DNA from: Tatumella citrea
Lineage (GTDB): Bacteria > Pseudomonadota > Gammaproteobacteria > Enterobacterales > Enterobacteriaceae
DNA: 64,000 bases
NCBI RefSeq assembly: GCF_002163585.1
Contig: NZ_CP015579.1
Location: 2,480,001-2,544,000 of the forward strand
Direction: 5' to 3'
Every line of letters begins with the position of its first letter. Position 1 is the stretch's first letter. A program made the translations under genes and the position numbers. Positions 1-64,000 of this stretch are shown here, one piece after another. Below the pieces are notes generated by a model. It saw only the letters and a program-made list of their open reading frames with translations, had not been told where the DNA came from and made no database searches.

Positions 1-2
1 CT

Positions 3-1148
<1,146 letters not shown>

Positions 1149-1150
1149 TA

Positions 1151-2083
<933 letters not shown>

Positions 2084-2085
2084 TT

Positions 2086-2110
2086 ACCTTCAGGCCAGAC
2101 TCATGAAGGT
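2086..2110. promoter_or_regulatory. Candidate LysR operator (dyad, 11-nt spacer)
   Basis: ACCTTCA (2086-2092) and TGAAGGT (2104-2110) are a perfect inverted pair with an 11-nt spacer, in the region between the LysR gene and the divergent SDR gene. LysR regulators commonly bind interrupted dyads of this form. GCATTACC also occurs twice, at about 2061 and 2081. Confidence 0.45.
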
Positions 2111-2206
2111 TATTCATAGACACAATCATTTTAAACCTATGACTGGCAATAACGATCATTGATATTCTGGATGCAAAGTTAAGCTTAATTTAGCAGAAGA
2201 TTTATC

Positions 2207-2971
2207 ATGAAAATACTTATTGTAGGATCAACGGGCAGCATTGGTCTCAATGTCGTGAATACCGCGATTGAAATGGGCCATCAGCCTTTGGCCCTGGTCA
2301 GAAATAAACAGAAAATTAAATTACTTCCTCGTGGAACAGAGGTGTTCTACGGAGATATTTCATTACCTGAGACACTCAGCGGTTTACCGAAAGATATTGA
2401 TAGCATCATTTTTACTCACGGTTCCGATGGACTGGGGCGTATTGGTGCCAGAGCGATAGATTATGGCGGTGTGCGTAATATATTACGTATCTTCAGGAAT
2501 ACTTCGGTTCGTATTGGCTTAATGACGGCCATTGGAGTAACAGAACGGCTCAGCAGTTGGAATCAACGCACTGAGGTCCATGACTGGAAAAGGCGTGCCG
2601 AACGTCTGGTCCGGGCCAGTGGTCACCCCTATACCATCGTCCGGCCCGGCTGGTTTGATTACAATAACCCGGACGAACACAGAATCGTTATGCTTCAGGG
2701 GGACAAACGCCATACCGGAACCCCGGAAGATGGTGTGATTGCTCGCAAACAAATCGCCCGGGTTCTGGTCAGTGCCCTGAGCAATGATGCAGCAAAAAAT
2801 AAAACGTTCGAGCTGATAGCAATTCAAGGAGAAGCACAGCAAGACCTGACTCCATTGTTTGCAGAGTTGCAGACTGATAGCCCACTTAAAAATGATGGAG
2901 TTTTAGACCAGGATAATATGCCTCTCAGTAAAGAACCTGAGTGCATTATTAACGATCTTAGTATGTTATAA
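2207..2971 (+). CDS. Atypical SDR / NmrA-like NAD(P)-binding protein
   Basis: A Rossmann nucleotide-binding motif VGSTGSIG lies at residues 6-13 in a 254-residue protein. The order of elements (glycine motif, GD after the third strand, SWNQRTEVHDWKRRAE, YTIVRPGWF) matches atypical short-chain dehydrogenases related to NAD(P)-dependent epimerases and NmrA-type sensors. The canonical YxxxK motif is not obvious, so a redox-sensing or non-classical role is possible. The gene is divergent from the LysR regulator at 1151 and is probably its target. A stem-loop begins at its stop codon. Confidence 0.8.
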   Translation: MKILIVGSTGSIGLNVVNTAIEMGHQPLALVRNKQKIKLLPRGTEVFYGDISLPETLSGLPKDIDSIIFTHGSDGLGRIGARAIDYGGVRNILRIFRNTSVRIGLMTAIGVTERLSSWNQRTEVHDWKRRAERLVRASGHPYTIVRPGWFDYNNPDEHRIVMLQGDKRHTGTPEDGVIARKQIARVLVSALSNDAAKNKTFELIAIQGEAQQDLTPLFAELQTDSPLKNDGVLDQDNMPLSKEPECIINDLSML

Positions 2972-3001
2972 AAATATCAACGCCAGAACCCTGATATTTT
3001 T
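2970..3001 (+). terminator. Possible terminator after the SDR gene
   Basis: AAAAATATCA (2970-2979) pairs with TGATATTTTT (2992-3001), a 10-bp A/T-rich stem with a 12-nt loop that starts in the stop codon of the upstream gene. The last arm supplies a U-run, but the stem is weak because it is almost all A-T. Confidence 0.4.
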
Positions 3002-3369
3002 GTCATAGCCTGGTCAGCTTTTTGTCAGTACTACCCGGTTGAGTATTTGGTGACTACGCCAGGATATTTCTTTGAGCCAGCACGGCTGAGAATCCCCGCT
3101 AACTGACCACAGAATAATATCAGGAGCGAAATCTCAGGCACTCAATACGCTAATGCCCGGTTCAGGGGGTTAAATAACGGCTGACTTTATCTTAGGGGTG
3201 ATATTTACCCCGGTGTCGGCTGCGCTACATCATCCACTGTCATTATTATATAAAGCGAATCCGTGTTTGTTACCCACCGCATGTCGCAAGATATGACCTG
3301 AATCTGCATTACCATTATCAGAGGAACTGGTTAACAGGATATGCTTTAGGTATAAATCCTGCTGTTAAC
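3002..3369. other. Non-coding stretch, no gene seen
   Basis: No open frame with coding character was found on either strand between the SDR gene and the end of the xdhC-like gene. No repeat or RNA gene was recognised. Confidence 0.5.
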
Positions 3370-4347
3370 CTAAACCCTGTTTCGGGTTTTTACAATATCG
3401 GCCATCACCGACAGAGCAATTTCGGCTGGCGTTTTACTCCCTATCGCCAGACCAATCGGCGCTTTAATCCGGGCAAGATCTTCAGGTTGCATACCACCAA
3501 TAGTCTGCAGACGCTGCTTTCTTTTTGCGCTGTTTTTGGCCGAACCCATGATGCCAATATAAAAAGCATGCGTACTGATGGCTTCCATCATTGTTAACTC
3601 ATCAATACGGGGATCATGAGTCAGGGATACTATAGCGGCTGTAGGGGGGGCTCCGTTAAGCTCAAGCCAACGGGCGGGATGCTGAGGTACAATCGTGACA
3701 TTATCGGCAGCGGAAAAATGCACTTCCAGTTCGTTCAACATATCCTGCCGGTGTTCACAGACGCGAACATGGAACCCCAACAGCTGGCCAAGGCGGATAC
3801 ACTCAAACGCCACTGTAGAGTAGCCCGCTATCAGCAATTCCGGAACAGCGCCCACCGGCAGAAGAATCGGCTGGTCGCTACCGCGGTAGTCCAACGCAGG
3901 CAATTCCTGTCCGGATGGAAGAGAATTCCAGTCAGCTCTGGCCCCCTCAGCGACTCCTTTCACCATCTGTATTCTGCCAGACAGGGCCTGCTGCATCGCC
4001 TGCAATATCGTTAAACTGGTTGCGTCAGGCGGCAGATATTCAATTAATACATCCAGCCGTCCTCCACAGGGTAGTTGAACATCAGGACGCATTCCTCCCT
4101 CACCGTACCGAATTATCTGGCTCCACTCGCGGTAATGCCCGGCCGCCAGCTGCGCCAGAAAATCCTCTTCAATGCAGCCACCAGACAGTGAGCCACAGTA
4201 TTCGCCCTTGTGGTTTACTGCCATAAGGGTTCCCGGGGCGCGAGGCGACGAGCCATACGTGCTCAGAACGGTACAGACCCATACCGGCTGATTAGACTGA
4301 TGCCAGTTCAGTGCTGCATTCACCACACGCTGGTCGAGTGTCATCAT
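3370..4347 (-). CDS. XdhC/CoxI-type molybdenum cofactor maturation factor
   Basis: XdhC proteins bind molybdenum cofactor and promote its sulfuration and insertion into xanthine-dehydrogenase-family enzymes in the cytoplasm. The 325-residue protein has the two expected halves. The N-terminal half carries STYGSSPRAPG and the cysteine motif SLSGGCIEEDF, and the C-terminal half is a Rossmann domain with GIMGSAKNSAKRK. It is the last gene of the leftward molybdenum hydroxylase cluster, 213 bp after the cytochrome c gene, and most likely serves the Mo subunit encoded at 6338. Start codons at 4347 and 4344 are adjacent and either is possible. Confidence 0.9.
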   Translation of the reverse strand: MMTLDQRVVNAALNWHQSNQPVWVCTVLSTYGSSPRAPGTLMAVNHKGEYCGSLSGGCIEEDFLAQLAAGHYREWSQIIRYGEGGMRPDVQLPCGGRLDVLIEYLPPDATSLTILQAMQQALSGRIQMVKGVAEGARADWNSLPSGQELPALDYRGSDQPILLPVGAVPELLIAGYSTVAFECIRLGQLLGFHVRVCEHRQDMLNELEVHFSAADNVTIVPQHPARWLELNGAPPTAAIVSLTHDPRIDELTMMEAISTHAFYIGIMGSAKNSAKRKQRLQTIGGMQPEDLARIKAPIGLAIGSKTPAEIALSVMADIVKTRNRV

Positions 4348-4560
4348 TACTTTTTATCTCATATAAAAATATCGGCAGGCCGGTCAATAGCCAGCGGGTA
4401 ACCAGGGTCCGTCAGTGCAATCCGTTCAGATAGTATTGTCTGTCCTGACATCGGTATCGTCCTGTCACTTATCAGGAGAGGATAAAAAAGCAGGAGAGGA
4501 TAAAATTTCTGGCAGGAACCCACCGCCAGTCACAGGATATCCACCCTCTACTTTCAAGGC

Positions 4561-5865
4561 CTAATTCTTACGCTGCTCAGCCACCTGTTTGGCGGTCACC
4601 GTTCCCTGCTTGTCACCAAACTGACGCAGCACGTAGTTCGCTACCGCTGCCACTTCCTCATCGGAATATTTGTCGCCAAATCCAGGCATCATCAACACCT
4701 GATCCTTCACATTCAGGTGGCTGCCGCGCAAAATTGCCTGCACAACACTGCGACCCTGTGGATCGTTAACTGCCGTGCTACCTTTTAACGAAGCATACGG
4801 TGTCTGGCGTCCAGCACCATTCCATAAGTGACAACCGCTACAGTCACCGGCAAAAAGCTGTTGCCCCTGAGACTGAGTTGCAGACGCAGGCAGAATTGCA
4901 CTGGAGTTCACCGCACCCTCTGGCTGCAAATTAACCTGAGCACTGGCCTCAGTGGCAACAGGTTCAATATTTCGCAGATACTTAACCAGTGCCGCATTGT
5001 CTTCCGGCGTCAGATACTGGGTACTGTTTTGCACGACTTCTGCCATCGGCCCGGAGGCGCTACTTCTGCCCTCGGCGTGTCCTACGGCCAGGAATTGCGA
5101 AAGCTGTGCATCGGTCCACCCGCCAATACCGGTTTGCTTATCAGGAGTGATGTTGCCAGCAAACCATCCCTGCACTACCTCTCCGCTCAATGCCTTGCCG
5201 CTCTTCAGGCCAAAACCGATATTTCGGGGAGTATGGCATTCCGCACAATGTCCGAGAGGTCCGGCCAGATACGCTCCGCGATTCCATTCTGCATCCTGCT
5301 GAGGATTTGGCGCAAACCGCTGATGATTAAAAAAGACCAGATTCCAGAAGGCCATGCCCCAGCGCTGATTGAAGGGAAACGAGAGTTCATTGGTACGGTT
5401 AGCCTGTTTCACCGGCGGCAGGCTGAACAGCCAGGCTTTGATAGCAAGTACATCATCACGGCTCATACCGGTGTAGGAGGTATAAGGCATCGCCGGGTAG
5501 AGATTGCCGTGCGGGCTGACGCCCTCTCTTACCGCAGCAACAAACTGATCATCGCTCCAGTTACCGATACCGGTTTCTTTATCAGCGGTAATATTAGTGC
5601 CATAAATTGCGCCGAAAGGCAGAGAAAAACGAAATCCTCCGGCAAAGGGTTTACCGCCTGGTGCGGTATGGCAGGCGACACAGTCAGCCGCTTTGGCAAG
5701 ATATTCACCGCGCTGTATCTGGCTGGTCATCGTGGCAGGTGCGCCGGAAATCGGGGGAACCGGCTCGGCACCTTCAGGCTTCAGGATCTGGTATCCACAG
5801 TAAACAATGACTACCAGCACCAGTACGCCAATCAGCCCGGATATTCGCTTCACTCCTGTTCTCAT
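4561..5865 (-). CDS. Triheme cytochrome c subunit of periplasmic molybdenum dehydrogenase
   Basis: The protein (434 residues) has one N-terminal membrane segment at about residues 9-27 and three CXXCH heme sites: CVACH at 62-66, CAECH at 207-211 and CSGCH at 342-346. This is the layout of cytochrome subunits of acetic-acid-bacterium alcohol and aldehyde dehydrogenases and gluconate dehydrogenases. These sit on the periplasmic face and pass electrons to ubiquinone. The gene overlaps the 2Fe-2S gene by 4 nt, which points to translational coupling. It therefore takes electrons from the two subunits encoded just upstream. Confidence 0.93.
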   Translation of the reverse strand: MRTGVKRISGLIGVLVLVVIVYCGYQILKPEGAEPVPPISGAPATMTSQIQRGEYLAKAADCVACHTAPGGKPFAGGFRFSLPFGAIYGTNITADKETGIGNWSDDQFVAAVREGVSPHGNLYPAMPYTSYTGMSRDDVLAIKAWLFSLPPVKQANRTNELSFPFNQRWGMAFWNLVFFNHQRFAPNPQQDAEWNRGAYLAGPLGHCAECHTPRNIGFGLKSGKALSGEVVQGWFAGNITPDKQTGIGGWTDAQLSQFLAVGHAEGRSSASGPMAEVVQNSTQYLTPEDNAALVKYLRNIEPVATEASAQVNLQPEGAVNSSAILPASATQSQGQQLFAGDCSGCHLWNGAGRQTPYASLKGSTAVNDPQGRSVVQAILRGSHLNVKDQVLMMPGFGDKYSDEEVAAVANYVLRQFGDKQGTVTAKQVAEQRKN

Positions 5866-6335
5866 CCGTTGCTCTCCTCAGTCAAATTTGTCGCTGCCTG
5901 ATGGATAGCCGCGCGAATACGTGCATAGGTGGCGCAGCGGCAGATATTGCCGCTCATTGCAGCATCGATATCTGCATCGCTGGGATTGTGTTTTTGTGTC
6001 AGTAACGCCGTGGCCGACATAATCTGTCCGGACTGGCAGTATCCGCACTGCACGACATCCAGATCGACCCAGGCTTTCTGCACAATCTGACCGACAGAGC
6101 TAGCACTGATACCTTCGATAGTTGTTATGTGCTTACCTTTTGCTGCTGCCACGGTAGTCTGACAGGCCCGGACAGGGACACCATCCAGATGCACCGTACA
6201 GGCGCCGCACATGGCAATACCGCAGCCAAATTTAGTCCCGGTAAGACCCGCCGCATCACGCAGGAACCACAGCAAAGGCATTTGTTCATCATCGTCAAAT
6301 GGCACGGAATTATTATTGATGGTTAATGTGGTCAT
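5862..6335 (-). CDS. 2Fe-2S subunit of molybdenum hydroxylase (IorA-like)
   Basis: This 157-residue protein has the eight cysteines for two [2Fe-2S] clusters. The plant-ferredoxin-type set is C38, C43, C46 and C58. The helical-domain set is C97 and C100 in CGYCQSGQ, and C132 and C134 in GNICRC. This is the small subunit type of isoquinoline 1-oxidoreductase and aldehyde dehydrogenases of the xanthine oxidase family. It relays electrons from the Mo site to cytochrome c. It begins 2 nt after the Mo-subunit stop and overlaps the cytochrome gene by 4 nt. It has no signal peptide of its own, so it is probably exported bound to the Tat-targeted large subunit. Confidence 0.93.
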   Translation of the reverse strand: MTTLTINNNSVPFDDDEQMPLLWFLRDAAGLTGTKFGCGIAMCGACTVHLDGVPVRACQTTVAAAKGKHITTIEGISASSVGQIVQKAWVDLDVVQCGYCQSGQIMSATALLTQKHNPSDADIDAAMSGNICRCATYARIRAAIHQAATNLTEESNG

Positions 6336-6337
6336 GA

Positions 6338-8572
6338 TTATGCCTCTGATTGTTGCGTCGACGATGAACCGGGACGATGAAAAGGAAGACTTAAACTGCT
6401 ACGGGGACGGCCCAGACGAGCCAGAGCATTTCCAACGGCTGGCGCAATAGTGGGTACACCCAGTTCACCGACGCCACTTGGGGCTTCAGTGGATGGAACA
6501 ATGACAACCTCAATCTCAGGCATTTCGTTTATACGTAATGGCCGGTAACTGTTGAAGTTTGACTGCTCGATGCGCCCCTCTTTCATCGAAATATTGCCGT
6601 AAAGTGCGATGCTAAGACCATAGCCAATCCCACCTTCAATTTGTGCCTTGATGACATCCGGATTAACCGCGATGCCGCAGTCAACTGCGCACCAGACTTT
6701 ATGCACTTTGGGTATCCCGCCAGGGCCAATAGAGACTTCAGCAATCTGTGCCACCCTGGTGTCAAAGGCTTTCGCCACACCCACGCCACGCATTCTGCCG
6801 TCGGCAGCCTCAGGTCCCTGCCAGTTTGCGGCTTTGGCTACCGCACGCAGAACGCCTGCTTCACGAGGTGCTTCCTTCATCAGTGCCAGCCGACCTTCAA
6901 CAGGGTCCTGTCCGGTCTCCTGTAACAACTGATCGATAAAGCTTTCGACAGCATGACCCGTGTGGGTACTCCCCACGGAACGCAATGACGTGACCGGGAT
7001 TTTGCTCGTGACAATATGAGCATCGCAACGAAAATTCTCAAAGGTGTAAGGGGTATCTTTTGCTCCTTCCACCATGGTCCCGTCCACCCCGTCTTTCAGC
7101 ATCCCGGCAAAGGCACTATTTACGAGAAAAGACTGACCGGCCACCGTGTTGGTCCAGGCGACAATGTGGTTGTCTTTGATGGCCGCGCGAAAACGGTGCA
7201 GTATCATCGGACGATACCAGCCGCCAGTCAGATCATCCTCCCGGGTAGAGATCAGTTTGACCCCCTGACCAGGCCCGATAGCTTTGGCAACACCCGACAG
7301 GTCCGCCGCCAGGTCGGGACCCAGTACTTTATTACCCAGGTCAATCCGCCGCCCGAAGCTACCCCCGGCAAGTATGGTTTCGATATGCACTTTCTCAGCG
7401 GGAAGCTTGAAATATTCGCAGAACTGATTTTGATCGAGTGTCTGGATCTGGCAGCCATATTTGGCATGTACGCTCTCACCATCCCAGTAGAGATAAGCGG
7501 CCAGCGGCTCCATCGGCGCGTGGGCTATCCAGGGGAAGGTATATTCGGCCTCGATGACCTTGTCGGCGCCATTGAACGCCTCGTCAGGATTACCGGTTTG
7601 TGCCGCCACAGCTCCTGTTGATTGCGCCTTTGACCTGAATTCAGCAAACAGCTCATCGGTACTGCGTTTTTCAGCAGCAGATTCATCCCAGACCGTTTGC
7701 AGCTTTTCGCGACCCCGAATAGCTGCCCATGAAGAACGTGCGTAAACCGCCACGCCGGTATCCGTTGCTTTAACCGTGACGACACCAGGAACTTTCAATG
7801 CTTCACTGGCATCAAACGACTCTAATTTCGCCCCAAAGTAAGAGGGTTTTTTAATCGTCACCGTCAGCATATCCTTTTCATGAATATCCTGAGAGAAATA
7901 AGCACTACCGTTGGTTTTGGCTGGCGAATCCAGGCGGGGAGTAGTACGAAGTTTGCCTATCAGAGTAAAGCTGGCGGCGTCCTTGAGATGAACATTCTCC
8001 AACGCCGGAGCGGGCATGGTGGAGGCCAGGGTCGCAAACTGCCCAAAGGAGCCGGAACGACCACTTCCGGTGTGGGAGATAATGCCACGCTGCACTGTAA
8101 TTTCCCGGACAGGCACCTGCCATTCACGGGCCGCAGCGCTCACCAGCATCATACGTGCGATGGCCCCCATCTGGCGCATCTGTTCATAAGCATTGGCAAC
8201 GGCACTGGAGCCACCGGTCCCCTGGACGCCCAGTTTCATATTTTTATAGACATTCGTGTCTACAGGCGCAGCAATAACCCTGACCCTAGACCAGTCAGCG
8301 TCCAGTTCTTCAGCAACCAGTGTTGCCATTCCGGTATAGACGCCCTGTCCTACTTCAGTATGTTTACTTAGTACCGTGACAATGTCATCAGTACCTATTT
8401 GTACAAAGGCATTCGCCTTAAATTGCCCGGTCATTGCGTCAGAAGCAGGCATTTCACCCGTCAGCGTCATCGCTGCCATCTTCGCTTTTGCAGGTAACCA
8501 GGCACCAATGAGTAACGCGCCTGCGCCGGCCATAAACCGACGCCTTGAAAACTGAATATCTGGAATATCCAT
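6338..8572 (-). CDS. Molybdopterin-binding large subunit, isoquinoline 1-oxidoreductase/aldehyde dehydrogenase family (IorB-like)
   Basis: This is the catalytic subunit of a periplasmic molybdenum hydroxylase that oxidises aldehydes or N-heterocycles. The N-terminus carries a twin-arginine signal (SRRRFMAGAG then a hydrophobic stretch ending near AKA). Downstream are family signatures including GQGVYTGMATLVAEELDA, VQGTGGSSAV, the Mo-site segment GGSFGRR and, near the C-terminus, GVGELGVPT containing the catalytic Glu. ATG 8572 is preferred to GTG 8587 because GGAG lies 9 nt upstream of it. The genes order as large subunit, 2Fe-2S, cytochrome c, then XdhC. The substrate cannot be fixed from sequence; aldehyde oxidation is the more common role with a cytochrome partner. 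Confidence 0.92.
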   Translation of the reverse strand: MDIPDIQFSRRRFMAGAGALLIGAWLPAKAKMAAMTLTGEMPASDAMTGQFKANAFVQIGTDDIVTVLSKHTEVGQGVYTGMATLVAEELDADWSRVRVIAAPVDTNVYKNMKLGVQGTGGSSAVANAYEQMRQMGAIARMMLVSAAAREWQVPVREITVQRGIISHTGSGRSGSFGQFATLASTMPAPALENVHLKDAASFTLIGKLRTTPRLDSPAKTNGSAYFSQDIHEKDMLTVTIKKPSYFGAKLESFDASEALKVPGVVTVKATDTGVAVYARSSWAAIRGREKLQTVWDESAAEKRSTDELFAEFRSKAQSTGAVAAQTGNPDEAFNGADKVIEAEYTFPWIAHAPMEPLAAYLYWDGESVHAKYGCQIQTLDQNQFCEYFKLPAEKVHIETILAGGSFGRRIDLGNKVLGPDLAADLSGVAKAIGPGQGVKLISTREDDLTGGWYRPMILHRFRAAIKDNHIVAWTNTVAGQSFLVNSAFAGMLKDGVDGTMVEGAKDTPYTFENFRCDAHIVTSKIPVTSLRSVGSTHTGHAVESFIDQLLQETGQDPVEGRLALMKEAPREAGVLRAVAKAANWQGPEAADGRMRGVGVAKAFDTRVAQIAEVSIGPGGIPKVHKVWCAVDCGIAVNPDVIKAQIEGGIGYGLSIALYGNISMKEGRIEQSNFNSYRPLRINEMPEIEVVIVPSTEAPSGVGELGVPTIAPAVGNALARLGRPRSSLSLPFHRPGSSSTQQSEA

Positions 8573-8610
8573 CGCACCATGCTCCACACAGAGAAAAGAG
8601 TGTTAACTTT

Positions 8611-8639
8611 GTTATACTTTTATTTTTAAGAAACAAATC
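8611..8639 (-). promoter_or_regulatory. Possible sigma-70 promoter for the molybdenum dehydrogenase operon
   Basis: On the minus strand GATTTG (8639-8634) and TATAAC (8616-8611) are separated by 17 nt, about 40 nt upstream of the preferred start codon. The -35 match is weak. Confidence 0.3.
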
Positions 8640-9066
8640 GACCAGCGTTTCAAACTAGCATTTAGCCAGCCACGGGTTAATAGCCATATATCGATAAGGG
8701 TTATGAGTATTATTAATTAATTCGCTGCAATTTTTCCGGCCGTCAGCCCTTAATAATGACCAGATACCACACTCCTCCGGGCCATAATGATCCCGGCCGG
8801 TAAAAGTGACATCTCTGCCGGTGGATATTTATCCACAGAGGAATAACGGGAGAGAATTCGGCCCATAAAACAATGTCAGGGAAGTTTCAGGTGACAATGC
8901 CCCTGCTGGCGCTTTATCTATATAATTTGGCATTTCAGATTTAAGTTTTGCACTTATGATTATTCTGCTGATAGCGTCGAAAACGGCGGAATATCGGTAT
9001 TTCGGGAAGCTGTTGAAACAGGCAACTCATAAACCAGCTTATCTTCATCTGTAAAGAGACATTAAT
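8640..9066. other. Divergent intergenic region, no gene seen
   Basis: The region between the molybdenum dehydrogenase operon and the Fsr-like gene shows no coding frame. A TATAAT at 8921-8926 could serve the rightward gene but lacks a convincing -35 element. Confidence 0.4.
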
Positions 9067-10305
9067 ATGACGTCGCATACCACTGAACCCGGGCATCCCA
9101 CCGCGATACCAGACTCAGCCAGCTCAGAATCAGCCCGGGGTTTCCTGGTCAGCATTGTCGGGGCCACCGCTCTCGCTCATGGTTGTAATGACATGATCCA
9201 GTCGGTATTGCCTTCAATCTACCCAATGCTTAAGGCGAACTTTACCCTCAGCTATACGCAAATTGGGTTGATATCCCTTGTGTACCAGATAACTGCCTCA
9301 CTGCTTCAGCCATGGATAGGGTTGTATACTGATAAGCACCCTAAACCCTTGTTATTGCCATCGGGGATGGGGGTGACTCTGCTGGGCATTGGCTTACTGG
9401 CTATAGCCGGGAATTTCTTAACCATATTAATTGCCGCAGCGATGGTTGGTGTGGGTTCATCTGTCTTCCACCCGGAGGCATCCCGTATTGCCCGTATGGC
9501 GTCAGGTGGACGGTTTGGCACCGCGCAGTCTGCCTTTCAGGTGGGCGGAAATACCGGCTCTTCTTTCGGGCCTCTGCTGGCAGCCTTGTTGATTATTCCT
9601 CATGGCCAGTTGTCTGTGGCCTGGCTGATGGTTTGCGCATTCATCGCGATTGTCATTCTGACTAAACTCAGCCACTGGTCTGCACACTACGGCCAGATGC
9701 ATATGAAACGCCATAACAGTGCCGTAGTGCAGCAACTCAGCCGGGCCAAAGTATTCCAGGCGCTGGTGGTAGTCGGCATTCTGATGTTCGCCAAATTTAC
9801 CTACATCGCGTCACTGAGCAATTATTTCACCTTTTACCTGGTACATCACTTCAGTCTGCCACTGGAAAAAGCACAGCTCTGCCTGTTTGCTTTTCTTGCA
9901 GCGGTGGCGGTCGGGACTTTTGCCGGCGGGCCGGTCGGTGATCGTTTAGGGCGTAAAGCGGTAGTGTGGATCTCATTTTTAGGCGTTATTCCGTTCTCGC
10001 TGGCGCTGCCTTATGTCGATCTGCACTGGACTATCGTGTTTACCATTATTATTGGCCTGATTCTGTCTTCGGCTTTCTCTGCACTGGTGGTTTATGCTCA
10101 GGAGATCATCCCTGGTCGCTCAGGAATGGTAGCCGGAATCATGTTTGGTACCATGTTTGGTATAGGTGGTTTGGCCGCTGCGGGTCTGGGCAAACTGGCC
10201 GATATCCACGGCATCGACTGGGTTTACAGCCTGTGTGCTTTCCTGCCGTTGTTGGGATTTATCACGTTGTTTATGCCGGATACCAGGAAGAGCCTGAAAA
10301 AATAA
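9067..10305 (+). CDS. fsr: Fosmidomycin-resistance-type MFS exporter
   Basis: This 412-residue, twelve-segment MFS protein resembles E. coli Fsr along its length. Matching elements are NDMIQS before the first loop, SLLQPWIG and TDKHPKP in the loop between segments 2 and 3, VGVGSSVFHPEASR, ARMASGGRFGTAQS and FQVGGNTGSS. Fsr exports fosmidomycin and similar compounds by proton antiport across the inner membrane. The gene stands alone, divergent from the molybdenum dehydrogenase operon, and its natural substrate here is unknown. The symbol is given by similarity. Confidence 0.82.
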   Translation: MTSHTTEPGHPTAIPDSASSESARGFLVSIVGATALAHGCNDMIQSVLPSIYPMLKANFTLSYTQIGLISLVYQITASLLQPWIGLYTDKHPKPLLLPSGMGVTLLGIGLLAIAGNFLTILIAAAMVGVGSSVFHPEASRIARMASGGRFGTAQSAFQVGGNTGSSFGPLLAALLIIPHGQLSVAWLMVCAFIAIVILTKLSHWSAHYGQMHMKRHNSAVVQQLSRAKVFQALVVVGILMFAKFTYIASLSNYFTFYLVHHFSLPLEKAQLCLFAFLAAVAVGTFAGGPVGDRLGRKAVVWISFLGVIPFSLALPYVDLHWTIVFTIIIGLILSSAFSALVVYAQEIIPGRSGMVAGIMFGTMFGIGGLAAAGLGKLADIHGIDWVYSLCAFLPLLGFITLFMPDTRKSLKK

Positions 10306-10321
10306 AATACGTTACAGGTAT

Positions 10322-10355
10322 GCCGCTAAACACTTTGGAAGGGTGATTCAGCGGC
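10322..10355 (+). terminator. Possible terminator after the Fsr-like gene
   Basis: GCCGCT (10322-10327) pairs with AGCGGC (10350-10355) 17 nt after the stop, and TTTATCTTCGGTTTT follows. The loop is long (22 nt), so this is tentative. Confidence 0.35.
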
Positions 10356-10569
10356 TTTATCTTCGGTTTTATATAACCTCCGGGGTCATAGTAAAATCCC
10401 CCCGGGTTTCTCTTACCGCCGCAACTGAAGTCTCACTTATCCCGAAGGGTTAACTTACTGTTTACTCTGACCAGAGACAGGATGACGCGCCGTTCTGTCT
10501 GGCATCTGTGATGGCGGAATTTCTGCCGGCATCGGGGGGCTTACGCTGTGCAATGGAGATCATGAAGGA

Positions 10570-11528
10570 TTATTCATTTAACATCAACACGGGTTTAAGC
10601 AAGCGCCCGCTCTTATAGTAACTGTTAATTGCCTCCCGCCACTGAACCGACGAATAAAGCCGATATTCATTCAGTTCACTGCTTTGCAGAAGTGGCCAGA
10701 TATCACTGAACTCTTGCTGCCAGTCGCTATTACTGAAGTCGTCAAGATAATTACGAATATGAAACCAACATGTCGCCGGAGAGACAGACTGGATTTTATA
10801 GGGCTGGCCCGAGAGCAAACCGTAGGAAACAAATCGTCCATCACGCTTCATACTGTCCAGCAAAAACTCTGCCAGCGAGCCGCCAACGGCGTCATATACA
10901 ATATCACTGTCTCTGGCGCTGCTGGCAAGATGAACCCTGTCATCCAGCGGTACCGGGTTTATCCCACAACGTTGAAGTTTATCTCTATGCTGAGGGGAAC
11001 GATAAACACCATACACACAACAAGCGCCCATTTGCAAAGCCCATTGCCCCAACAGAAGTGCACAATCGGCGTTGGCAGCAGTCAGCATTATGGATTTTTT
11101 TGTCGGGGGATAATAACGCAGCATTAACCGGGCAGCGAAAGGATTGATGTAGGCTCTTGAAGCCAGGATATCATCAATATCATCAGGCACCTGAACCGCC
11201 ATTTCAGGAAGGCAATCAGTATAAGTCTGCCAGGTTCCTTCACCACGTAACGGGAGTACCCGCTTCCCCACAAGCGGTGAGAATTCGGCTGGCGCTTCAA
11301 TGACTATCCCAACCCCTTCATATCCTGCCGTAGCGGGTAAGGTAATCCGGTGCCGGTATGCTCCTGTGATGGGACTGTGATGGGAATTAAATCGGACGCA
11401 TTCACTGGCGAGTACAACATCCTGACGCGCAGATGCTGTGCTGAACGTTGTTGTTTTAAAACACCCTCAGACTGCAGAACCTGTTCTGGTTCGCCAAATC
11501 TCCGGTAAATAAGTGCTGTATTAATCAT
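10570..11528 (-). pseudogene. MDR-superfamily NAD(P)H oxidoreductase broken by an 11-bp tandem duplication
   Basis: Two minus-strand frames (start 11528; continuing to the stop at 10570) together make one medium-chain reductase of the quinone-oxidoreductase/enoyl-reductase type without structural zinc. The first frame runs through NASDLIPIT and then loses family resemblance. The second frame, entered at about 11363, continues GAYRHRITLPATAGYEGVG and then GKRVLPLRGEGTWQTY, which is what the family has directly after PIT. At the junction an 11-bp unit is repeated perfectly (11364-11385), and removing one copy restores a single frame of about 315 codons. The rest of the gene shows no other damage, so the lesion is probably recent or the copy number may vary. 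Confidence 0.85.
11364..11385. repeat. Perfect 11-bp tandem duplication causing a frameshift
   Basis: CTGTGATGGGA occurs at 11364-11374 and again at 11375-11385 with no difference. The unit is not a multiple of three and lies exactly where the MDR reductase reading frame is lost, so it is the mutation that breaks the gene. Confidence 0.9.
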
Positions 11529-11861
11529 TGTGGCAACTTAATCATGTTGTTTTCAGGGAAAAATACGGTGAGTCATTACCCTGCTGACCACCCCCGGGCC
11601 TCCCGTCGGTTGAAGCTCTCACCGGAAAAAGCAGTATAGTATTTCTTAAATAAAACCTCATCTGTTCCCCCCCCTCTGCTTTCCCGGATAAATTCATGAG
11701 TTTTATTAATAAATGCTAGTATTTTATCAGGATTATCGAATCAATACGCGCCTGCTAAGATCTCCTCGTTCTGACATTGGTTTTCGGGATGCTGAAATAG
11801 TGGAATCAGAATTCTGTCAGCTCAACACGACTACCGCCAATCATCTTTTCAGGAGAGTAAA
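11529..11861. other. Divergent intergenic region, no gene seen
   Basis: The region separates the broken MDR gene from the SDR gene at 11862. It holds a C8 run near 11669 and AT-rich promoter-like sequence, but no coding frame or recognised operator. The SDR has a Shine-Dalgarno sequence (CAGGAGAG) just before its ATG. Confidence 0.4.
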
Positions 11862-12608
11862 ATGACCGATAATATTAAAGACAAAGTAGTTGTCATTACC
11901 GGCGCATCCAGCGGTATGGGTGAGGCTGCAGCACGTCACCTTGCAGAAAAAGGAGCGAAGGTGGTTATGGCAGCGCGCAGAACCGATCGTATCGCTGCTC
12001 TGGCCAGCGAACTACAACAGCAGGATAAAAATGTCATTGCTGTCGCTACTGATGTGACGAAAGCGGACGACGTCAACCACCTCATTCAGACCACGATAAA
12101 TAAATTCGGTCGTGTGGATGTACTGATCAATAATGCCGGTGTAATGCCGCTTTCACGCCTTGAACAGGGCAATATTGATGAATGGAATCAGATGATTGAT
12201 GTCAATCTGCGTGGCGTTCTACACGGGATTGCTGCAGTACTGCCTTATATGAAATCACAAAAATCAGGCCACATCATAAACACCGCATCAGTTGCTGCAC
12301 ACCTGGTTTTCGAGAGTTCTGCTGTCTATTCAGCGACCAAATTTGCTGTCCGGGCTTTAACCGAAGGTTTGCGTCAGGAAATGGCGGTGCATAATATTCG
12401 TGCCACATTAATCTCCCCTGGCGCGGTAAAAACTGAACTCCTTGACCATATCTCCGATATAGATGTTAAGCAGGCAAATCAGGATTATGTTGAAAATGTC
12501 GGAGTGCCTGCAGAAACCTTTGCTCGCATGGTCGCTTTTGTGATTAATGAACCTGAAGACGTTGGAGTGAGTGAAATTATCTTCAGACCCACAGCTCAGG
12601 AATTATAA
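11862..12608 (+). CDS. Classical short-chain dehydrogenase/reductase
   Basis: The 248-residue protein has the full classical SDR set: cofactor motif TGASSGMG (13-20), NNAG (90-93), and catalytic Ser143, Tyr156 and Lys160 in YSATK. AARR after the second strand suggests NADP(H) preference. The closest remembered family is the oxidoreductases annotated as NADP-dependent 3-hydroxy acid or clavaldehyde-type dehydrogenases. A strong hairpin follows, and the next genes (MFS exporter and AraC regulator) are on the other strand. The substrate is not known. Confidence 0.9.
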   Translation: MTDNIKDKVVVITGASSGMGEAAARHLAEKGAKVVMAARRTDRIAALASELQQQDKNVIAVATDVTKADDVNHLIQTTINKFGRVDVLINNAGVMPLSRLEQGNIDEWNQMIDVNLRGVLHGIAAVLPYMKSQKSGHIINTASVAAHLVFESSAVYSATKFAVRALTEGLRQEMAVHNIRATLISPGAVKTELLDHISDIDVKQANQDYVENVGVPAETFARMVAFVINEPEDVGVSEIIFRPTAQEL

Positions 12609-12652
12609 TAGTCTGAGATTCTGTCTTAAATTCTTAGTGTGGCCGGTGTTTA

Positions 12653-12678
12653 GCCAGGGCCGCTGTGGCGGCCCTGGC
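12653..12678. terminator. Strong hairpin between convergent genes
   Basis: GCCAGGGCCGC (12653-12663) and GCGGCCCTGGC (12668-12678) form a perfect 11-bp GC-rich stem with a TGTG loop, between the stops of the SDR and the convergent MFS gene. It probably terminates transcription in both directions. Confidence 0.6.
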
Positions 12679-12747
12679 CAACACAGATTTCAGACAGCAG
12701 CGTCAGGTCTGTAATTAAACCGGATATTATGACCGGATAAGGCGTTT

Positions 12748-14127
12748 TTACTCATGAGAAGAAAGCTCGCGTAGCTTAAGAGCCGGGAGCTTTTTCAGAC
12801 TGATGATGATCCAGGCAACGACCACCATTGCCGCCGCAGTGGCGATCAGCCGTAATCCCTGAGTCATATTATCGCTACCTGCACTCAGGATAAGCCCAAA
12901 TACGGCAACCCCGGTCACTCCGCCCATTTGTCTTGCACAGTTAAAGAAAGCCGATGCTGATCCCGCAGAATTCTGCGTTGCCTGCGATATCACTATATTG
13001 GTCATCACTGGCATAGCAAAGGAGGTCCCGCTTCCCAGAAGTATCATCGGTATGAACAACTGGTCAGCAGTCCAGCCCGCAGTGATGAAGAGAATTATCA
13101 CAAATCCCAACAGGCTGATAAGGCTCCCAAGCAGAGAGAGTGTCCGGATCGAGCTCCATGAAATGAACCATCTTGAGCAAAAGTTAACCAGCGCGGTTAA
13201 CGCCATCATCGGCATAAACGCGATACCTGTTTCCAGAGCCGACAGATGTAACCGGTTCTGAAAGAAGATGCTGAAGATAAAGACAGCTCCGTAAAACACC
13301 AGATTACACAAAAAGCCAATGACGACCGCACTGATCATCAATGGATTGTCTCTGACACTTCTTGCAATCACCGGTATCGTCGAACGGCTATCGACACGAT
13401 GAAAAACCACCATTAGTGCGACACCAGGCAACAAGGTGGCCAGAATAACCGGGTTGGTCCAGCCGTAATTCCCGGCCCCGGTCAGGGTAAATGTCAGCAT
13501 AGCTAACCCTGCAACAATCAGCGCCTGGCCGGGCAGATTAATTTTAGCCTGGGATTGCGGACTGGCTGGCGCCAGACGTTGGATAATCATGACACTTAAA
13601 ATACCCAGAGGAAAGTTGATGAGAAACAGACTCTTCCAGCCAAAAAACCTGATTAGCAATCCTCCCGCTACCGGCCCTGCCACAAGTGCCAGCGAACCGG
13701 CAGCCGCCCACATGGCAATAGCAGATGACCGTTCATGCGAATCGGAAAAATACTGACGAAGCAAGGTCAGCGAACTGGGGAGTAAAAGTGCAGCACCTAT
13801 CCCCTGAAGGCCGCGGGTAAAATCAAGCCAGCCAATGGTCGGCGCTAACGCACAGCATACCGATGCCACGATGAAAATCAGCACTCCGCTGATAAAGGTT
13901 TTTTTAGAACCAAAGCGGTCAACAATACTGCCTGAACTTAGCATCAGTGCAGCGAAAACCAGCGCATAAGCATTAATGACCCATTCCAGATCGGACACCG
14001 AAGCGTTGTAGGCTTGCTTAAGCGAATGTAAACCAACATTGACTATGCTTACGTCAAGCTGAACCAGGACAATCCCCAGGCAGGATGCCGCAGTAAACCA
14101 TCGTTTACTGGCCTGTTTTGTAATCAT
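12748..14127 (-). CDS. MFS exporter, EmrB/QacA (DHA2) family
   Basis: The 459-residue membrane protein has the DHA2 signatures of drug:H+ antiporters. These are LDVSIVNVGLHSL in the first segment, WVINAYALVFAAL in the second, RGLQGIGAALLLPSSL (motif C region) and PLGILSVMI. Such proteins have about 14 membrane segments and export lipophilic or antiseptic compounds. The AraC-type gene at 14328 lies upstream on the same strand and may activate it. The leader between them holds a dyad at 14153-14170. Confidence 0.88.
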   Translation of the reverse strand: MITKQASKRWFTAASCLGIVLVQLDVSIVNVGLHSLKQAYNASVSDLEWVINAYALVFAALMLSSGSIVDRFGSKKTFISGVLIFIVASVCCALAPTIGWLDFTRGLQGIGAALLLPSSLTLLRQYFSDSHERSSAIAMWAAAGSLALVAGPVAGGLLIRFFGWKSLFLINFPLGILSVMIIQRLAPASPQSQAKINLPGQALIVAGLAMLTFTLTGAGNYGWTNPVILATLLPGVALMVVFHRVDSRSTIPVIARSVRDNPLMISAVVIGFLCNLVFYGAVFIFSIFFQNRLHLSALETGIAFMPMMALTALVNFCSRWFISWSSIRTLSLLGSLISLLGFVIILFITAGWTADQLFIPMILLGSGTSFAMPVMTNIVISQATQNSAGSASAFFNCARQMGGVTGVAVFGLILSAGSDNMTQGLRLIATAAAMVVVAWIIISLKKLPALKLRELSSHE

Positions 14128-14152
14128 TTTATTTTCCCGTTAGCAGATAGTC

Positions 14153-14170
14153 TTCCGTCCGTTGACGGAA
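14153..14170. promoter_or_regulatory. Dyad in the leader of the MFS exporter gene
   Basis: TTCCGTC (14153-14159) and GACGGAA (14164-14170) form a perfect 7-bp inverted repeat with a 4-nt centre, 26 nt upstream of the exporter start. No U-run follows on the minus strand, so an operator is as likely as a hairpin. Confidence 0.35.
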
Positions 14171-14327
14171 AAGATCATTTATTTCAGCCAGCTGGTGACC
14201 TCCTGAATCAGGAACGCACACCCGCTGATGAATACGGGAAAGAATACCCCGGCTGAATGAGACTGATAATAATCAAAAGTCCACAACACTTACTTAAGAG
14301 TATCAAAACGGCACAGTCAAACCGATA

Positions 14328-15278
14328 TCACAGTGTTTTATGCTGATAAGGGAGAAGAGGATAGACTGGCCCTTCACTATATTGAGCCCGATGTGCAGTA
14401 GGAGATATCCCATATACCCGTTTAAACACGGTACTGAAGGTACTTTCGTTCGCGTAGCCCAGTCTGAAAGCCAGATGTTTTACCGGCTCCCTGCTAAGTC
14501 TCAACGCCCTGCTGGCAATTTGCATTCGCCAGTGAGTCAGGTAACTTAAAGGGGTAGTTCCGGTTGACTCACTAAAGCGTCGCGCAAATCCCGCCCGCGA
14601 CATCCCGGCAACAGCAGCCAGTTCAGCCAGTTGCCAGTTTTTTTCCGGGTGACTATGCATAGCTTCAAGCGCTTTGAGAATACGTGGTTCACTCAATGCC
14701 CCCATCCAGCCACTCAGACCTGAACCTTCAGAAAGAATCCAGCCGCGAATGCCTTCAATCATAATGAGCTGCATCAGATGGTTGCCCGCCAGTGACGACC
14801 CCGGAAGCGGGGATAAATTTTCTTCGTGAAGCCTCGCCATCAGCCAGTAAAGTGTTGAGGAGTATTCAGTGCCTGTTTTCATCGGGATTAGCACCGGTAA
14901 CATACTCAGTAACTGGCTGGCCGGCATTGGGTCAATCTCCATTTTACCGGCCAACAGGATACTGTCGTCACCGCCGTAATCTGCAATACCATGACGTCGC
15001 TGATACGGGACGCTCTCAGAAGAGACTGCAGGCAAACCTGGGTCAGTTGCCATCAGAAAAGGCGCTGATCGGGTCAGAATAAATCCGTCACCGGGGGACA
15101 TTTGATGCCACTGCTGTTCTGCTTCCAGGCGAAACCATAGCGAACCTTTACGCAGAGAGATAAATTTCATGCCGGAGAACCCCGGGTAACGCATAGACCA
15201 ACAAGGTCCTGCGGACTGACCGCTGGTGATATAACTGCTGGCCGACAACAGTTGCAGGACATCAGATAATGGGTCCAT
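14328..15278 (-). CDS. AraC family regulator with N-terminal cupin domain
   Basis: This protein has about 316 residues. An N-terminal cupin-type effector domain starts MDPLSDVLQLL and includes FISLRKGSLWFRLE. Two C-terminal HTH motifs follow (LAELAAVAGMSRAGFARRF and LAFRLGYANESTFSTVFKR), ending in the AraC signature with GISP. ATG 15278 is preferred to 15299 because it has a GGGAA Shine-Dalgarno and matches family starts. Regulators of this subgroup usually control an adjacent oxidoreductase or exporter, here the MFS gene downstream or the SDR at 11862. Confidence 0.88.
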   Translation of the reverse strand: MDPLSDVLQLLSASSYITSGQSAGPCWSMRYPGFSGMKFISLRKGSLWFRLEAEQQWHQMSPGDGFILTRSAPFLMATDPGLPAVSSESVPYQRRHGIADYGGDDSILLAGKMEIDPMPASQLLSMLPVLIPMKTGTEYSSTLYWLMARLHEENLSPLPGSSLAGNHLMQLIMIEGIRGWILSEGSGLSGWMGALSEPRILKALEAMHSHPEKNWQLAELAAVAGMSRAGFARRFSESTGTTPLSYLTHWRMQIASRALRLSREPVKHLAFRLGYANESTFSTVFKRVYGISPTAHRAQYSEGPVYPLLPYQHKTL

Positions 15279-15587
15279 TAAAATTCCCGAATAATTCATT
15301 GTGATGAGTGGAGACTAAAATACCATTTTTCTGCGGATTCACGTGACTCATTGACCTTCGGTCAGGATTCTCTGCCAGTGGCAAGGCAGGATTCGTTAGG
15401 CGGTTCACAATACCGTTCCACCGGCAGCGAAAACCGCTACGGCGCGGCCAAAGCGCATATACAGAATTGCAGGACACTGGCGGGTACGATGTATCGGTTG
15501 ACCGCCAGCGGTTGTCGTTGACCGGTAATTACGCCACGTAATCAGGTGAAACTACTGCGGCAGCTACTGCGGTAAATGACCAGCCCC

Positions 15588-15971
15588 TCAGGAAGTGACT
15601 TTACCACGTGGATCATCAATATGCTGTTTGGCCACATCATAACGAATCCCTTCACGGTGCAGGATACGGACGTTTTTCACCACGCTGGCCAGTGCTTTTA
15701 AAAAAGTTTCAGAATTCTCATGGCGTTCATAGGCTTCAATATCCGCCCAGCCCTCAGACAGATGAAAAGCATCCGGATTGACCAGGTCCTGGGAAAAAGC
15801 ATAAAAAACACAGCCAGGTAGCTGCTGTGCTGCCTGCATCTCCGGTTTTACCGCATCGATAAAGGTTTGGCGGTCTTCAGGATGCACACGGTAGTACGCG
15901 CTGACGATGATTTCGGTCGGCTGAGTTTTATCATGATCACCCGCGGTACTAATTTTAGGGTTAAGGCTCAT
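15588..15971 (-). CDS. Antibiotic-biosynthesis-monooxygenase (ABM) domain protein
   Basis: The 127-residue protein is a single ferredoxin-like ABM domain, the fold of YgiN-type quinol monooxygenases and heme-degrading enzymes. It shows IIVSAYYRVHPEDRQTFIDAV, CVFYAFSQD and LSEGWADIEAYERH (the conserved W and H). ATG 15971 is chosen over the longer frame because GGAG precedes it. It lies 52 nt after the SnoaL-like gene on the same strand, and both are downstream of a LysR gene. It could detoxify quinone-like compounds; that is inference. Confidence 0.82.
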   Translation of the reverse strand: MSLNPKISTAGDHDKTQPTEIIVSAYYRVHPEDRQTFIDAVKPEMQAAQQLPGCVFYAFSQDLVNPDAFHLSEGWADIEAYERHENSETFLKALASVVKNVRILHREGIRYDVAKQHIDDPRGKVTS

Positions 15972-16023
15972 TATTTTCTCCGTAAGGCTAATGTTGAATT
16001 CAGCTACAGGCCACAGGATAAAA

Positions 16024-16428
16024 TCAGGAAGGATCTTTGCCGTGAAAAGCACGCCAGGCAGCAAGGGTATCCAGTGATTCGCGCAGTAAAACTATCTTTC
16101 CATCCTCCGCCACCAGCCGCCCGGCATAGGTCTGTTTGTATATCCGTCCGGTTCCTTCGACAGGAGCTTCCACGCTGTATTCGGCGAAAGCCTGGGTCGG
16201 TGTTTCGATAAAAAACCGGATATTACGGAAACGAAACTCAGGAACTTTACTGAGCAGCCCGCCAATAAAGCTTTCGATAGCTGCTGGTCCCTGTACCCTG
16301 TGTTGCTGGCCCAGAGTCTGCAGATACGGTAATTCCAGAGCACCCTCAGCGGCAAAAAGTGCAGCAGCGGCTTTTGGGTCCCGGATACTGTCCAGATAGT
16401 TTTGAAGTAACTGTACGGCTGTTTTCAT
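16024..16428 (-). CDS. NTF2/SnoaL-like protein
   Basis: This 134-residue protein starts MKTAVQLLQNYLDSIRDPKAAAAL and has the helix-then-sheet pattern of the NTF2-like fold, with FAAEGALELPYL and GPAAIESFIGGLLSK typical of SnoaL-like isomerase or hydratase relatives. The longer frame to 16527 adds a non-homologous hydrophobic stretch, so ATG 16428 is preferred. It sits between the ABM gene and a LysR gene on the same strand. A related NTF2-like gene with a signal peptide lies at 18189. No active-site assignment is possible by eye. Confidence 0.78.
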   Translation of the reverse strand: MKTAVQLLQNYLDSIRDPKAAAALFAAEGALELPYLQTLGQQHRVQGPAAIESFIGGLLSKVPEFRFRNIRFFIETPTQAFAEYSVEAPVEGTGRIYKQTYAGRLVAEDGKIVLLRESLDTLAAWRAFHGKDPS

Positions 16429-16575
16429 GAGTGATGCCCTTCTGTTTTGAAGCCGGCTGTCTGCGGCATAAGACAACAATAAAGGAATCCTGAAAACCAC
16501 AAAATAGAAAATAACGAAAGTCATCATTGCAAAAATGAAATGATTACAGTGTCTGATAAACGATACTGTCTAGGC

Positions 16576-17484
16576 TTAACCCCAGTCAGGATCGCTCAGA
16601 TGCTTAACAAAGAAATCTGATAACACCTTTACTTTTAGCGGGCGGGTGCGGGCTGTCGGGGTGACAAAATAGAGCCCTCCCTGAGTCATTGACCATTCAT
16701 CCAGCAGATGAATAAGTTGCCCTGTTTTCAGATACTCAGCGGCCATAAAACCCGGCAATTCGGCAATCCCTAACCCCGCCAGTAACGGTGGCAGTAATGC
16801 ATCCGAATTGGTTACCCGCAGCGGGCCATTGGGAACTACATCTTCCTGGCCACCCGAGGGATGAGTAAAACGCCACACCTGGCTACGGGCACGATAAGCA
16901 TAGCTAAAGCATGTCCTGGCAGATAATTCCCGCGGGTGCTGAGGTATACCCTCTCGGGCAAGATAGTCCGGCGATGCCAGCAGGTACTGCGACACATTAC
17001 AGATCTTACGGGCTACCAGCGAAGAATCCGGTAACGCCGCGATGCGTAATGCCGCGTCGAAACCGTCCGCGATTAAATCAACGGAGGCATCGGACAGATG
17101 AAGATCGATGCTCAGTTCGGGAAACTGAGCAATAAGTTCCGGTAGCAATGGCGCAATCCAGCGCAGACCAAATGACATCGGCACCGCTAAACGGATCTGG
17201 CCGCGCGGTTGAACCGAAAGCTCATGTGCTTCACTTTCCACCTCTTCCGCCTGGCGGTAGATGTCAGATGCTTTTGCCGCCATGCTTTGACCAAACTCTG
17301 TCAGTGATAACTGACGCGAGGTACGGTTAAACAACCGACCGCCTAACCGCTCCTCAAGTCTTGCTACAGCACGTGATACGGTGGGAACCGACACTCCCAT
17401 CACTCTGGCCGCCGCAGCGAAAGATCCTTCTTCTGCGACTTTGGCAAACATCGCGAGCCCTTCAAAATCCGGGAATTTATTCAT
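16576..17484 (-). CDS. LysR family transcriptional regulator
   Basis: A typical LysR protein of 302 residues. The HTH has FAKVAEEGSFAAAARVMGVS, PTVSRAVARLEERLG and LFNRTSRQLSLTEFG, and a CrgA/PP2 type effector domain follows, including the conserved TCFSY and GLGIAELPGF. It is divergent from the VOC-protein gene at 17622. The gap carries three TTTCAAA/TTTGAAA half sites, one of which abuts the LysR start codon, so autorepression is plausible. Confidence 0.9.
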   Translation of the reverse strand: MNKFPDFEGLAMFAKVAEEGSFAAAARVMGVSVPTVSRAVARLEERLGGRLFNRTSRQLSLTEFGQSMAAKASDIYRQAEEVESEAHELSVQPRGQIRLAVPMSFGLRWIAPLLPELIAQFPELSIDLHLSDASVDLIADGFDAALRIAALPDSSLVARKICNVSQYLLASPDYLAREGIPQHPRELSARTCFSYAYRARSQVWRFTHPSGGQEDVVPNGPLRVTNSDALLPPLLAGLGIAELPGFMAAEYLKTGQLIHLLDEWSMTQGGLYFVTPTARTRPLKVKVLSDFFVKHLSDPDWG

Positions 17485-17527
17485 TTCAAATCTGCAATGA
17501 TGAATTTCAAATCATTCTATTTTGAAA
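17484..17527. promoter_or_regulatory. Three phased half-sites between LysR and VOC genes
   Basis: TTTCAAA occurs at 17484-17490 and 17505-17511, exactly 21 bp apart (two helical turns), and TTTGAAA, its complement, at 17521-17527. The last two form a dyad with a 9-nt spacer. This is a typical arrangement for recognition and activation sites of a LysR regulator. Confidence 0.5.
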
Positions 17528-17621
17528 ATCGCTCTGCGTCGATATGCTGTTTACATCAAACGACACCGGCGGTCAGCAGAAAAGATTCGTCAGGTGAATG
17601 ACTTATCAGAAGGAAATTAAA

Positions 17622-18176
17622 ATGAGCCACCAGAAAATCACTTCACTGCTGTTCGCCTCTTCACTGCTACTGGGTGCAGGCAGTTTTTCAGTCCCGGCGT
17701 TCAGTGCCACACAAACTCCAATAGTGACGGTTGCCGGTTTAGACCATGTGGGAATTAACGTTCCTGACCTGAATCAGGCGGTCAGCTTTTTCCGGACCAC
17801 TTTTGGGGCCACGCTGGAATCCGATATGGCTCCGGGGACTATCCCGGCAGCCTGGAAAACGGCCTACCACTGGCATCAGTCCAGCGAACTTAAGCATTTT
17901 GCCATGGTGCGTTTACCGAACGGTACCGGTATAGAACTGTTCCAGTACAGCGGAAAGCAGATTGATCATCATCGCCCACATCAGGATGACGATGCCGAAA
18001 CCCATATTGCCCTGAAAACCAGCGATGTCATGGCTGGATATCAGGCGGTGAAAAAAGCCGGACTAAAAACATTAAGCTCACCGGTGACTAATGCTGACGG
18101 CACTCAGTGGTTCTATTTTCTGACTCCCTGGGGTTCTCAGATTGAACTGACTGGCAAAGTAAAAACAGCGGGTTAA
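17622..18176 (+). CDS. Exported VOC/glyoxalase-fold protein
   Basis: The 184-residue protein begins with a Sec-type signal peptide (MSHQKITSLLFASSLLLG, cleavage expected near FSA). One vicinal-oxygen-chelate domain follows: LDHVGINVPDLNQAVSFF at its start, and metal-ligand candidates His in LDHVG, His in HFAMV and Glu in QIELTG. ATG 17622 is preferred to 17598 because AAGGA precedes it and the signal peptide then starts cleanly. A periplasmic VOC protein is less common than a cytoplasmic one. It is 12 nt upstream of another exported small protein. Confidence 0.82.
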   Translation: MSHQKITSLLFASSLLLGAGSFSVPAFSATQTPIVTVAGLDHVGINVPDLNQAVSFFRTTFGATLESDMAPGTIPAAWKTAYHWHQSSELKHFAMVRLPNGTGIELFQYSGKQIDHHRPHQDDDAETHIALKTSDVMAGYQAVKKAGLKTLSSPVTNADGTQWFYFLTPWGSQIELTGKVKTAG

Positions 18177-18188
18177 GAGGAACTCCGG

Positions 18189-18644
18189 ATGAAGAACATA
18201 TTCAGCCATATTCTGCTGGCCAGCGCGTTACTGACCGGTACTCATTATGCAAGTGCAAAGGAGACTCCCGTGAATATCGAAACAACTCAGCCAGAACCTG
18301 CAGGATTACAGCAGTTGATTGACAGCCATTTTGCCATCTGGAACGATACCCATTCTGCTGAACGGGCGAAAAAATTTCCGGAGGTCTATACCCATGACTT
18401 TTTTGTCGCTGACGAGAACGGTCTGAATCAGGGTATGGCACAGGTCAATGCGGCGATCAGTAAAGTGCAGTCCCTGCACAGCTGCTTTATCTTCACCCCC
18501 GCTCCGGTACAGTGGAATCATGGCATTGCCCGTGTCAGTTGGGGATACGGCCCCGCGAGCAACCCCTTTTTGGTCCGTGGAGAAGACATCTTTACGGTAA
18601 CTCACAACAAATTATCCAGTGCCCGGGTTTTCCTGGAGAAATAA
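18189..18644 (+). CDS. Exported NTF2-like protein
   Basis: The 151-residue product has a signal peptide (MKNIFSHILLASALLTGT, cleavage near ASA) followed by an NTF2/SnoaL-like domain with LQQLIDSHFAIWNDTHSAER, FPEVYTHDFFVAD and the conserved tail REDIF-like GEDIFTV. It follows the VOC gene by 12 nt and should be co-transcribed with it under the divergent LysR regulator. The pairing of two small barrel-type proteins, both exported, suggests joint action on one small molecule in the periplasm. That is inference. Confidence 0.75.
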   Translation: MKNIFSHILLASALLTGTHYASAKETPVNIETTQPEPAGLQQLIDSHFAIWNDTHSAERAKKFPEVYTHDFFVADENGLNQGMAQVNAAISKVQSLHSCFIFTPAPVQWNHGIARVSWGYGPASNPFLVRGEDIFTVTHNKLSSARVFLEK

Positions 18645-19162
18645 GGCGACAGGCCGGTATAACCCACGAATCGGTACAGAATCGTGAATACAGGCTGCTT
18701 TTGTCTGCCGCCTGGCAGCATGAAGGGCAAGCAATAATCCACTCAGGGTAGTTCAGAATCTTTCTGGCTGTTGTGGTCGCACTAAAACCAGGCATCCGGC
18801 AGGCCGTCCTGCCCCTGACGACGGAATCATCACTGGTGGCGATGTGCGGCTAAGTAAGCAGAAAAATTAGCCCGCCTGATTTATCTTGCTCAGATATGCC
18901 TCTGCTTGTCGGTTTTTTCTGACCAGCATTCGGCTGACGACCGCTGATGAAATGGTTAATCACTTCCGGATAAACCTTCCCTGAATAAACTCTTACAGCA
19001 CATCACAGTTTTCACCCTGATGAATACGGTAGACTCTGTCGTTTCGACTCTGTCAGTAGCAGCCCTGCCTGGAAACCTATATCCGGTTCCGGTAAACAGC
19101 TCTCAGAGACCAGTCTGCACTGACGATAGCCGTTCTTTTTCTTTCTCATCAATGAGGTGTAC
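18645..19162. other. Intergenic region, no gene seen
   Basis: No supported coding frame, RNA gene or repeat family was recognised in this stretch. A short minus-strand open frame at 18592-18795 overlaps the end of the NTF2-like gene and lacks coding features. Confidence 0.45.
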
Positions 19163-20008
19163 ATGAAAATCTGTCGTTATGGTGATGCCGGTCATGAAAA
19201 GCCCGGCGTGATTGACGGTCACCAGCAGTTACGCGACTTGTCTTCAGTTATCGATGATATTTCGCCGGAAACGTTAACCACGGTGCTTGAATTTATCAGT
19301 AATGAAGCTTCTGTTGCCTCCCTGCCGGTGGTCGAGGGAGAGCAGCGGTTTGGTTCACCACTGAAATCTGTCAGTAAGTTTATCGGTATCGGACTTAACT
19401 ATCTGGATCATGCCAAAGAGGCAAATCTGCCGGTACCGGAAGAGCCGGTGATTTTCTTTAAAGCCCCTGGCTGCCTGAATGGACCGGACGACGATATTAT
19501 TGCCCCTCCTCACTCCACCAAACTGGACTGGGAAGCGGAACTGGGAATTGTCATTGGCCGGACGGCTAAGCAGGTCAGTAAACAGGATGCACTCTCTTTC
19601 GTCGCAGGCTACTGTATCGTTAACGATGTGTCGGACCGTGGATTCCAGTTCCAGTGTTCACAGTGGGATAAAGGCAAAGGTTGTGACACCTTTGGACCTG
19701 CCGGACCTTACATTGTAACCAAAGAAGAGGCCGGTGACCCCCAGTCTCTGGCGATCTGGCTTGAGGTTAACGGTGAGAAGCGACAGGACAGTAACACTTC
19801 ACAAATGATTTTTTCGGTGGCAGATATTGTTTCTTATGTCAGCCAGTATATGACGCTATATCCCGGCGATCTTATCGCAACCGGAACGCCGGCAGGTGTT
19901 GGTCTGGGGATGAAACCGGAACCGATATGGCTGCAAAACGGTGACCAGATTCGTATTCATATTGAAAAACTGGGTTATCAGAATCAACGGGTTACCCGTC
20001 AGCCTTAA
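19163..20008 (+). CDS. Fumarylacetoacetate hydrolase (FAH) family protein
   Basis: The 281-residue protein has the FAH fold signatures: FIGIGLNYLDHAKEAN, EPVIFFKAPGCLNGPDD, the metal-ligand segment LDWEAELGIVIG, YCIVNDVSDRGFQ and GDLIATGTPAGVG. Members cleave or isomerise beta-dicarbonyl compounds and include bacterial 2,4-didehydro-3-deoxy-L-rhamnonate hydrolases and ureidoglycolate-lyase-like proteins. They use a Mg or Mn ion bound by the Glu-x-Glu and a later Asp, which are visible here. ATG 19163 with GAGG upstream is preferred to GTG 19157. The gene stands alone, so its pathway is unclear. Confidence 0.88.
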   Translation: MKICRYGDAGHEKPGVIDGHQQLRDLSSVIDDISPETLTTVLEFISNEASVASLPVVEGEQRFGSPLKSVSKFIGIGLNYLDHAKEANLPVPEEPVIFFKAPGCLNGPDDDIIAPPHSTKLDWEAELGIVIGRTAKQVSKQDALSFVAGYCIVNDVSDRGFQFQCSQWDKGKGCDTFGPAGPYIVTKEEAGDPQSLAIWLEVNGEKRQDSNTSQMIFSVADIVSYVSQYMTLYPGDLIATGTPAGVGLGMKPEPIWLQNGDQIRIHIEKLGYQNQRVTRQP

Positions 20009-20357
20009 GCCGCACCATCTTGTCAGGTTGGTCTGCGTACCGGCCTGATGATAGCTGCTGGCTGATATCAGACAGCAACTTGCGAAAAAAATCGCTTATC
20101 ACAGTATAAAAGATCCATTCAGAATCAAAGTTAGCCCGAATGTTACGTAACATATAAAGATAAATACCAGAGATAAACGGCACCAGTGATATTTTCAGGT
20201 ATCAGAGGCAGGAAGAAGCGCTAACTGGCAGATGATGGACCAACAGATAATTCACCCGCTAACAATAACCAACAACGAAGATTTATAATTTACCTGCCAG
20301 TCAAAGCGTTATTTCATTGAAAAAACTGACACTATGAGTAAATACTGCGGCAAATAG
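20009..20357. other. Intergenic region, no gene seen
   Basis: The stretch between the FAH gene and the end of the LPS-kinase-like gene becomes increasingly A/T-rich from about 20.2 kb. No coding frame or clear terminator was found. Confidence 0.4.
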
Positions 20358-21047
20358 TCAGGATTTACCGCGTACTTTCCGCGACAGAGAGCGGAGATTA
20401 TTTCTTATTTTGATCAGGTAATAATAAAAAGTTTTTCGGGCGGCCTTCACCTGATACTTGCTCTCCAGAATCAGCGTATCATTCGCTTTACACATCGCCA
20501 GGCTGCCTTTAAAGGATAAATCGATCACTTTCAGTTGCCCTTCGCTGCTGACAATAAAATTGCCCGCATGGATATCATTGGAAGATAACCCGCCTTTATG
20601 AAGTGCCGAGATGCAATCACTGACATTGCTAATGTTGGAGTGATTAATTTCACCAATCGACGATCCATCAATAAACTCAAAAACAGCATAGCTATCAACG
20701 CATTGTCTGAATTTTCTCTTTTCGGCGATAAAGTAGACATTGGGGGTGTAATTCAGCAGCCAGTCACGGCCTTTATTTAAATAACGCATTAAACGCAGGT
20801 TCGCTGAACTATAAATAAAGTTCTGCAACCGCTTCTCCAGTCGCCCGTCTATTTCTCTGTCGCGTTTTACAATGAAATACTTCGAAATATACCTGACCAG
20901 ATAAACATCCCGCAGCGCATTTCCGCTGGGGAATTTTTTAACCACAAACCGTTCAAAATTATCGCTAAAGATAAGGTCATGGAAAATCGCACCCTCTTCA
21001 GTGAAGTAAATATCATAGCCAAAAGATTTTGTTTTATTTATCAACAA
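20358..21047 (-). CDS. Lipopolysaccharide core heptose(II) kinase-like protein (RfaY/WaaY family)
   Basis: This 229-residue protein has a reduced protein-kinase-like fold. The catalytic loop SSNDIHAGNF puts Asp158, His160 and Asn163 in place, and the Mg-binding segment KVIDLSFKG carries Asp176. The N-terminus has FVVKKFP, the expected ATP-lysine strand. This pattern matches RfaY/WaaY kinases, which phosphorylate a heptose of the LPS inner core in the cytoplasm. The gene is A/T-rich and lies alone, away from any waa cluster in this window, suggesting transfer or relocation. Its function as an LPS kinase is inferred from family only. Confidence 0.75.
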   Translation of the reverse strand: MLINKTKSFGYDIYFTEEGAIFHDLIFSDNFERFVVKKFPSGNALRDVYLVRYISKYFIVKRDREIDGRLEKRLQNFIYSSANLRLMRYLNKGRDWLLNYTPNVYFIAEKRKFRQCVDSYAVFEFIDGSSIGEINHSNISNVSDCISALHKGGLSSNDIHAGNFIVSSEGQLKVIDLSFKGSLAMCKANDTLILESKYQVKAARKTFYYYLIKIRNNLRSLSRKVRGKS

Positions 21048-21508
21048 AATGTAACCATTTATTATTCTTAATGTAAAGTTAAGAAATTATATCTTTCAGG
21101 CAGACAAGACCTTAACATTTATTGCTATTTATCTGATTCACAGAACAGTGATAATTACCAGTGATGATAATCACTGAGGGATAATAATTTCCCGGCGTGC
21201 TGCACCAACGTGCAATAATGAGTTAAGCACGGTAATACGACGGTATTTACCCTGCAGAGACCCTTAACAGGAAGCTATTCTCGCTTTTGCGTGGACCTGG
21301 CAGATAAAAGAAGGGGTAGCCAACGAACAGTCGGACGTAAAGGGAATATCATTCTCCGGGGCTGGCGGCAGATTCTGAAACATGCGCTTCCACCGGACCG
21401 TCAGTTGAGTAACACGCGATCCTGCCCCCTGCCCGTTCCCATTATTGGTTGGGTTAGGCTATAGTAGCGGCTTGTCTCACTTTATCTTGTTCACAGGTAG
21501 CATCAGCA
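21048..21508. other. Divergent intergenic region upstream of yajD
   Basis: No coding frame was found. A TATAGT at 21460-21465 lies about 44 nt before the yajD start and could be its -10 element, but the -35 (TTCCCA, 21436-21441) is poor. Confidence 0.35.
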
Positions 21509-21856
21509 ATGGCATTGATCCCAAAAAACTACGCACGGCTGGAAAGCGGTTATCGCGAGAAAGCATTAAAAATATACCCGTGGATATGTGGCCGGTGCTC
21601 GCGGGAGTTTGTCTATTCAAACCTGCGCGAACTGACAGTTCACCATATCGATCATGATCACACCAATAACCCGGAAGACGGCAGTAACTGGGAATTATTG
21701 TGTCTGTACTGTCATGACCATGAACATTCAAAGTATACTGAAGCCGATCAGTACGGTACCCGTGTTGTTGCCGGTGACGATGCACAGAAAGATGTCGGTG
21801 CAGCCACCTACAATCCGTTTGCCGATTTGCAGGCGATGCTGAATAAGAAGAAGTGA
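21509..21856 (+). CDS. yajD: HNH nuclease family protein YajD
   Basis: The 115-residue protein is nearly the E. coli YajD sequence: IPKNYARLESGYREKALKIY, CGRCSREFVYSNLRELTVHH and NWELLCLYCHDHEHSKYTEA. It has the HNH/McrA-type metal-binding arrangement: a CxxC pair, the HHIDHDH core with Asn in HTNN, and a second CxxC-type site (LCLYCHDH). It is a stand-alone small nuclease-like protein conserved in enterobacteria, with no established role. Here it is the only core gene inside an otherwise A/T-rich accessory stretch, and a good terminator follows it. Confidence 0.95.
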   Translation: MALIPKNYARLESGYREKALKIYPWICGRCSREFVYSNLRELTVHHIDHDHTNNPEDGSNWELLCLYCHDHEHSKYTEADQYGTRVVAGDDAQKDVGAATYNPFADLQAMLNKKK

Positions 21857-21868
21857 GTTTGTGTGAGT

Positions 21869-21899
21869 AACAGGGCTGTGAGAATGCCCTGTTTCATTT
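21869..21899 (+). terminator. Terminator of yajD
   Basis: AACAGGGC (21869-21876) and GCCCTGTT (21886-21893) form a perfect 8-bp stem with a 9-nt loop and are followed by TCATTTC, 13 nt after the yajD stop. Confidence 0.65.
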
Positions 21900-21978
21900 C
21901 GTGCCAACGAATTTAGATAGTTATAACACCATCCTGAACCTACAAAAATTGTAAGATCTTAACTGTTCAAGGAAGAAG

Positions 21979-22566
21979 ATGAAAAGCTCACCAAAACAAC
22001 CCGCTCATATTGTAGACAGAGCGAAACTCCCTGAAAATTTTCCTACCCACAGACACGATAGCCATTTTTGTGAGCAGTTAGGCAGGACTATCGCAACATT
22101 CGGCTTTCTGGAAGAAACTCTCGCTAAAGCAATATTTTCTTTTACTGCAACCACTCCCTACTCTCCTGATGATATTGAGGAGGAATACAGTAAATGGTTT
22201 ATCAAACTCCAAAAAGCTCTTTCCGACCAACTTTACGATCTTACTGAATCATATAAAAAGTCAGTAAAATCAAATCCTAATGTTAAAATTGATTATATCG
22301 ATGAATTATGTGAAGACATTAATCAACTACGACAATTTAGAAACGTACTATGTCATGCTTTCTGGCAGGCCCCCGACAAACATGGTCGCTCAATTCCCTT
22401 ATTCGTTGACAAAAAACAGAACGTCTTTAACACAGAAATTGACACCAATTATCTGATACAAATACAAAAATCAACTGTATCACTGGCTTGTGATGTAATA
22501 GACTCTGTAACAACAATGGGCTGGCAATGGCCCGGAAGTTTAAGCCCTGGAAAAGTTATATTTTAA
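21979..22566 (+). CDS. Uncharacterised protein with a HEPN-like RX4H motif
   Basis: I do not recognise a named family. The 195-residue product is soluble and predicted mostly alpha-helical. Its centre holds LRQFRNVLCHAFW, in which Arg121 and His126 give the RX4H spacing of HEPN RNases, preceded by a helix rich in Asp and Glu. HEPN proteins cleave RNA in toxin-antitoxin, CRISPR-associated and other defence systems, and the motif sits at the usual helix start here. The coding sequence is clearly more A/T-rich than the core genes. It has a good AAGGAAG Shine-Dalgarno. It is followed, convergently, by another unrecognised A/T-rich gene. The HEPN assignment is inference from the motif and helical character. 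Confidence 0.75.
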   Translation: MKSSPKQPAHIVDRAKLPENFPTHRHDSHFCEQLGRTIATFGFLEETLAKAIFSFTATTPYSPDDIEEEYSKWFIKLQKALSDQLYDLTESYKKSVKSNPNVKIDYIDELCEDINQLRQFRNVLCHAFWQAPDKHGRSIPLFVDKKQNVFNTEIDTNYLIQIQKSTVSLACDVIDSVTTMGWQWPGSLSPGKVIF

Positions 22567-22659
22567 CCGGCATAACGATGGACGTGGTTAAAAAATATCA
22601 AATCATATATGATTATCTTTAAATCAGTATATTAATATAAATCAAGACAACAAGTGACT

Positions 22660-23940
22660 TCAGCTATCTAAGATAATATTATTCGGACGAGCAACATTTG
22701 AAACAATCTCTAGTTCTTCCTCAAGTTCAGTGACAATTGAATTTAAGTTGTATTCTACTGAATTACGTACATTCCCTCTTAGCTCAACGTTTTCGATAGT
22801 GCTCAGTTTCATGTAGAACTCATATAACTCAGGTAAATTCGCGGTTATTTTCTCCATGTCTTTAGAGTGGTAGAAAAGAATAGGTGGTCCTTCATTAGAG
22901 TTAAAAGCCACTGCTTTTAAAGAGGTAAGTTCCATAACCTCGATAAACCCCTTATCACAGGATAGTAAACCTGGGAAAAAATACCTTTCTCCATTTCCCA
23001 TGTTAAAAGTTATTGCTTGCTCCAGGTACCTATAATGAGCCAGATCCCAAGTCATTCCCCGAAGGGCTTGCCAAATGTTTTTCGAATTTTTGTGTACCTT
23101 ACTAAAAAATTTAAAACCTGTGCCTTTTTCAAAAAATTCAGCAGCAACAATTAACTCTCGAGTAGCAAAGAAGGAAGCTTTCTCATGAGCAAACCTTAAC
23201 AACTCCAGCATTTTATTTTTAAACGATCGAGAAGGTGAACTTATTTGGATAATGCTTATTTTAAGAATATATATGTATATGCAGTTATATCTTTCAAGCA
23301 TAGCTTTTCTAAACTCTTCATTTTTATTTTTATCCAGCATATTTCTAAAATGCCTGTCCGTATTCATGAGAAGTTCAGCCTTTGATTTCTTGCTACTTAA
23401 ACAACCTGTCTGATGAAATTTACTTGCATCAAATTCTTTTATAAACTCATAGCCTAGTAACTTGTCAAATATCTTATGGTGGTTGTCATCACTATCCATA
23501 CTTTTTAAATTTTCAATTTCATATAAAACAGAATCAACCTGAGTGTCTTCATTAGAGATAAAATTGAATATTTCCTCTATGTCGTCATTAATCCCTGCTT
23601 TCTTGCCATTGACATAAGGATGAAGGTAGCTCAACGCCTGTGTGTCTAATGATATAGAATAATCAATTTTGAAGGTCGAACATCCCTTTTCACTAAACAT
23701 CTCCGCTATAGTTTCTGGGTCCATTACTATTACATGCTCATCATTGAATAATGACCTAATGGATGCCCCATTTTTGAATTTTTTATTAGATGAAAACCCA
23801 GGATACGGTCCTTTTGGGGAAGAAAAAACAAATTTATACTCAGGAATCAGGTGGTGAAACATATTGTACATGTCTAAAGAAGCGGATAGTTCCTCCTGAT
23901 TACCAATATCCATTACCAATTGTTTTTTTATATATTCCAT
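22660..23940 (-). CDS. Uncharacterised protein with a PIN-like acidic-residue pattern
   Basis: The family is not recognised. The protein has 426 residues, is A/T-rich in coding sequence and has a strong AGGAGGG Shine-Dalgarno. It has no signal peptide or membrane segment. SLDTQALSYL (97-106) resembles the first strand of PIN-domain RNases (hydrophobic-Asp-Thr). An acidic pair follows at 141/143 (YEIEN), then TWDLAHYRYLE (Asp299) and LLSCDKGF (Asp329), which resemble the late motifs where PIN domains keep their other metal-binding acids. The spacing is longer than in VapC toxins, suggesting an inserted helical region. It is convergent with the HEPN-like gene, 93 bp apart. The function is unknown and PIN-type RNase activity is inference. 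Confidence 0.75.
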   Translation of the reverse strand: MEYIKKQLVMDIGNQEELSASLDMYNMFHHLIPEYKFVFSSPKGPYPGFSSNKKFKNGASIRSLFNDEHVIVMDPETIAEMFSEKGCSTFKIDYSISLDTQALSYLHPYVNGKKAGINDDIEEIFNFISNEDTQVDSVLYEIENLKSMDSDDNHHKIFDKLLGYEFIKEFDASKFHQTGCLSSKKSKAELLMNTDRHFRNMLDKNKNEEFRKAMLERYNCIYIYILKISIIQISSPSRSFKNKMLELLRFAHEKASFFATRELIVAAEFFEKGTGFKFFSKVHKNSKNIWQALRGMTWDLAHYRYLEQAITFNMGNGERYFFPGLLSCDKGFIEVMELTSLKAVAFNSNEGPPILFYHSKDMEKITANLPELYEFYMKLSTIENVELRGNVRNSVEYNLNSIVTELEEELEIVSNVARPNNIILDS

Positions 23941-24672
23941 ATATTACCCTCCTAGATGGTATTTCCAGCCCATTTCAGGCAAGCTAAAGTCACTACTATA
24001 ATTCGAACAATCATCAAATTTTTCATTCTGTTAAGGCTAAACGCTCTGACTTAACACGTTAAAAAACAGTAACTCTTAATATACTAACCATCAAAACTCT
24101 TAATATCAACTTCCAGAAAACCGTGCTCACTCACGCTGATAAGATACGAAAACTCGATGCCTTTAATTTCTGAATTTTTCTTTTGCATAGTATGTACATT
24201 ATCAATACCAAATCTAAAAAAAGTTCGATATCCATCCACAATGCACTGTATAACGAATTAAAAGACATAGAGATCCACTTTATGATTTTTTCTTTCAATG
24301 ATTTAAAAAATTTTTCGCCTAGTCAGCATTGAGCTAATCGAAGATCTGATGTGCAATGCGCGACCCCATAGTTTTCCAGTTACGTTATAATACTGATGGG
24401 AAATTCCTTGTTTTCAGCGTACCTCAGATATCCTAAGGATAGGGTGATGAAGTATTGTGCTCAAGCGCCCGACAATATTTAGTATGCAATTTTCAGCAAT
24501 ATGCTGACGATAAGGGATAAAAGGAATTGTACCAAGTAGTGTACAAATCCTTCTAGATTTATAATTAGTCTGTTGATTGTAAATTAATCTTACGTATTTA
24601 AATTCCAAACAATTATACCATATGACTTTTCGCGCAGGATTTTCCCGCGCGAATTGATAATTGACACAACTT
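23941..24672. other. A/T-rich intergenic region
   Basis: This 730-bp stretch is the most A/T-rich non-coding part of the window. Apart from the short frame at 24084-24239 nothing coding was found. A TATAAT at 24386-24391 is present without a matching -35. No integrase, attachment-site duplication or tRNA was recognised. Confidence 0.4.
24084..24239 (-). pseudogene. Possible remnant of an A/T-rich gene (short C-terminal-like frame)
   Basis: A minus-strand frame of about 52 codons, closed upstream by a TAA, encodes a mixed hydrophobic/charged sequence. It includes FFRFGIDNVHTM, GIEFSYLISVSEHG and FLEVDIKSFDG before the stop. It reads like the end of a globular protein rather than random A/T-rich DNA. 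No proper start with a Shine-Dalgarno is visible; the first possible start is GTG 24239. It may be what is left of a third gene in this island. The assignment is weak. Confidence 0.3.
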
Positions 24673-25464
24673 TTAATCATAATATTCCGGAGCATGGCGG
24701 AATGATGGCCAGGCATCAGGGTCGTGGCCGGTGACTACTTTGGCCCCGGTGCGGTCTACTACACTGTGCATCTTTTGCACCGAGCGTACCGCTTCTACCG
24801 CCGACGACATAAAGCCAGGCAGCGCTTTTTCATCCCAGTGATCCATGGTGTAGGCAGCATCAATGGTCAGTAGCAGCGGGCCGTTGTTTGGCAATGTCAC
24901 CAGTACCGACTGGTGGCCGGGTGAGTGGCCGGGGGTAAAGACCGTTTTCAGGGTGCCGTCTCCGTAAATATCATAAAAATCATTGTTCTCTCCGTTGAGA
25001 AATTCCCATTTCAGGCCGGGACGATCGAAATCGTTGCGGATATATCCGCCTGCGGCAAACCAGTCCGGAGTAAAGGCATATTCATATTCGCGGCGCTGAA
25101 CAATATGAGTGGCATTCGGGAACCGCCCTACGGCGCCGGTATGATCAAGATGCAGATGTGACTGCAGAACGTAGCGAATATCTTCCGGTTGTATGCCCAT
25201 TTTTTTCAGTTGCGCCACGCACCCCTGGTCCTCATGCATTACCGGCCAGTAAACATCGGTAATGCCTCCCCAGTAACCTTTAGGATCGGTGGCTGTTTCC
25301 ACAGCATTTCCGCCATCAATCAGCGTATGACCTTGCGGATGAGTGAGCAGAAAAAATGGCACCGGGATTTCATAATCAGCGCCATCGCCCTGATTCATTT
25401 TGATGTTGTGTACTTTGCATTTCAGCGAGCCGGTCTGAAACATATATAAGCGAATATCAGTCAT
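24673..25464 (-). CDS. blcC: Lactonase: gamma-butyrolactone / N-acyl-homoserine-lactone hydrolase (AttM/BlcC family)
   Basis: The 263-residue metallo-beta-lactamase-fold enzyme resembles Agrobacterium AttM (BlcC) from end to end. Matching elements are LKCKVHNIKMNQG, DYEIPVPFFLLTHP, IDGGNA, the dinuclear zinc motif SHLHLDHTG (His103, His105, Asp107, His108), ATHIVQRREYEYAFTPDW, FTPGHSPGHQS, LLLTIDAAYTMDHW and VVTGHDPDAW. BlcC opens gamma-butyrolactone to gamma-hydroxybutyrate and also degrades acyl-homoserine lactones. It is the last gene of the operon, 48 nt after the alcohol dehydrogenase, as in Agrobacterium. The enzyme acts in the cytoplasm. Confidence 0.93.
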   Translation of the reverse strand: MTDIRLYMFQTGSLKCKVHNIKMNQGDGADYEIPVPFFLLTHPQGHTLIDGGNAVETATDPKGYWGGITDVYWPVMHEDQGCVAQLKKMGIQPEDIRYVLQSHLHLDHTGAVGRFPNATHIVQRREYEYAFTPDWFAAGGYIRNDFDRPGLKWEFLNGENNDFYDIYGDGTLKTVFTPGHSPGHQSVLVTLPNNGPLLLTIDAAYTMDHWDEKALPGFMSSAVEAVRSVQKMHSVVDRTGAKVVTGHDPDAWPSFRHAPEYYD

Positions 25465-25512
25465 GGTGAGATGTCCTTTAGCTTTCAGTACGTAGGGTAC
25501 AGTGGCTGCGGC

Positions 25513-26679
25513 TTAAAAAGCCTGCCGGTACAGGTCCAGCGCGTCGGCTTCAGTAACCTCTACTGGGTTATTTATCAGCAAACGTGTCTGTTTCATCGCG
25601 TCAGAGGCCAGTAACGGCAGGGTATCTTCTTTCACTCCGACATCACGTAAACGTCTTGGCGCACCGCTTTCATCCATAATGCGGATCATTTCTTCGATAA
25701 AAGCATCACAACGCGCGTTAACATCTCCTCCCGCAGCAACATTCAGCACATCCGCCAGTTCTGCGTATAAAGGTGCTGCCTGCCTGGCGTTGTAACGCAG
25801 TACCGCACCCAGCATCAGCGCGTTTGAGAGACCATGAGGGATGTGATAATGCCCGCCCAGCGGGTAAGCCAGCGCATGCACAGCGGCTACCGGTGAATTC
25901 GAAAATGCCTGTCCAGCCAGAGTCGCGCCCAGCAGCACCGCTTCACGGGCTTTGCGGTCGCTGCCATTGCGGCAGGCAATCACCAGTTGCCCGGAAATCA
26001 GACGTAATGCTTCACGCGCCAGCGCATCTGACAATGGATTCTTTTTATGCTGACTGGTGTAGGCTTCAATGGCGTGCACCATCGCATCGATTCCGGTCGC
26101 AGCGGTATGGGTTGCCGGCAGCCCCACAGTGAGCTGAGCATCCAGCAGCACAAAATCGCAGTACAGCTGGCGTGAAACAACCCCCATTTTGGTAGTTTCG
26201 CCAGTAGTGAGGATCGAAATATTAGTGACTTCTGACCCTGTTCCTGCGGTGGTCGGGATTTGTACCAGAGGCAGACGTTGTCCCCGGACATTATCTATTC
26301 CGTATAATCCACTGAGCTCCTGCGAAGAATTGGCCAGAATTGCCGTAAGTTTTGCCACATCCAGCGATGAACCACCGCCTAAGCCAACCACCAGATTGAT
26401 TTGGTGATCTCTTGCCAGTTGTGCTGACTCCAGTACCAGTGCTTCCGGAGGATCGGCCACCACCCGATCAAACACTGTTACCTCAAACCCGTGGCTGCGC
26501 AGGCTTTGCTCTACCGGCTCCAGTAGCCCCGCTTTCACCAACCCGCCATCGGTAACAATCAGTACCTGGCGTTCAGTAAAACGTCCGGCAAGAATCTCGC
26601 CCAGACGACGAGCGCCTTCCCATTCCACGAGAATGGAAGGCACTGTAGTAAATTCAAAAGGCTTATTAAACTCTGACAT
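25513..26679 (-). CDS. blcB: Iron-containing alcohol dehydrogenase (gamma-hydroxybutyrate dehydrogenase, BlcB/AttL-like)
   Basis: The 388-residue group III alcohol dehydrogenase carries the NAD-binding GLGGGSSLDVAK, the PTTAGTGSEVT segment and the iron-binding region AVHALAYPLGGHYHIPHG with its conserved histidines. Its place between an SSADH gene and an AttM-type lactonase gene makes oxidation of gamma-hydroxybutyrate to succinate semialdehyde the likely reaction, by analogy with blcB. A good Shine-Dalgarno (AAGGAA) precedes the ATG. Spacing to the SSADH gene is 61 nt. On its own the sequence would only support a generic Fe-ADH. Confidence 0.9.
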   Translation of the reverse strand: MSEFNKPFEFTTVPSILVEWEGARRLGEILAGRFTERQVLIVTDGGLVKAGLLEPVEQSLRSHGFEVTVFDRVVADPPEALVLESAQLARDHQINLVVGLGGGSSLDVAKLTAILANSSQELSGLYGIDNVRGQRLPLVQIPTTAGTGSEVTNISILTTGETTKMGVVSRQLYCDFVLLDAQLTVGLPATHTAATGIDAMVHAIEAYTSQHKKNPLSDALAREALRLISGQLVIACRNGSDRKAREAVLLGATLAGQAFSNSPVAAVHALAYPLGGHYHIPHGLSNALMLGAVLRYNARQAAPLYAELADVLNVAAGGDVNARCDAFIEEMIRIMDESGAPRRLRDVGVKEDTLPLLASDAMKQTRLLINNPVEVTEADALDLYRQAF

Positions 26680-26740
26680 AAAGGGTTCCTTACTGACCGG
26701 CTATTGCCGCGATAATGTCTCAGGGAGTAAAAGTGACTAC

Positions 26741-28198
26741 TTAGCCTGTGGTAGTGCAGAGATACTTAATCTCCAGATACTCTTCGATACCGTATTTTGA
26801 ACCTTCTCGGCCGATGCCTGATTGCTTGATCCCGCCAAACGGCGCGACCTCGTTAGAAATCAGTCCGGTATTGTGTCCGACCATGCCATATTCCAGGGCC
26901 TCTGAGACCCGCCACATCCGTCGGCTACTTTCGGTATAAAAATAAGCCGCCAGACCGAATTCGGTATCGTTCGCCATTTCAATCGCCTGCTGTTCGGTAT
27001 CAAAACGGAACAGAGGAGCCACCGGCCCGAAGGTCTCTTCCCGGGCAATCAGCATCCCACGCTCAGCATTTACAATTATCGCCGGGGTGATAAACAGCCC
27101 CTGCGGGGTCAGGCGTTCACCGCCGATAATGACCTTACCGCCCTTTTGCTGCGCATCCTGCAGATGCTGTTGTACTTTGGCTACTGCGTCCTCATCAATT
27201 AACGGGCCAATCTGCACTCCCTCTGCCGTGCCATCACCGGTTTTAAGTGCAGCGACTTTCTCTGCCAGTCGTTGTGCAAAGCGGTCATAAATCCCTGACT
27301 GCACCAGAAAGCGATTAGTGCACACGCAGGTCTGCCCTGCGTTGCGGTATTTTGACTGGATTGCACCATCCACAGCCGCCTCGAGATCTGCATCATCGAA
27401 GACAATAAACGGGGCATTTCCCCCCAGCTCCAGAGACAAACGTTTAATTGTTGGTGCGCACTGGGCCATTAATAACCGGCCTACTGCAGTTGAGCCGGTG
27501 AATGATAATTTTCTGACCACATCGCTGCGGGTCAGTACCTCGCCAATCACTTTGGCATCACCGGTAATTACCTGCAGTACCCCTGCCGGAATTCCCGCAC
27601 GCACCGCCAGTTCTCCCAGAGCCAGTGCTGTTAAAGGAGTCTGTTCTGCGGGTTTGACGATCATCACACAACCTGCAGCCAGTGCAGGCGCGGCTTTACG
27701 GGTGATCATAGCGGCAGGAAAATTCCACGGTGTGATAGCGGCACAGACGCCCACCGGCTGTTTGATCACCAGCAACCGTTTATCTGGTTGGGTGGGTGGA
27801 ATGACATCACCATAAATGCGCTTACCTTCTTCAGCGAACCAGTCGATAAATGATGCCGCGTAGCTCACTTCGCCGCGTGATTCAGCCAGCGGCTTGCCCT
27901 GTTCAGCGGTCATAATCGCTGCCAGATCTTCACGATTTTCAACAATCAGTTCGAACCAGCGGCGCAGCAAGGCACAACGCTGACTGGCAGTTTGTTGTCG
28001 CCACTGAACAAAGGCTTGCTGAGCAGAAACCACCGCCAGTTCAGCTTCTGCCTGTGCAAGACGGGGAACATTGGCTATTATCCCGAGGGTTGCCGGGTTG
28101 TTTACCGGGAGGGTGGCGCCATCAGCCGCCGAACGCCATTCACCTGCCAGCAGGCAGGTTTCCCTGAACAGGGAAGGATCACGTAACTTAAGCATCAT
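26741..28198 (-). CDS. blcA: Succinate-semialdehyde dehydrogenase (BlcA/AttK, GabD family)
   Basis: This NAD(P)-dependent aldehyde dehydrogenase has about 486 residues. It carries WNFPAAMITRK, FTGSTAVGR, the general base Glu257 in LELGGNAPFIVFDDAD and the nucleophile Cys291 in NAGQTCVC, a combination typical of GabD-type enzymes. ATG 28198 (or 28195) with GGAGAAA just upstream is preferred to the longer frame to 28246, whose extension would run toward the operator region. It is the first gene of the operon and converts succinate semialdehyde to succinate, feeding the TCA cycle. Confidence 0.92.
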   Translation of the reverse strand: MMLKLRDPSLFRETCLLAGEWRSAADGATLPVNNPATLGIIANVPRLAQAEAELAVVSAQQAFVQWRQQTASQRCALLRRWFELIVENREDLAAIMTAEQGKPLAESRGEVSYAASFIDWFAEEGKRIYGDVIPPTQPDKRLLVIKQPVGVCAAITPWNFPAAMITRKAAPALAAGCVMIVKPAEQTPLTALALGELAVRAGIPAGVLQVITGDAKVIGEVLTRSDVVRKLSFTGSTAVGRLLMAQCAPTIKRLSLELGGNAPFIVFDDADLEAAVDGAIQSKYRNAGQTCVCTNRFLVQSGIYDRFAQRLAEKVAALKTGDGTAEGVQIGPLIDEDAVAKVQQHLQDAQQKGGKVIIGGERLTPQGLFITPAIIVNAERGMLIAREETFGPVAPLFRFDTEQQAIEMANDTEFGLAAYFYTESSRRMWRVSEALEYGMVGHNTGLISNEVAPFGGIKQSGIGREGSKYGIEEYLEIKYLCTTTG

Positions 28199-28247
28199 TT
28201 TCTCCGTTTTTACTGACCAGCCTGACCGGGCAGTTTTAGTGGACAAA

Positions 28248-28284
28248 GTTCAACCTATTGAACTAAATTCATTAGAATGAATTT
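28248..28284. promoter_or_regulatory. Two adjacent dyads, candidate BlcR-type operator
   Basis: GTTCAA-N4-TTGAAC lies at 28248-28263 and AAATTCATT-N2-AATGAATTT at 28265-28284. Both are perfect inverted repeats, one base apart, in the gap between the divergent blcA-like and IclR genes. Agrobacterium BlcR, an IclR protein, is known to bind paired inverted repeats in the blc promoter, so this is the natural binding site to propose. Confidence 0.65.
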
Positions 28285-28333
28285 TGCGTAATTATAAACA
28301 AAACGTCAAATTACTGTTAAAGAAGTGGGATCG

Positions 28334-29125
28334 ATGCCTAAAAATTCATCAGAAGAGAGCCAGGGAACGACAGTACCGGCATTACGCCGGTCAGTGCAGA
28401 TTCTTGATTTGGTCAGTCAGTCCGCCACACCACTAAGTTTTACCGGCATTGTCAGCCAGTTAGGGTTACCCAAAAGTTCGGTACACGGACTCTGTGCTGC
28501 ACTGGTGGATGAAGGGCTGTTGATACGCACTAATGACGGTACTTACCGGGTCGGTTCCCGAATTATGAGCTGGGCCAATGCTTTCCTCGATCAGACTGAT
28601 TTGATCGCTGAATTTCAGCAGCTGTTGCAGGGGAGAAATGAGTTACGCGGATTTACTGTAACCCTTACGGTACTGGATGATTGTCAGGTGGTCTATATTG
28701 CCTGTTCTAACAGCAAAGCCGCTCTGGGCTTTACTTTCAGTATCGGCATGCGGCTGCCAGCTCCTTTTACCGCCACCGGTAAAGCTATTCTCAGTACCCT
28801 GAGTGATGAGGAGATTGGCCGACGTTTTGCTGATCGCTGGCCGGAATCACTCACCAGCCACAGTGTGAAATCTGCCAGTGCCTTAACCACGGAGCTCGCC
28901 CGGGTACGACAATGTGGCTATTCGATAGACAATGGGCAGATCCGCGAGGGTATGTTGTGTATCGGCGCTCCGGTAAGAGATTTTTCCGGTCAGGCGGTGG
29001 CCGGTCTGGCCGTCAGCCTGCTACAACAGGAAGCCGGCCCACAGACCATTGAAACCGTCGGTCAGAAGTTGCTTGAGATTGCTGCCTCACTCTCAGCCAG
29101 ACTCGGTCGGGAAGTTAACCGGTAA
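28334..29125 (+). CDS. blcR: IclR family regulator of the butyrolactone operon (BlcR/AttJ-like)
   Basis: The protein (about 263 residues) has an N-terminal winged HTH (LRRSVQILDLV, LSFTGIVSQLGLPKSSVHG) and a C-terminal IclR effector domain (MRLPAPFTATGKAILS, REGMLCIGAPVRDFSG, AGLAVSL). BlcR represses blcABC and is released by gamma-butyrolactone, GHB or succinate semialdehyde. Divergent orientation from the operon and the two dyads in between support the same wiring. ATG 28334 and an upstream GTG 28325 are both possible starts. The gene's 3' end overlaps the convergent NUDIX gene by 11 nt. Confidence 0.85.
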   Translation: MPKNSSEESQGTTVPALRRSVQILDLVSQSATPLSFTGIVSQLGLPKSSVHGLCAALVDEGLLIRTNDGTYRVGSRIMSWANAFLDQTDLIAEFQQLLQGRNELRGFTVTLTVLDDCQVVYIACSNSKAALGFTFSIGMRLPAPFTATGKAILSTLSDEEIGRRFADRWPESLTSHSVKSASALTTELARVRQCGYSIDNGQIREGMLCIGAPVRDFSGQAVAGLAVSLLQQEAGPQTIETVGQKLLEIAASLSARLGREVNR

Positions 29126-29531
29126 TTTCTCCCCATACACGCGGAATAATAATATTTTGAGTTAGCGGAGCCAGCAGTATCGTGTTGGCTTCCTCGCGTG
29201 AGAGCCAGCGAACTTCTTCGATTTCTGCTGCTGCCGTCACTTCACTCAGCGGTTGTTCGGTGCGAAACAACGTGGCCTGTACGATATAGCCCGGTTCATT
29301 AGCGGCATTGTCGCTAAACTGTCCCATCGGAATCAGCTCATCCGCCTCCAGCGACAGGTTAAGCTCTTCCTGAAGTTCCCTGATGACAGCGGCCTGAGCC
29401 GACTCCTGTGGCTCGATTTTACCGCCGGGCTGCATAAAATAACGGGTGTTTTTTTTCCTGACCAGCAGCATGCGTTGTTGTTGATCGGTGATAACCGCGG
29501 CGGCAATACGGATAACGTTGGTTTCAGACAT
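29115..29531 (-). CDS. NUDIX hydrolase
   Basis: The 138-residue protein contains a Nudix box: GGKIEPQESAQAAVIREL followed by QEEL, matching Gx5Ex7REUxEEx with a conservative Gln in place of the hydrophobic residue's neighbour. RYFMQPGG precedes the box. Such enzymes cut nucleoside diphosphates linked to another moiety, often oxidised nucleotides. ATG 29531 with GGAG upstream is preferred to the longer frame. It overlaps the IclR gene tail to tail by 11 nt. The substrate is not known. Confidence 0.9.
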   Translation of the reverse strand: MSETNVIRIAAAVITDQQQRMLLVRKKNTRYFMQPGGKIEPQESAQAAVIRELQEELNLSLEADELIPMGQFSDNAANEPGYIVQATLFRTEQPLSEVTAAAEIEEVRWLSREEANTILLAPLTQNIIIPRVWGEITG

Positions 29532-29679
29532 GAAAACTCCGGGATAAATCAGCAAACGAAATGAAATACGCCGGTCAGCATACCCTGATTTATGGTGCCT
29601 GACGACAGGCTCGCGTCTGATGTCTTCCGGATTAAAGCATCCGAAGCAGAATGGCTGGCAGTAAATATCACCCGGTCAG

Positions 29680-31080
29680 TCAGATATCACAGATAACATA
29701 ACGATCTTTACCCTGCGCCTTTGCCTGATAAAGCATTTTGTCAGCAACAGAGATCATCTCTTCAAAATTCCCCTGATAAACAGGGTTAAATACCGCACCA
29801 CAACTTACCGTCACCGGTGGGATTTCCGTTTCCTGACTGATAATTTTTGTTGCTCTTACCGTTTCCAGCAACTGGTCACAAAATGCGATAAATTCATGGC
29901 GGTGCTGACTGCTTAACGTCACAAAAAATTCCTCCCCTCCCCAACGGGATAATATCACTCCGGGAGTGCGCAACTCTTTTAAGGTCGCAGAAATGGCCTT
30001 CAGTACATCATCTCCGCAATCGTGCCCGTAATTGTCATTAATACTTTTGAAATTATCGATATCCAGCAAAATAAATCCTTGTTGCCGGCCCGAAGCTATC
30101 ATGTTTTTGTTGGAAAATACGTAACGCCGGTTATACAGTCTGGTTAAAAAATCTGTTTGAGACTGCCGGGTCATCCTGTTTACCGCTCGTTGCTTCCAGT
30201 GCATCAACTCACACAGAAACACAGAAATAACTGCCAGAGAAATATCCTCCAGACGATGAGAGAATATCTCCCGGTATATACTTCCGCCATAGCTAACAGC
30301 ATCGGTTTTCAGATAGTAATAGCCTCGCATCAACGAACACATTAATAAAAACATGCCGTTATAAAATACTGCCGCATAGAAACTAAGATAACGGGCTGAA
30401 ATAAACAGCGCCAGGGCGGCAATTGATGAAACCCCCAGCCAGTAGTTAAAAAACATCAGCACCTGCACCAGTACCATCAGACCAAACAGCAATATAAAAC
30501 GTCGTCTGTTAATACCTGTAACCCGTAAAGCATTTCGAAAAAAACAAGGGTAGACAATCATCACCATCATCAGGCCGGTGGCCAGTTGCTCACTGGTCCA
30601 TTCGATCAGACCAAATAGTGACAGATGCTGTTGGATATAAGCAGCAAATACCGCATAACATAATGACTGTAGCAGGCTGGCACAGACCACCGGAATCAGC
30701 ATTAACATGGTTTTTCGGTAAGGAAAAATAAGCCAGTGTTTTTTCACTAATATGGCGACCACCAGCGGGATAAAGAGTAACTGCAGAGAGTTAATCCATA
30801 CCAGTGTCAGTAACTGAGAAAGAGAATTATAGTCATCTGCAATTAGTGATGCCAGAATTCCGGCCAGCAGATACAAACAATAAAGAAAAATAGCCGTCAC
30901 CCGGCGATATTTAGACTTTTTCCTCGAAATATACAATATCAGCAACGCCGAAACTGTATTTACCGGCCAGAAAAATACAATATTATTGGTCTGAGCAAGG
31001 CTTAATGGAATAATAAAAAGTATAAAGGTGACTAAAAAGAATATGATAGACGACTTCATCAAGCCTGAATTAAACGGCAT
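29680..31080 (-). CDS. Membrane-bound diguanylate cyclase (GGDEF domain)
   Basis: Residues 1-300 form a hydrophobic multi-helix sensor domain of MASE1-like character, with at least eight membrane segments. Residues 305-466 form a GGDEF domain with DFLTRLYNRRY, DIDNFKSINDNYGHDCGD and the active-site motif GGEEF at 381-385. It therefore probably makes cyclic di-GMP in response to a signal sensed in the membrane. No RxxD inhibitory site is evident five residues before the GGEEF motif. A 19-base C run lies 118 bp upstream of the start codon, within or near its promoter, which might affect expression. Confidence 0.9.
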   Translation of the reverse strand: MPFNSGLMKSSIIFFLVTFILFIIPLSLAQTNNIVFFWPVNTVSALLILYISRKKSKYRRVTAIFLYCLYLLAGILASLIADDYNSLSQLLTLVWINSLQLLFIPLVVAILVKKHWLIFPYRKTMLMLIPVVCASLLQSLCYAVFAAYIQQHLSLFGLIEWTSEQLATGLMMVMIVYPCFFRNALRVTGINRRRFILLFGLMVLVQVLMFFNYWLGVSSIAALALFISARYLSFYAAVFYNGMFLLMCSLMRGYYYLKTDAVSYGGSIYREIFSHRLEDISLAVISVFLCELMHWKQRAVNRMTRQSQTDFLTRLYNRRYVFSNKNMIASGRQQGFILLDIDNFKSINDNYGHDCGDDVLKAISATLKELRTPGVILSRWGGEEFFVTLSSQHRHEFIAFCDQLLETVRATKIISQETEIPPVTVSCGAVFNPVYQGNFEEMISVADKMLYQAKAQGKDRYVICDI

Positions 31081-31198
31081 AGTGAGCTAACCCTGCAATA
31101 TCTGGCGGCAATAATCAGAAAAAGAAACTGCATATTGCGGGTTAAGTTAGTTCAATAATTTCAGGTAATCCAGTTAAAATCGTAAAAATCTTAATCAG

Positions 31199-31217
31199 CC
31201 CCCCCCCCCCCCCCCCC
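31199..31217. repeat. Homopolymeric tract of 19 C
   Basis: An uninterrupted run of 19 C (19 G on the strand of the diguanylate cyclase gene) lies between that gene and the FAD oxidoreductase gene. Runs of this length are rare in enterobacterial DNA and prone to slipped-strand length change. Confidence 0.95.
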
Positions 31218-31295
31218 GGATTATTAAGCTTACTGGTAACCATGCCAGTAAATGACCATGGCTCACCAACCCCGTGAACGCTACGGTCAGGTGTT

Positions 31296-31335
31296 CCGGT
31301 TATCAGTCAGCATCTATTCTATGACTGATAACCGG
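31296..31335. terminator. Long hairpin after the FAD oxidoreductase operon
   Basis: CCGGTTATCAGTCA (31296-31309) and TGACTGATAACCGG (31322-31335) form a perfect 14-bp stem with a 12-nt loop, 17 bp beyond the stop of the leftward gene at 31353. No U-run follows, so it may protect or end the transcript with help of another factor. Confidence 0.55.
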
Positions 31336-31352
31336 CATTCCGGACTCCTGAA

Positions 31353-32648
31353 TCAGGCCAACCTGGAGAAACGATAAGGTACCGGATCCACCAGTGGCGT
31401 CTCACCACTGACCAGATCGGCGGCCAGCTGACCTGCCGCCGGTGAAGTTCCAAAACCATGTCCGGAAAAGCCACAGGCCAGCGTCAGCCCGGGTAATGAA
31501 TCTACCGGGCCGATAACCGGAGTGGAGTCAGGGGTGACATCAATTACCCCCGCCCAGGATTCAGCGACTGTCGCCTGATCAAATACCGGCCAGGCTGCCC
31601 GAAGGTTAGTCAGCGCTTCCTGGTTTAACTTCGGATTGGCTGCCGGGTCAAGCACCCTCTGCCGCTCAAACGGGGTGGTCTGATGGCTGCACCAGCGCCG
31701 TGCCGTGGCAAGATCGGTAATAAAATCGCGTCCCAGTGAAATGCGCAGATTATCCCGTGCCTGTTTCAACTGGGGCAGATAACGTCTGCCCAGCCGCAAA
31801 TGGTCAAGAGTTAATGGAGCATCCAGTGCTCCGCGCTGAGTCACTATATAGCCGCCACTGTAATGCCGCCGAAACGAAAAGTCCGGGGCGCCGAGTGCAA
31901 TCTCACCGGGACCCTGCAACGGTCGGGTACGAAGAACAGAACAAATCAACGGTAATGTCGGCAGGTTAATTCCCAGATTACCGAGAAAGCGCCGCGACCA
32001 GGCTCCGGTAGCCAGCAGCACCTGTTCACAACGAATCTCACCCTGTTCTGTGATAACACCCGAGACATTGCCACCACTAGTGACCACTGTTCTGACAGCA
32101 CAATGCTCCAGTATAATTGCGCCCTTTTTCATCGCAGCTGCTGCAATAGCCGGTGCCGCCAGAGTCGGTTCCGCACGTCCGTCGGAAGCGGTATAAATCC
32201 CTCCGGCCCAGCGACTGTTTCCGCCGGGCACCAGACGGTCGATCTCACTTGCTGATAATATGCGGGTATCCAGCGACAGGCCGCTGACACCGGAGTGCCA
32301 TTTTTCATGCAAAGCCATCTGCACTTCATTGCGCGCAACAAACATAATTCCGGACTGGCGATACCCAACATCATGACCGGTTCGTTCAGCCATCGCTGCC
32401 CATAACCGGTCAGCCGCCTGTGCCAGCGGAACATCATCTGCTGCCCGGCTGGTTTTACGAATCCATCCCAGATTACGTGATGACTGTTCTGCGGCAATTC
32501 TGCCTTTTTCCAGAACCACCACCGGTATCCCGCGTTCGGCCAGACAGAGTGCTGCAGTCAGCCCGACAATCCCTCCGCCGATAATCACCACTGTGGTTTC
32601 TGCCGGCATCCCTGACGAGGTTGTAACCGGCTGTATTGCAGGTGCCAT
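31353..32648 (-). CDS. FAD-dependent amino acid/amine oxidoreductase (DadA family)
   Basis: The protein (about 431 residues) begins with a DAO-type Rossmann motif, VVIIGGGIVGLTAALCLAE, followed by LEKG. The C-terminal FAD motif is CGFSGHGFGTSPAAGQLAAD. The family oxidises the alpha-carbon of D-amino acids, glycine or secondary amines to an imine. ATG 32648 with GGAG upstream is preferred to the frame reaching 32708, which would overlap the RidA gene. It is the third gene after an OCD-like protein and a RidA protein. RidA hydrolyses the imines such enzymes release, so the three may form one catabolic route. Confidence 0.88.
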   Translation of the reverse strand: MAPAIQPVTTSSGMPAETTVVIIGGGIVGLTAALCLAERGIPVVVLEKGRIAAEQSSRNLGWIRKTSRAADDVPLAQAADRLWAAMAERTGHDVGYRQSGIMFVARNEVQMALHEKWHSGVSGLSLDTRILSASEIDRLVPGGNSRWAGGIYTASDGRAEPTLAAPAIAAAAMKKGAIILEHCAVRTVVTSGGNVSGVITEQGEIRCEQVLLATGAWSRRFLGNLGINLPTLPLICSVLRTRPLQGPGEIALGAPDFSFRRHYSGGYIVTQRGALDAPLTLDHLRLGRRYLPQLKQARDNLRISLGRDFITDLATARRWCSHQTTPFERQRVLDPAANPKLNQEALTNLRAAWPVFDQATVAESWAGVIDVTPDSTPVIGPVDSLPGLTLACGFSGHGFGTSPAAGQLAADLVSGETPLVDPVPYRFSRLA

Positions 32649-32664
32649 AGCTGCTTTCTCCAGA

Positions 32665-33087
32665 TTACTGTGACAGAGTGATCTCTCTGATTTCTGCCGT
32701 TCCGGCACCCCGGAAAGCGGTGACTTCTAACTCCACTTTATAGACAGTGGAACCCAGCGGCGGGCAGGTGACGGTGGTTGCCGGGTTGATGCCACGGAAC
32801 TTCTCACCAATGATTTCCATCACCTGTGCAACATCGTCAGGTTGCTGAATAAACACCCGTGAGCAAACAACATCTTTTAGAGAAGAATCCACGGCCGTCA
32901 GTGCGGCCTCAATATTGGCAAATACCTGCAGCGTCTGTTGCTTTAAATCCTCAGGGATTTGTTTAGTCAGCGGATTACGTCCCGCAGTATTCGATACAAA
33001 GATCCAGTTATCTACCGCCACAATACGTGAGTAGCTGGCTTTTTTTTCAAATTCAGAACCGGTGGTTAAACGTGTCACAGTAGTCAT
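32665..33087 (-). CDS. RidA (YjgF/UK114) family imine deaminase
   Basis: The 140-residue protein has the RidA fold signatures: SRIVAVDNWIFVSNTAG, QTLQVFANIEAAL, VCSRVFI, and INPATTVTCPPLGS containing the region of the substrate-binding Arg, though the usual Arg-Pro-Ala pattern is altered here. RidA proteins form trimers that hydrolyse enamine and imine intermediates. It sits between the OCD-like and FAD oxidase genes, 16 and 21 nt from its neighbours, so co-transcription is very likely. A substrate-specific RidA subgroup is probable because the canonical Arg context differs. Confidence 0.88.
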   Translation of the reverse strand: MTTVTRLTTGSEFEKKASYSRIVAVDNWIFVSNTAGRNPLTKQIPEDLKQQTLQVFANIEAALTAVDSSLKDVVCSRVFIQQPDDVAQVMEIIGEKFRGINPATTVTCPPLGSTVYKVELEVTAFRGAGTAEIREITLSQ

Positions 33088-33108
33088 TATCTTTCCTCGT
33101 ATTATCAG

Positions 33109-34248
33109 TTAGCTAAGTTCAGGGGTTTCCCATAAATTCAGAGTGACACCAATCCCACGCGATTTAGCATTGCGGTAAATCACCGTCGCCCAGGCAACAT
33201 CTTCGACCGGCATCCCGCCGACAGACATAATGATGATCTCCTGATCGTTAGTACGTCCCGGGGCAGCACCGGCGACAATTTTCCCCATATCTTCAAGCTG
33301 CTGTGGTTGCAGTTTGCCTTCGGCAATCATGTCCATAAAACGAACGCCGATAATTGGAATAGTATTGTGGGCGGGTGCCGGAACCTCTTCTGCCCAGGCT
33401 TCGTACAGACGGGTGTTATCAAGAACTTTACGAATATCAGGTTGTTCCATAGCTTCATCGATGTTGCATAGCGCAGGCATAGCCAGGAATGCGCCCGCTT
33501 TGACCCACTCCCGTTTAACCAGCGGGTAAGCAGAAGGGTCTCCGGTTTCTCCTGAATTACAGTAGGTCACAATGTCACTGTCGCGCACCAACGCTTCCAG
33601 GCTATCTACTACCTGCACTGTGGTGATCTGTGGGTAGCTTTGAGCAACCCAGCTCAGAAATTTATCCAGACTGTGCTGACCACGTCCTTTCACTTTCAGG
33701 GTATCAATCTGTGGGCAGACAGCCATAAATGCCGCCAGCGTGGTTTTACCCATGACCCCGGGCCCCAGCAGCCCCACTACCCGTGAATCTTTACGTGCCA
33801 GATGCCTTGCTCCTACCCCGGGAATCGCGCCGGTACGGTAAGCCGACAGCAGATTAGCCGACATATGCGCCAGAGGCGCTCCGGTATCGGCATCATTCAG
33901 GGTCATCAGCAAAATGGAACGTGGCAGACCTTTTTCCCGGTTCGCAATATTTGAGCCGTACCATTTCACTCCGGAAGTTCCAAAATTCCCTCCCAGATAA
34001 GCTGGCATGGCCATCATCCGGCGATCGGCAGTAGGTTTCGGCATTGACGGAAATGGCGAGTTTTCGGGGAAGGTCACCATAGCGCCGTGGGAGTCGCTGT
34101 TCGGACCCGCCATACGGTAATCTCCGTGATACAACAACCCGAACATCTCTTCCATCGTGTCGACACAGGCAGCCATGTCTGTCACACCGGCACGGATCAT
34201 GTCCTGCTCAGATAAATAGATAAAATCAATCCTGGTTGAATCACTCAT
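33109..34248 (-). CDS. Ornithine cyclodeaminase/mu-crystallin family protein ('tyramine oxidase subunit B' type)
   Basis: The 379-residue protein has the OCD fold: KPTADRRMMAMPAYLGG, GVKWYGSNIANREKGLPRS, ANLLSAYRTGAIPGVGA and the Rossmann motif GLLGPGVMGK. This long variant is commonly annotated tyramine oxidase subunit B, a label I trust only as a family tag. OCD relatives include imine reductases and amino-acid dehydrogenases using NAD(P). ATG 34248 with GGGAG is preferred to the frame starting at 34278. It is the first gene of the three-gene operon and is divergent from an AraC regulator. Confidence 0.85.
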   Translation of the reverse strand: MSDSTRIDFIYLSEQDMIRAGVTDMAACVDTMEEMFGLLYHGDYRMAGPNSDSHGAMVTFPENSPFPSMPKPTADRRMMAMPAYLGGNFGTSGVKWYGSNIANREKGLPRSILLMTLNDADTGAPLAHMSANLLSAYRTGAIPGVGARHLARKDSRVVGLLGPGVMGKTTLAAFMAVCPQIDTLKVKGRGQHSLDKFLSWVAQSYPQITTVQVVDSLEALVRDSDIVTYCNSGETGDPSAYPLVKREWVKAGAFLAMPALCNIDEAMEQPDIRKVLDNTRLYEAWAEEVPAPAHNTIPIIGVRFMDMIAEGKLQPQQLEDMGKIVAGAAPGRTNDQEIIIMSVGGMPVEDVAWATVIYRNAKSRGIGVTLNLWETPELS

Positions 34249-34455
34249 GTTGATCTCCCGGACGGCTTCGAGCCGCAATATTCAGAAAGTCGGATTAAGT
34301 GTTGAACATCCGGGTACAGCATCCCAGTGACCAACGGTGCTGACAGAAATACCGCGACGCTGGCTGGGCTGTATTGAATATTTGCGACATCGCCATAAAA
34401 ACGCTGGCACAGGAATTGCTTTAACTTATTTTTAACTTCCCGTGCAGGGTGATGT

Positions 34456-35286
34456 ATGCAGAGCAATAGTTATGTGAGATCAGGATGTTTTCAGCCGGAA
34501 CAGCCCTGGTTTGTCCTGAATGCCGCCCGCCACTACTCGTTGCTGGGCTCGGCCAATCCGGCCATCTCGCATTTTTACAGTTTTGATATCGCTCCTTCGG
34601 CAGAAGTGACTCTGGCAGTCCCGGATGGCTGTGTGGATATAGTATTTGACTGTGATGCACTGAATCCTTGCGGCAGAGTGTGCGGTACCACCCTGGAAGC
34701 CCGTGGGGCTGATATGAAACATCACCATCATTATTTTGGTGTACGCTTCGCCCCCGGCGTGATCCCCGACTTCCTGGATGTCAGCGCCGGAGAAATTCCG
34801 GATCGTGAGTTCAGCTTTATGGATGTGGTCCCGGATGCGCGCCAGGCCTTTGAGCTGATTATTCAGACCTCTGATTTCCAGAGAAAAATTGCCCTGTTTA
34901 ATGCGTTTTTTACCCCGCGACTGGTCAGAAAATCCTCCCCTCTGACCAGCCAGGTAATAAATACCATGCAACAATACAAGGGCAATATCCGGATTGACGA
35001 GTTAGAAACGCTCACCGGCTACTCCTGTCGGACCATACAGCGCCAGTTCCGTCAGGATACAGGCCTGTCACCTAAGGCATTTTGCAAAATCCTCAGGTGC
35101 CAGTCGGCACTGAACAGTCTTCACAGCCAGCAAAGCGTGTCATTCAGTGATTTGGCATTCGACCTGGGGTTCAGTGATCAGTCCCATTTTCTGCGGGAAT
35201 TTAAGAAGTCGGTGAGTACCACGCCTGGCGACTATCAGAAACATATCGCAGGTGATAAATATCAGCACCGGTTACGTTTCCATTAA
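34456..35286 (+). CDS. AraC family regulator
   Basis: The 276-residue protein has an N-terminal domain with AVPDGCVDIVFD and HYFGVRFAPG, as in regulators with a DUF6597-type sensor. A C-terminal AraC DNA-binding domain follows (IDELETLTGYSCRTIQRQFRQDTG and LAFDLGFSDQSHFLREFKK). It starts 207 bp from the divergent OCD-RidA-FAD oxidase operon and is followed on the same strand by an APC permease, so it probably controls both. A perfect 22-bp palindrome lies 8 bp after its stop. Confidence 0.88.
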   Translation: MQSNSYVRSGCFQPEQPWFVLNAARHYSLLGSANPAISHFYSFDIAPSAEVTLAVPDGCVDIVFDCDALNPCGRVCGTTLEARGADMKHHHHYFGVRFAPGVIPDFLDVSAGEIPDREFSFMDVVPDARQAFELIIQTSDFQRKIALFNAFFTPRLVRKSSPLTSQVINTMQQYKGNIRIDELETLTGYSCRTIQRQFRQDTGLSPKAFCKILRCQSALNSLHSQQSVSFSDLAFDLGFSDQSHFLREFKKSVSTTPGDYQKHIAGDKYQHRLRFH

Positions 35287-35293
35287 TCCCTAA

Positions 35294-35315
35294 AACAGTG
35301 CAGCGCTGCACTGTT
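35294..35315. promoter_or_regulatory. Perfect 22-bp palindrome between AraC and APC genes
   Basis: AACAGTGCAGC (35294-35304) is followed directly by its complement GCTGCACTGTT (35305-35315). With no loop it forms a hairpin less readily than a linear dimer-binding site, and no U-run follows. It lies 118 bp before the permease start. Confidence 0.5.
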
Positions 35316-35432
35316 CACCTGTCCGATTTATTCTATACGCCGCCGCAGTCGCTGAGAAATGATGCAGGAAATTACCTGTCTCAGGTTGGCTTTATCGCCT
35401 GAGCGATTTCTCTTCTGACAGAGGTATCAGCG

Positions 35433-36821
35433 ATGAGCGAGCACTCCGGATTACGTAAAAATACATTAGGTCTTTTCTCCCTGGTCTTCTTTGTTGTCGC
35501 TGCTGCATCCCCTCTGACCGGGGTAGTCGGCGGACTGCCTGTGGCTATTATTTCCGGTAACGGTGCCGGTATTCCGGTGTTTTATATTTTTTCCTGCATT
35601 ATCCTGATGCTGTTTTCGGTCGGGTTTATAGCCATGAGCCGACACGTCAAAAATTCGGGGGCGTTTTACACTTATATTGCTACCGGAATAGGTAAAGACT
35701 GGGGGGCATCTGCCTCGGTGCTGGCACTGATGGCTTATATTTCGATTCAGATTGCGATTGTGGCAATGCTGGGCTATTTCACTGCCGCGTTTATTCAGCA
35801 GCACACAGGGGCTGATATCCCGTGGTGGCTGTTAAGCATGTTGTTTATTCTGGTGGTCTGGATGCTGAGTGTTAAGCGGGTCGAGATTGGCGGTAAGATT
35901 CTTGGGGTACTCATGCTGGCAGAAGTGGGCATTGTCCTGTTGACCGATATTGCCTTGCTGGTGAAGAAAAATGCGCCTTACAGTTTCCAGTCTTTTGAAC
36001 CTTCGGTATTTCTGCATGGAAACCTCGGGATTGCTTTTATTTTCACCATCGCCAGTTTTATCGGTTTTGAATCCACAGCTATCTATGCCGAGGAGTGTAA
36101 GGACCCGGAAAAAACCGTTCCCCATGCCACGCTGTGCGCATTACTGTTGATTACCGGCTTCTTCTGTTTTACCAGCTGGGCACTGATTCAGGCTTACGGT
36201 TTCTCTCAGATAGTGGCCATTGCTGCAAAAGACCCCGGTAATTTTGTCTTTAACATCACCCGCCAGTATGTCGGAGAGTGGGCCGTCGAAACGATGTCGG
36301 TACTGCTGATTACCAGCCTGTTTGCCGCTACCCTGGCATTTCACAACAATATCTCGCGCTATATCTTCAATATCAGCCGTGACGGACTCATCTGGAAAGA
36401 GTTGTGCAAAACCCACCCGTCTAACGGCACCCCACACAACGCCAGCCACCTGCATAGCGCCATTATGCTGTTATTACTGGCCGGTATCGGCGGCGTCGGT
36501 CTCGATCCCATGGTACATATTTTCGCGGTCGGTTCGGCACTCGCTACCCTGTGTATTCTGGTCCTGCAACTGGGAGTTTGTGTGGCGGTTATGATGTTCT
36601 TTCGTCAGAGAAAATCATCACACCAGGCATTTACCGTATTCTGGGCCCCGGTACTGTCGTTTATCTGCATGGCGATCACCATTATTCTGGTGATCAATAA
36701 TCTGCAAACCCTCAGCGGTAGCGATTCGGAAGTCATTACGCTAATTCCGTGGTTTATCCTGGCCTGTGTGGTTGCGGCCTATCTGTTGTCAGCACGCAGG
36801 ACGGTGAAAGTTAGCGTCTGA
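35433..36821 (+). CDS. APC superfamily amino acid/amine permease
   Basis: The 462-residue protein has about 12 membrane segments and the APC start GLFSLVFFVVAAASPLTGVVGG, with the consensus FIGFESTAIYAEECKDPEKTVPHA in the segment 6 and loop region. Close relatives transport amino acids or amines by proton symport. Its position beside the AraC gene and the amine/amino-acid oxidation operon suggests it imports that operon's substrate. It was not possible to identify the substrate from sequence. Confidence 0.9.
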   Translation: MSEHSGLRKNTLGLFSLVFFVVAAASPLTGVVGGLPVAIISGNGAGIPVFYIFSCIILMLFSVGFIAMSRHVKNSGAFYTYIATGIGKDWGASASVLALMAYISIQIAIVAMLGYFTAAFIQQHTGADIPWWLLSMLFILVVWMLSVKRVEIGGKILGVLMLAEVGIVLLTDIALLVKKNAPYSFQSFEPSVFLHGNLGIAFIFTIASFIGFESTAIYAEECKDPEKTVPHATLCALLLITGFFCFTSWALIQAYGFSQIVAIAAKDPGNFVFNITRQYVGEWAVETMSVLLITSLFAATLAFHNNISRYIFNISRDGLIWKELCKTHPSNGTPHNASHLHSAIMLLLLAGIGGVGLDPMVHIFAVGSALATLCILVLQLGVCVAVMMFFRQRKSSHQAFTVFWAPVLSFICMAITIILVINNLQTLSGSDSEVITLIPWFILACVVAAYLLSARRTVKVSV

Positions 36822-36844
36822 TAATAACCTGATTGATCTTCTCG

Positions 36845-36865
36845 CGGCTGTCAGACAGACAGCCG
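36845..36865 (+). terminator. Hairpin after the APC permease gene
   Basis: CGGCTGTC (36845-36852) and GACAGCCG (36858-36865) form a perfect 8-bp stem with a 5-nt loop, 23 nt after the stop. There is no U-run. Confidence 0.45.
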
Positions 36866-37068
36866 GAGACAATGAGTATTTAACTTTGTATCAGAAACCG
36901 GCACGAAGTGAGTAAACTTTTGATTCATAATTTTAACCCGCTGACTCCGTTATTTTAAATTCACTGAAAACTCCTGCTACCTCGCAACAGTAGGATTGCA
37001 TTCGCCCAGATTCTTCCGGTCTCCGGCATTCATGACCATAACCGGAAACCGGAAGCTTTCTTTTCTCG

Positions 37069-37836
37069 TCATTCCACTGCCAGCAGCCATTTCTGCGCCG
37101 GTGTCAGACGACTGGCTGTCTCAGGGGTAAGCCAGCGTTGCTGGTCCTGTTGTGCCGTATCTGCACGGTCGATATACAGACCGTGCAGCACCCGGCGGCG
37201 TTCGCCGGTGGTATTGGTGGTACCGCCGTGCCAGGTATGGGCGTTGTAGATCATCACACTACCGGCCGGAGCAGCAAACACAACTTCATCCGGATGTGTT
37301 GCATGAGTATCTGCCAGCACGTCTTCAGGCAGTTCAGGACGTAAATGGGTGGCAGGAATAATTCTTGGTGCACCGTTAGCCGCAGAGAGATCATCCAGTG
37401 CCCAGATAGTGTTGACGAGGTGCACTTTAGGAAAATCAGGACGTTGTTTCTTCCAGTCAGCATGCAGCGGCTGTAATCCACCGTTAAACAGCGCTTCACG
37501 GGCGTTCAGGCTGGAAACTTTGAAATCTCCCTGAAATACATATTTGCAGGCAGAAAGGATAAGCGGATGAGCCCAGACCTTTTCCCAGATAACCCCTTTG
37601 TTCACCAGATTCGCCACCCGTGTAGCAGTAGCCTCCTGGTGATGTTCAATCGCCAGGTTATCCCCTTCACGCGCCACCAGCATATCAATGTGTTCACGCA
37701 TCGCGGCCAGCCAGTCAGCATCCGCTACATTTGGCACAATGGTATAGCCCAGAGTGTCAAGCTGGTGCTTCATGGTCTCGGTCAGTTCAGCATTTGCCCC
37801 CAGGGCATCGAGCCATACCGCAGATTGATTTTGCAT
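37069..37836 (-). CDS. Phytanoyl-CoA dioxygenase (PhyH) family protein
   Basis: This 255-residue Fe(II)/2-oxoglutarate-dependent oxygenase shows the facial-triad elements LHADWKK (His-x-Asp) and HTWHGGT with the distal His, followed by an Arg-rich strand (TGERRRVLHG) that should bind 2-oxoglutarate. The family hydroxylates unactivated carbons in small molecules. ATG 37836 with AGAGGTGGG upstream is preferred to the frame from 37899. It is divergent from the AraC regulator at 37995, its probable regulator, and a CRP-like site lies between. The substrate is unknown. Confidence 0.85.
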   Translation of the reverse strand: MQNQSAVWLDALGANAELTETMKHQLDTLGYTIVPNVADADWLAAMREHIDMLVAREGDNLAIEHHQEATATRVANLVNKGVIWEKVWAHPLILSACKYVFQGDFKVSSLNAREALFNGGLQPLHADWKKQRPDFPKVHLVNTIWALDDLSAANGAPRIIPATHLRPELPEDVLADTHATHPDEVVFAAPAGSVMIYNAHTWHGGTTNTTGERRRVLHGLYIDRADTAQQDQQRWLTPETASRLTPAQKWLLAVE

Positions 37837-37951
37837 ACCCACCTCTTTTGTTAACCATTTCACAACATGTAAGAAAATTACTGTAATTCCGGCCAACATT
37901 CTGTATGAGATAGCTACACAACACTGGATTATTGTGTCCGCTGCAGCAATG

Positions 37952-37967
37952 TGTGACGTGACTCAAA
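37952..37967. promoter_or_regulatory. CRP-like site between PhyH and AraC genes
   Basis: TGTGA-N6-TCAAA at 37952-37967 matches the CRP consensus TGTGA-N6-TCACA at 9 of 10 positions. It lies 28 bp upstream of the AraC start and 116 bp from the dioxygenase start. Confidence 0.45.
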
Positions 37968-37994
37968 TCCAGCATAAAAATAACCGGAGCAGCT

Positions 37995-38825
37995 ATGTCG
38001 GACATCAACCTCGTCGCCTTACTTGAACAACTGGTCAGCAAACAATCAGAAATTAGTGTGCATTTTCCTGCGACTCAGCAACCAGCTCCCCGGCTGGCGT
38101 TAACCGTTCCCTTTCCCCGGCTGGAACTGATCGTTGCCGGAGAAGTTGCTGACGGGTGTCTGCCGTTACATACGCCACCACTGAGGGCTCCCGCGGCGTT
38201 GTATATTCCGGCCGGAAAATGGAATTTGCCGCAGTGGCAGGCTCCGGCCACCACACTGAGCATTCTGTTTGGCAAACAAAAACTCGGATTCAGCCTGCAG
38301 CAGTGGGACGGTAAAACGTTGGTCAGCCTGCGCAAACAACATGTGGCCCGGCTTGGTCCCCGGGTCGGTTCTTACCTGCTGATGGCGATGAATGAACTGG
38401 CCCTGGCACCGACAATGCCGACGGTACAAATCACCCTGGCAGGATTACTCAGCCACAGTATCGATCAAATGACTCATCTGGCGGATACGCTGAGTAAGAG
38501 CAAAGAGCTATTTTTGGCCATCAAGGAATATATTGATGAACACGCCTTCCAGCCGCTTAACCGCGATAATGTTGCTGTTAAATTTCACATTACGCCTAAC
38601 TATCTGTCTCACCTGTTCCAGAAAGCTGGCTCGGTCGGGTTTAATGAATATCTCACGGCTGTGCGGCTGGAACTGGCTAAGAAAATGTTGCGTGGGTATG
38701 AGCTGAAGATTAAAGAAATTGCCCACCAGTGTGGCTTTGAAGACAGTAACTACTTCTGTCGGATTTTCCGAAAGCATACTGATCGTTCACCTTCGGAATA
38801 TCGTCGTCATTGCCGGACGCTGTGA
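37995..38825 (+). CDS. AraC family regulator
   Basis: The protein has 276 residues. A cupin-like sensor half (LTVPFPRLELIVAGE, YIPAGKWNLPQW) precedes a standard AraC pair of HTHs. The second carries IKEIAHQCGFEDSNYFCRIFRKHTDRSP, the AraC signature. Regulators of this shape commonly control a divergent catabolic gene, here the PhyH-type dioxygenase. GGAGCAGCT precedes the ATG. Confidence 0.88.
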   Translation: MSDINLVALLEQLVSKQSEISVHFPATQQPAPRLALTVPFPRLELIVAGEVADGCLPLHTPPLRAPAALYIPAGKWNLPQWQAPATTLSILFGKQKLGFSLQQWDGKTLVSLRKQHVARLGPRVGSYLLMAMNELALAPTMPTVQITLAGLLSHSIDQMTHLADTLSKSKELFLAIKEYIDEHAFQPLNRDNVAVKFHITPNYLSHLFQKAGSVGFNEYLTAVRLELAKKMLRGYELKIKEIAHQCGFEDSNYFCRIFRKHTDRSPSEYRRHCRTL

Positions 38826-38834
38826 CCTGCGCTG

Positions 38835-39329
38835 TCAGTAAAACAGGCAATTCAGTAAGTACAGGGTCAGATACAGCCCACAGCCAAACACCAGATGAGT
38901 GGCCAGGCTGAGCAGCCTTGCCCGGGGAGGATTCGGGGTTTTAGACGCGGCAATGCCAAACCCGAGAGCAGGTTGCATCAACAGAAAAGGAGCCGCCAGA
39001 CTGATAATACCGGATACCAGCGCAACACTGATTTTCGGCTGTTGCAGCCAGCCTTCGCCGGCAATCGCCAGAGGAATAAACGCCAGTAAAGCTCCGCTCA
39101 GGTAATGGATCAGCCAGCCGGTAACGGTTTCGCCTTTGCGCGTCGCGGACGAAATAATTGTCTGATGACAAAACCGACCGTCGGCCATCCACAGAGCCCA
39201 GCGCCCCACCAGCGCATAATTCAGTCCGGGAATCTTCAGTATTCGTTTCTGGAACAGCGCCCAGATATCGGTCAGTAAAGTCGCCCCCAATCCTGAACAG
39301 ATAATCATAACTACATTGTCAGTTGTCAT
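38835..39329 (-). CDS. DUF2938 family membrane protein
   Basis: The 164-residue protein has four hydrophobic segments and motifs remembered from DUF2938: TDIWALFQKRIL, NYALVGRW and WLIHYLSGALLAF. It has no known function. ATG 39329 gives the usual family length; the frame reaching 39455 adds a non-homologous segment. It lies tail to tail with the AraC gene, 9 bp apart, and downstream of ptsA on the same strand, but a strong hairpin separates it from ptsA. Confidence 0.8.
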   Translation of the reverse strand: MTTDNVVMIICSGLGATLLTDIWALFQKRILKIPGLNYALVGRWALWMADGRFCHQTIISSATRKGETVTGWLIHYLSGALLAFIPLAIAGEGWLQQPKISVALVSGIISLAAPFLLMQPALGFGIAASKTPNPPRARLLSLATHLVFGCGLYLTLYLLNCLFY

Positions 39330-39443
39330 AAGTTGTATTCCGTCGTTGCTGATAAAATCGCAGTCCAGTGTGCAACTTAATGTCAACTTTAAGTCAATAG
39401 TTAATTTGAGCCGGTGACCGGCTGGCAGAATCAGACACCAAAG

Positions 39444-39471
39444 CACACCGCACACAGTGATGTGCGGTGTG
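39444..39471 (-). terminator. Terminator hairpin after ptsA
   Basis: CACACCGCACA (39444-39454) and TGTGCGGTGTG (39461-39471) form a perfect 11-bp stem with a 6-nt loop, 43 bp beyond the ptsA stop. It separates ptsA from the DUF2938 gene. Confidence 0.6.
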
Positions 39472-39513
39472 TATTTATTTTGAAGGGGTTGGCGGAAAAC
39501 TCCCTGTCGGCAA

Positions 39514-42015
39514 TCAGACAGCGAGTTCCTGCTCCAGTAAGGCAGCTATTGCTGCGGCTGACCCGGCGTGGTTCAGACGGTCACGAAAATCCTGATGCAT
39601 AATACGCCTTGCCAGCCGTGAGAAAATACGCATGTGCTGATCCCCTACTTCATGCTTATTCAGGGTGAGCATAATAATAAACTGTGCCTGTTCATCTCCC
39701 CAGGCCACTGGTTCGGCCAACTTAGCCACGCTAATGGTGGATTGTTCGATATGCTCAGACTTACTGTGCGGAATCGCAAAACTGAAACCCAGCCCGGTAG
39801 AAAAGACCGCTTCTCTGGCCCATAAATCGGCTTCAAGTTTGCGTGGATAGCGGCTGCGTCCGGCCAGTAGCAGGTTATCCGTCATCCCTTTGATCACCTC
39901 CTCTTTACTTTGCCAGTCGCTGTTCAGCTCAATGCACTGAGTGGTGATCAGCGGTGCGTCATGCTGAGTCATTCTGAACTGTGCCAGCAGATGCCCGGCT
40001 TCCAGTGGCGTCCTGCAATTCATCACCTGATTAAGCAGCTGGCGGCAGGCTTTCGCATCCATCCGGGCAAGTGCGGCTTTTACTGCCGGAATCGCCGGAG
40101 CACTCATACTGATTTCATCCAGCCCCAGCCCTACCAGCAACGGCAACGCTGAGACTTTCCCACCCAACTCCCCACACAGACCTATCCATTTGCCCTGCCG
40201 GTGTACAGCCTGAACCACAAAATCCAGCGCCCGCAGGAACGCAGGGTTAAAGCTGTTATACAGATGGTCAACTTTGGCATTGTCACGATCGACAGCCAGC
40301 AGATACTGCGTCAGATCGTTACTGCCAATACTGAAGAAATCTACTTCTTCACAGCACTGGTCAATGATAAACATCACCGACGGCACCTCCAGCATAATTC
40401 CCAGAGAAATGCGCTCATCAAACGGAATTTGTTGTTCCCGCAACTGCTGCTTCACTTCCTGCAGTTTTTCTTTGACCCAGAGAATTTCCTCCATAGATGA
40501 AATCATCGGGATCATAATCTTTAGTTCACCGTGAGCCGAGGCCCGCAGAATTGCCCGTAACTGACTGGTAAACAGTGACAGAAATTCCGGATAGATGCGA
40601 ACCGCACGATAGCCCAGAAACGGGTTATTCTCCGCAGGTATGGGCAGATAAGGCACTGGTTTATCACCACCAATATCCATTGTGCGGACAATAATGCTGC
40701 GCCCGGCAGCGGATTCCAGAGCATGGCAGAAGATGTTGTAAAGCTCACTTTCGCCTGGTGCACTACTCCTGTCCATATACAGCATTTCGGTACGAAACAG
40801 ACCTATCGACTCAGCACCGTTGGCAAACGCACCGGCAGCTTCGACTGACAGTGCAATATTGGCAGCGACTTCAAGATTCCGGCCATCGGCAGTTTTTCCC
40901 GGAGCATCTTTCCAGACACTTTGCTGACGACGCAGGCTTTCCTGCACCCGGGATTGCTGGCGGTAATAGCGGTGAATAGCTTCCGAAGGATCAGTAATCA
41001 CCACCCCGGCGTCCGCATCCAGATAGACATCAGAGTTAAGTTTTGGCAGCAGCGCCGCGACATTCACCCCTGCCAGCGTAGGAATATTAAATGACCGGGC
41101 AAGGATCACGGTATGTGATGTGGTGCCGGCGCTTTTTAACACCAGTCCTTTCAGCAGACTTTTGTCCAGTTCCAGAAACTGTCCGGGGGTGAGTTCTTCG
41201 CACAGGCAGATGGAAGGCGACGTCAGTTTTCCGGCAGACGGAAAACGTTGCTCGCCATAAATCTGTTGCAGCAGCCGAAAGCCAAGATCACGAATATCCA
41301 GCACCCGCTCCCTCAGGTAACCGCTGTCAGATCGATTAAACTGACGACAAAAATGGTCGGTGGTCAACACTATCGCCTGTGCACAGCTGTTACCCTCAGC
41401 AACATGGCCGGTCAGTTGTTGTTGCCACAACAGATCACCTGCCAGCGACAGATGGGCTTCCAGAACCGCTGTCGCGGTGCCTTCGTTGTCCAGCAACTGT
41501 AGTTTCAGGGTTTTCACCAGCATCGCCAGCCCCCCCGCCAACCGCACCTGCTCCCGGGAAATCTCATCAGCCTCAGGGAGCTCCCCCGGGTTTTCGAAAT
41601 CAAATGCCGCCAGCAATGTCAGGCGACCGGCACTGCTTCCCTGGCTGACCGGCTGGCCGGGGAAACAGTGCGGATTTAGCCGGCTCAGTGATTCAGGTAG
41701 CGGTTCGCGCTGTAGTACCGGCGCAGCACTGACCGGTGAATCGCAACGCGGAAATTCCTCTTTTATCCAGTCATACAGAAACTGGTAAGCCTGCTGTTGG
41801 TCATTTCCGGAAATTATCAGCCGGCAGTTGTCGCCTTTCAGCGTATCAGTACCAATCAGTGATAAGGCACTTTTGGCATTCCCGTTGCGTCCGCTCCTAA
41901 GGTTATGCCATTCAATATCACAGCGGTACCGGTTGCATACCGCCTCAATCTGGCTGGCCGGACGGGCATGAACCCCTTCATTTAACTCACAGACAAACTC
42001 AATTGTTTCTACCAT
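39514..42015 (-). CDS. ptsA: PTS multiphosphoryl transfer protein (HPr-EI-EIIA fusion)
   Basis: The 833-residue fusion equals E. coli PtsA (FrwA) in length and aligns by eye almost throughout. Phosphorylation sites are visible for each module: HPr-like GVHARPAS with His16, enzyme I GTTSHTVILARSF with His301, and fructose-type EIIA AIPHSKSEHI with His750. The PEP-binding and C-terminal EI signatures are also there (IGLFRTEMLYMDR, SIGSNDLTQYLLAVDR). The protein passes phosphate from PEP to a fructose-like EIIB. ATG 42015 with GGAGAGGGG upstream is used. It is divergent from frwC. The fsaB and gldA genes that follow ptsA in E. coli are absent. Confidence 0.95.
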   Translation of the reverse strand: MVETIEFVCELNEGVHARPASQIEAVCNRYRCDIEWHNLRSGRNGNAKSALSLIGTDTLKGDNCRLIISGNDQQQAYQFLYDWIKEEFPRCDSPVSAAPVLQREPLPESLSRLNPHCFPGQPVSQGSSAGRLTLLAAFDFENPGELPEADEISREQVRLAGGLAMLVKTLKLQLLDNEGTATAVLEAHLSLAGDLLWQQQLTGHVAEGNSCAQAIVLTTDHFCRQFNRSDSGYLRERVLDIRDLGFRLLQQIYGEQRFPSAGKLTSPSICLCEELTPGQFLELDKSLLKGLVLKSAGTTSHTVILARSFNIPTLAGVNVAALLPKLNSDVYLDADAGVVITDPSEAIHRYYRQQSRVQESLRRQQSVWKDAPGKTADGRNLEVAANIALSVEAAGAFANGAESIGLFRTEMLYMDRSSAPGESELYNIFCHALESAAGRSIIVRTMDIGGDKPVPYLPIPAENNPFLGYRAVRIYPEFLSLFTSQLRAILRASAHGELKIMIPMISSMEEILWVKEKLQEVKQQLREQQIPFDERISLGIMLEVPSVMFIIDQCCEEVDFFSIGSNDLTQYLLAVDRDNAKVDHLYNSFNPAFLRALDFVVQAVHRQGKWIGLCGELGGKVSALPLLVGLGLDEISMSAPAIPAVKAALARMDAKACRQLLNQVMNCRTPLEAGHLLAQFRMTQHDAPLITTQCIELNSDWQSKEEVIKGMTDNLLLAGRSRYPRKLEADLWAREAVFSTGLGFSFAIPHSKSEHIEQSTISVAKLAEPVAWGDEQAQFIIMLTLNKHEVGDQHMRIFSRLARRIMHQDFRDRLNHAGSAAAIAALLEQELAV

Positions 42016-42323
42016 CGCCCCTCTCCGCAAAATACTGATCGTCAGCACAGGTTAAGTAACCGCTGTCCTGCCGGATATCTCACAAAGCTGCCAAATACTG
42101 GACAATTGTATGCAGAGTCTGAAACCGGGACTCAGCTCACATGTTAAATAACATCAGTTAATGTAGCTAAATATGATTTATTTTGAATTCCCTCTCATTT
42201 CCGAACGGATACAACAAAAATCCAGCAAATCCCTGTTTTCTCCCCTGTCTGGCTGTCTCCGGATTCTCTATTGTTGCGATCATCTGCCTGCATAGCTGGC
42301 GTTCTCAGGGTCCGGAGCAATCT
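42016..42323. promoter_or_regulatory. Divergent ptsA/frwC control region with a 14-bp dyad
   Basis: The 308-bp gap must hold both promoters. ATGTTA-AA-TAACAT at 42141-42154 is a clean inverted repeat and a candidate operator. No local regulator for the frw genes is adjacent other than the LysR gene at 44199. No convincing CRP or Cra site was found. Confidence 0.4.
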
Positions 42324-43406
42324 ATGAGCGAATTAGCATTGATACTAAAAAATACCCGGCAGCACCTGATGACCGGTGTCTCTTATATGATCCCGTTCGT
42401 CGTTTCCGGCGGTATTCTGCTGGCGGTCGCGGTGATGTTTTATGGTAAAGGCGCCGTCCCGGATGCTGAGTCGGCGGCGAATCTGAAAAAATTGTTTGAT
42501 ATTGGTGTGGCTGGTCTGACACTGATGGTGCCTTTCCTGGCTGCCTATATTGGCTACTCAATTTCCGAACGTTCTGCACTTGCCCCCTGTGCCATTGCCG
42601 CCTGGGTTGGTAACAGCTTCGGGGCGGGTTTCTTCGGGGCACTGATTGCCGGAATTATTGGCGGGATTGTGGTGTATTACCTGAAAAAAATCCCCGTACA
42701 TAAAGTGCTGCGCTCGGTAATGCCTATCTTTGTTATCCCTGTAATTGGCACTCTTATCACCGCAGGAATCATGATGTGGGGCCTGGGAGAGCCGGTCGGT
42801 ATGCTGACCAAAAGCCTGACTGTCTGGCTGCAGGGTATGCAACAAGGCAGCGTGGTGATCCTTGCAGTCATTATGGGGCTGATGCTGGCATTTGATATGG
42901 GTGGGCCGGTAAATAAAGTGGCCTACGCCTTTATGCTGATTTGTGTCGCTCAGGGTGTCTATCACGTCGTGGCAATTGCCGCGGTCAGTATCTGTATTCC
43001 GCCGCTCGGTCTGGGGCTGGCAACACTGACAGGTCGCCGTAATTTCTCTGCCGAGGAGCAGGAAGCTGGTAAAGCCGCGCTGGTGATGGGGTGCGTCGGC
43101 GTGACTGAAGGCGCTATTCCGTTTGCCGCCAGCGATCCTCTGCGGGTCATCCCTTCGATTATGCTGGGTTCGGTCTGCGGGGCTGTCGTGGCAGCCCTGA
43201 CCGGAGCTGAATGTTATGCCGGCTGGGGTGGATTAATTGTTCTGCCTGTCGTCAGTGGAAAATTTGGTTATCTGTTAGCTGTTGCGACCGGAATGGTAGT
43301 GACCGCTGTCTGTGTCAATCTGCTGAAACACCTTAGCCGTAACAAAGCCTCCGCAGCACCTGCCGCGGAAGATTCGCTGGATCTGGACTTCGAAATTCAC
43401 CCGTGA
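42324..43406 (+). CDS. frwC: PTS fructose-like enzyme IIC
   Basis: The 360-residue membrane permease matches E. coli FrwC: LKNTRQHLMTGVSYMIPFV, FVVSGGILLAVAVM, FDIGVAGLTLMVPF, AWVGNSFGAGFFG, FDMGGPVNKVAYAFM and GVTEGAIPFAASDP. It forms the sugar channel of the PTS. ATG 42324 is used because it has GGAG upstream and matches the family start; the frame extending to 42183 adds a non-homologous leader. It is followed by frwB after 10 nt. The sugar is not known, even in E. coli. Confidence 0.95.
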   Translation: MSELALILKNTRQHLMTGVSYMIPFVVSGGILLAVAVMFYGKGAVPDAESAANLKKLFDIGVAGLTLMVPFLAAYIGYSISERSALAPCAIAAWVGNSFGAGFFGALIAGIIGGIVVYYLKKIPVHKVLRSVMPIFVIPVIGTLITAGIMMWGLGEPVGMLTKSLTVWLQGMQQGSVVILAVIMGLMLAFDMGGPVNKVAYAFMLICVAQGVYHVVAIAAVSICIPPLGLGLATLTGRRNFSAEEQEAGKAALVMGCVGVTEGAIPFAASDPLRVIPSIMLGSVCGAVVAALTGAECYAGWGGLIVLPVVSGKFGYLLAVATGMVVTAVCVNLLKHLSRNKASAAPAAEDSLDLDFEIHP

Positions 43407-43416
43407 GGAAACCTGA

Positions 43417-43731
43417 ATGACAAAAATTATCGCCGTAACTGCCTGCCCTTCTGGTGTTGCACATACTTATATGGCCGCCGAAGCCCTGGAAACTGCCGCC
43501 AAATCCCGTGGCTGGCAGGTAAAAGTCGAAACGCAGGGATCACTGGGCCAGGAAAATATCCTGACAGACAACGATATCAGTGAAGCGGATCTGGTGATCC
43601 TGACCAAAGATATTGGCATTAAATATGAAGAACGTTTTAGCGGTAAAACGATTGTCAGGGTCAATATCAGTGATGCGGTTAAACGTGCAGACGCTATAAT
43701 GACTAAGATAGATGCACATCTGAGCCAGTAA
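43417..43731 (+). CDS. frwB: PTS fructose-like enzyme IIB
   Basis: The 104-residue protein carries the EIIB-fructose motif ITAC-type AVTACPSGVAHTYMAAEAL, with the phosphorylatable Cys10, and then VKVETQGS. It corresponds to E. coli FrwB. It accepts phosphate from the EIIA part of PtsA and donates it to sugar passing through FrwC. In E. coli it is followed by pflD and pflC; here a short GC-rich hairpin and frwD follow directly. Confidence 0.95.
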   Translation: MTKIIAVTACPSGVAHTYMAAEALETAAKSRGWQVKVETQGSLGQENILTDNDISEADLVILTKDIGIKYEERFSGKTIVRVNISDAVKRADAIMTKIDAHLSQ

Positions 43732-43754
43732 TCCACGGCTGCCGGTTCCCAGCC

Positions 43755-43774
43755 TGCGGCCTGCAGTGGCCGCA
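43755..43774 (+). other. Intercistronic hairpin between frwB and frwD
   Basis: TGCGGCC (43755-43761) and GGCCGCA (43768-43774) form a perfect 7-bp stem with a 6-nt loop in the 92-bp gap between frwB and frwD. This is where E. coli carries pflD and pflC. No U-run follows, so a stability or processing element is more likely than a terminator. Confidence 0.45.
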
Positions 43775-43823
43775 CAGGTTCCGTTTGCTGCGTAGATGAT
43801 TAACCGTGTTGCCCGGAGGATTT

Positions 43824-44177
43824 ATGCCACTCACCGGACGGAATTTAGTCGCTGTTACTGCCTGTGTCAGTGGCGTTGCCCATACTTATATGGCCGCTGA
43901 ACGGCTGGAAAAAATCTGCCAGCAAGAAAACTGGAATATTCACATTGAGACCCAGGGTGCTCTGGGTATCGAAAATCCGCTTACAGAACAGTTAATCCGT
44001 CATGCCGATGCTGTCCTGCTAATCACCGATATTGAACTGAACGGTGCTGAGCGCTTTGCAGACAGCCGCTGCGTGACATCACGTATCAGCCCGTTTCTGA
44101 CCGATCCGGCCAGAGTGATTAGTGCTGTGCGAAAACTTCTTTCAGCCCCGGAAAAGACGCGGATGATTGTCAGCTGA
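43824..44177 (+). CDS. frwD: PTS fructose-like enzyme IIB
   Basis: This 117-residue second EIIB has the motif AVTACVSGVAHTYMAAERLEK with phosphorylatable Cys14, then HIETQGALG and ITDIELNGAERF, as in E. coli FrwD. GGAGGA lies just upstream of ATG 43824. Paired with FrwB it resembles the two-EIIB arrangement of the E. coli frw cluster. It ends 21 bp from the convergent LysR gene. Confidence 0.93.
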   Translation: MPLTGRNLVAVTACVSGVAHTYMAAERLEKICQQENWNIHIETQGALGIENPLTEQLIRHADAVLLITDIELNGAERFADSRCVTSRISPFLTDPARVISAVRKLLSAPEKTRMIVS

Positions 44178-44198
44178 TCGCAAATTTTCAGCAGGCGG

Positions 44199-45116
44199 TT
44201 ACTGTTTGTCGATGCTACACAGCAGGTTTTTCAGCCAGTCTGTCGCCTGCTTTTTACCGCTACGTCGGTGAGATAAAATTTTAACCGTGAAAGGCTCGAC
44301 CGCAAACGGCAATTCCCAGACAGTAACGGGCAGTGAATGTTGTAAACGTTCCGCGGCCCGACGCGGGATTGCCATCAGTAAATCCGTTTCAGCCACTATC
44401 CACGGGCCGCTCAGCATTGACGGTGTTTTTATCGCAATCTGCCGTTGATGGCCCAGTTGCTCCAGCTGAAAATCCAGCACACTCTGTCGTTCATTCCAGG
44501 GAGTCACCACCAGGTGGCGAGCCGCCAGATAATCTTCAAAGGTCAGCGCGGATCGCTGTTGATGGCTGATGACTACATATTCATCCTGCATCCAGTCTAT
44601 TTCATCCAGCTCCGGGTGCGGTGGCTGATGCGGTACACTGAACCCCAACGCCAGATCAATTTCACCCGCCAGTAGTTCATTGATTGCCAGTCCCGATGAG
44701 AGATAGCGTAAATCGAAACTTAACGCCGGCCCCTGCTGTTGCAGAGATGCCATTAACTGCGGAAAAACACAGGCTGCGGTGTAATCCGTAATGCCCATGG
44801 TAAAACATTCCTGACTGGTCAATGGGTTAAAGGCTGGCTGGGGTGCCAGTACATGATTAAGCTGCCCCAGCAACTGGCTGACCGAAGGTGCTAATGCTGT
44901 GGCAAACACGCTTGGGATCATCCGGTGACCTTCACGGTAAAACAGTGGATCATTCAGTGATTCCCTTAACCGGGAAAGCGCATGGCTTAGGGCAGAAGTG
45001 CTCATGGAAAGTTCTTCAGCCGCACGCCTGACTGAGGCATGCCGGTGGACGGCATCCAGAACCAGCAGCAGATTCAAATCCAGACGACGTAATACAGGAT
45101 GCATAATATTCATCAT
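44199..45116 (-). CDS. LysR family regulator, NodD/NahR-like subgroup
   Basis: The protein (305 residues) starts RLDLNLLLVLDAVHRHASVRRAA, then STSALSHALSRLRE and DPLFYREGHRM. This RxLDLNLL and F-x-R pattern is typical of the NodD/NahR/LeuO branch of LysR proteins, which often bind aromatic or acyl compounds. It is divergent from a GNAT acetyltransferase, with a 17-bp dyad in the 83-bp gap. It is convergent with frwD. The start codon is uncertain among three in-frame ATGs (45116, 45113, 45104). Confidence 0.88.
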   Translation of the reverse strand: MMNIMHPVLRRLDLNLLLVLDAVHRHASVRRAAEELSMSTSALSHALSRLRESLNDPLFYREGHRMIPSVFATALAPSVSQLLGQLNHVLAPQPAFNPLTSQECFTMGITDYTAACVFPQLMASLQQQGPALSFDLRYLSSGLAINELLAGEIDLALGFSVPHQPPHPELDEIDWMQDEYVVISHQQRSALTFEDYLAARHLVVTPWNERQSVLDFQLEQLGHQRQIAIKTPSMLSGPWIVAETDLLMAIPRRAAERLQHSLPVTVWELPFAVEPFTVKILSHRRSGKKQATDWLKNLLCSIDKQ

Positions 45117-45146
45117 TCAGTGATTTCATTGCACTTAATTCTTCGG

Positions 45147-45163
45147 AGCATAACGATTATGCT
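45147..45163. promoter_or_regulatory. Candidate LysR operator (ATAA-type dyad)
   Basis: AGCATAA-CGA-TTATGCT at 45147-45163 is a perfect inverted repeat containing ATAACGATTAT, a T-N11-A-like core. It is flanked by a wider inverted pair CAGTGATT (45118-45125) and AATCACTG (45174-45181). Both lie in the short gap between the LysR and GNAT genes. Confidence 0.55.
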
Positions 45164-45199
45164 TATCACCTGCAATCACTGACTTATTAAGGATCACTA

Positions 45200-45679
45200 A
45201 TGACCCTGCGTATCCGCCAGGCAAAGCCTGACGACAGCCAGATTATCTTCGATATGATTACCGAACTGGCTATTTATGAAAAAGCTCCGGAACAGGTTGT
45301 TACTTCGCCGGAAGAAATTCGCGCCACATTGTTTGGGGCAGACAGCAAAACCGAAGCACTGATCAGCGAAGCTGACGGAAAAATCATTGGTTATGCGGTC
45401 TTTTTCACCAGTTACTCCACCTGGCTCGGACGTAACGGTATCTACCTGGAAGATCTGTATGTTTCACCGGCAGCCCGTGGTCAGGGCGCCGGAAAGGCAC
45501 TGATTAAGCATATTGCCGGGCTGGCCGTTCAACGTCAGTGCGGTCGCTTAGAGTGGAGTGTGCTTGACTGGAATACACCAGCCATCGATTTTTATAAAAG
45601 CATTGGTGCCCTGCCACAAAGTGAATGGGTACGTTATCGTCTGGATGGTGAAGCACTGCATAGCTTTGCTAACAGCTGA
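45200..45679 (+). CDS. GNAT family N-acetyltransferase (SSAT-like)
   Basis: The 159-residue protein begins with IRQAKPDDSQIIFDMI and has the acetyl-CoA-binding motif A, LEDLYVSPAARGQGAGKAL, then WSVLDWNTPAIDFYKSIGA. LEDLYV and DWN.PAI.FY are shared with spermidine/spermine and thialysine acetyltransferases, so a polyamine-like or amino-acid-like acceptor is plausible. It is divergent from a LysR gene that may control it. Its stop directly abuts the stop of the convergent TetR gene. Confidence 0.9.
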   Translation: MTLRIRQAKPDDSQIIFDMITELAIYEKAPEQVVTSPEEIRATLFGADSKTEALISEADGKIIGYAVFFTSYSTWLGRNGIYLEDLYVSPAARGQGAGKALIKHIAGLAVQRQCGRLEWSVLDWNTPAIDFYKSIGALPQSEWVRYRLDGEALHSFANS

Positions 45680-46276
45680 TTACTGAAAAAAACTAAGACT
45701 TTGCAGGGCCGGAGCGATCAGTGCCAACAGCTCATTACGGGTGGCACCCTCTCTGGCCTGCAAAGAGATCATCTGCATTACCCCATGAAAATAGTCCGCC
45801 AGTAATCCACAATCAGCCTCACTACGAATCTCGCCCTGTTCACGAGCCAGTTCTGCACGTTCACGAATAAATCGCCGGGTCAGTGCCCGCATCGATTTAA
45901 GATACTCACGGGCTTGCTGATTTTCAGGCAAACAGTTCACAACCCCGACAATCAGCAGACACCCGCCCGGCTGACAGGACAATGCGACCTCTATACTTTG
46001 CTGCAACATTCCCGACAGTGCCTGATGCAGTGTGGTTTCCTGCTGTAATGCAGCAATAACCGGGGCCGCAGTGGTGGCAATGTAGTGATCAACAGCTTCG
46101 CAAAATACAGCCTGTTTGGAGCCAAATGCCGCGTAAAAACTGGGTGGCGCAATTCCGGCTGCTGTGATGAGGTCCACCAGGGTTGCCCCTTCGTAGCCCT
46201 TTTCCCGGAACTGAATCAGTATTTTTTCCAACGCCTGCAGACGGTCAAATTTCCGTGGTCTTCCCCGTGTACTCAT
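45680..46276 (-). CDS. TetR family transcriptional regulator
   Basis: This 198-residue protein has the N-terminal TetR HTH (RPRKFDRLQALEKIL, GYEGATLVDLITAAGIAPPSFYAAFGSK). It belongs to the AcrR/LfrR-like group and has a C-terminal ligand domain with paired-Cys stretch CQPGGCLLIVGV. It starts at ATG 46276 after AAGGG. It is divergent from the SnoaL-like gene at 46373 and a near-perfect inverted repeat lies between the two, so it most likely represses both. Confidence 0.9.
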   Translation of the reverse strand: MSTRGRPRKFDRLQALEKILIQFREKGYEGATLVDLITAAGIAPPSFYAAFGSKQAVFCEAVDHYIATTAAPVIAALQQETTLHQALSGMLQQSIEVALSCQPGGCLLIVGVVNCLPENQQAREYLKSMRALTRRFIRERAELAREQGEIRSEADCGLLADYFHGVMQMISLQAREGATRNELLALIAPALQSLSFFQ

Positions 46277-46286
46277 AAACACCCTT

Positions 46287-46312
46287 ATTTATGTAGCAAA
46301 TATTACATTAAT
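46287..46312. promoter_or_regulatory. Candidate TetR operator
   Basis: ATTTATGTA (46287-46295) and TACATTAAT (46304-46312) are inverted repeats matching at 8 of 9 positions around an 8-nt centre. They lie in the gap between the divergent TetR and SnoaL-like genes. Confidence 0.6.
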
Positions 46313-46372
46313 GATTGCTGCCGGCCGCTGCCTGATATATTTTCATAATACTCACTACAGAAAGGAAATGAC

Positions 46373-46780
46373 ATGCAAAACCGATCGCCTGCCGATATTG
46401 TCCGCGCATTTTTTCATACCGCAGCCACCGCTGATGACCTCAGTGAACTTGCCCCACTGGTTAGCGAGAATATTGACTGGTATATCGCCGGAGACACCTC
46501 CCGGGTACCGTGGATTGGCCGAAAAACAGGGCCGGAGGGAGTTGCTGAGTTCTACCGGCAGATAAGGGAGTATATTCAGTCTGAAAAATTTACCATTCAT
46601 CAGATGCTAGCCGAAGGAGATCGCGTGGTGGTGTTAGGCGAGCTGGCTTCAAGGGTGAAAAGTACCGGTAAGCTGATTGAGACAGAATTCGTGTTCAGCT
46701 TGCTGGTTGAACAGCAGCAGATTAGCGCCTTCCGGTTATTTGAAGACAGTTATGCTGTATCTGAAGCCTGCCGCAAATAG
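46373..46780 (+). CDS. SnoaL/NTF2-like protein
   Basis: The 135-residue protein has the SnoaL-like pattern: IVRAFFHTAATADDLSELAP, a central NIDWYIAG.. with PWIGRKTGPEGVAEFY, and EGDRVVVLGE with a following strand FVFSLLVEQQQIS. This family includes cyclases, isomerases and many proteins of unknown role. It stands next to a TetR regulator across a clear operator-like dyad, so it is probably induced by a ligand of that regulator. A strong hairpin follows. Confidence 0.82.
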   Translation: MQNRSPADIVRAFFHTAATADDLSELAPLVSENIDWYIAGDTSRVPWIGRKTGPEGVAEFYRQIREYIQSEKFTIHQMLAEGDRVVVLGELASRVKSTGKLIETEFVFSLLVEQQQISAFRLFEDSYAVSEACRK

Positions 46781-46790
46781 TCGAGTAAAT

Positions 46791-46820
46791 AGCGGGTGGC
46801 TGTCAGGACAGCCACCCGCT
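46791..46820. terminator. Strong bidirectional hairpin
   Basis: AGCGGGTGGCTGT (46791-46803) and ACAGCCACCCGCT (46808-46820) form a perfect 13-bp stem with a CAGG tetraloop, between the stops of the SnoaL-like gene and the convergent YdeP-family gene. Confidence 0.65.
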
Positions 46821-46875
46821 CCCCGTAAAACGGCGACACACCCCATATCACGGCATGTCTCCGGCAAAACAACGG

Positions 46876-49173
46876 TCAGGCGGAACGGGGTAACTCAGCC
46901 AGTTCTTTAGAGCGCAGGCTGACCTTCACCGGTACTGACTTATAAGACGGGGTACCGCTCTGCGGGTCATTATAATCCAGCGGCACCAGCACGTTTGCTT
47001 CCGGATAATAAGCACCCACCGAACCATCGGCGATGTTATAGGCGACCACAGTGATCCCTTCCATTTTTAACCCGCTGCCCGGCAACGCAGTTTCAATATC
47101 AACCACATCACCATGCTCCAGCCCGAGACGATCAAGATCGTTATCGCTCATAAATAAGATATCCCTCCGGCCAAACACCCCGCGATAGCGGTCATCCAGC
47201 GCGTAGATGGTGGTGTTGTATTGATCATGGCTGCGTAAGGTGATCAGTCGCAGAATGTTGTCGCCTTCCACCTGGATATTTTCATGAATACCGCGAAACA
47301 CCGAAAACTCCGCTTTACCGGACGCGGTTGGCCAGTGCCGTTCAGTGGGTGGCAGAGGCATACGGAATCCCCCGGGCTGGCGGATCCGCTGATTATAGTC
47401 ATCAAAGCCGGGAACGGTTTTTTCGATCAGGTCACGAATCCGGTCGTAGTCTGCCACCAGCTCATTCCATGCCACTTTCGTTGCTGGCAAAGTACTGATT
47501 GCCATCGCCGCGACAATGGCCGGTTCAGAACGCAGTTCTGGTGATGCAGGTTTAAGTTTTCCGGAGGAAGCATGAACCATCGACATTGAATCTTCTACGG
47601 TCACTGACTGACGCCCGGAGGACTGAATATCCAGCTCGGTTCTGCCGAGGCAAGGCAAAATGTAGGTCTGACGGGCCACCAGCAAATGGCTGCGGTTCAG
47701 TTTGGTTCCAATATGTACGCTCAGATCCAGAGCTTTCATTGCAGGAAAGCAGGCCTGTGAATCCGGCAATGCCACCGCAAAATTTCCCCCAAGACACAGC
47801 AAAGCACGGGCACTACCATCAATCATTGACTGCATCGCTTTTACAGCATCGTGACCATGTTGCTTTGGCGGAGTAAAGCCGAACTGTTTTTCCAGTCGGG
47901 ACAGAAAATCTGCTGATGGTTTCTCGGTAATTCCAACCGTCCGGTTCCCCTGCACATTCGAGTGCCCTCGCAGCGGACAAATACCTGCACCTGGCTTGCC
48001 GATGTTGCCGCGCATCAGTAACAGGTCAGCGATGAGCCGCACATTTTCTGTGCCTTTATTATGCTGAGTGATCCCCATTCCGTAAGTGATAATGGTGGCA
48101 TTTGATTTGGCATAGATGGCGGCAACAGATTCAAGTTCTTCCTGTTTCAGACCACTTTCCCGCTCTATCTCCTGCCAGCCGGTAGCCTGCAAGTCACCAC
48201 AGAACGCCTCAAAGCCGTGGGTATGTTCAGCGATAAAATCACTATCAATCACACCGCCCTGCAGCGCTTCGGATTCCAGCAAGGCTTTAGCGATTCCTTT
48301 AAGAGCTGCCGCATCTCCTCCGGCTTTGACCTGATAATAACCGGAAGCGATATCCGTTGAGCTGTAAGTCGCCATTTCTGCAACATTCTGCGGATCGGCA
48401 AAACGTTCAAGCGCCCTTTCACGCAACGGGTTAAACACGATGATCGGGACATTCTTGCGTGACAGTTCATGTAAAGTACCCATCATCCGTGGATGGTTGG
48501 TACCCGGGTTATGGCCAATCGAGATCACCAGTTCTGCGTGGTCAAAGTCATCCAGAGAAACGGTGCCTTTACCAATACCGATTGACTGCGGCAGGCCAAC
48601 ACTGGTGGCTTCGTGGCACATATTCGAACAGTCGGGAAAATTATTAGTGCCATATTCACGGGCGAACAACTGAAATAACCAGGCCGCCTCATTGGATGCA
48701 CGACCGGAGGTATAAAATTCGACCTGATCAGGTTCCAGACCTTGCAGTACCCCGCCAATCTGATGCATGGCTTCATCCCAGCTGACGGGCTTCAGGGTAT
48801 CGCTGGCAGGATCGTAGGCCAGCGGAGTGGTCAGCCGTCCGTAGTTTTCCAGCTCATAATCTGACTTTTCCAGCAACGAGCTCACCGTATTAGCCGCCAG
48901 AAAATCAGCGGTCACCCGTTTACTGGTTGCTTCCCAGGTCACGGCCTTGGCGCCATTTTCGCAAAACTGAAAGGTTGAACGATGATCCTTATCAGGCCAT
49001 GCACATCCCGGGCAGTCAAAACCATCCGGCTGGTTGGTGCGTAACAAGGTTGGCGGGGCGGTGAGAATATCCATCTGAGTACGAACGGCAATGGCCGTTG
49101 CTTTCAGTGCTCCCCACCCTCCGGCGGGGCCATCATAAGGGTGAATTCCAGGCACGCTACGTCTTTTAGCCAT
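46876..49173 (-). CDS. FdhF/YdeP family molybdopterin oxidoreductase
   Basis: The 765-residue protein belongs to the DMSO-reductase superfamily and resembles E. coli YdeP in length and order: PAGGWGALKATA, FDCPGCAWPDKDH with the paired Cys, VEFYTSGRASNEAAWL, NNFPDCSNMCHEATSVGL, GHNPGTNHPRMMG, ICPLRGHSNVQG and RSHDQYNTTIYALDDRYRG near the C-terminus. YdeP is associated with acid resistance in E. coli, but its reaction is not known. The protein has no Tat signal, so it should be cytoplasmic. GGAGG precedes the ATG. A DUF488 gene lies upstream on the same strand. Confidence 0.92.
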   Translation of the reverse strand: MAKRRSVPGIHPYDGPAGGWGALKATAIAVRTQMDILTAPPTLLRTNQPDGFDCPGCAWPDKDHRSTFQFCENGAKAVTWEATSKRVTADFLAANTVSSLLEKSDYELENYGRLTTPLAYDPASDTLKPVSWDEAMHQIGGVLQGLEPDQVEFYTSGRASNEAAWLFQLFAREYGTNNFPDCSNMCHEATSVGLPQSIGIGKGTVSLDDFDHAELVISIGHNPGTNHPRMMGTLHELSRKNVPIIVFNPLRERALERFADPQNVAEMATYSSTDIASGYYQVKAGGDAAALKGIAKALLESEALQGGVIDSDFIAEHTHGFEAFCGDLQATGWQEIERESGLKQEELESVAAIYAKSNATIITYGMGITQHNKGTENVRLIADLLLMRGNIGKPGAGICPLRGHSNVQGNRTVGITEKPSADFLSRLEKQFGFTPPKQHGHDAVKAMQSMIDGSARALLCLGGNFAVALPDSQACFPAMKALDLSVHIGTKLNRSHLLVARQTYILPCLGRTELDIQSSGRQSVTVEDSMSMVHASSGKLKPASPELRSEPAIVAAMAISTLPATKVAWNELVADYDRIRDLIEKTVPGFDDYNQRIRQPGGFRMPLPPTERHWPTASGKAEFSVFRGIHENIQVEGDNILRLITLRSHDQYNTTIYALDDRYRGVFGRRDILFMSDNDLDRLGLEHGDVVDIETALPGSGLKMEGITVVAYNIADGSVGAYYPEANVLVPLDYNDPQSGTPSYKSVPVKVSLRSKELAELPRSA

Positions 49174-49305
49174 TTCATTGCCTCCGGTTGCTCACAGTCA
49201 TTGCAGGTTATGCTGCGGATTATCTCTGCGGATAGTTACTGTTAAGGGTAGCAGAGCATTGCAAAGCTAGCCTGTGCTGGCATTGAATGACGCCGGAGGA
49301 ATACA

Positions 49306-49665
49306 TTAAAGTTTAAGCTGATGTTGCAATGCCTCAGCCAGCACTGTCAGATGGCTGTTTTGCAGATCTTTGACAGCACTAAGCAGCGTTACTGTTCCAA
49401 CGGATGCCCGCGCCGCCAGTTGTTGTAATTCAGCCTGCAGTTCGGGGGCTGCCAGCTCAGCCCGGTAGAGGGTGGCAAAACGGGAGTAACTAATGGTTTG
49501 CTGATGGAAATGCTGACGGAGTTGCGTTGACGGGGCCAGGGTTTTACACCATTCATCTGACCTGAGCAGAGTTTTACTCACACCACGCGGCCATAGCCGG
49601 TCAGCTAATACCCGCCAGCCATCTTCCTGTTCAGCCGGATCATAAACACGTTTATAGCGGATCAT
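49306..49665 (-). CDS. DUF488 family protein (YeaO-like)
   Basis: The 119-residue protein resembles E. coli YeaO: KRVYDPAEQEDGWRVLADRLWPRG, then DEWCKTLAPSTQLRQHFH and a tail with VTLLSAVKDLQNSH. DUF488 proteins have no settled function. ATG 49665 with GGGAGG directly upstream is preferred to the longer frame. It lies 132 bp upstream of the YdeP-family gene and may be read with it. Confidence 0.88.
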   Translation of the reverse strand: MIRYKRVYDPAEQEDGWRVLADRLWPRGVSKTLLRSDEWCKTLAPSTQLRQHFHQQTISYSRFATLYRAELAAPELQAELQQLAARASVGTVTLLSAVKDLQNSHLTVLAEALQHQLKL

Positions 49666-49870
49666 TTGTTCCTCCCGGGGGTTTCCACACAACATTTCAT
49701 CATCTTAACGCCGGGTAGCGGTTAAATTCAAAAATTAAATGAGCAATGAGATAACCTGTCATCTGATCACCAACTCATAGCAGATAAATCCATAGCAGCT
49801 CATTTATAATATAAAGATATGCACAAATAATATTTCCCTGTGATAATTTACTGCCTAAAATAAGCGAAAA

Positions 49871-49899
49871 GGTCAGCCCGGTGGCTGGCCCATTTTTTT
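49871..49899 (+). promoter_or_regulatory. Attenuator-like intrinsic terminator upstream of the ABC transporter genes
   Basis: GGTCAGC (49871-49877) pairs with GCTGGCC (49884-49890), seven pairs with one G-U, with a 6-nt loop and then CATTTTTTT. It ends 25 nt before the GTG start of the permease. There is no plus-strand gene upstream for it to terminate, so it may act on the operon's own leader. TATAAT lies at 49805-49810, without a clear -35. Confidence 0.5.
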
Positions 49900-49923
49900 C
49901 ATCAATTGTTTGGAAGGTGTACT

Positions 49924-50595
49924 GTGCCAGCATGGCTGAATCTTGCAGCAGAATCATTCTGGCCGATGTTACATGCCGGATTGACGTTTACTATCCCTTT
50001 AACGTTACTCTCTTTCGTTCTCGGGCTGTCTCTTGGTTTCATTATTGCGCTGATCCGTCTGTACGGGCCTAAACCGCTGGTTGCAGTGGCGCGTTTTTAT
50101 GTCTGGTTACTTCGGGGTACGCCGCTGCTGGTGCAGCTGTTTTTGATTTTCTATGCCCTGCCCAGTGCCGGTATCACCATTGCCGCGTTCCCGGCTGCCG
50201 TGATTGGATTTACGCTGAATATCGGCGCATATTCCTCTGAAATCATTCGTGCCACCATTAAATCAGTACCAACCAGCCAGTGGGAAGCGGCCCATTCTAT
50301 CGGAATGAGCTGGCGCCAGGCGTTGGTCAGGATTATTTTGCCTCAGGCAGCAAGGATTGCGGTTCCGCCTCTGTCTAATACCTTTATCTCACTGGTCAAA
50401 GATACGTCACTCGCCTCGGTAATTACCGTTCCGGAGATGTTTCTGGCAGCACAGAGAATTGCCGCAGTGACATACCAGCCACTGATTTTGTATACCGAAG
50501 CGGCGGTGATTTATCTGTTTTTCAGCACCCTGTTGTCAGCACTGCAAAATAAACTGGAGATTCACTTCTCCCGCGAAGAGAAGGCGGAGTCGTAA
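49924..50595 (+). CDS. Polar amino acid ABC transporter permease
   Basis: The 223-residue inner-membrane protein belongs to the HisMQ/TcyL family. It has about five membrane segments and the EAA-loop pattern SQWEAAHSIGMSW then RIILPQAARIAVPPLSN and SLVKDTSLASVITVPE. GTG 49924 is chosen because GGAAGG lies 6 nt upstream; the open frame extends a little further to a TTG. It forms the transmembrane pore with the ATPase encoded 4 nt downstream. The substrate could be cystine or a related amino acid, judging from resemblance to TcyL. Confidence 0.9.
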   Translation: MPAWLNLAAESFWPMLHAGLTFTIPLTLLSFVLGLSLGFIIALIRLYGPKPLVAVARFYVWLLRGTPLLVQLFLIFYALPSAGITIAAFPAAVIGFTLNIGAYSSEIIRATIKSVPTSQWEAAHSIGMSWRQALVRIILPQAARIAVPPLSNTFISLVKDTSLASVITVPEMFLAAQRIAAVTYQPLILYTEAAVIYLFFSTLLSALQNKLEIHFSREEKAES

Positions 50596-50599
50596 CCTG

Positions 50600-51361
50600 A
50601 TGATTTCATTAACCGGAATTAACAAGTTTTTTCAGGATAACCATGTCCTGAAGGATATTTCGCTGAATTTGCCTAAAGGGTCGGTAACTGCGCTGATTGG
50701 CCCTTCCGGCAGTGGCAAAAGTACGCTACTGCGCTGCGTTAATCTGCTGGAAATACCGCAATCCGGTTCACTGACACTGGATCAGGAAACGCTGGAATTT
50801 CATAACAAGCCGCTGCGCAGCAAAGATATCCAACGTATCAGTCGTCAGACCGGTATGGTATTTCAGAACTTCTCGTTGTTCCCGCATAAAAGTGTGCTGG
50901 AAAATATTACTGAAGGGCTGATTGTGGTGCATAAATGGTCAAAAGCAGACGCTGCCGCACGGGCTGATGAATTGCTGGATAAAGTCGGGTTGCTTCACAA
51001 ACGTGATGTGATGCCGGTGACCTTGTCCGGTGGACAGCAGCAGCGTGTCGCGATTGCCCGGGCACTGGCCCCCTCACCCAAAGTCTTGCTGTGTGATGAG
51101 CCAACCTCTGCGCTGGACCCGGAACTGTCGGTGGAAGTTGTCGCTGTGCTTCGCCAACTGGCTGATGAAGGCACCACCATGCTGATGGCAACCCATGATT
51201 TACGGCTCGCTGCCTCGGTCGCCAGTCATACTATTTTTCTTGAATCGGGTGAGATTGTGGAAACCGGCGACTCAGAGACTCTGTTCCGTCATCCTCAAAA
51301 ACCCAGAACCGCCAAATATATTGCCACCCTGACCGACGGCCTGCCTGTCGGCCCGGCATAA
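50600..51361 (+). CDS. Polar amino acid ABC transporter ATPase
   Basis: The 253-residue ATPase has Walker A GPSGSGKST, the Q-loop FQNFSLFPHKSVLENI, the signature LSGGQQQR, Walker B VLLCDEPTSALDPE and the switch His in MATHDLRLA. It fits the GlnQ/HisP/TcyN family. It follows the permease gene by 4 nt and precedes the binding protein by 15 nt, so the three are one operon and one importer. Confidence 0.95.
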   Translation: MISLTGINKFFQDNHVLKDISLNLPKGSVTALIGPSGSGKSTLLRCVNLLEIPQSGSLTLDQETLEFHNKPLRSKDIQRISRQTGMVFQNFSLFPHKSVLENITEGLIVVHKWSKADAAARADELLDKVGLLHKRDVMPVTLSGGQQQRVAIARALAPSPKVLLCDEPTSALDPELSVEVVAVLRQLADEGTTMLMATHDLRLAASVASHTIFLESGEIVETGDSETLFRHPQKPRTAKYIATLTDGLPVGPA

Positions 51362-51376
51362 TCCAGGAGTATAAAA

Positions 51377-52147
51377 ATGAAAAAAACTACGTTGTTATTG
51401 TCTGCACTGATGTCATTAAGCTTTGCGCATGCGGCACTGGCAGACGATGCCCTGGCACGCGTTAAAGCTGCAGGCGAACTGAAAATTGGTACTGAAGGGA
51501 CCTATGCTCCGTTTACCTTTCATACAATTTCCGGAGATCTGACCGGGTTTGATGTGGAAATCGGCCGTGCCATTGCACAGCAACTGCACGTTAAACCGGT
51601 ATTTGTTGAAGGCAAATGGGACGGTCTGATCGCTGGTCTGGATGCCAAACGTTATGATGTAGTGATTAATGAAGTGGGTGTGACTCCGGAACGTCAGAAA
51701 AAATATGACTATTCCACACCTTACATCGTCTCTAAAGCCGTGGTGGTGGTTAAGAATGACAATACCAGCATTCACAGTTTCGCCGATCTGAAAGGGAAAA
51801 ACTCTGCCCAGTCACTGACCAGTAACTACGCCCAAATTGCCCGTCAGTATGGCGCAAACCTGGTCAGCACCGACGGGTTTAACCAGTCAATCGACCTGGT
51901 GGTACAGGGCCGTGCTGATGCGACTGTGAATGACAAACTGTCATTCCTGGATTTCAAAAAGCACCGTCCTGATGCGCCAGTGAAAATCGTCGCTTCTGAA
52001 GATAATGCCAGTGCTTCTGCGGTGTTGTTGCGTAAAGATGAATCTACCCTGCAGAGCGCCATTAATGACGCTCTGGCGACCATTAAGAAAGACGGTACTT
52101 ATGAAAAAATCTCCGAAAAATATTTCGGTGAAGATGTGTCGCATTAA
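51377..52147 (+). CDS. Polar amino acid ABC transporter periplasmic binding protein
   Basis: The 256-residue family 3 solute-binding protein has a signal peptide (about 1-22, MKKTTLLLSALMSLSFAHA). Next comes LARVKAAGELKIGTEGTYAPFTF, the family signature FDVEIGRAIAQQL, and RYDVVINEVGVTPERQKKYDYSTPY. It delivers the amino acid to the permease. It resembles cystine-binding TcyJ/FliY more than arginine or glutamine binders. A clear intrinsic terminator follows. Confidence 0.93.
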   Translation: MKKTTLLLSALMSLSFAHAALADDALARVKAAGELKIGTEGTYAPFTFHTISGDLTGFDVEIGRAIAQQLHVKPVFVEGKWDGLIAGLDAKRYDVVINEVGVTPERQKKYDYSTPYIVSKAVVVVKNDNTSIHSFADLKGKNSAQSLTSNYAQIARQYGANLVSTDGFNQSIDLVVQGRADATVNDKLSFLDFKKHRPDAPVKIVASEDNASASAVLLRKDESTLQSAINDALATIKKDGTYEKISEKYFGEDVSH

Positions 52148-52173
52148 TCGTCCGACAGACTTTTAAAGGTGAT

Positions 52174-52199
52174 GGCAGGCCTCTGAGCCTGCCATTTTT
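52174..52199 (+). terminator. Intrinsic terminator of the ABC transporter operon
   Basis: GGCAGGC (52174-52180) and GCCTGCC (52187-52193) form a perfect 7-bp stem with a 6-nt loop, followed by ATTTTTT, 27 nt after the last stop. Confidence 0.85.
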
Positions 52200-52233
52200 T
52201 ATCCGGCATTATCCTCTGCAGGCAGTGTTACCC

Positions 52234-53088
52234 TTACGGCCAGCGCATTTCTCCGGTATTCACTTTAGCACTCAGTTCCAGTGAGCTTTTATCGGCCAGA
52301 TGTGGCCACAGCGATTCCATCGTACTGATAACGGTGGCGGAGTCATGATGCTGCTTCAGTGCGTTATCAAAATCCTGCAGATATTTCAGGGTAAAACGGA
52401 TCGCCTGATCACCGACAGGAGCCTGGCCGATAAAATGGCCCGGTATCACCCGCTGTGGTCTCAGTGCCAGCATTTGCTGCAATGTCTGCTGCCACTGCAG
52501 ACGACTTGCCGCCGTTTGAGTATCAGCTGTCCAGACATGAATTCCGGCGTCCACTGCCGTGCCACCAAGAATGGTTTTCTCCCGTGGAAACCAGACATAG
52601 GCCTGTTGTGAGTCGGGATTACGAATCTCTACCGGTTCCCCTTCCAGGCTGAAACGGGTCTGTGGAATCACCTGTGGGGTCACCAGCTTCTGTGGAGCGC
52701 CACTGCCCATTTTGGGTCCCCAGTAACTGAGTTTTGCCTGTTGAGTCTGCTGAATATGGCTGACAACCTGACGGGTTGCGACAATTTCTACCTTAGGCCA
52801 GGCGTTAACCAACGGCTGCAGCCCAAAATAATAATCCGGGTCCCCGGCAGTAATCACAATCTTTGTCAGCGTTTTGCCGCTTTTGCGGATAAGACTGACC
52901 AGTTGCTCACCGTCTTTCACGCTGAATTGTGCATCAAATAAGATGGCCTGTTTTTCGCCGGTCACCAGAGTGGATGAAACCGGAAAGATCCCCTGTTCCT
53001 GTGGGTTGTAAACAGTAAACTGCAACGGAGCAGCTACCACAGCTCCACTAAATAAAGCGCTTAACAGCATTAGGTTAGAAAGTTTCAT
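52234..53088 (-). CDS. Exported MBL-fold protein with an altered metal-binding motif
   Basis: This 284-residue protein has a signal peptide (about 1-19, ending VVAA) and a metallo-beta-lactamase fold, with STLVTGEKQAILFDAQFS and, late, VIPGHF. In most members the first metal motif is HxHxDH. Here the corresponding segment is VITAGDPDYYFGL, the DPDYYFGL variant of a subgroup of exported MBL proteins. In addition the first position is Ala where related proteins I remember have His. Metal binding may therefore be partial. It is divergent from a LysR gene at 53261 and convergent with the ABC operon. Confidence 0.82.
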   Translation of the reverse strand: MKLSNLMLLSALFSGAVVAAPLQFTVYNPQEQGIFPVSSTLVTGEKQAILFDAQFSVKDGEQLVSLIRKSGKTLTKIVITAGDPDYYFGLQPLVNAWPKVEIVATRQVVSHIQQTQQAKLSYWGPKMGSGAPQKLVTPQVIPQTRFSLEGEPVEIRNPDSQQAYVWFPREKTILGGTAVDAGIHVWTADTQTAASRLQWQQTLQQMLALRPQRVIPGHFIGQAPVGDQAIRFTLKYLQDFDNALKQHHDSATVISTMESLWPHLADKSSLELSAKVNTGEMRWP

Positions 53089-53260
53089 GTTATTCCCTGG
53101 ATTCTGTGCCGTGCTGGCGAAAACTAATTGTGCAATAAAGAGTCCGGGCCGCTGAGAAACAGCAACTCCGGTTCATCCAATGCATTCTATAGATTTCGTA
53201 ATCTGTTAAAATCCCCTTATTGAGAGATGCTTAATTTCATAAATCGATCAGGTGGAAATC

Positions 53261-54142
53261 ATGGACAGAGTGAAGGCGGCACAGGTTTTCAACCGCATTT
53301 GTGAAACCGGAAGTCTGAGTGCTGCTGCACGGGCACTGGGAATTTCACGCCCGATGGTCAGCCGTTATCTGGAAGAGATGGAAAAATGGGCCGGAGCAAG
53401 GCTGATTCACCGTTCATCACGCCATATGACCCTGACCCCCGCCGGGGAAGAGATTTTGCAGAAAACCCGCCAGTTAAACCGGCTTTCAGAGGATATCAGC
53501 GGACAGGCAGACCGCGAGACGCCTTCAGGAATTTTACGTGTCGCCTGTGCGCACTTCACAGCAACTCATATTATCAGCCCTGTTTTGCCTGAGTTCCTGC
53601 TGCGATATCCGGATCTGCGCATCGAACTGGATATTAATAACCGGCCTGTCAGTATGATTGGTGAGCGTATTGATGTCGCCATACGGATCACCGAAAATCC
53701 GGAACCCGGAGCGATTGCCCGACGACTGGGCGAGTGTGCCTCAGTGATTTGTGCCTCACCGGAATATCTGGCCATCCACGGCGCTCCGGCGTCTGTCTCC
53801 GCGCTGTCAGACCATAACTGCTTAAGTTACAGTAATTTCAGTCAGCCGCAGTGGCAACTGCTGACGGAGCAAGGTGACACATTGTCGGTGGCAGTCAATG
53901 GTAATCTGAGCGCCGGGATCTCTGCGGTATTGATGGATGCTGCACTGGCGGGATGCGGTATCACCATGATTCCGCTGGCGGAGGCCAGTCCGTGGCTGGC
54001 TAAAGGGCGGCTGGTCACTGTTTTGCCGCAGTATACACCGCTCACGCTGGGTATTTACGGCATGTATCTGTCACGTAAATTACAGCCACCGGCGCTGCGC
54101 TTGTTCCTTGATGACATTCAGCGCCGGTTGCAGGCGCTGTAA
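53261..54142 (+). CDS. LysR family transcriptional regulator
   Basis: This LysR protein has 293 residues. Its HTH is VFNRICETGSLSAAARALGISRPMVSRYLEEMEKW, followed by LIHRSSRHMTLTPAGEEIL, and it ends with the effector domain containing CLSYSNFSQ and GCGITMIPL. ATG 53261 with AGGTGGA upstream is preferred to GTG 53252. It is divergent from the exported MBL-fold gene, its likely target. A hairpin follows its stop and also ends the formate/nitrite-type gene from the other side. Confidence 0.9.
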   Translation: MDRVKAAQVFNRICETGSLSAAARALGISRPMVSRYLEEMEKWAGARLIHRSSRHMTLTPAGEEILQKTRQLNRLSEDISGQADRETPSGILRVACAHFTATHIISPVLPEFLLRYPDLRIELDINNRPVSMIGERIDVAIRITENPEPGAIARRLGECASVICASPEYLAIHGAPASVSALSDHNCLSYSNFSQPQWQLLTEQGDTLSVAVNGNLSAGISAVLMDAALAGCGITMIPLAEASPWLAKGRLVTVLPQYTPLTLGIYGMYLSRKLQPPALRLFLDDIQRRLQAL

Positions 54143-54173
54143 AAAAAACGGCCGCTCAGGGTTCAGGAGCGGC
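54141..54173. terminator. Intrinsic terminator between convergent genes
   Basis: GCCGCTC (54151-54157) and GAGCGGC (54167-54173) form a perfect 7-bp stem with a 9-nt loop. The A8 run at 54141-54148 becomes a U-run for the leftward formate/nitrite-type gene, making that the better-served direction. Confidence 0.7.
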
Positions 54174-54199
54174 TGTTGCTATTCATTATTTGTTTGCTG

Positions 54200-54988
54200 T
54201 CAGATGGAGTCTGTTTTCAGCTGTTTTTCAGGGCTGTATGCCATGTAATAAATCAGTGCCACAAAAATTGCGCCACCCACTGCATTGCCTAAGAATACGG
54301 CCACAAAATTCATCAGATATTCAGACCAGTTACCCTGACCGGCGAAAATAGCCGCAGGGATGATGAACATATTCGCCACCACGTGTTGGAAGCCAATCGC
54401 GACGAATGCCATCACCGGGAACCAGATGCCGATGATTTTGCCCACTACATCTTTACTCGCCATGCCCAGCCACACAGCCAGACAAACCAGCCAGTTACAG
54501 CCAATACCGGAAATAAATGCCTGCCCGAACGGAGCACTGGTTTTAGCCGCAGCCACGGCCAGGGTTTTCTTCAGAAATGCCCCTTCCGTCATACCAAGCA
54601 TATGTCCAAAGAACCAGGCAATCGCCAGACTGCCAATGAAATTGGCAATCGTGACCCAGAACCAGTTACGGGCCAGTGCCCCCCAACTGATCTGTTTTGA
54701 TAATGCAGCAATTGTCAGCACCATCATATTGCCGGTCAGTAGTTCTGCCCCTGCCAGGATAGTCAGAATAAGACCTAACGGGAACACCATCGCACCCAAC
54801 AGGCCGCCAAAAGAGCCCCAATCCGCAGGTAACTGTGCGATCACATGAAGATCGAGCAGAAAACCAATAGCGATAAAGGCACCGCCTAAAAAGCCGAGAA
54901 TAAGCAAATTTTGCAACGAGGAGTGGCTTTTATTGACTCCGGACTGGACAGCCAGCGCTGCTATTTCTTTGGGTGTGCTGAAAGACAT
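54200..54988 (-). CDS. Formate/nitrite transporter family channel
   Basis: The 262-residue membrane protein has six segments and the FNT family signatures: GGAFIAIGFLL, GAELLTGN (in the Omega-loop/TM3 region), the second-half repeat GIGCNWLVCLAVWLG and HVVANMFIIPAAIF. The FNT channels are pentamers that pass formate, nitrite or similar anions. The remembered match is to the FocA/NirC branch, but the anion is not certain. It is not next to pfl or nir genes here. Confidence 0.9.
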   Translation of the reverse strand: MSFSTPKEIAALAVQSGVNKSHSSLQNLLILGFLGGAFIAIGFLLDLHVIAQLPADWGSFGGLLGAMVFPLGLILTILAGAELLTGNMMVLTIAALSKQISWGALARNWFWVTIANFIGSLAIAWFFGHMLGMTEGAFLKKTLAVAAAKTSAPFGQAFISGIGCNWLVCLAVWLGMASKDVVGKIIGIWFPVMAFVAIGFQHVVANMFIIPAAIFAGQGNWSEYLMNFVAVFLGNAVGGAIFVALIYYMAYSPEKQLKTDSI

Positions 54989-55361
54989 AGTGACCTGATG
55001 ATAAATAAACCTGAAAACGGCTTAGGTTAAAAGAAAGTCATCATTATGATGGCTACGACATTGCCTGTATCCGGCTCTTTCGATCATAGCGGCTGGAGTT
55101 TAAACTGCCAACGTACGAATTACACTATTCTAACATTGGCAGCACGAAATCATTAGTCAGTTTGTAGGATGTTGAATTTAAATATAAAAATACGTTAGCC
55201 TTTTAACGCTTTTTTTACTTTAATTAAACCATAATTTTCCTTGCCTGGCACCTTATCTCCGCACACGCAGGCAAAGGTTGCCTGAAAGCGCAATGCTATG
55301 CTGATATATACTGTACAAACTGCAGTGAATTTTAACATTCAGCCAAAGGAACCGAGACCCT
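54989..55361. other. Divergent intergenic region, no gene seen
   Basis: This A/T-rich gap separates the FNT channel gene from yghU. A small dyad CATCAT-T-ATGATG lies at 55039-55051 and a short stem CGTTA/TAACG with a T7 run at about 55193-55216. No coding frame was found. Confidence 0.4.
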
Positions 55362-56147
55362 ATGAGTACCTCCTATACCCCACCAGAAGTATGGACCGCC
55401 CCTGAGTCTGTCGGCGGCAGGTTTGGCAGCATCAACCGGCCTGATTCCGGAGCGCGACATCAGCAGGATCTGCCGGTCGGCGAGCACCCTTTCCAGTTGT
55501 ACTCGCTGGGCACGCCGAACGGTGTGAAAGTAAGTATTATGCTTGAAGAGCTGCTGGAGAAAGGTCTGGAAGGCGCCCGGTATGACGCTCATCTGATCAA
55601 AATTATGGAAGGCGATCAGTTTGGTTCCGGGTTTGTTTCAGTCAATCCAAACTCAAAAATTCCTGCGCTGGTAGACCACAGTGGTGTAGAACCGGTGAAT
55701 GTGTTTGAATCCGGTGCCATTTTGCTCTATCTGGCTGAAAAATTTGATAGTTTTATCCCTAACACCAACGCAGAGCGTGCAGCCTGCTTCTCCTGGCTGT
55801 TCTGGCAAATGGGCAGTGCCCCATTCCTCGGCGGCGGTTTTGGCCATTTCTATGCTTATGCGCCAGAGAAACTGGAATATCCGATTAACCGCTTTGCGAT
55901 GGAAGCAAAACGCCAGCTGGATGTTCTGGATAAACAACTGGCGAAAAATACCTATATTGCCGGGGAAGAATACACCATCGCCGACATGGCTATCTGGCCA
56001 TGGTATGGCGTTCTGGTACAGGGTGGCTTATATGGTGATGCCGCTAAATTCCTTGATACGGCTTCCTATACTCATCTGAACCGCTGGGCCGACCTGATTA
56101 GCCAGCGCGAGGCGGTTAAAAGAGGCCGTCTGGTACTGAAAAAATAA
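55362..56147 (+). CDS. yghU: Glutathione S-transferase YghU (disulfide-bond oxidoreductase type)
   Basis: The 261-residue protein matches E. coli YghU from the N-terminus: YTPPEVWTAPESVGG, NRPDSGARHQQDLPVGEHP, FQLYSLGTPNGVKVSIMLEELL, VNPNSKIPALVDH, AAPFLGGGFGHFY-type SAPFLGGGFGHFYAYAP and TIADMAIWPWYG. These proteins bind two glutathione molecules and reduce disulfides such as 2-hydroxyethyl disulfide. The E. coli protein is about 27 residues longer at its C-terminus, and that tail is absent here. The gene stands alone with a good terminator. Confidence 0.93.
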   Translation: MSTSYTPPEVWTAPESVGGRFGSINRPDSGARHQQDLPVGEHPFQLYSLGTPNGVKVSIMLEELLEKGLEGARYDAHLIKIMEGDQFGSGFVSVNPNSKIPALVDHSGVEPVNVFESGAILLYLAEKFDSFIPNTNAERAACFSWLFWQMGSAPFLGGGFGHFYAYAPEKLEYPINRFAMEAKRQLDVLDKQLAKNTYIAGEEYTIADMAIWPWYGVLVQGGLYGDAAKFLDTASYTHLNRWADLISQREAVKRGRLVLKK

Positions 56148-56155
56148 CCCGTAAC

Positions 56156-56190
56156 GCAGAACAGTCCGGAGTGGCTGTTCTGCTTGTTGT
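56156..56190 (+). terminator. Intrinsic terminator of yghU
   Basis: GCAGAACAG (56156-56164) and CTGTTCTGC (56175-56183) form a perfect 9-bp stem with a 10-nt loop, followed by TTGTTGTTT, 8 nt after the yghU stop. Confidence 0.8.
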
Positions 56191-56288
56191 TTCAGTGAAA
56201 TGCTATCGTAGTTTGTTGCCCGCCCGTCTGTTCGATACCCTTGCTTTAAGACTATACTGACGAAGCCCCTTCCCTAAGAAACGGACTT

Positions 56289-57029
56289 ATGAAAGATTAC
56301 TCTGCATTGTTGGTCAGACTGGAGCAACAACTGGCCGTCAACGATAAAACGCCGCTCTATCAACGGTTTGCCCGGATAATTAAACAGGCTTTGCGTCAGG
56401 GCGATTTGCAGCAGGATGACTTCTTACCGAGTGAACGTGAATTCAGCCAGCGATTAAATATTTCGAGGATCACCGTCAGGAAAGCACTGACCTTACTGGA
56501 ACAGGAAGGTATTATCTGGCGTTCGCGCGGCTACGGTACTCAGATTCGCAGTCAGCTGGAATATTCTTTACAGGAACCACAGGGGTTATCACAGCAGGCG
56601 GTTCTTCTTGGAAAACAACCCGACACTGAGTGGATTAATAAGAGCGCAATTGCCTGCCCTGCTGATATTGCCCGTCAGTTGCAGGTTCCGGTAAATAGCC
56701 AGGTGTTTTTATTCAAACGTATCCGTTATGTCGATAAACAAGCCGTCTCACTTGATGAATCCTACATTCCAGCTGAGCTCATCGATAATCCTGACGATAT
56801 CGGCATTTCACTGTACGACTATTTGCGGTCACACGGTATTTTCCCTGCAAAAACGCAGAGCAGGGTGACAACCCGGATGCCTGATGCCGCACTCCAACAA
56901 CAAATTACACTGTCCGCGGCCATTCCAGTGTTAGTGATAAAACAATTAGCGCTTAACGCCGACGGTCAGCCTGTCGAGTACAGCATCAGTTATTGCCGTG
57001 GCGATATGTATGCATTTATCACCGGTTAA
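56289..57029 (+). CDS. yegW: GntR family regulator (HutC/UTRA type)
   Basis: This 246-residue protein has an N-terminal GntR winged HTH (TPLYQRFARIIKQAL, FLPSEREFSQRLNISRITVRKALTLLE, YGTQI) and a C-terminal UTRA ligand domain (FLFKRIRYVDKQAVSLDESYIP, and VLVIKQLALNADGQPVEYSISYCRGD split across the last strands). Its length and its position convergent with yegV match E. coli YegW. The stop overlaps the yegV stop by 4 nt. It probably controls yegTUV; the effector is unknown. Confidence 0.88.
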   Translation: MKDYSALLVRLEQQLAVNDKTPLYQRFARIIKQALRQGDLQQDDFLPSEREFSQRLNISRITVRKALTLLEQEGIIWRSRGYGTQIRSQLEYSLQEPQGLSQQAVLLGKQPDTEWINKSAIACPADIARQLQVPVNSQVFLFKRIRYVDKQAVSLDESYIPAELIDNPDDIGISLYDYLRSHGIFPAKTQSRVTTRMPDAALQQQITLSAAIPVLVIKQLALNADGQPVEYSISYCRGDMYAFITG

Positions 57030-57994
57030 TTGCGGGTGATAAATTCATTCAGTTGTCTGAGCGTAGGCGCACAATCACCACCGCGCTGTGACACGACATA
57101 GGCGGCAACCCGGTTCGCCAGACTGACAGCATCACATAATGCCCAACCGCAACAGAGCCCGGCCAGCATAGCTCCCGCATGGCTGTCTCCTGCTCCGATA
57201 GTATCTACGACATCAACCTGTGCCGCCGGTATCCAGCCCCGCTGATCATCAGAACAATACCCTGCCCCTTCCTGATCCAGCCTGAGAATAAGCGTACCGG
57301 CAACCTCTTGCTGCCAGTAGTCCATCAGGGCTGCGGGGGTATATTTTTTGTCATTCAGATGCAGCTGTTGCCATAATAGTATGGCCTCCTGACGATTCAC
57401 TGTAATCACCGGATGTAACGCCATAATACGCCGGAAGTGATCATGGCTGATATCTGCAAGCCCCGGACCAAAATCGACGAAGATCCGTTGCTTAATTTGC
57501 CTTTGCTCCAGCCAGCGAATAAGAGTTTCCCCCGCAGCATGGATGAGCTGGTACCCGGATAAATAGATCCAGCAGTCCTCTGCCACAGTAAGTGCATTCA
57601 GTATTTCAGGTGTCCAGCGATTTTCGACACCCGCCACTGACATAAAAGTACGTTCACCATCTGGTTCAACCATCGCCAGACTCCAGCCATTATCCGCAGC
57701 GGGAATCTCAATTGCAGTTTTAATACCATACTGCTGAAGCCTCTGGCGGATGACAGAGGCCCAGACGCCCTCTCCAACCGGCAACGCATTAACAGCTAAG
57801 ATGCCCAGGCGGTGTAAAGCCAGTGCCACATTCAGGGCACAACCTCCGGCAGTGACAGATTGTTGAGTCAACGCCAAATCGCCGCCTCGTTGTGGCAATG
57901 CCGGCACACTGGCAATAACATCAACCACAGCGGCTCCGATAATGCACACCGGATGTTGCTGAACTAACGGCGGGGTCACTATTCCGTCAGCCAT
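57026..57994 (-). CDS. yegV: PfkB-family carbohydrate kinase
   Basis: The 322-residue ribokinase-family protein has VCIIGAAVVDVIASVP, GGDLALTQQSVTAGGCALNVALAL (in segments) and the C-terminal signature VDTIGAGDSHAGAML with the catalytic Asp. It phosphorylates a sugar or nucleoside-derived sugar. Length, order and neighbours match E. coli YegV. The start overlaps the yegU stop by 8 nt, indicating translational coupling, with GAGGTGA as the Shine-Dalgarno. Confidence 0.92.
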   Translation of the reverse strand: MADGIVTPPLVQQHPVCIIGAAVVDVIASVPALPQRGGDLALTQQSVTAGGCALNVALALHRLGILAVNALPVGEGVWASVIRQRLQQYGIKTAIEIPAADNGWSLAMVEPDGERTFMSVAGVENRWTPEILNALTVAEDCWIYLSGYQLIHAAGETLIRWLEQRQIKQRIFVDFGPGLADISHDHFRRIMALHPVITVNRQEAILLWQQLHLNDKKYTPAALMDYWQQEVAGTLILRLDQEGAGYCSDDQRGWIPAAQVDVVDTIGAGDSHAGAMLAGLCCGWALCDAVSLANRVAAYVVSQRGGDCAPTLRQLNEFITRN

Positions 57995-59006
57995 TGTTCA
58001 CCTCAAAAGCGCATCTCAGCCGGTAAAATTCACGACTGTAATGCGCAAAATCCAGCTGATTTACCTGATCAAGCTCAGATTTCAGCTGAGGGTCAACACT
58101 GTCTATTCCCTGTAATGCACCGCATATTGCCACAGCCATTGCACCGATAGTGTCGGTGTCACCGCCGAGATTAGCACAAAGGACCGCGCATCGGTTTGGA
58201 CAGGTATTGGCAAGAGTAACCATTGCAATCGCTGCCGGGACTGACTCAATGGTGCTGGTTCCGGCGCCTACCAACTGGTAAATCTGTTCCATCGCACTTT
58301 CAACCCCGATGGATTGTTGCACTGTCTTCAAAGCCAGCTCGATTCTTGCAGCCATTGACGGACTAAATGTGGTAACACGGTCAAGCTGAGCCAGGTTTGC
58401 CACTGCGGGTAACTGATCACAAATAGCTTCCCAGCTAACCCCCTCAATCGCCAGTGACACCGCATAGGCAATTACCGTTGCTCCGGCAACAGCCACATCC
58501 GATTTATGCGTCGGGCTGGAAGCCAGTTTCACCTGCTCAATAAAATGGTACACATTGCCTGGCGGCAGCAGACAGCCCAACGGTGATATCCGCATCGCCG
58601 CGCCATTAGTCAACCCGTTATTCTCCAGTTCACTCACTGGTTTACCCTGCTTTAACGCATTCAGGGCAATTTTTGAGGTCGGACCCAGCACGTTTTTATT
58701 GAAAGCATCAAAATCTTCGGCCCAACGCAGAATATTCCGGCCAATCACTTCAGGGACAATAGCGCCCTGACACTCGATAATCGCGTCGGCAAGTGCCAGA
58801 GCCATCGAAGTATCGTCGGTGAATTCACCACGCCCAAAATAACAGGCTGCATTATTCTCTGCGGGGCCCGGCAGGAATTTATCTATCCAGCCAAAGTACT
58901 CTTTTACCCTGCTGCGAGGCCATAATTCTGAAGGCATGCCCATCGCATCCCCCAAGGCCTGTCCGTAAAATGCTCCCAGAATTCGTTGCTCACGACTTGC
59001 AGACAT
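57987..59006 (-). CDS. yegU: ADP-ribosylglycohydrolase family protein
   Basis: The 339-residue protein has the ADP-ribosyl-glycohydrolase fold markers: ILGAFYGQALGDAMGMPSE near the N-terminus, the dinuclear Mg site FTDDTSMALALADAI with its acidic cluster, and NLGGDTDTIGAMAVAICGA late. It probably cleaves an N- or O-glycosidic bond to ribose. It lies between the yegT-like transporter and the yegV-like kinase, as in E. coli, so it may release the sugar that YegV phosphorylates. That coupling is inference. Confidence 0.92.
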   Translation of the reverse strand: MSASREQRILGAFYGQALGDAMGMPSELWPRSRVKEYFGWIDKFLPGPAENNAACYFGRGEFTDDTSMALALADAIIECQGAIVPEVIGRNILRWAEDFDAFNKNVLGPTSKIALNALKQGKPVSELENNGLTNGAAMRISPLGCLLPPGNVYHFIEQVKLASSPTHKSDVAVAGATVIAYAVSLAIEGVSWEAICDQLPAVANLAQLDRVTTFSPSMAARIELALKTVQQSIGVESAMEQIYQLVGAGTSTIESVPAAIAMVTLANTCPNRCAVLCANLGGDTDTIGAMAVAICGALQGIDSVDPQLKSELDQVNQLDFAHYSREFYRLRCAFEVNNG

Positions 59007-59085
59007 GTTTTATCCTTACCCTGTGATTATTCAAAAACCGGCAGTAAAAATTTCTTTTACTGCCATCACCTATACTGCCATCACG

Positions 59086-60354
59086 CTAGCTGTTCTCACC
59101 GGCAGGCAATGTACTGCCAGCGGCAGACGTTGCTGATTGTTTTCCGTCACGGAAAAACAACATAAATACGGCAGTAATGACAACTATCATCAGACAGCCA
59201 AACAACCACATCCCTGACCAGTTAAATGTCATGCCATGTTGTGGCGTCTTATAGGCAAACAGCTCCTGCATCAGATAGCCGCCTAAACGATATCCCAGTA
59301 AGCTACCAATACCCTGGCAGGCCAGCGTTATCAGGCCCTGCGCTGCATTACGCATTGCCACCGGGGCTTTGTTATCGACATAGATATAGGCGGTGACAAA
59401 GTAAAAATCATAACTGACACCGTGCAGTAAAATACCCATAAACAACAAAGCAATAGCAAAACTATTCTGATCACCGCCAAAGACGAAGAACAGGTATCGT
59501 ATCGCGGCTGTCACCAGCCCCAGCAACAGCACCTTACCGATGCCAAAGCGTCTGATAAAAAATGGCATCGCCAGTAATCCAAAGATCTCAGAGAGCTGTC
59601 CCAGTGTCATCCAGCCAGTTGCGTGGGCCAGCCCGGCTTCAGTCAGAAATCCTTCGGCAAAGATGTAATAAAACGCCAGTGGCATGCTGAAAAGGAAGGA
59701 GCAGATGAAAAACACCAAAAAGCTACGATCTTTCAGTAATCTGAGGGCATCAATGCCCATAGCCTCACGCAAACTAAATTTGCCACTGCTTTTCGGTTCG
59801 GTCGCAGGTAATACCAGTGCAAACAGGCCTAACAACAGAGAACTGATGCCAGTAATTAACAGCGGAATGTTTGTCGATGAAATATCACCATAACCCAACA
59901 TCGAGGGCAGAAAACCACAGACGATGCCTGAGGCTATCCAGCCAAGTGTTCCCATAACCCGAATGCGTGGGAAGTCTGTGTCAACGCGATTAACGTGGCT
60001 AAACGCGATGCTGTTTGTCAGCGCAATGGTCGGCATATAGGTTAATGCGTAGAGCAGCAACAATGGAAAAAATGAAGAAAAATGAGTCTGTTGCGCTGCC
60101 AGATACATCAGTATCGCACCGGCAATGCATAGAAATGACAATACTTTCTGCGCCTGAAAAAAGCGATCACACAATGCACCAGCTATCACTGGTGAAATAA
60201 TCGCTGCTATCGAGGTGCAGGCATAACACCAGGCAATTTGCACAGGAGTGAACCCGTGACTGCTCAGAAAAGCCCATAACGGAACGAACCAGGCTCCCCA
60301 GATAAACCATTCCAGAAACATCATGACTGATAACTTAGGAATTTTACTTTGCAT
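59086..60354 (-). CDS. yegT: Nucleoside:H+ symporter family transporter
   Basis: This 422-residue MFS protein of the NupG/XapB type has LSVMMFLEWFIWGAWFVPLW at its start, SPVIAGALCDRFFQAQKVL and PRIRVMGTLGWIASG in the first half, and LLHGVSYDFYFVTAYIYVDNKAP in the second. Its length and gene order match E. coli YegT. ATG 60354 with GGGGAG upstream is preferred to the frame from 60480, whose extra 42 residues are not family-like. It is the first gene of the yegTUV operon and imports the presumed nucleoside substrate. Confidence 0.92.
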   Translation of the reverse strand: MQSKIPKLSVMMFLEWFIWGAWFVPLWAFLSSHGFTPVQIAWCYACTSIAAIISPVIAGALCDRFFQAQKVLSFLCIAGAILMYLAAQQTHFSSFFPLLLLYALTYMPTIALTNSIAFSHVNRVDTDFPRIRVMGTLGWIASGIVCGFLPSMLGYGDISSTNIPLLITGISSLLLGLFALVLPATEPKSSGKFSLREAMGIDALRLLKDRSFLVFFICSFLFSMPLAFYYIFAEGFLTEAGLAHATGWMTLGQLSEIFGLLAMPFFIRRFGIGKVLLLGLVTAAIRYLFFVFGGDQNSFAIALLFMGILLHGVSYDFYFVTAYIYVDNKAPVAMRNAAQGLITLACQGIGSLLGYRLGGYLMQELFAYKTPQHGMTFNWSGMWLFGCLMIVVITAVFMLFFRDGKQSATSAAGSTLPAGENS

Positions 60355-60647
60355 CACATTACTCCCCTGCTGTTGGTGAATGTCCAACCGGTTACCGGAT
60401 GCAATCTTTATAAAACCAATGTAATACCTTAGCAATACCATTAGAACATAAAACAAATTTAATCGGGATAAAAAATACACTGACAGTCATATGAAACAAT
60501 AAACCTCCAGTTAGCAGCAATAAAAACCAATAATTGAAATATTTATAGTGATATGTAGATTTAATCTAACAATGACAGGATTTTACTCTGAGCAAAGGTT
60601 GCGAATCTGCGGGCAGCAGTAAACCCACAGTTGTAAACCGTGTGACA

Positions 60648-60677
60648 AAAGGATGAGCATTGTTGATGGCATCCTTT
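60648..60677 (-). terminator. Terminator candidate after the molybdenum dehydrogenase-cytochrome fusion
   Basis: AAAGGATG (60648-60655) and CATCCTTT (60670-60677) form a perfect 8-bp stem. On the minus strand the second arm ends CCTTTTGTC, giving a short U-run. It lies 60 bp beyond the stop of the leftward gene. Confidence 0.5.
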
Positions 60678-60736
60678 ATTCAGGAATCTGCAGCACCCGC
60701 TATTCATCAACTGAAAAGCGGACGCTGCTTAGCGAA

Positions 60737-63700
60737 TCAATGACTGCCTGGATTGGCACGCACTTTGGCGACACGGGCGGGTAAATCTTCCCAGGCTGGC
60801 TCATTACTGGCATATCGCTGGCGAAGGAATGCGGCAATATCAGCAATTTGTTTATCGCTCATATTGCCGGCAAAACCCGGCATATAGCCCAGTCCGTCGG
60901 TAGCGGGTTTATCAATACCCTGCAATATAACCTGTAAAAGATTATCAGGCTGACTACTGAAAACACTGCTGCTTTTCGACAAATCCGGACTGACACCAAA
61001 CAACTTTGGCCCTCCCTGTGCAGCACTGTGACAAGCCACACAGGCACCGTTAAACAGGCGCTCTCCGGCAATCGCATTACCGGTAGAAAATGCGACAGCA
61101 GAGGTAGCACTGGCTGGCTGCGGGCGTGGTGAAGTCTGGCCATTGATATTGCTGAGATAATGGGCCATCGCACGGAGATCACTCTCAGGTAAGGTCGCCA
61201 GATGGCTGACTACCGGTCCCATAGGTCCTGCAGCAATACCATGACCGGCGTCATGCCCGGTACTCAGATACCGGTAGAGGCTTTCTTCAGTCCAGGGTAC
61301 CGCCGCCTGACTCAGTTGGTTCAGTGCCGGGGCTTCCCAGCCATCGACCCAGCCACCCGATAAGGCACTGGCACCCGATTTTTCGGCCCCTAACAGATTC
61401 CTTGGTGAATGGCAGGCACCACAGTGACCAGCCCCTTCGACCAGATAAGCTCCGCGGTTCCACCCGGCACTTTGCGTTGTATCCTGCTGATATTCCCCAC
61501 GACCCAGGAACATCGCATTCCAGCCAGCCATCAGTGGCCGGAAGCTAAACGGAAAACGCATTTCATTAGGCGGCGGTGTTTGTTTAACCGCCGGCCGGGA
61601 CATTAACCAGGCATAGAGCGCCTGCATATCCCCATCACTGATTTTACGAAATGATGTATAAGGAAAGGCCGGATACAAATGATGCCCGTCGCGGCTAATT
61701 CCCTCCCGCATCGCTCTTTCAAAGGCAGTATATGACCAGTTACCAATCCCGGTATCGGGATCTGGGGTGATATTCGTAGAATAGAGCGCACCGAACGGCG
61801 TATCCATCCTTAATCCACCAGCATTAACCGCACCTTCTGAAGCCGTATGGCAAACAGCACAATCTCCGGCAGCGGCGACCTGACGCCCACGCTCAAGCGT
61901 CGCCTCTGACCAGGTGCCCGCAGACGGCGTTTCAACCGGGGCAATAGCCATTCGCCACGGCATTGCGTTAATCGCCAGGCCAACCGCTGCCCCGGCCAGT
62001 CCGGTAACTCCTCCAAACAGCCATTTCCGGCGGGTATTTTTTAACGGCGCTTTCGCCGGAGGGGCAATTTGCGGCTGAGGATCGGGGCCGTTTAGAGCTT
62101 CACGCAGCCGATCCGATGTGATCGGTAATTCCCGAAAACGGATGCCGGTGGCATCAAACACCGCATTGGCGATAGCTGCTGCACTGGGTACAGAAGCTGA
62201 CTCACCGGCACCCAGCGGAGGATCGTAAGGCCTGGGCATCATCAGTACATCTACGTCCGGCACTTCCGGAAAAGTAAGTACCGGATAGGCTCCCCACTCT
62301 TTTGCCGCAATCGTGGAATTTTCAAACGTCAGAGTTTCTTTTAAGGCCCGGCTTGTCGACTGGATAACATTACCGTGGATCTGGTGCTGAACCCCGGCCG
62401 GGTTAACCATCATTCCGGCATCATGACCTACCGTAATCCGGGTAACCGCAATCTCACCGGATTTTTTATCGATAGCAACATCCGCCACCCATGCGGCCCA
62501 GGCGGCTCCAAATCCGGGGAATTTACTGTGAATATAACGCGCATAAGCAAATCCGCGTCCACGAAGAATGCCATTTTCATCCGGTACAATCGCTGTGCCG
62601 GTGGCTTTCGGCTGCCATCCGGCACGCCCGGCTGTGGCCTTCATCAGTTCGGCGGCTCGTTCATCCTTAATGTATCTCAGACGATATTCAACCGGGTCTA
62701 CCCCGGCGGCTTTTGCCAGTTCGTCCATGTAGGATTCATGGGCAAAAGTATTTGGCAGTGCAGATACCCCGCGCATCCACGATGCACGAATTAGTGGCGC
62801 CATATCCTCAATAGTTATCCGCATATGCTTATAGTCATACGGGGGTATTGAGGTTCGGTCCCCCATTTCATAAGCCAGGGCCACCGGGTCGACACGTCCG
62901 GTCAGTAACAGCGCCAGCGTGGGAGAGCCGTTTGACGGGTAGGAGGTTTTGAAGTCGTAGACCAGCGGATGGCCGTTTTCATCCAGTCCGCCGTCTACCT
63001 CCATTAATTGCGCAGTACCTTTCGGTTCCCAAAGATGTTCCTGCTGCCGGGTCAGTTGCACTCTGACCGGACGCCCGACGGCCCGTGATAGTAATACCGC
63101 ATCTGCCGCGACATCATCAGCACAGTTACGTCCGTAGCAGCCCGCCGCCTCCATACGATTAATTTCAATCAGCGACTCTTCACACTCCAGCAGCCAGGCA
63201 ATATCTGCCTGTAACACATGAGGGTTCTGGGTCCCGGACCAGACACTGATAAGGTCCGGGGAATAATCGGCAACCGCACAGGAAGGCCCGATAGAGCCAT
63301 GCAACTGATAGGGCCAAAGATAACGACGGGTCAGCCGACGGTCAGCCGAAGCAAGTGCGGCATCTACCTCACCGGTATCATGAACCACCCGCGAGGTTCG
63401 GGGATTATCACGGATAGCCTGTTCGACATCACTCATATCCGGAATAGCTTGCTGCCACTGCTTCCAGCGGATTTTCAGACTGTACATCGCTTGTTCAGCC
63501 TGATCTTCACGTTCAGCCACCACCCCGACAAAATCAGCTATCCGTACCACTGAAATCAGCCCTTCGATGTGTGCAACTGAAGATTCATCAATATCGATTA
63601 GCGACTGTCCGACAAATGCCCCACTGTCAAAACCGGCATACGGCGGCCGGATGACCCTGCCATGCAGCATGCCGGGCACACGCATATCCTGCACCCAGGT

Positions 63701-64000
63701 CAGCTCACCAGTGGCTTTGCCCGGAATATCGACCCTGGCGGTACTCTCACCAACAATACGATATTCGGAAGCAGGCTTCAGGGGTGCCTGGCCACTGTTG
63801 GTTATACGGATATGCTGACCGCGGACTAAGTCAGCAAACGAGAGGCTGCGTCTTTCAGCGCCCTCTTCTGCGACTGAGAAAACTCCGTCGAGCAAAATTA
63901 ACTGTTGTGGTTCGACAGACAACCGGCGGGCGGCTTCGTGGCGCAGCCATAGTCTGGCCTCAGCGGCAGCCTGACGAAGCGGAACGGCAGAAATCTGAAT
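60737..64000 (-). CDS. Molybdopterin-binding dehydrogenase fused to triheme cytochrome c (5' end outside window)
   Basis: The frame is open to the right edge of the window (at least 1,087 codons), so the gene continues beyond it; a TTG at 63922 is not a real start. The N-terminal two-thirds is an aldehyde-oxidase/IorB-type Mo domain (EYRIVGESTARVDIPGKATG, GVSALPNTFAHESYMDELA, the late PPLGAGESASVPSAAAIANA with the catalytic Glu). A hydrophobic segment encoded at about 61960-62030 follows. The C-terminal third is a cytochrome with CAVCH (encoded at 61847-61861), CGACH and CVACH. It corresponds to the separate Mo and cytochrome subunits encoded at 4561-8572, joined in one chain. A 2Fe-2S gene is expected just beyond the window. 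Confidence 0.93.
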   Translation of the reverse strand: MQISAVPLRQAAAEARLWLRHEAARRLSVEPQQLILLDGVFSVAEEGAERRSLSFADLVRGQHIRITNSGQAPLKPASEYRIVGESTARVDIPGKATGELTWVQDMRVPGMLHGRVIRPPYAGFDSGAFVGQSLIDIDESSVAHIEGLISVVRIADFVGVVAEREDQAEQAMYSLKIRWKQWQQAIPDMSDVEQAIRDNPRTSRVVHDTGEVDAALASADRRLTRRYLWPYQLHGSIGPSCAVADYSPDLISVWSGTQNPHVLQADIAWLLECEESLIEINRMEAAGCYGRNCADDVAADAVLLSRAVGRPVRVQLTRQQEHLWEPKGTAQLMEVDGGLDENGHPLVYDFKTSYPSNGSPTLALLLTGRVDPVALAYEMGDRTSIPPYDYKHMRITIEDMAPLIRASWMRGVSALPNTFAHESYMDELAKAAGVDPVEYRLRYIKDERAAELMKATAGRAGWQPKATGTAIVPDENGILRGRGFAYARYIHSKFPGFGAAWAAWVADVAIDKKSGEIAVTRITVGHDAGMMVNPAGVQHQIHGNVIQSTSRALKETLTFENSTIAAKEWGAYPVLTFPEVPDVDVLMMPRPYDPPLGAGESASVPSAAAIANAVFDATGIRFRELPITSDRLREALNGPDPQPQIAPPAKAPLKNTRRKWLFGGVTGLAGAAVGLAINAMPWRMAIAPVETPSAGTWSEATLERGRQVAAAGDCAVCHTASEGAVNAGGLRMDTPFGALYSTNITPDPDTGIGNWSYTAFERAMREGISRDGHHLYPAFPYTSFRKISDGDMQALYAWLMSRPAVKQTPPPNEMRFPFSFRPLMAGWNAMFLGRGEYQQDTTQSAGWNRGAYLVEGAGHCGACHSPRNLLGAEKSGASALSGGWVDGWEAPALNQLSQAAVPWTEESLYRYLSTGHDAGHGIAAGPMGPVVSHLATLPESDLRAMAHYLSNINGQTSPRPQPASATSAVAFSTGNAIAGERLFNGACVACHSAAQGGPKLFGVSPDLSKSSSVFSSQPDNLLQVILQGIDKPATDGLGYMPGFAGNMSDKQIADIAAFLRQRYASNEPAWEDLPARVAKVRANPGSH

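Follow-up and report, generated by a model that had tools for sequence, protein, structure and literature searches.

In Agrobacterium fabrum C58, the blcR-blcABC locus of pAt (attJ-attKLM; L127) has been described with respect to its pathway, its induction through BlcR and growth on gamma-butyrolactone (GBL) (PMC5924552, PMC3907764). Whether BlcC serves carbon use or quorum quenching is debated for Agrobacterium, as set out in PMC5924552. AttM homologues in Enterobacterales have been published already, and the locus described here is a well-formed member of this known family, and not something new.

A blcABC operon with a divergent regulator

The window, i.e. the whole stretch of 64,000 nucleotides that was analysed, corresponds to 2.48-2.54 Mb of contig 1 of 2 of the Tatumella citrea genome. 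A sequence-only reading had proposed that this window contains succinate-semialdehyde dehydrogenase (SSADH), iron alcohol dehydrogenase (Fe-ADH) and lactonase genes in the order of blcABC, facing a divergent IclR gene (Table 1). Comparison with C58 bore this out, since the order is shared and the identities were 68% to BlcA (over 484 residues), 72% to BlcB, which has the same position in the locus (over 383 residues), 75% to AttM/BlcC and 52% to BlcR (over 246 residues), the regulator being the least conserved of the four parts. Thus, a complete blc-type unit including its regulator is present in an enterobacterial, Tatumella-like genome, where it differs from the C58 pAt locus by these identities of 52-75% and by being apparently chromosomal. 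The order R-A-B-C was common to 35 of the 58 genome loci of relatives, which were collected using the lactonase, so that dehydrogenases without a lactonase fall outside this count.

Table 1. Features of the blc locus, in window coordinates
Feature	Position	Strand	Remarks
blcC/attM-type lactonase, metallo-beta-lactamase family	24673..25464	-	263 aa; SHLHLDHTG, TPGHSPGH, TIDAAY and VVTGHDPDAW motifs
blcB-type iron alcohol dehydrogenase, predicted GHB dehydrogenase	25513..26679	-	388 aa; Pfam Fe-ADH
blcA-type succinate-semialdehyde dehydrogenase	26741..28195	-	probable start ATG 28195; listed ORF to TTG 28246
37-bp match to C58 blcR-blcA gap	28242..28278	-	27/37 positions identical
Palindrome AGTTCA-N6-TGAACT, predicted BlcR operator core	28247..28264		only exact copy in window
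Candidate operon promoter TTGACG-17-CAAAAT (alternative)	28309-28281	-	consensus matches only
Candidate operon promoter TTAACA-18-TATAAT	28320-28291	-	consensus matches only
blcR-type IclR-family repressor gene, divergent	28325..29125	+	IclR_C + HTH_IclR; GTG 28325 or ATG 28334

The lactonase passed the NCBIfam AttM equivalog NF045700 (487.7 bits versus a cut-off of 390), and the two motifs that had been pointed out before were indeed present, SHLHLDHTG starting at residue 102 and VVTGHDPDAW at residue 243. The blcA product passed the SSADH model TIGR01780 (708.3 bits, cut-off 646.35), fell below the cut-off of the GabD equivalog NF008415 (758.4 versus 828), and contains the motifs GQTC, LELGG and PWNFP. 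Its true start is very probably the ATG and not the TTG of the listed ORF, because residue 18 of this ORF aligns with residue 1 of C58 BlcA. The Fe-ADH, in which GIDAMVHA and AVHALAYPLGGHY were found, did not reach the cut-off of any of the 17 listed NCBIfam models, the best being ErcA (292.3 versus 550), and it scored 225.7 with the 4-hydroxybutyrate dehydrogenase model NF058672, below the cut-off of 500; in the ADH tree it groups with the blc ADHs. The regulator also stayed under every NCBIfam cut-off (best BhcR, 141.8 versus 350), and its best PDB match was 3mq0, 'Transcriptional repressor of the blcABC operon' (E = 1.5e-72; next match 5.3e-22). Perhaps its translation starts at the ATG instead of the GTG, and with this start and the ATG of blcA the blcR-blcA gap measures 138 bp.

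Because four orthologues of the C58 genes occur in the same order, with a palindrome of the C58 type in the gap, we are highly confident that positions 24673-29125 constitute a blcABC operon with a divergent blcR and a predicted regulatory site, judged from orthology, order and an operator-like sequence. Chance proximity of four unrelated genes was considered and rejected, since the orthology, the gene trees and the operator argue otherwise. Nor did the genes each fall with a different non-Blc family, in trees that comprised only blc-like relatives and a few paralogues.

A putative operator in the intergenic region

The palindrome in the gap between blcR and blcA is the same as in C58. Its core, GTTCA-N6-TGAAC, was found in all 39 blcR-blcA gaps, exactly in 34 and with one mismatch in the ten fixed bases in 5, while 184 of 20,000 random 140-bp pieces contained an exact core, a rate that is inflated by pieces containing the operators themselves. 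The similarity to the C58 gap extends over 37 bp, and none of 300 shuffles reached its score of 27 (best shuffle, 22). A second inverted repeat, with arms at 28265-28273 and 28276-28284, overlaps this stretch. In the same 37-bp comparison several relatives scored no higher than some shuffles (for L008, the score was reached by 59 of 300), and across relatives only the core palindrome was conserved throughout. We therefore regard the palindrome as a putative BlcR-type operator. Counted from the operator core up to and including the start of blcA, the distance is 57 bases here (55 once the two bases past the ATG are subtracted), compared to 16-43 in the other 38 gaps, so that the operator-to-ATG spacing is longer than in C58. 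As for the candidate promoters, 6 promoter-like sites were found in the scanned region, versus 4.0 (sd 1.9) in shuffles. The TTGACG hexamer recurs in 7 of the 8 aligned enterobacterial relatives and reads TTGGCG in the eighth.

Predicted pathway and possible substrates

We infer the reactions, inducers and repression from the literature on relatives. As long as no inducer is present, the IclR-type repressor would occupy the inverted repeats at the start of the operon and block transcription, and GBL, GHB or succinic semialdehyde would release it. The lactonase would then open the ring of GBL to give GHB, this GHB would be oxidized by the iron alcohol dehydrogenase, and the resulting succinic semialdehyde would be converted by the aldehyde dehydrogenase to succinate, which enters the TCA cycle. 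Most likely, then, the operon feeds carbon from GBL or GHB into succinate.

Alternatively, the main job of the operon could be the disposal of GHB and succinic semialdehyde derived from plant GABA, with GBL as a minor substrate. GabT passes its cut-off in this genome, and GABA could thus yield the inducer; moreover, blc of C58 is reported to be induced by GABA (PMC5924552), and the 12 further aldehyde dehydrogenase matches in the genome are all at most 37% identical to the blcA product. However, a further aldehyde dehydrogenase gene is located near gabT (3576798-3578126), and therefore GABA may have its own route, and the lactonase is part of the operon. We consider this alternative rather unlikely, and prefer the reading in which lactone or GHB carbon is channelled into succinate.

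Acyl-homoserine lactones and quorum quenching

Based on homology to tested AttM proteins, the opening of acyl-homoserine lactones (AHLs) is likely a side activity of the lactonase. The operon had been proposed to be a quorum-quenching as well as a lactone-catabolic module, yet searches of this genome (G000) gave matches neither to LuxI nor to an AHL-binding LuxR, and a quorum-quenching role in this host is therefore not indicated. The host differs from C58 in this respect. Two other genomes, G007 and G009, were positive for LuxI in one of the searches, and a LuxR domain was detected in both. In the earlier LuxI search the fourteen control genomes were all without a match, and the positive controls come from the later search. 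As a marker of blc hosts, LuxI gave a mixed result (13 of 30 genomes, including a partial match in G479 that was barely over the cut-off), in a survey that used G000 and 30 of the 58 loci, with L010 left out.

The operon might also be kept chiefly to destroy the AHLs of neighbours, with lactone catabolism being secondary. AHLs are opened by recombinant AttM of A. caulinodans, according to PMC12727195, and by attM of C58 when expressed in Pectobacterium and Dickeya, according to PMC3376598; a quenching role of C58 BlcC is argued in PMC5924552, and at all 8 Photorhabdus loci the lactonase occurs without a blcA, blcB or blcR relative in the fetched flanks. Here, however, the lactonase is linked to two dehydrogenases and a repressor, in a genome lacking LuxI and AHL-binding LuxR matches, and of the 10 genomes in the enterobacterial blc set, 3 had LuxI. 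Furthermore, PMC5924552 gives GBL, GHB and SSA, not AHLs, as inducers of the C58 operon, and the title of Khan and Farrand 2009 states that BlcC does not quench the system regulating Ti transfer. Destruction of foreign signals as the chief function thus appears improbable to us, compared to lactone catabolism. Here the complete regulated unit, with its operator-like site, occurs in a second bacterial order, and its host has no detected AHL signalling genes; this makes it easier to tell the role of AttM/BlcC in carbon use apart from quorum quenching.

Distribution and descent of the operon

The operon is patchily distributed, being present in 2 of the 6 genomes of the genus Tatumella. The second is that of T. 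morbirosei LMG 23360 (L002), with proteins that are 88-98% identical and common flanking genes on both sides. Outside the genus, Hafnia, Ewingella and Rouxiella, rather than Agrobacterium, have the closest relatives. Four genes in the same order occur in Hafnia psychrotolerans, Ewingella americana, Rouxiella aceris, Citrobacter, Cedecea, Klebsiella and an Enterobacteriaceae MAG (L003-L009), and these loci share a clade with the window in the lactonase, SSADH and regulator trees, although they have no flanking ORF family in common with it. The clade comprised 9 rows in the lactonase tree (support 98) and 10 in each of the other two (support 98 for SSADH, 100 for the regulator), and for all three proteins the window groups with the copies of Hafnia, Ewingella, Rouxiella, Citrobacter and Klebsiella and is separate from the Agrobacterium/Rhizobium groups. 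In the ADH tree the enterobacterial copies are not all united, a result against our reading. Of note, these are quick, midpoint-rooted trees without wide outgroups, in which many inner branches have support below 80, and some rows with very long branches, which were kept in, appear to be distant paralogues that entered with the extraction (L051 and L038 among the SSADHs, L036 among the ADHs).

A second lineage, located among alphaproteobacterial copies and thus separate from that of the window, is formed by Pantoea and Erwinia loci (L030, L032, L059, L128, L129), which have the same families, all four genes, the order and the palindrome, and of which L128 and L129 are plasmid-borne. A Pluralibacter locus (L023) with lactonase and ADH only is grouped with them.

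The patchy occurrence within the genus and gene trees that cut across families make horizontal movement in the history of the unit likely, and we regard it as a member of an enterobacterial blc lineage that moved between families. In so far the horizontal acquisition that had been proposed is supported; an Agrobacterium origin is not, given the enterobacterial clade. Direct arrival from an Agrobacterium or Rhizobium plasmid, together with the A/T-rich island next to the operon, seems extremely unlikely. Order and regulator are as in C58, and rhizobial plasmids often carry AttM-like genes (of 341 plasmid records with any match, 98 were from Rhizobium and 89 from Agrobacterium), but in the three midpoint-rooted trees mentioned above the enterobacterial clade lies outside the rhizobial groups and is not nested in Rhizobiaceae. 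The island, a stretch of 2.8 kb with 35% GC between the lactonase and an HNH gene, had been taken as a sign of acquisition. It is absent from T. morbirosei, where the operon occupies the same site and is 84% identical at the DNA level, so that it is a difference separate from the operon and was rejected as a vehicle. Foreign base composition was likewise dismissed as proof of transfer, since the GC content of the four genes is ordinary (51-54%, window 50%). An empty site was not demonstrable in the four Tatumella genomes without the operon, where NUDIX, GGDEF and FAH matches were distant (28-39% identity); NUDIX gave no match in G002, and FAH is a poor marker, with just 51% identity in G004 as well.

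Neighbouring genes

A block of VOC, LysR, SnoaL-like and ABM genes (15588-18176 here) adjoins two separate blc lineages, the enterobacterial one in Tatumella and, in Pantoea coffeiphila and Erwinia sp. JUb26, the one on the rhizobium side. A whole regulated operon may thus have been replaced in place by a distant version, in an AHL-blind host, a scenario that we regard as speculative and on balance doubtful. If true, blc would spread as an autonomous unit for carbon use, and its reputation for quorum quenching would be a by-product; otherwise, the locus extends the known family. The conservation of the block counts against our reading, since VOC (66%) and the SnoaL-like part (74-76%) are not above the lactonase (77%).

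A complete blc operon in Tatumella citrea

The operon in the window is an ordinary, complete blc operon, and its host is unusual but not unique. The sequence-only reading had placed four genes here, and an ORF listing confirmed their coordinates exactly. The lactonase, of the metallo-beta-lactamase family, passed the AttM equivalog cut-off (487.7 versus 390 bits; NCBIfam, Pfam), and the aldehyde dehydrogenase (SSADH) scored above the TIGR01780 SSADH cut-off and below that of the GabD equivalog (NCBIfam). The iron alcohol dehydrogenase (ADH) was identified by Pfam, and neither this enzyme nor the IclR-type regulator, whose nearest solved relative is BlcR of Agrobacterium fabrum C58 (3mq0), passed an NCBIfam cut-off. 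The blc locus on the C58 pAt plasmid, in which gene order and orientation are as in the window, served as direct comparison for all four proteins, and the proposed relationship to C58 Blc held, with identities of 75% for the lactonase, 72% for the ADH, 68% for the SSADH and 52% for the regulator. All three enzymes carry the conserved metal-binding and catalytic motifs typical of their respective families, and those of the lactonase also align with AiiA.

Features of the window (positions in nucleotides)
Feature	Positions	Strand	Remark
VOC, LysR, SnoaL-like and ABM-domain genes	15588-18176		farther downstream of the operon
WaaY-like gene	20358-21047		between lactonase and VOC block; common to T. 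morbirosei
Small HNH gene	21509-21856		between lactonase and VOC block; common to T. morbirosei
Extra A/T-rich stretch	21893-24672		ORFs of 195 and 426 aa
Lactonase gene (blcC/attM)	24673-25464	-	
ADH gene (blcB)	25513-26679	-	
SSADH gene (blcA)	26741-28195 (probable start)	-	
Palindrome AGTTCAACCTATTGAACT	28247-28264	+	AGTTCA-N6-TGAACT, in the blcR-blcA gap
Second inverted repeat	28265-28284		adjoins the palindrome
Regulator gene (blcR)	28325-29125	+	listed start GTG
GGDEF gene	29680-31080		single ORF, adjoins a NUDIX gene

The listed SSADH ORF starts with TTG, but in the alignment C58 BlcA begins only at residue 18 of this ORF; a GGAG lies 6 bases 5' of the ATG at 28195. For the regulator, an in-frame ATG (28334) lies nine bases past the listed GTG, and with both ATG starts the intergenic distance is 138 bp.

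A conserved predicted operator between blcR and blcA

The palindrome in this gap has no other exact copy within the 64-kb window. Over a 37-bp C58 stretch, 27 positions are identical in the window, a number that dinucleotide shuffles (n = 300) do not approach closer than 22. When we compared 39 blcR-blcA gaps (35 genome loci, C58, two Pantoea plasmids and the window), the core GTTCA-N6-TGAAC was exact in 34 and carried one mismatch in 5. The exact core also occurred in 184 of 20,000 random 140-bp pieces from the same sequences, a rate that is raised because some pieces include the operators themselves. Promoter-like hexamers are located just upstream, and the TTGACG hexamer is also present in 7 of 8 aligned enterobacterial relatives. 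A repressor sitting on the two inverted repeats could block transcription start. In C58, tetrameric BlcR is described as binding upstream of blcABC and being released by gamma-butyrolactone or GHB (PMC6402643).

Occurrence and lineages

The genome containing the window (4.49 Mb, two contigs) is one of only two among 394 genomes of the order that passed the AttM cut-off. Of 118 relatives, 3 gave AttM-like matches at or above 84% (the window genome G000, plus G004 and G069), and within the genus two of six genomes gave a match of 98% or more and four no match at all. The lactonase shares 98% identity with its Tatumella morbirosei counterpart. A genome-contig scan returned 58 loci. The full four-gene order is present in 35 of them; the others lack one or more blc genes, in some cases perhaps only through the end of the fetched stretch.

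Other arrangements were also seen. Eight Photorhabdus loci (L010, L011, L013, L014, L015, L018, L019, L053) encode a lactonase 81-82% identical to that of the window, and no blcA, blcB or blcR relatives were found in their fetched flanks. A Cardiobacteriaceae MAG (L036, 8001-10138) has the rearranged order lactonase, distant ADH (40%), SSADH (58%). In Halomonas and alphaproteobacteria (L017, L038, L039) a shorter form consists of regulator, ADH and lactonase, with no SSADH between.

In quick IQ-TREE trees with midpoint root, the window pairs with T. morbirosei, with Hafnia, Ewingella and Rouxiella nearest, followed by a Citrobacter/Cedecea/Klebsiella group. Support for this enterobacterial set was 98 for the lactonase (9 rows), 98 for SSADH (10 rows) and 100 for the regulator (10 rows); the ADH tree recovered no more of it than the five rows of Tatumella, Hafnia, Ewingella and Rouxiella (83). 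The copies from Pantoea and Erwinia, joined by Pluralibacter for the genes it has, form a separate group among alphaproteobacterial copies (lactonase 99, SSADH 96, regulator 100, ADH 100). Two or more blc lineages therefore exist in Enterobacterales, and Tatumella (family Erwiniaceae) carries a different one from the sampled Pantoea and Erwinia loci.

Neighbouring DNA

Among the eight enterobacterial loci L002-L009, only T. morbirosei (L002) has flanking ORF families in common with the window. The VOC-LysR-SnoaL-ABM block recurs there (10986-13576) and, in identical order and orientation, in Pantoea coffeiphila (L032, 10319-12843). Erwinia sp. JUb26 (L030, 10501-12492) has the LysR and SnoaL-ABM part in that order and orientation, with no VOC match in its block. 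Among all loci compared, the block is near blc only in these three, 1.5-4 kb past the lactonase in L032 and L030; in Pantoea sp. At-9b, VOC and LysR are on one plasmid (L182) and blc on another (L128). Identities of L030/L032 to the window are 85-87% for LysR, 87-89% for the ABM part, 74-76% for the SnoaL-like part, 66% for VOC (L032) and 48-77% for the blc proteins. The Tatumella operon beside this shared block is of a different lineage from that of P. coffeiphila and Erwinia JUb26. Two histories would fit: replacement of one blc lineage by the other next to a long-standing neighbour, or independent arrival of each at the block. The SnoaL-like and ABM domains are encoded by two ORFs in different frames in the window and T. 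morbirosei, and by one ORF in L030/L032. In the related genome G004 (G004:C4:692191-693587) the GGDEF gene appears split into two fragments, one of which contains a stop.

The A/T-rich neighbour had been read as a sign of horizontal acquisition of the operon, for which it is uninformative, since T. morbirosei has the operon without it. The DNA alignment to T. morbirosei (84% over 24673-29198; query end 29200) breaks at the lactonase stop codon and restarts at 21892, and T. morbirosei has 113 bp in place of the ~2.8-kb extra stretch. GC is 35% over 21860-24600 versus 51-54% in the operon. The operon occupies the identical site in both species and the stretch is present in the window only, thus the stretch is a separate event, either an insertion here or a loss in T. 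morbirosei. It is possibly a small defence or toxin-type island. Its 195-aa protein matches a Csx1/Csm6 (CARF+HEPN) model weakly (E 5.7e-05) and contains RNVLCH, an RxxxxH motif that is presumably the HEPN motif; the 426-aa protein has no match in Pfam or PADLOC.

Quorum sensing and metabolism

No LuxI match was found in the window genome in a search whose controls were also silent. Repeating the search on 30 related genomes gave LuxI in 4 of them, thus the search works. AHL-binding LuxR likewise gave no match in the window genome, with G007, G009 and E. coli positive in the same search. The host therefore does not appear to make or read AHLs via these families, so that, of the quorum-quenching role suggested from the sequence, control of the host's own signal is unlikely, while action on neighbours' signals is possible. 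In a survey of 30 genomes (the window genome and 29 reached via blc loci), LuxI was present in 13, and in 3 of 10 in the enterobacterial set, two MAGs included; five Photorhabdus genomes searched gave no LuxI match.

For C58, the pathway, its induction through BlcR and the debate on quenching have been described (PMC5924552, PMC3907764). AttM homologues have been published in Pluralibacter gergoviae FB2 (PMC4263834) and Photorhabdus (PMC4235431), thus the family in Enterobacterales is already in print. Among titles and abstracts on Tatumella with quorum or lactonase, we found none treating blc in this genus.

Elsewhere in the window genome, GabT (3573870-3575084) passes its cut-off, and close to it is an aldehyde dehydrogenase gene (3576798-3578126) whose product is 33% identical to that of blcA. 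All 12 aldehyde dehydrogenase matches in the genome other than blcA itself have at most 37% identity to the blcA product.
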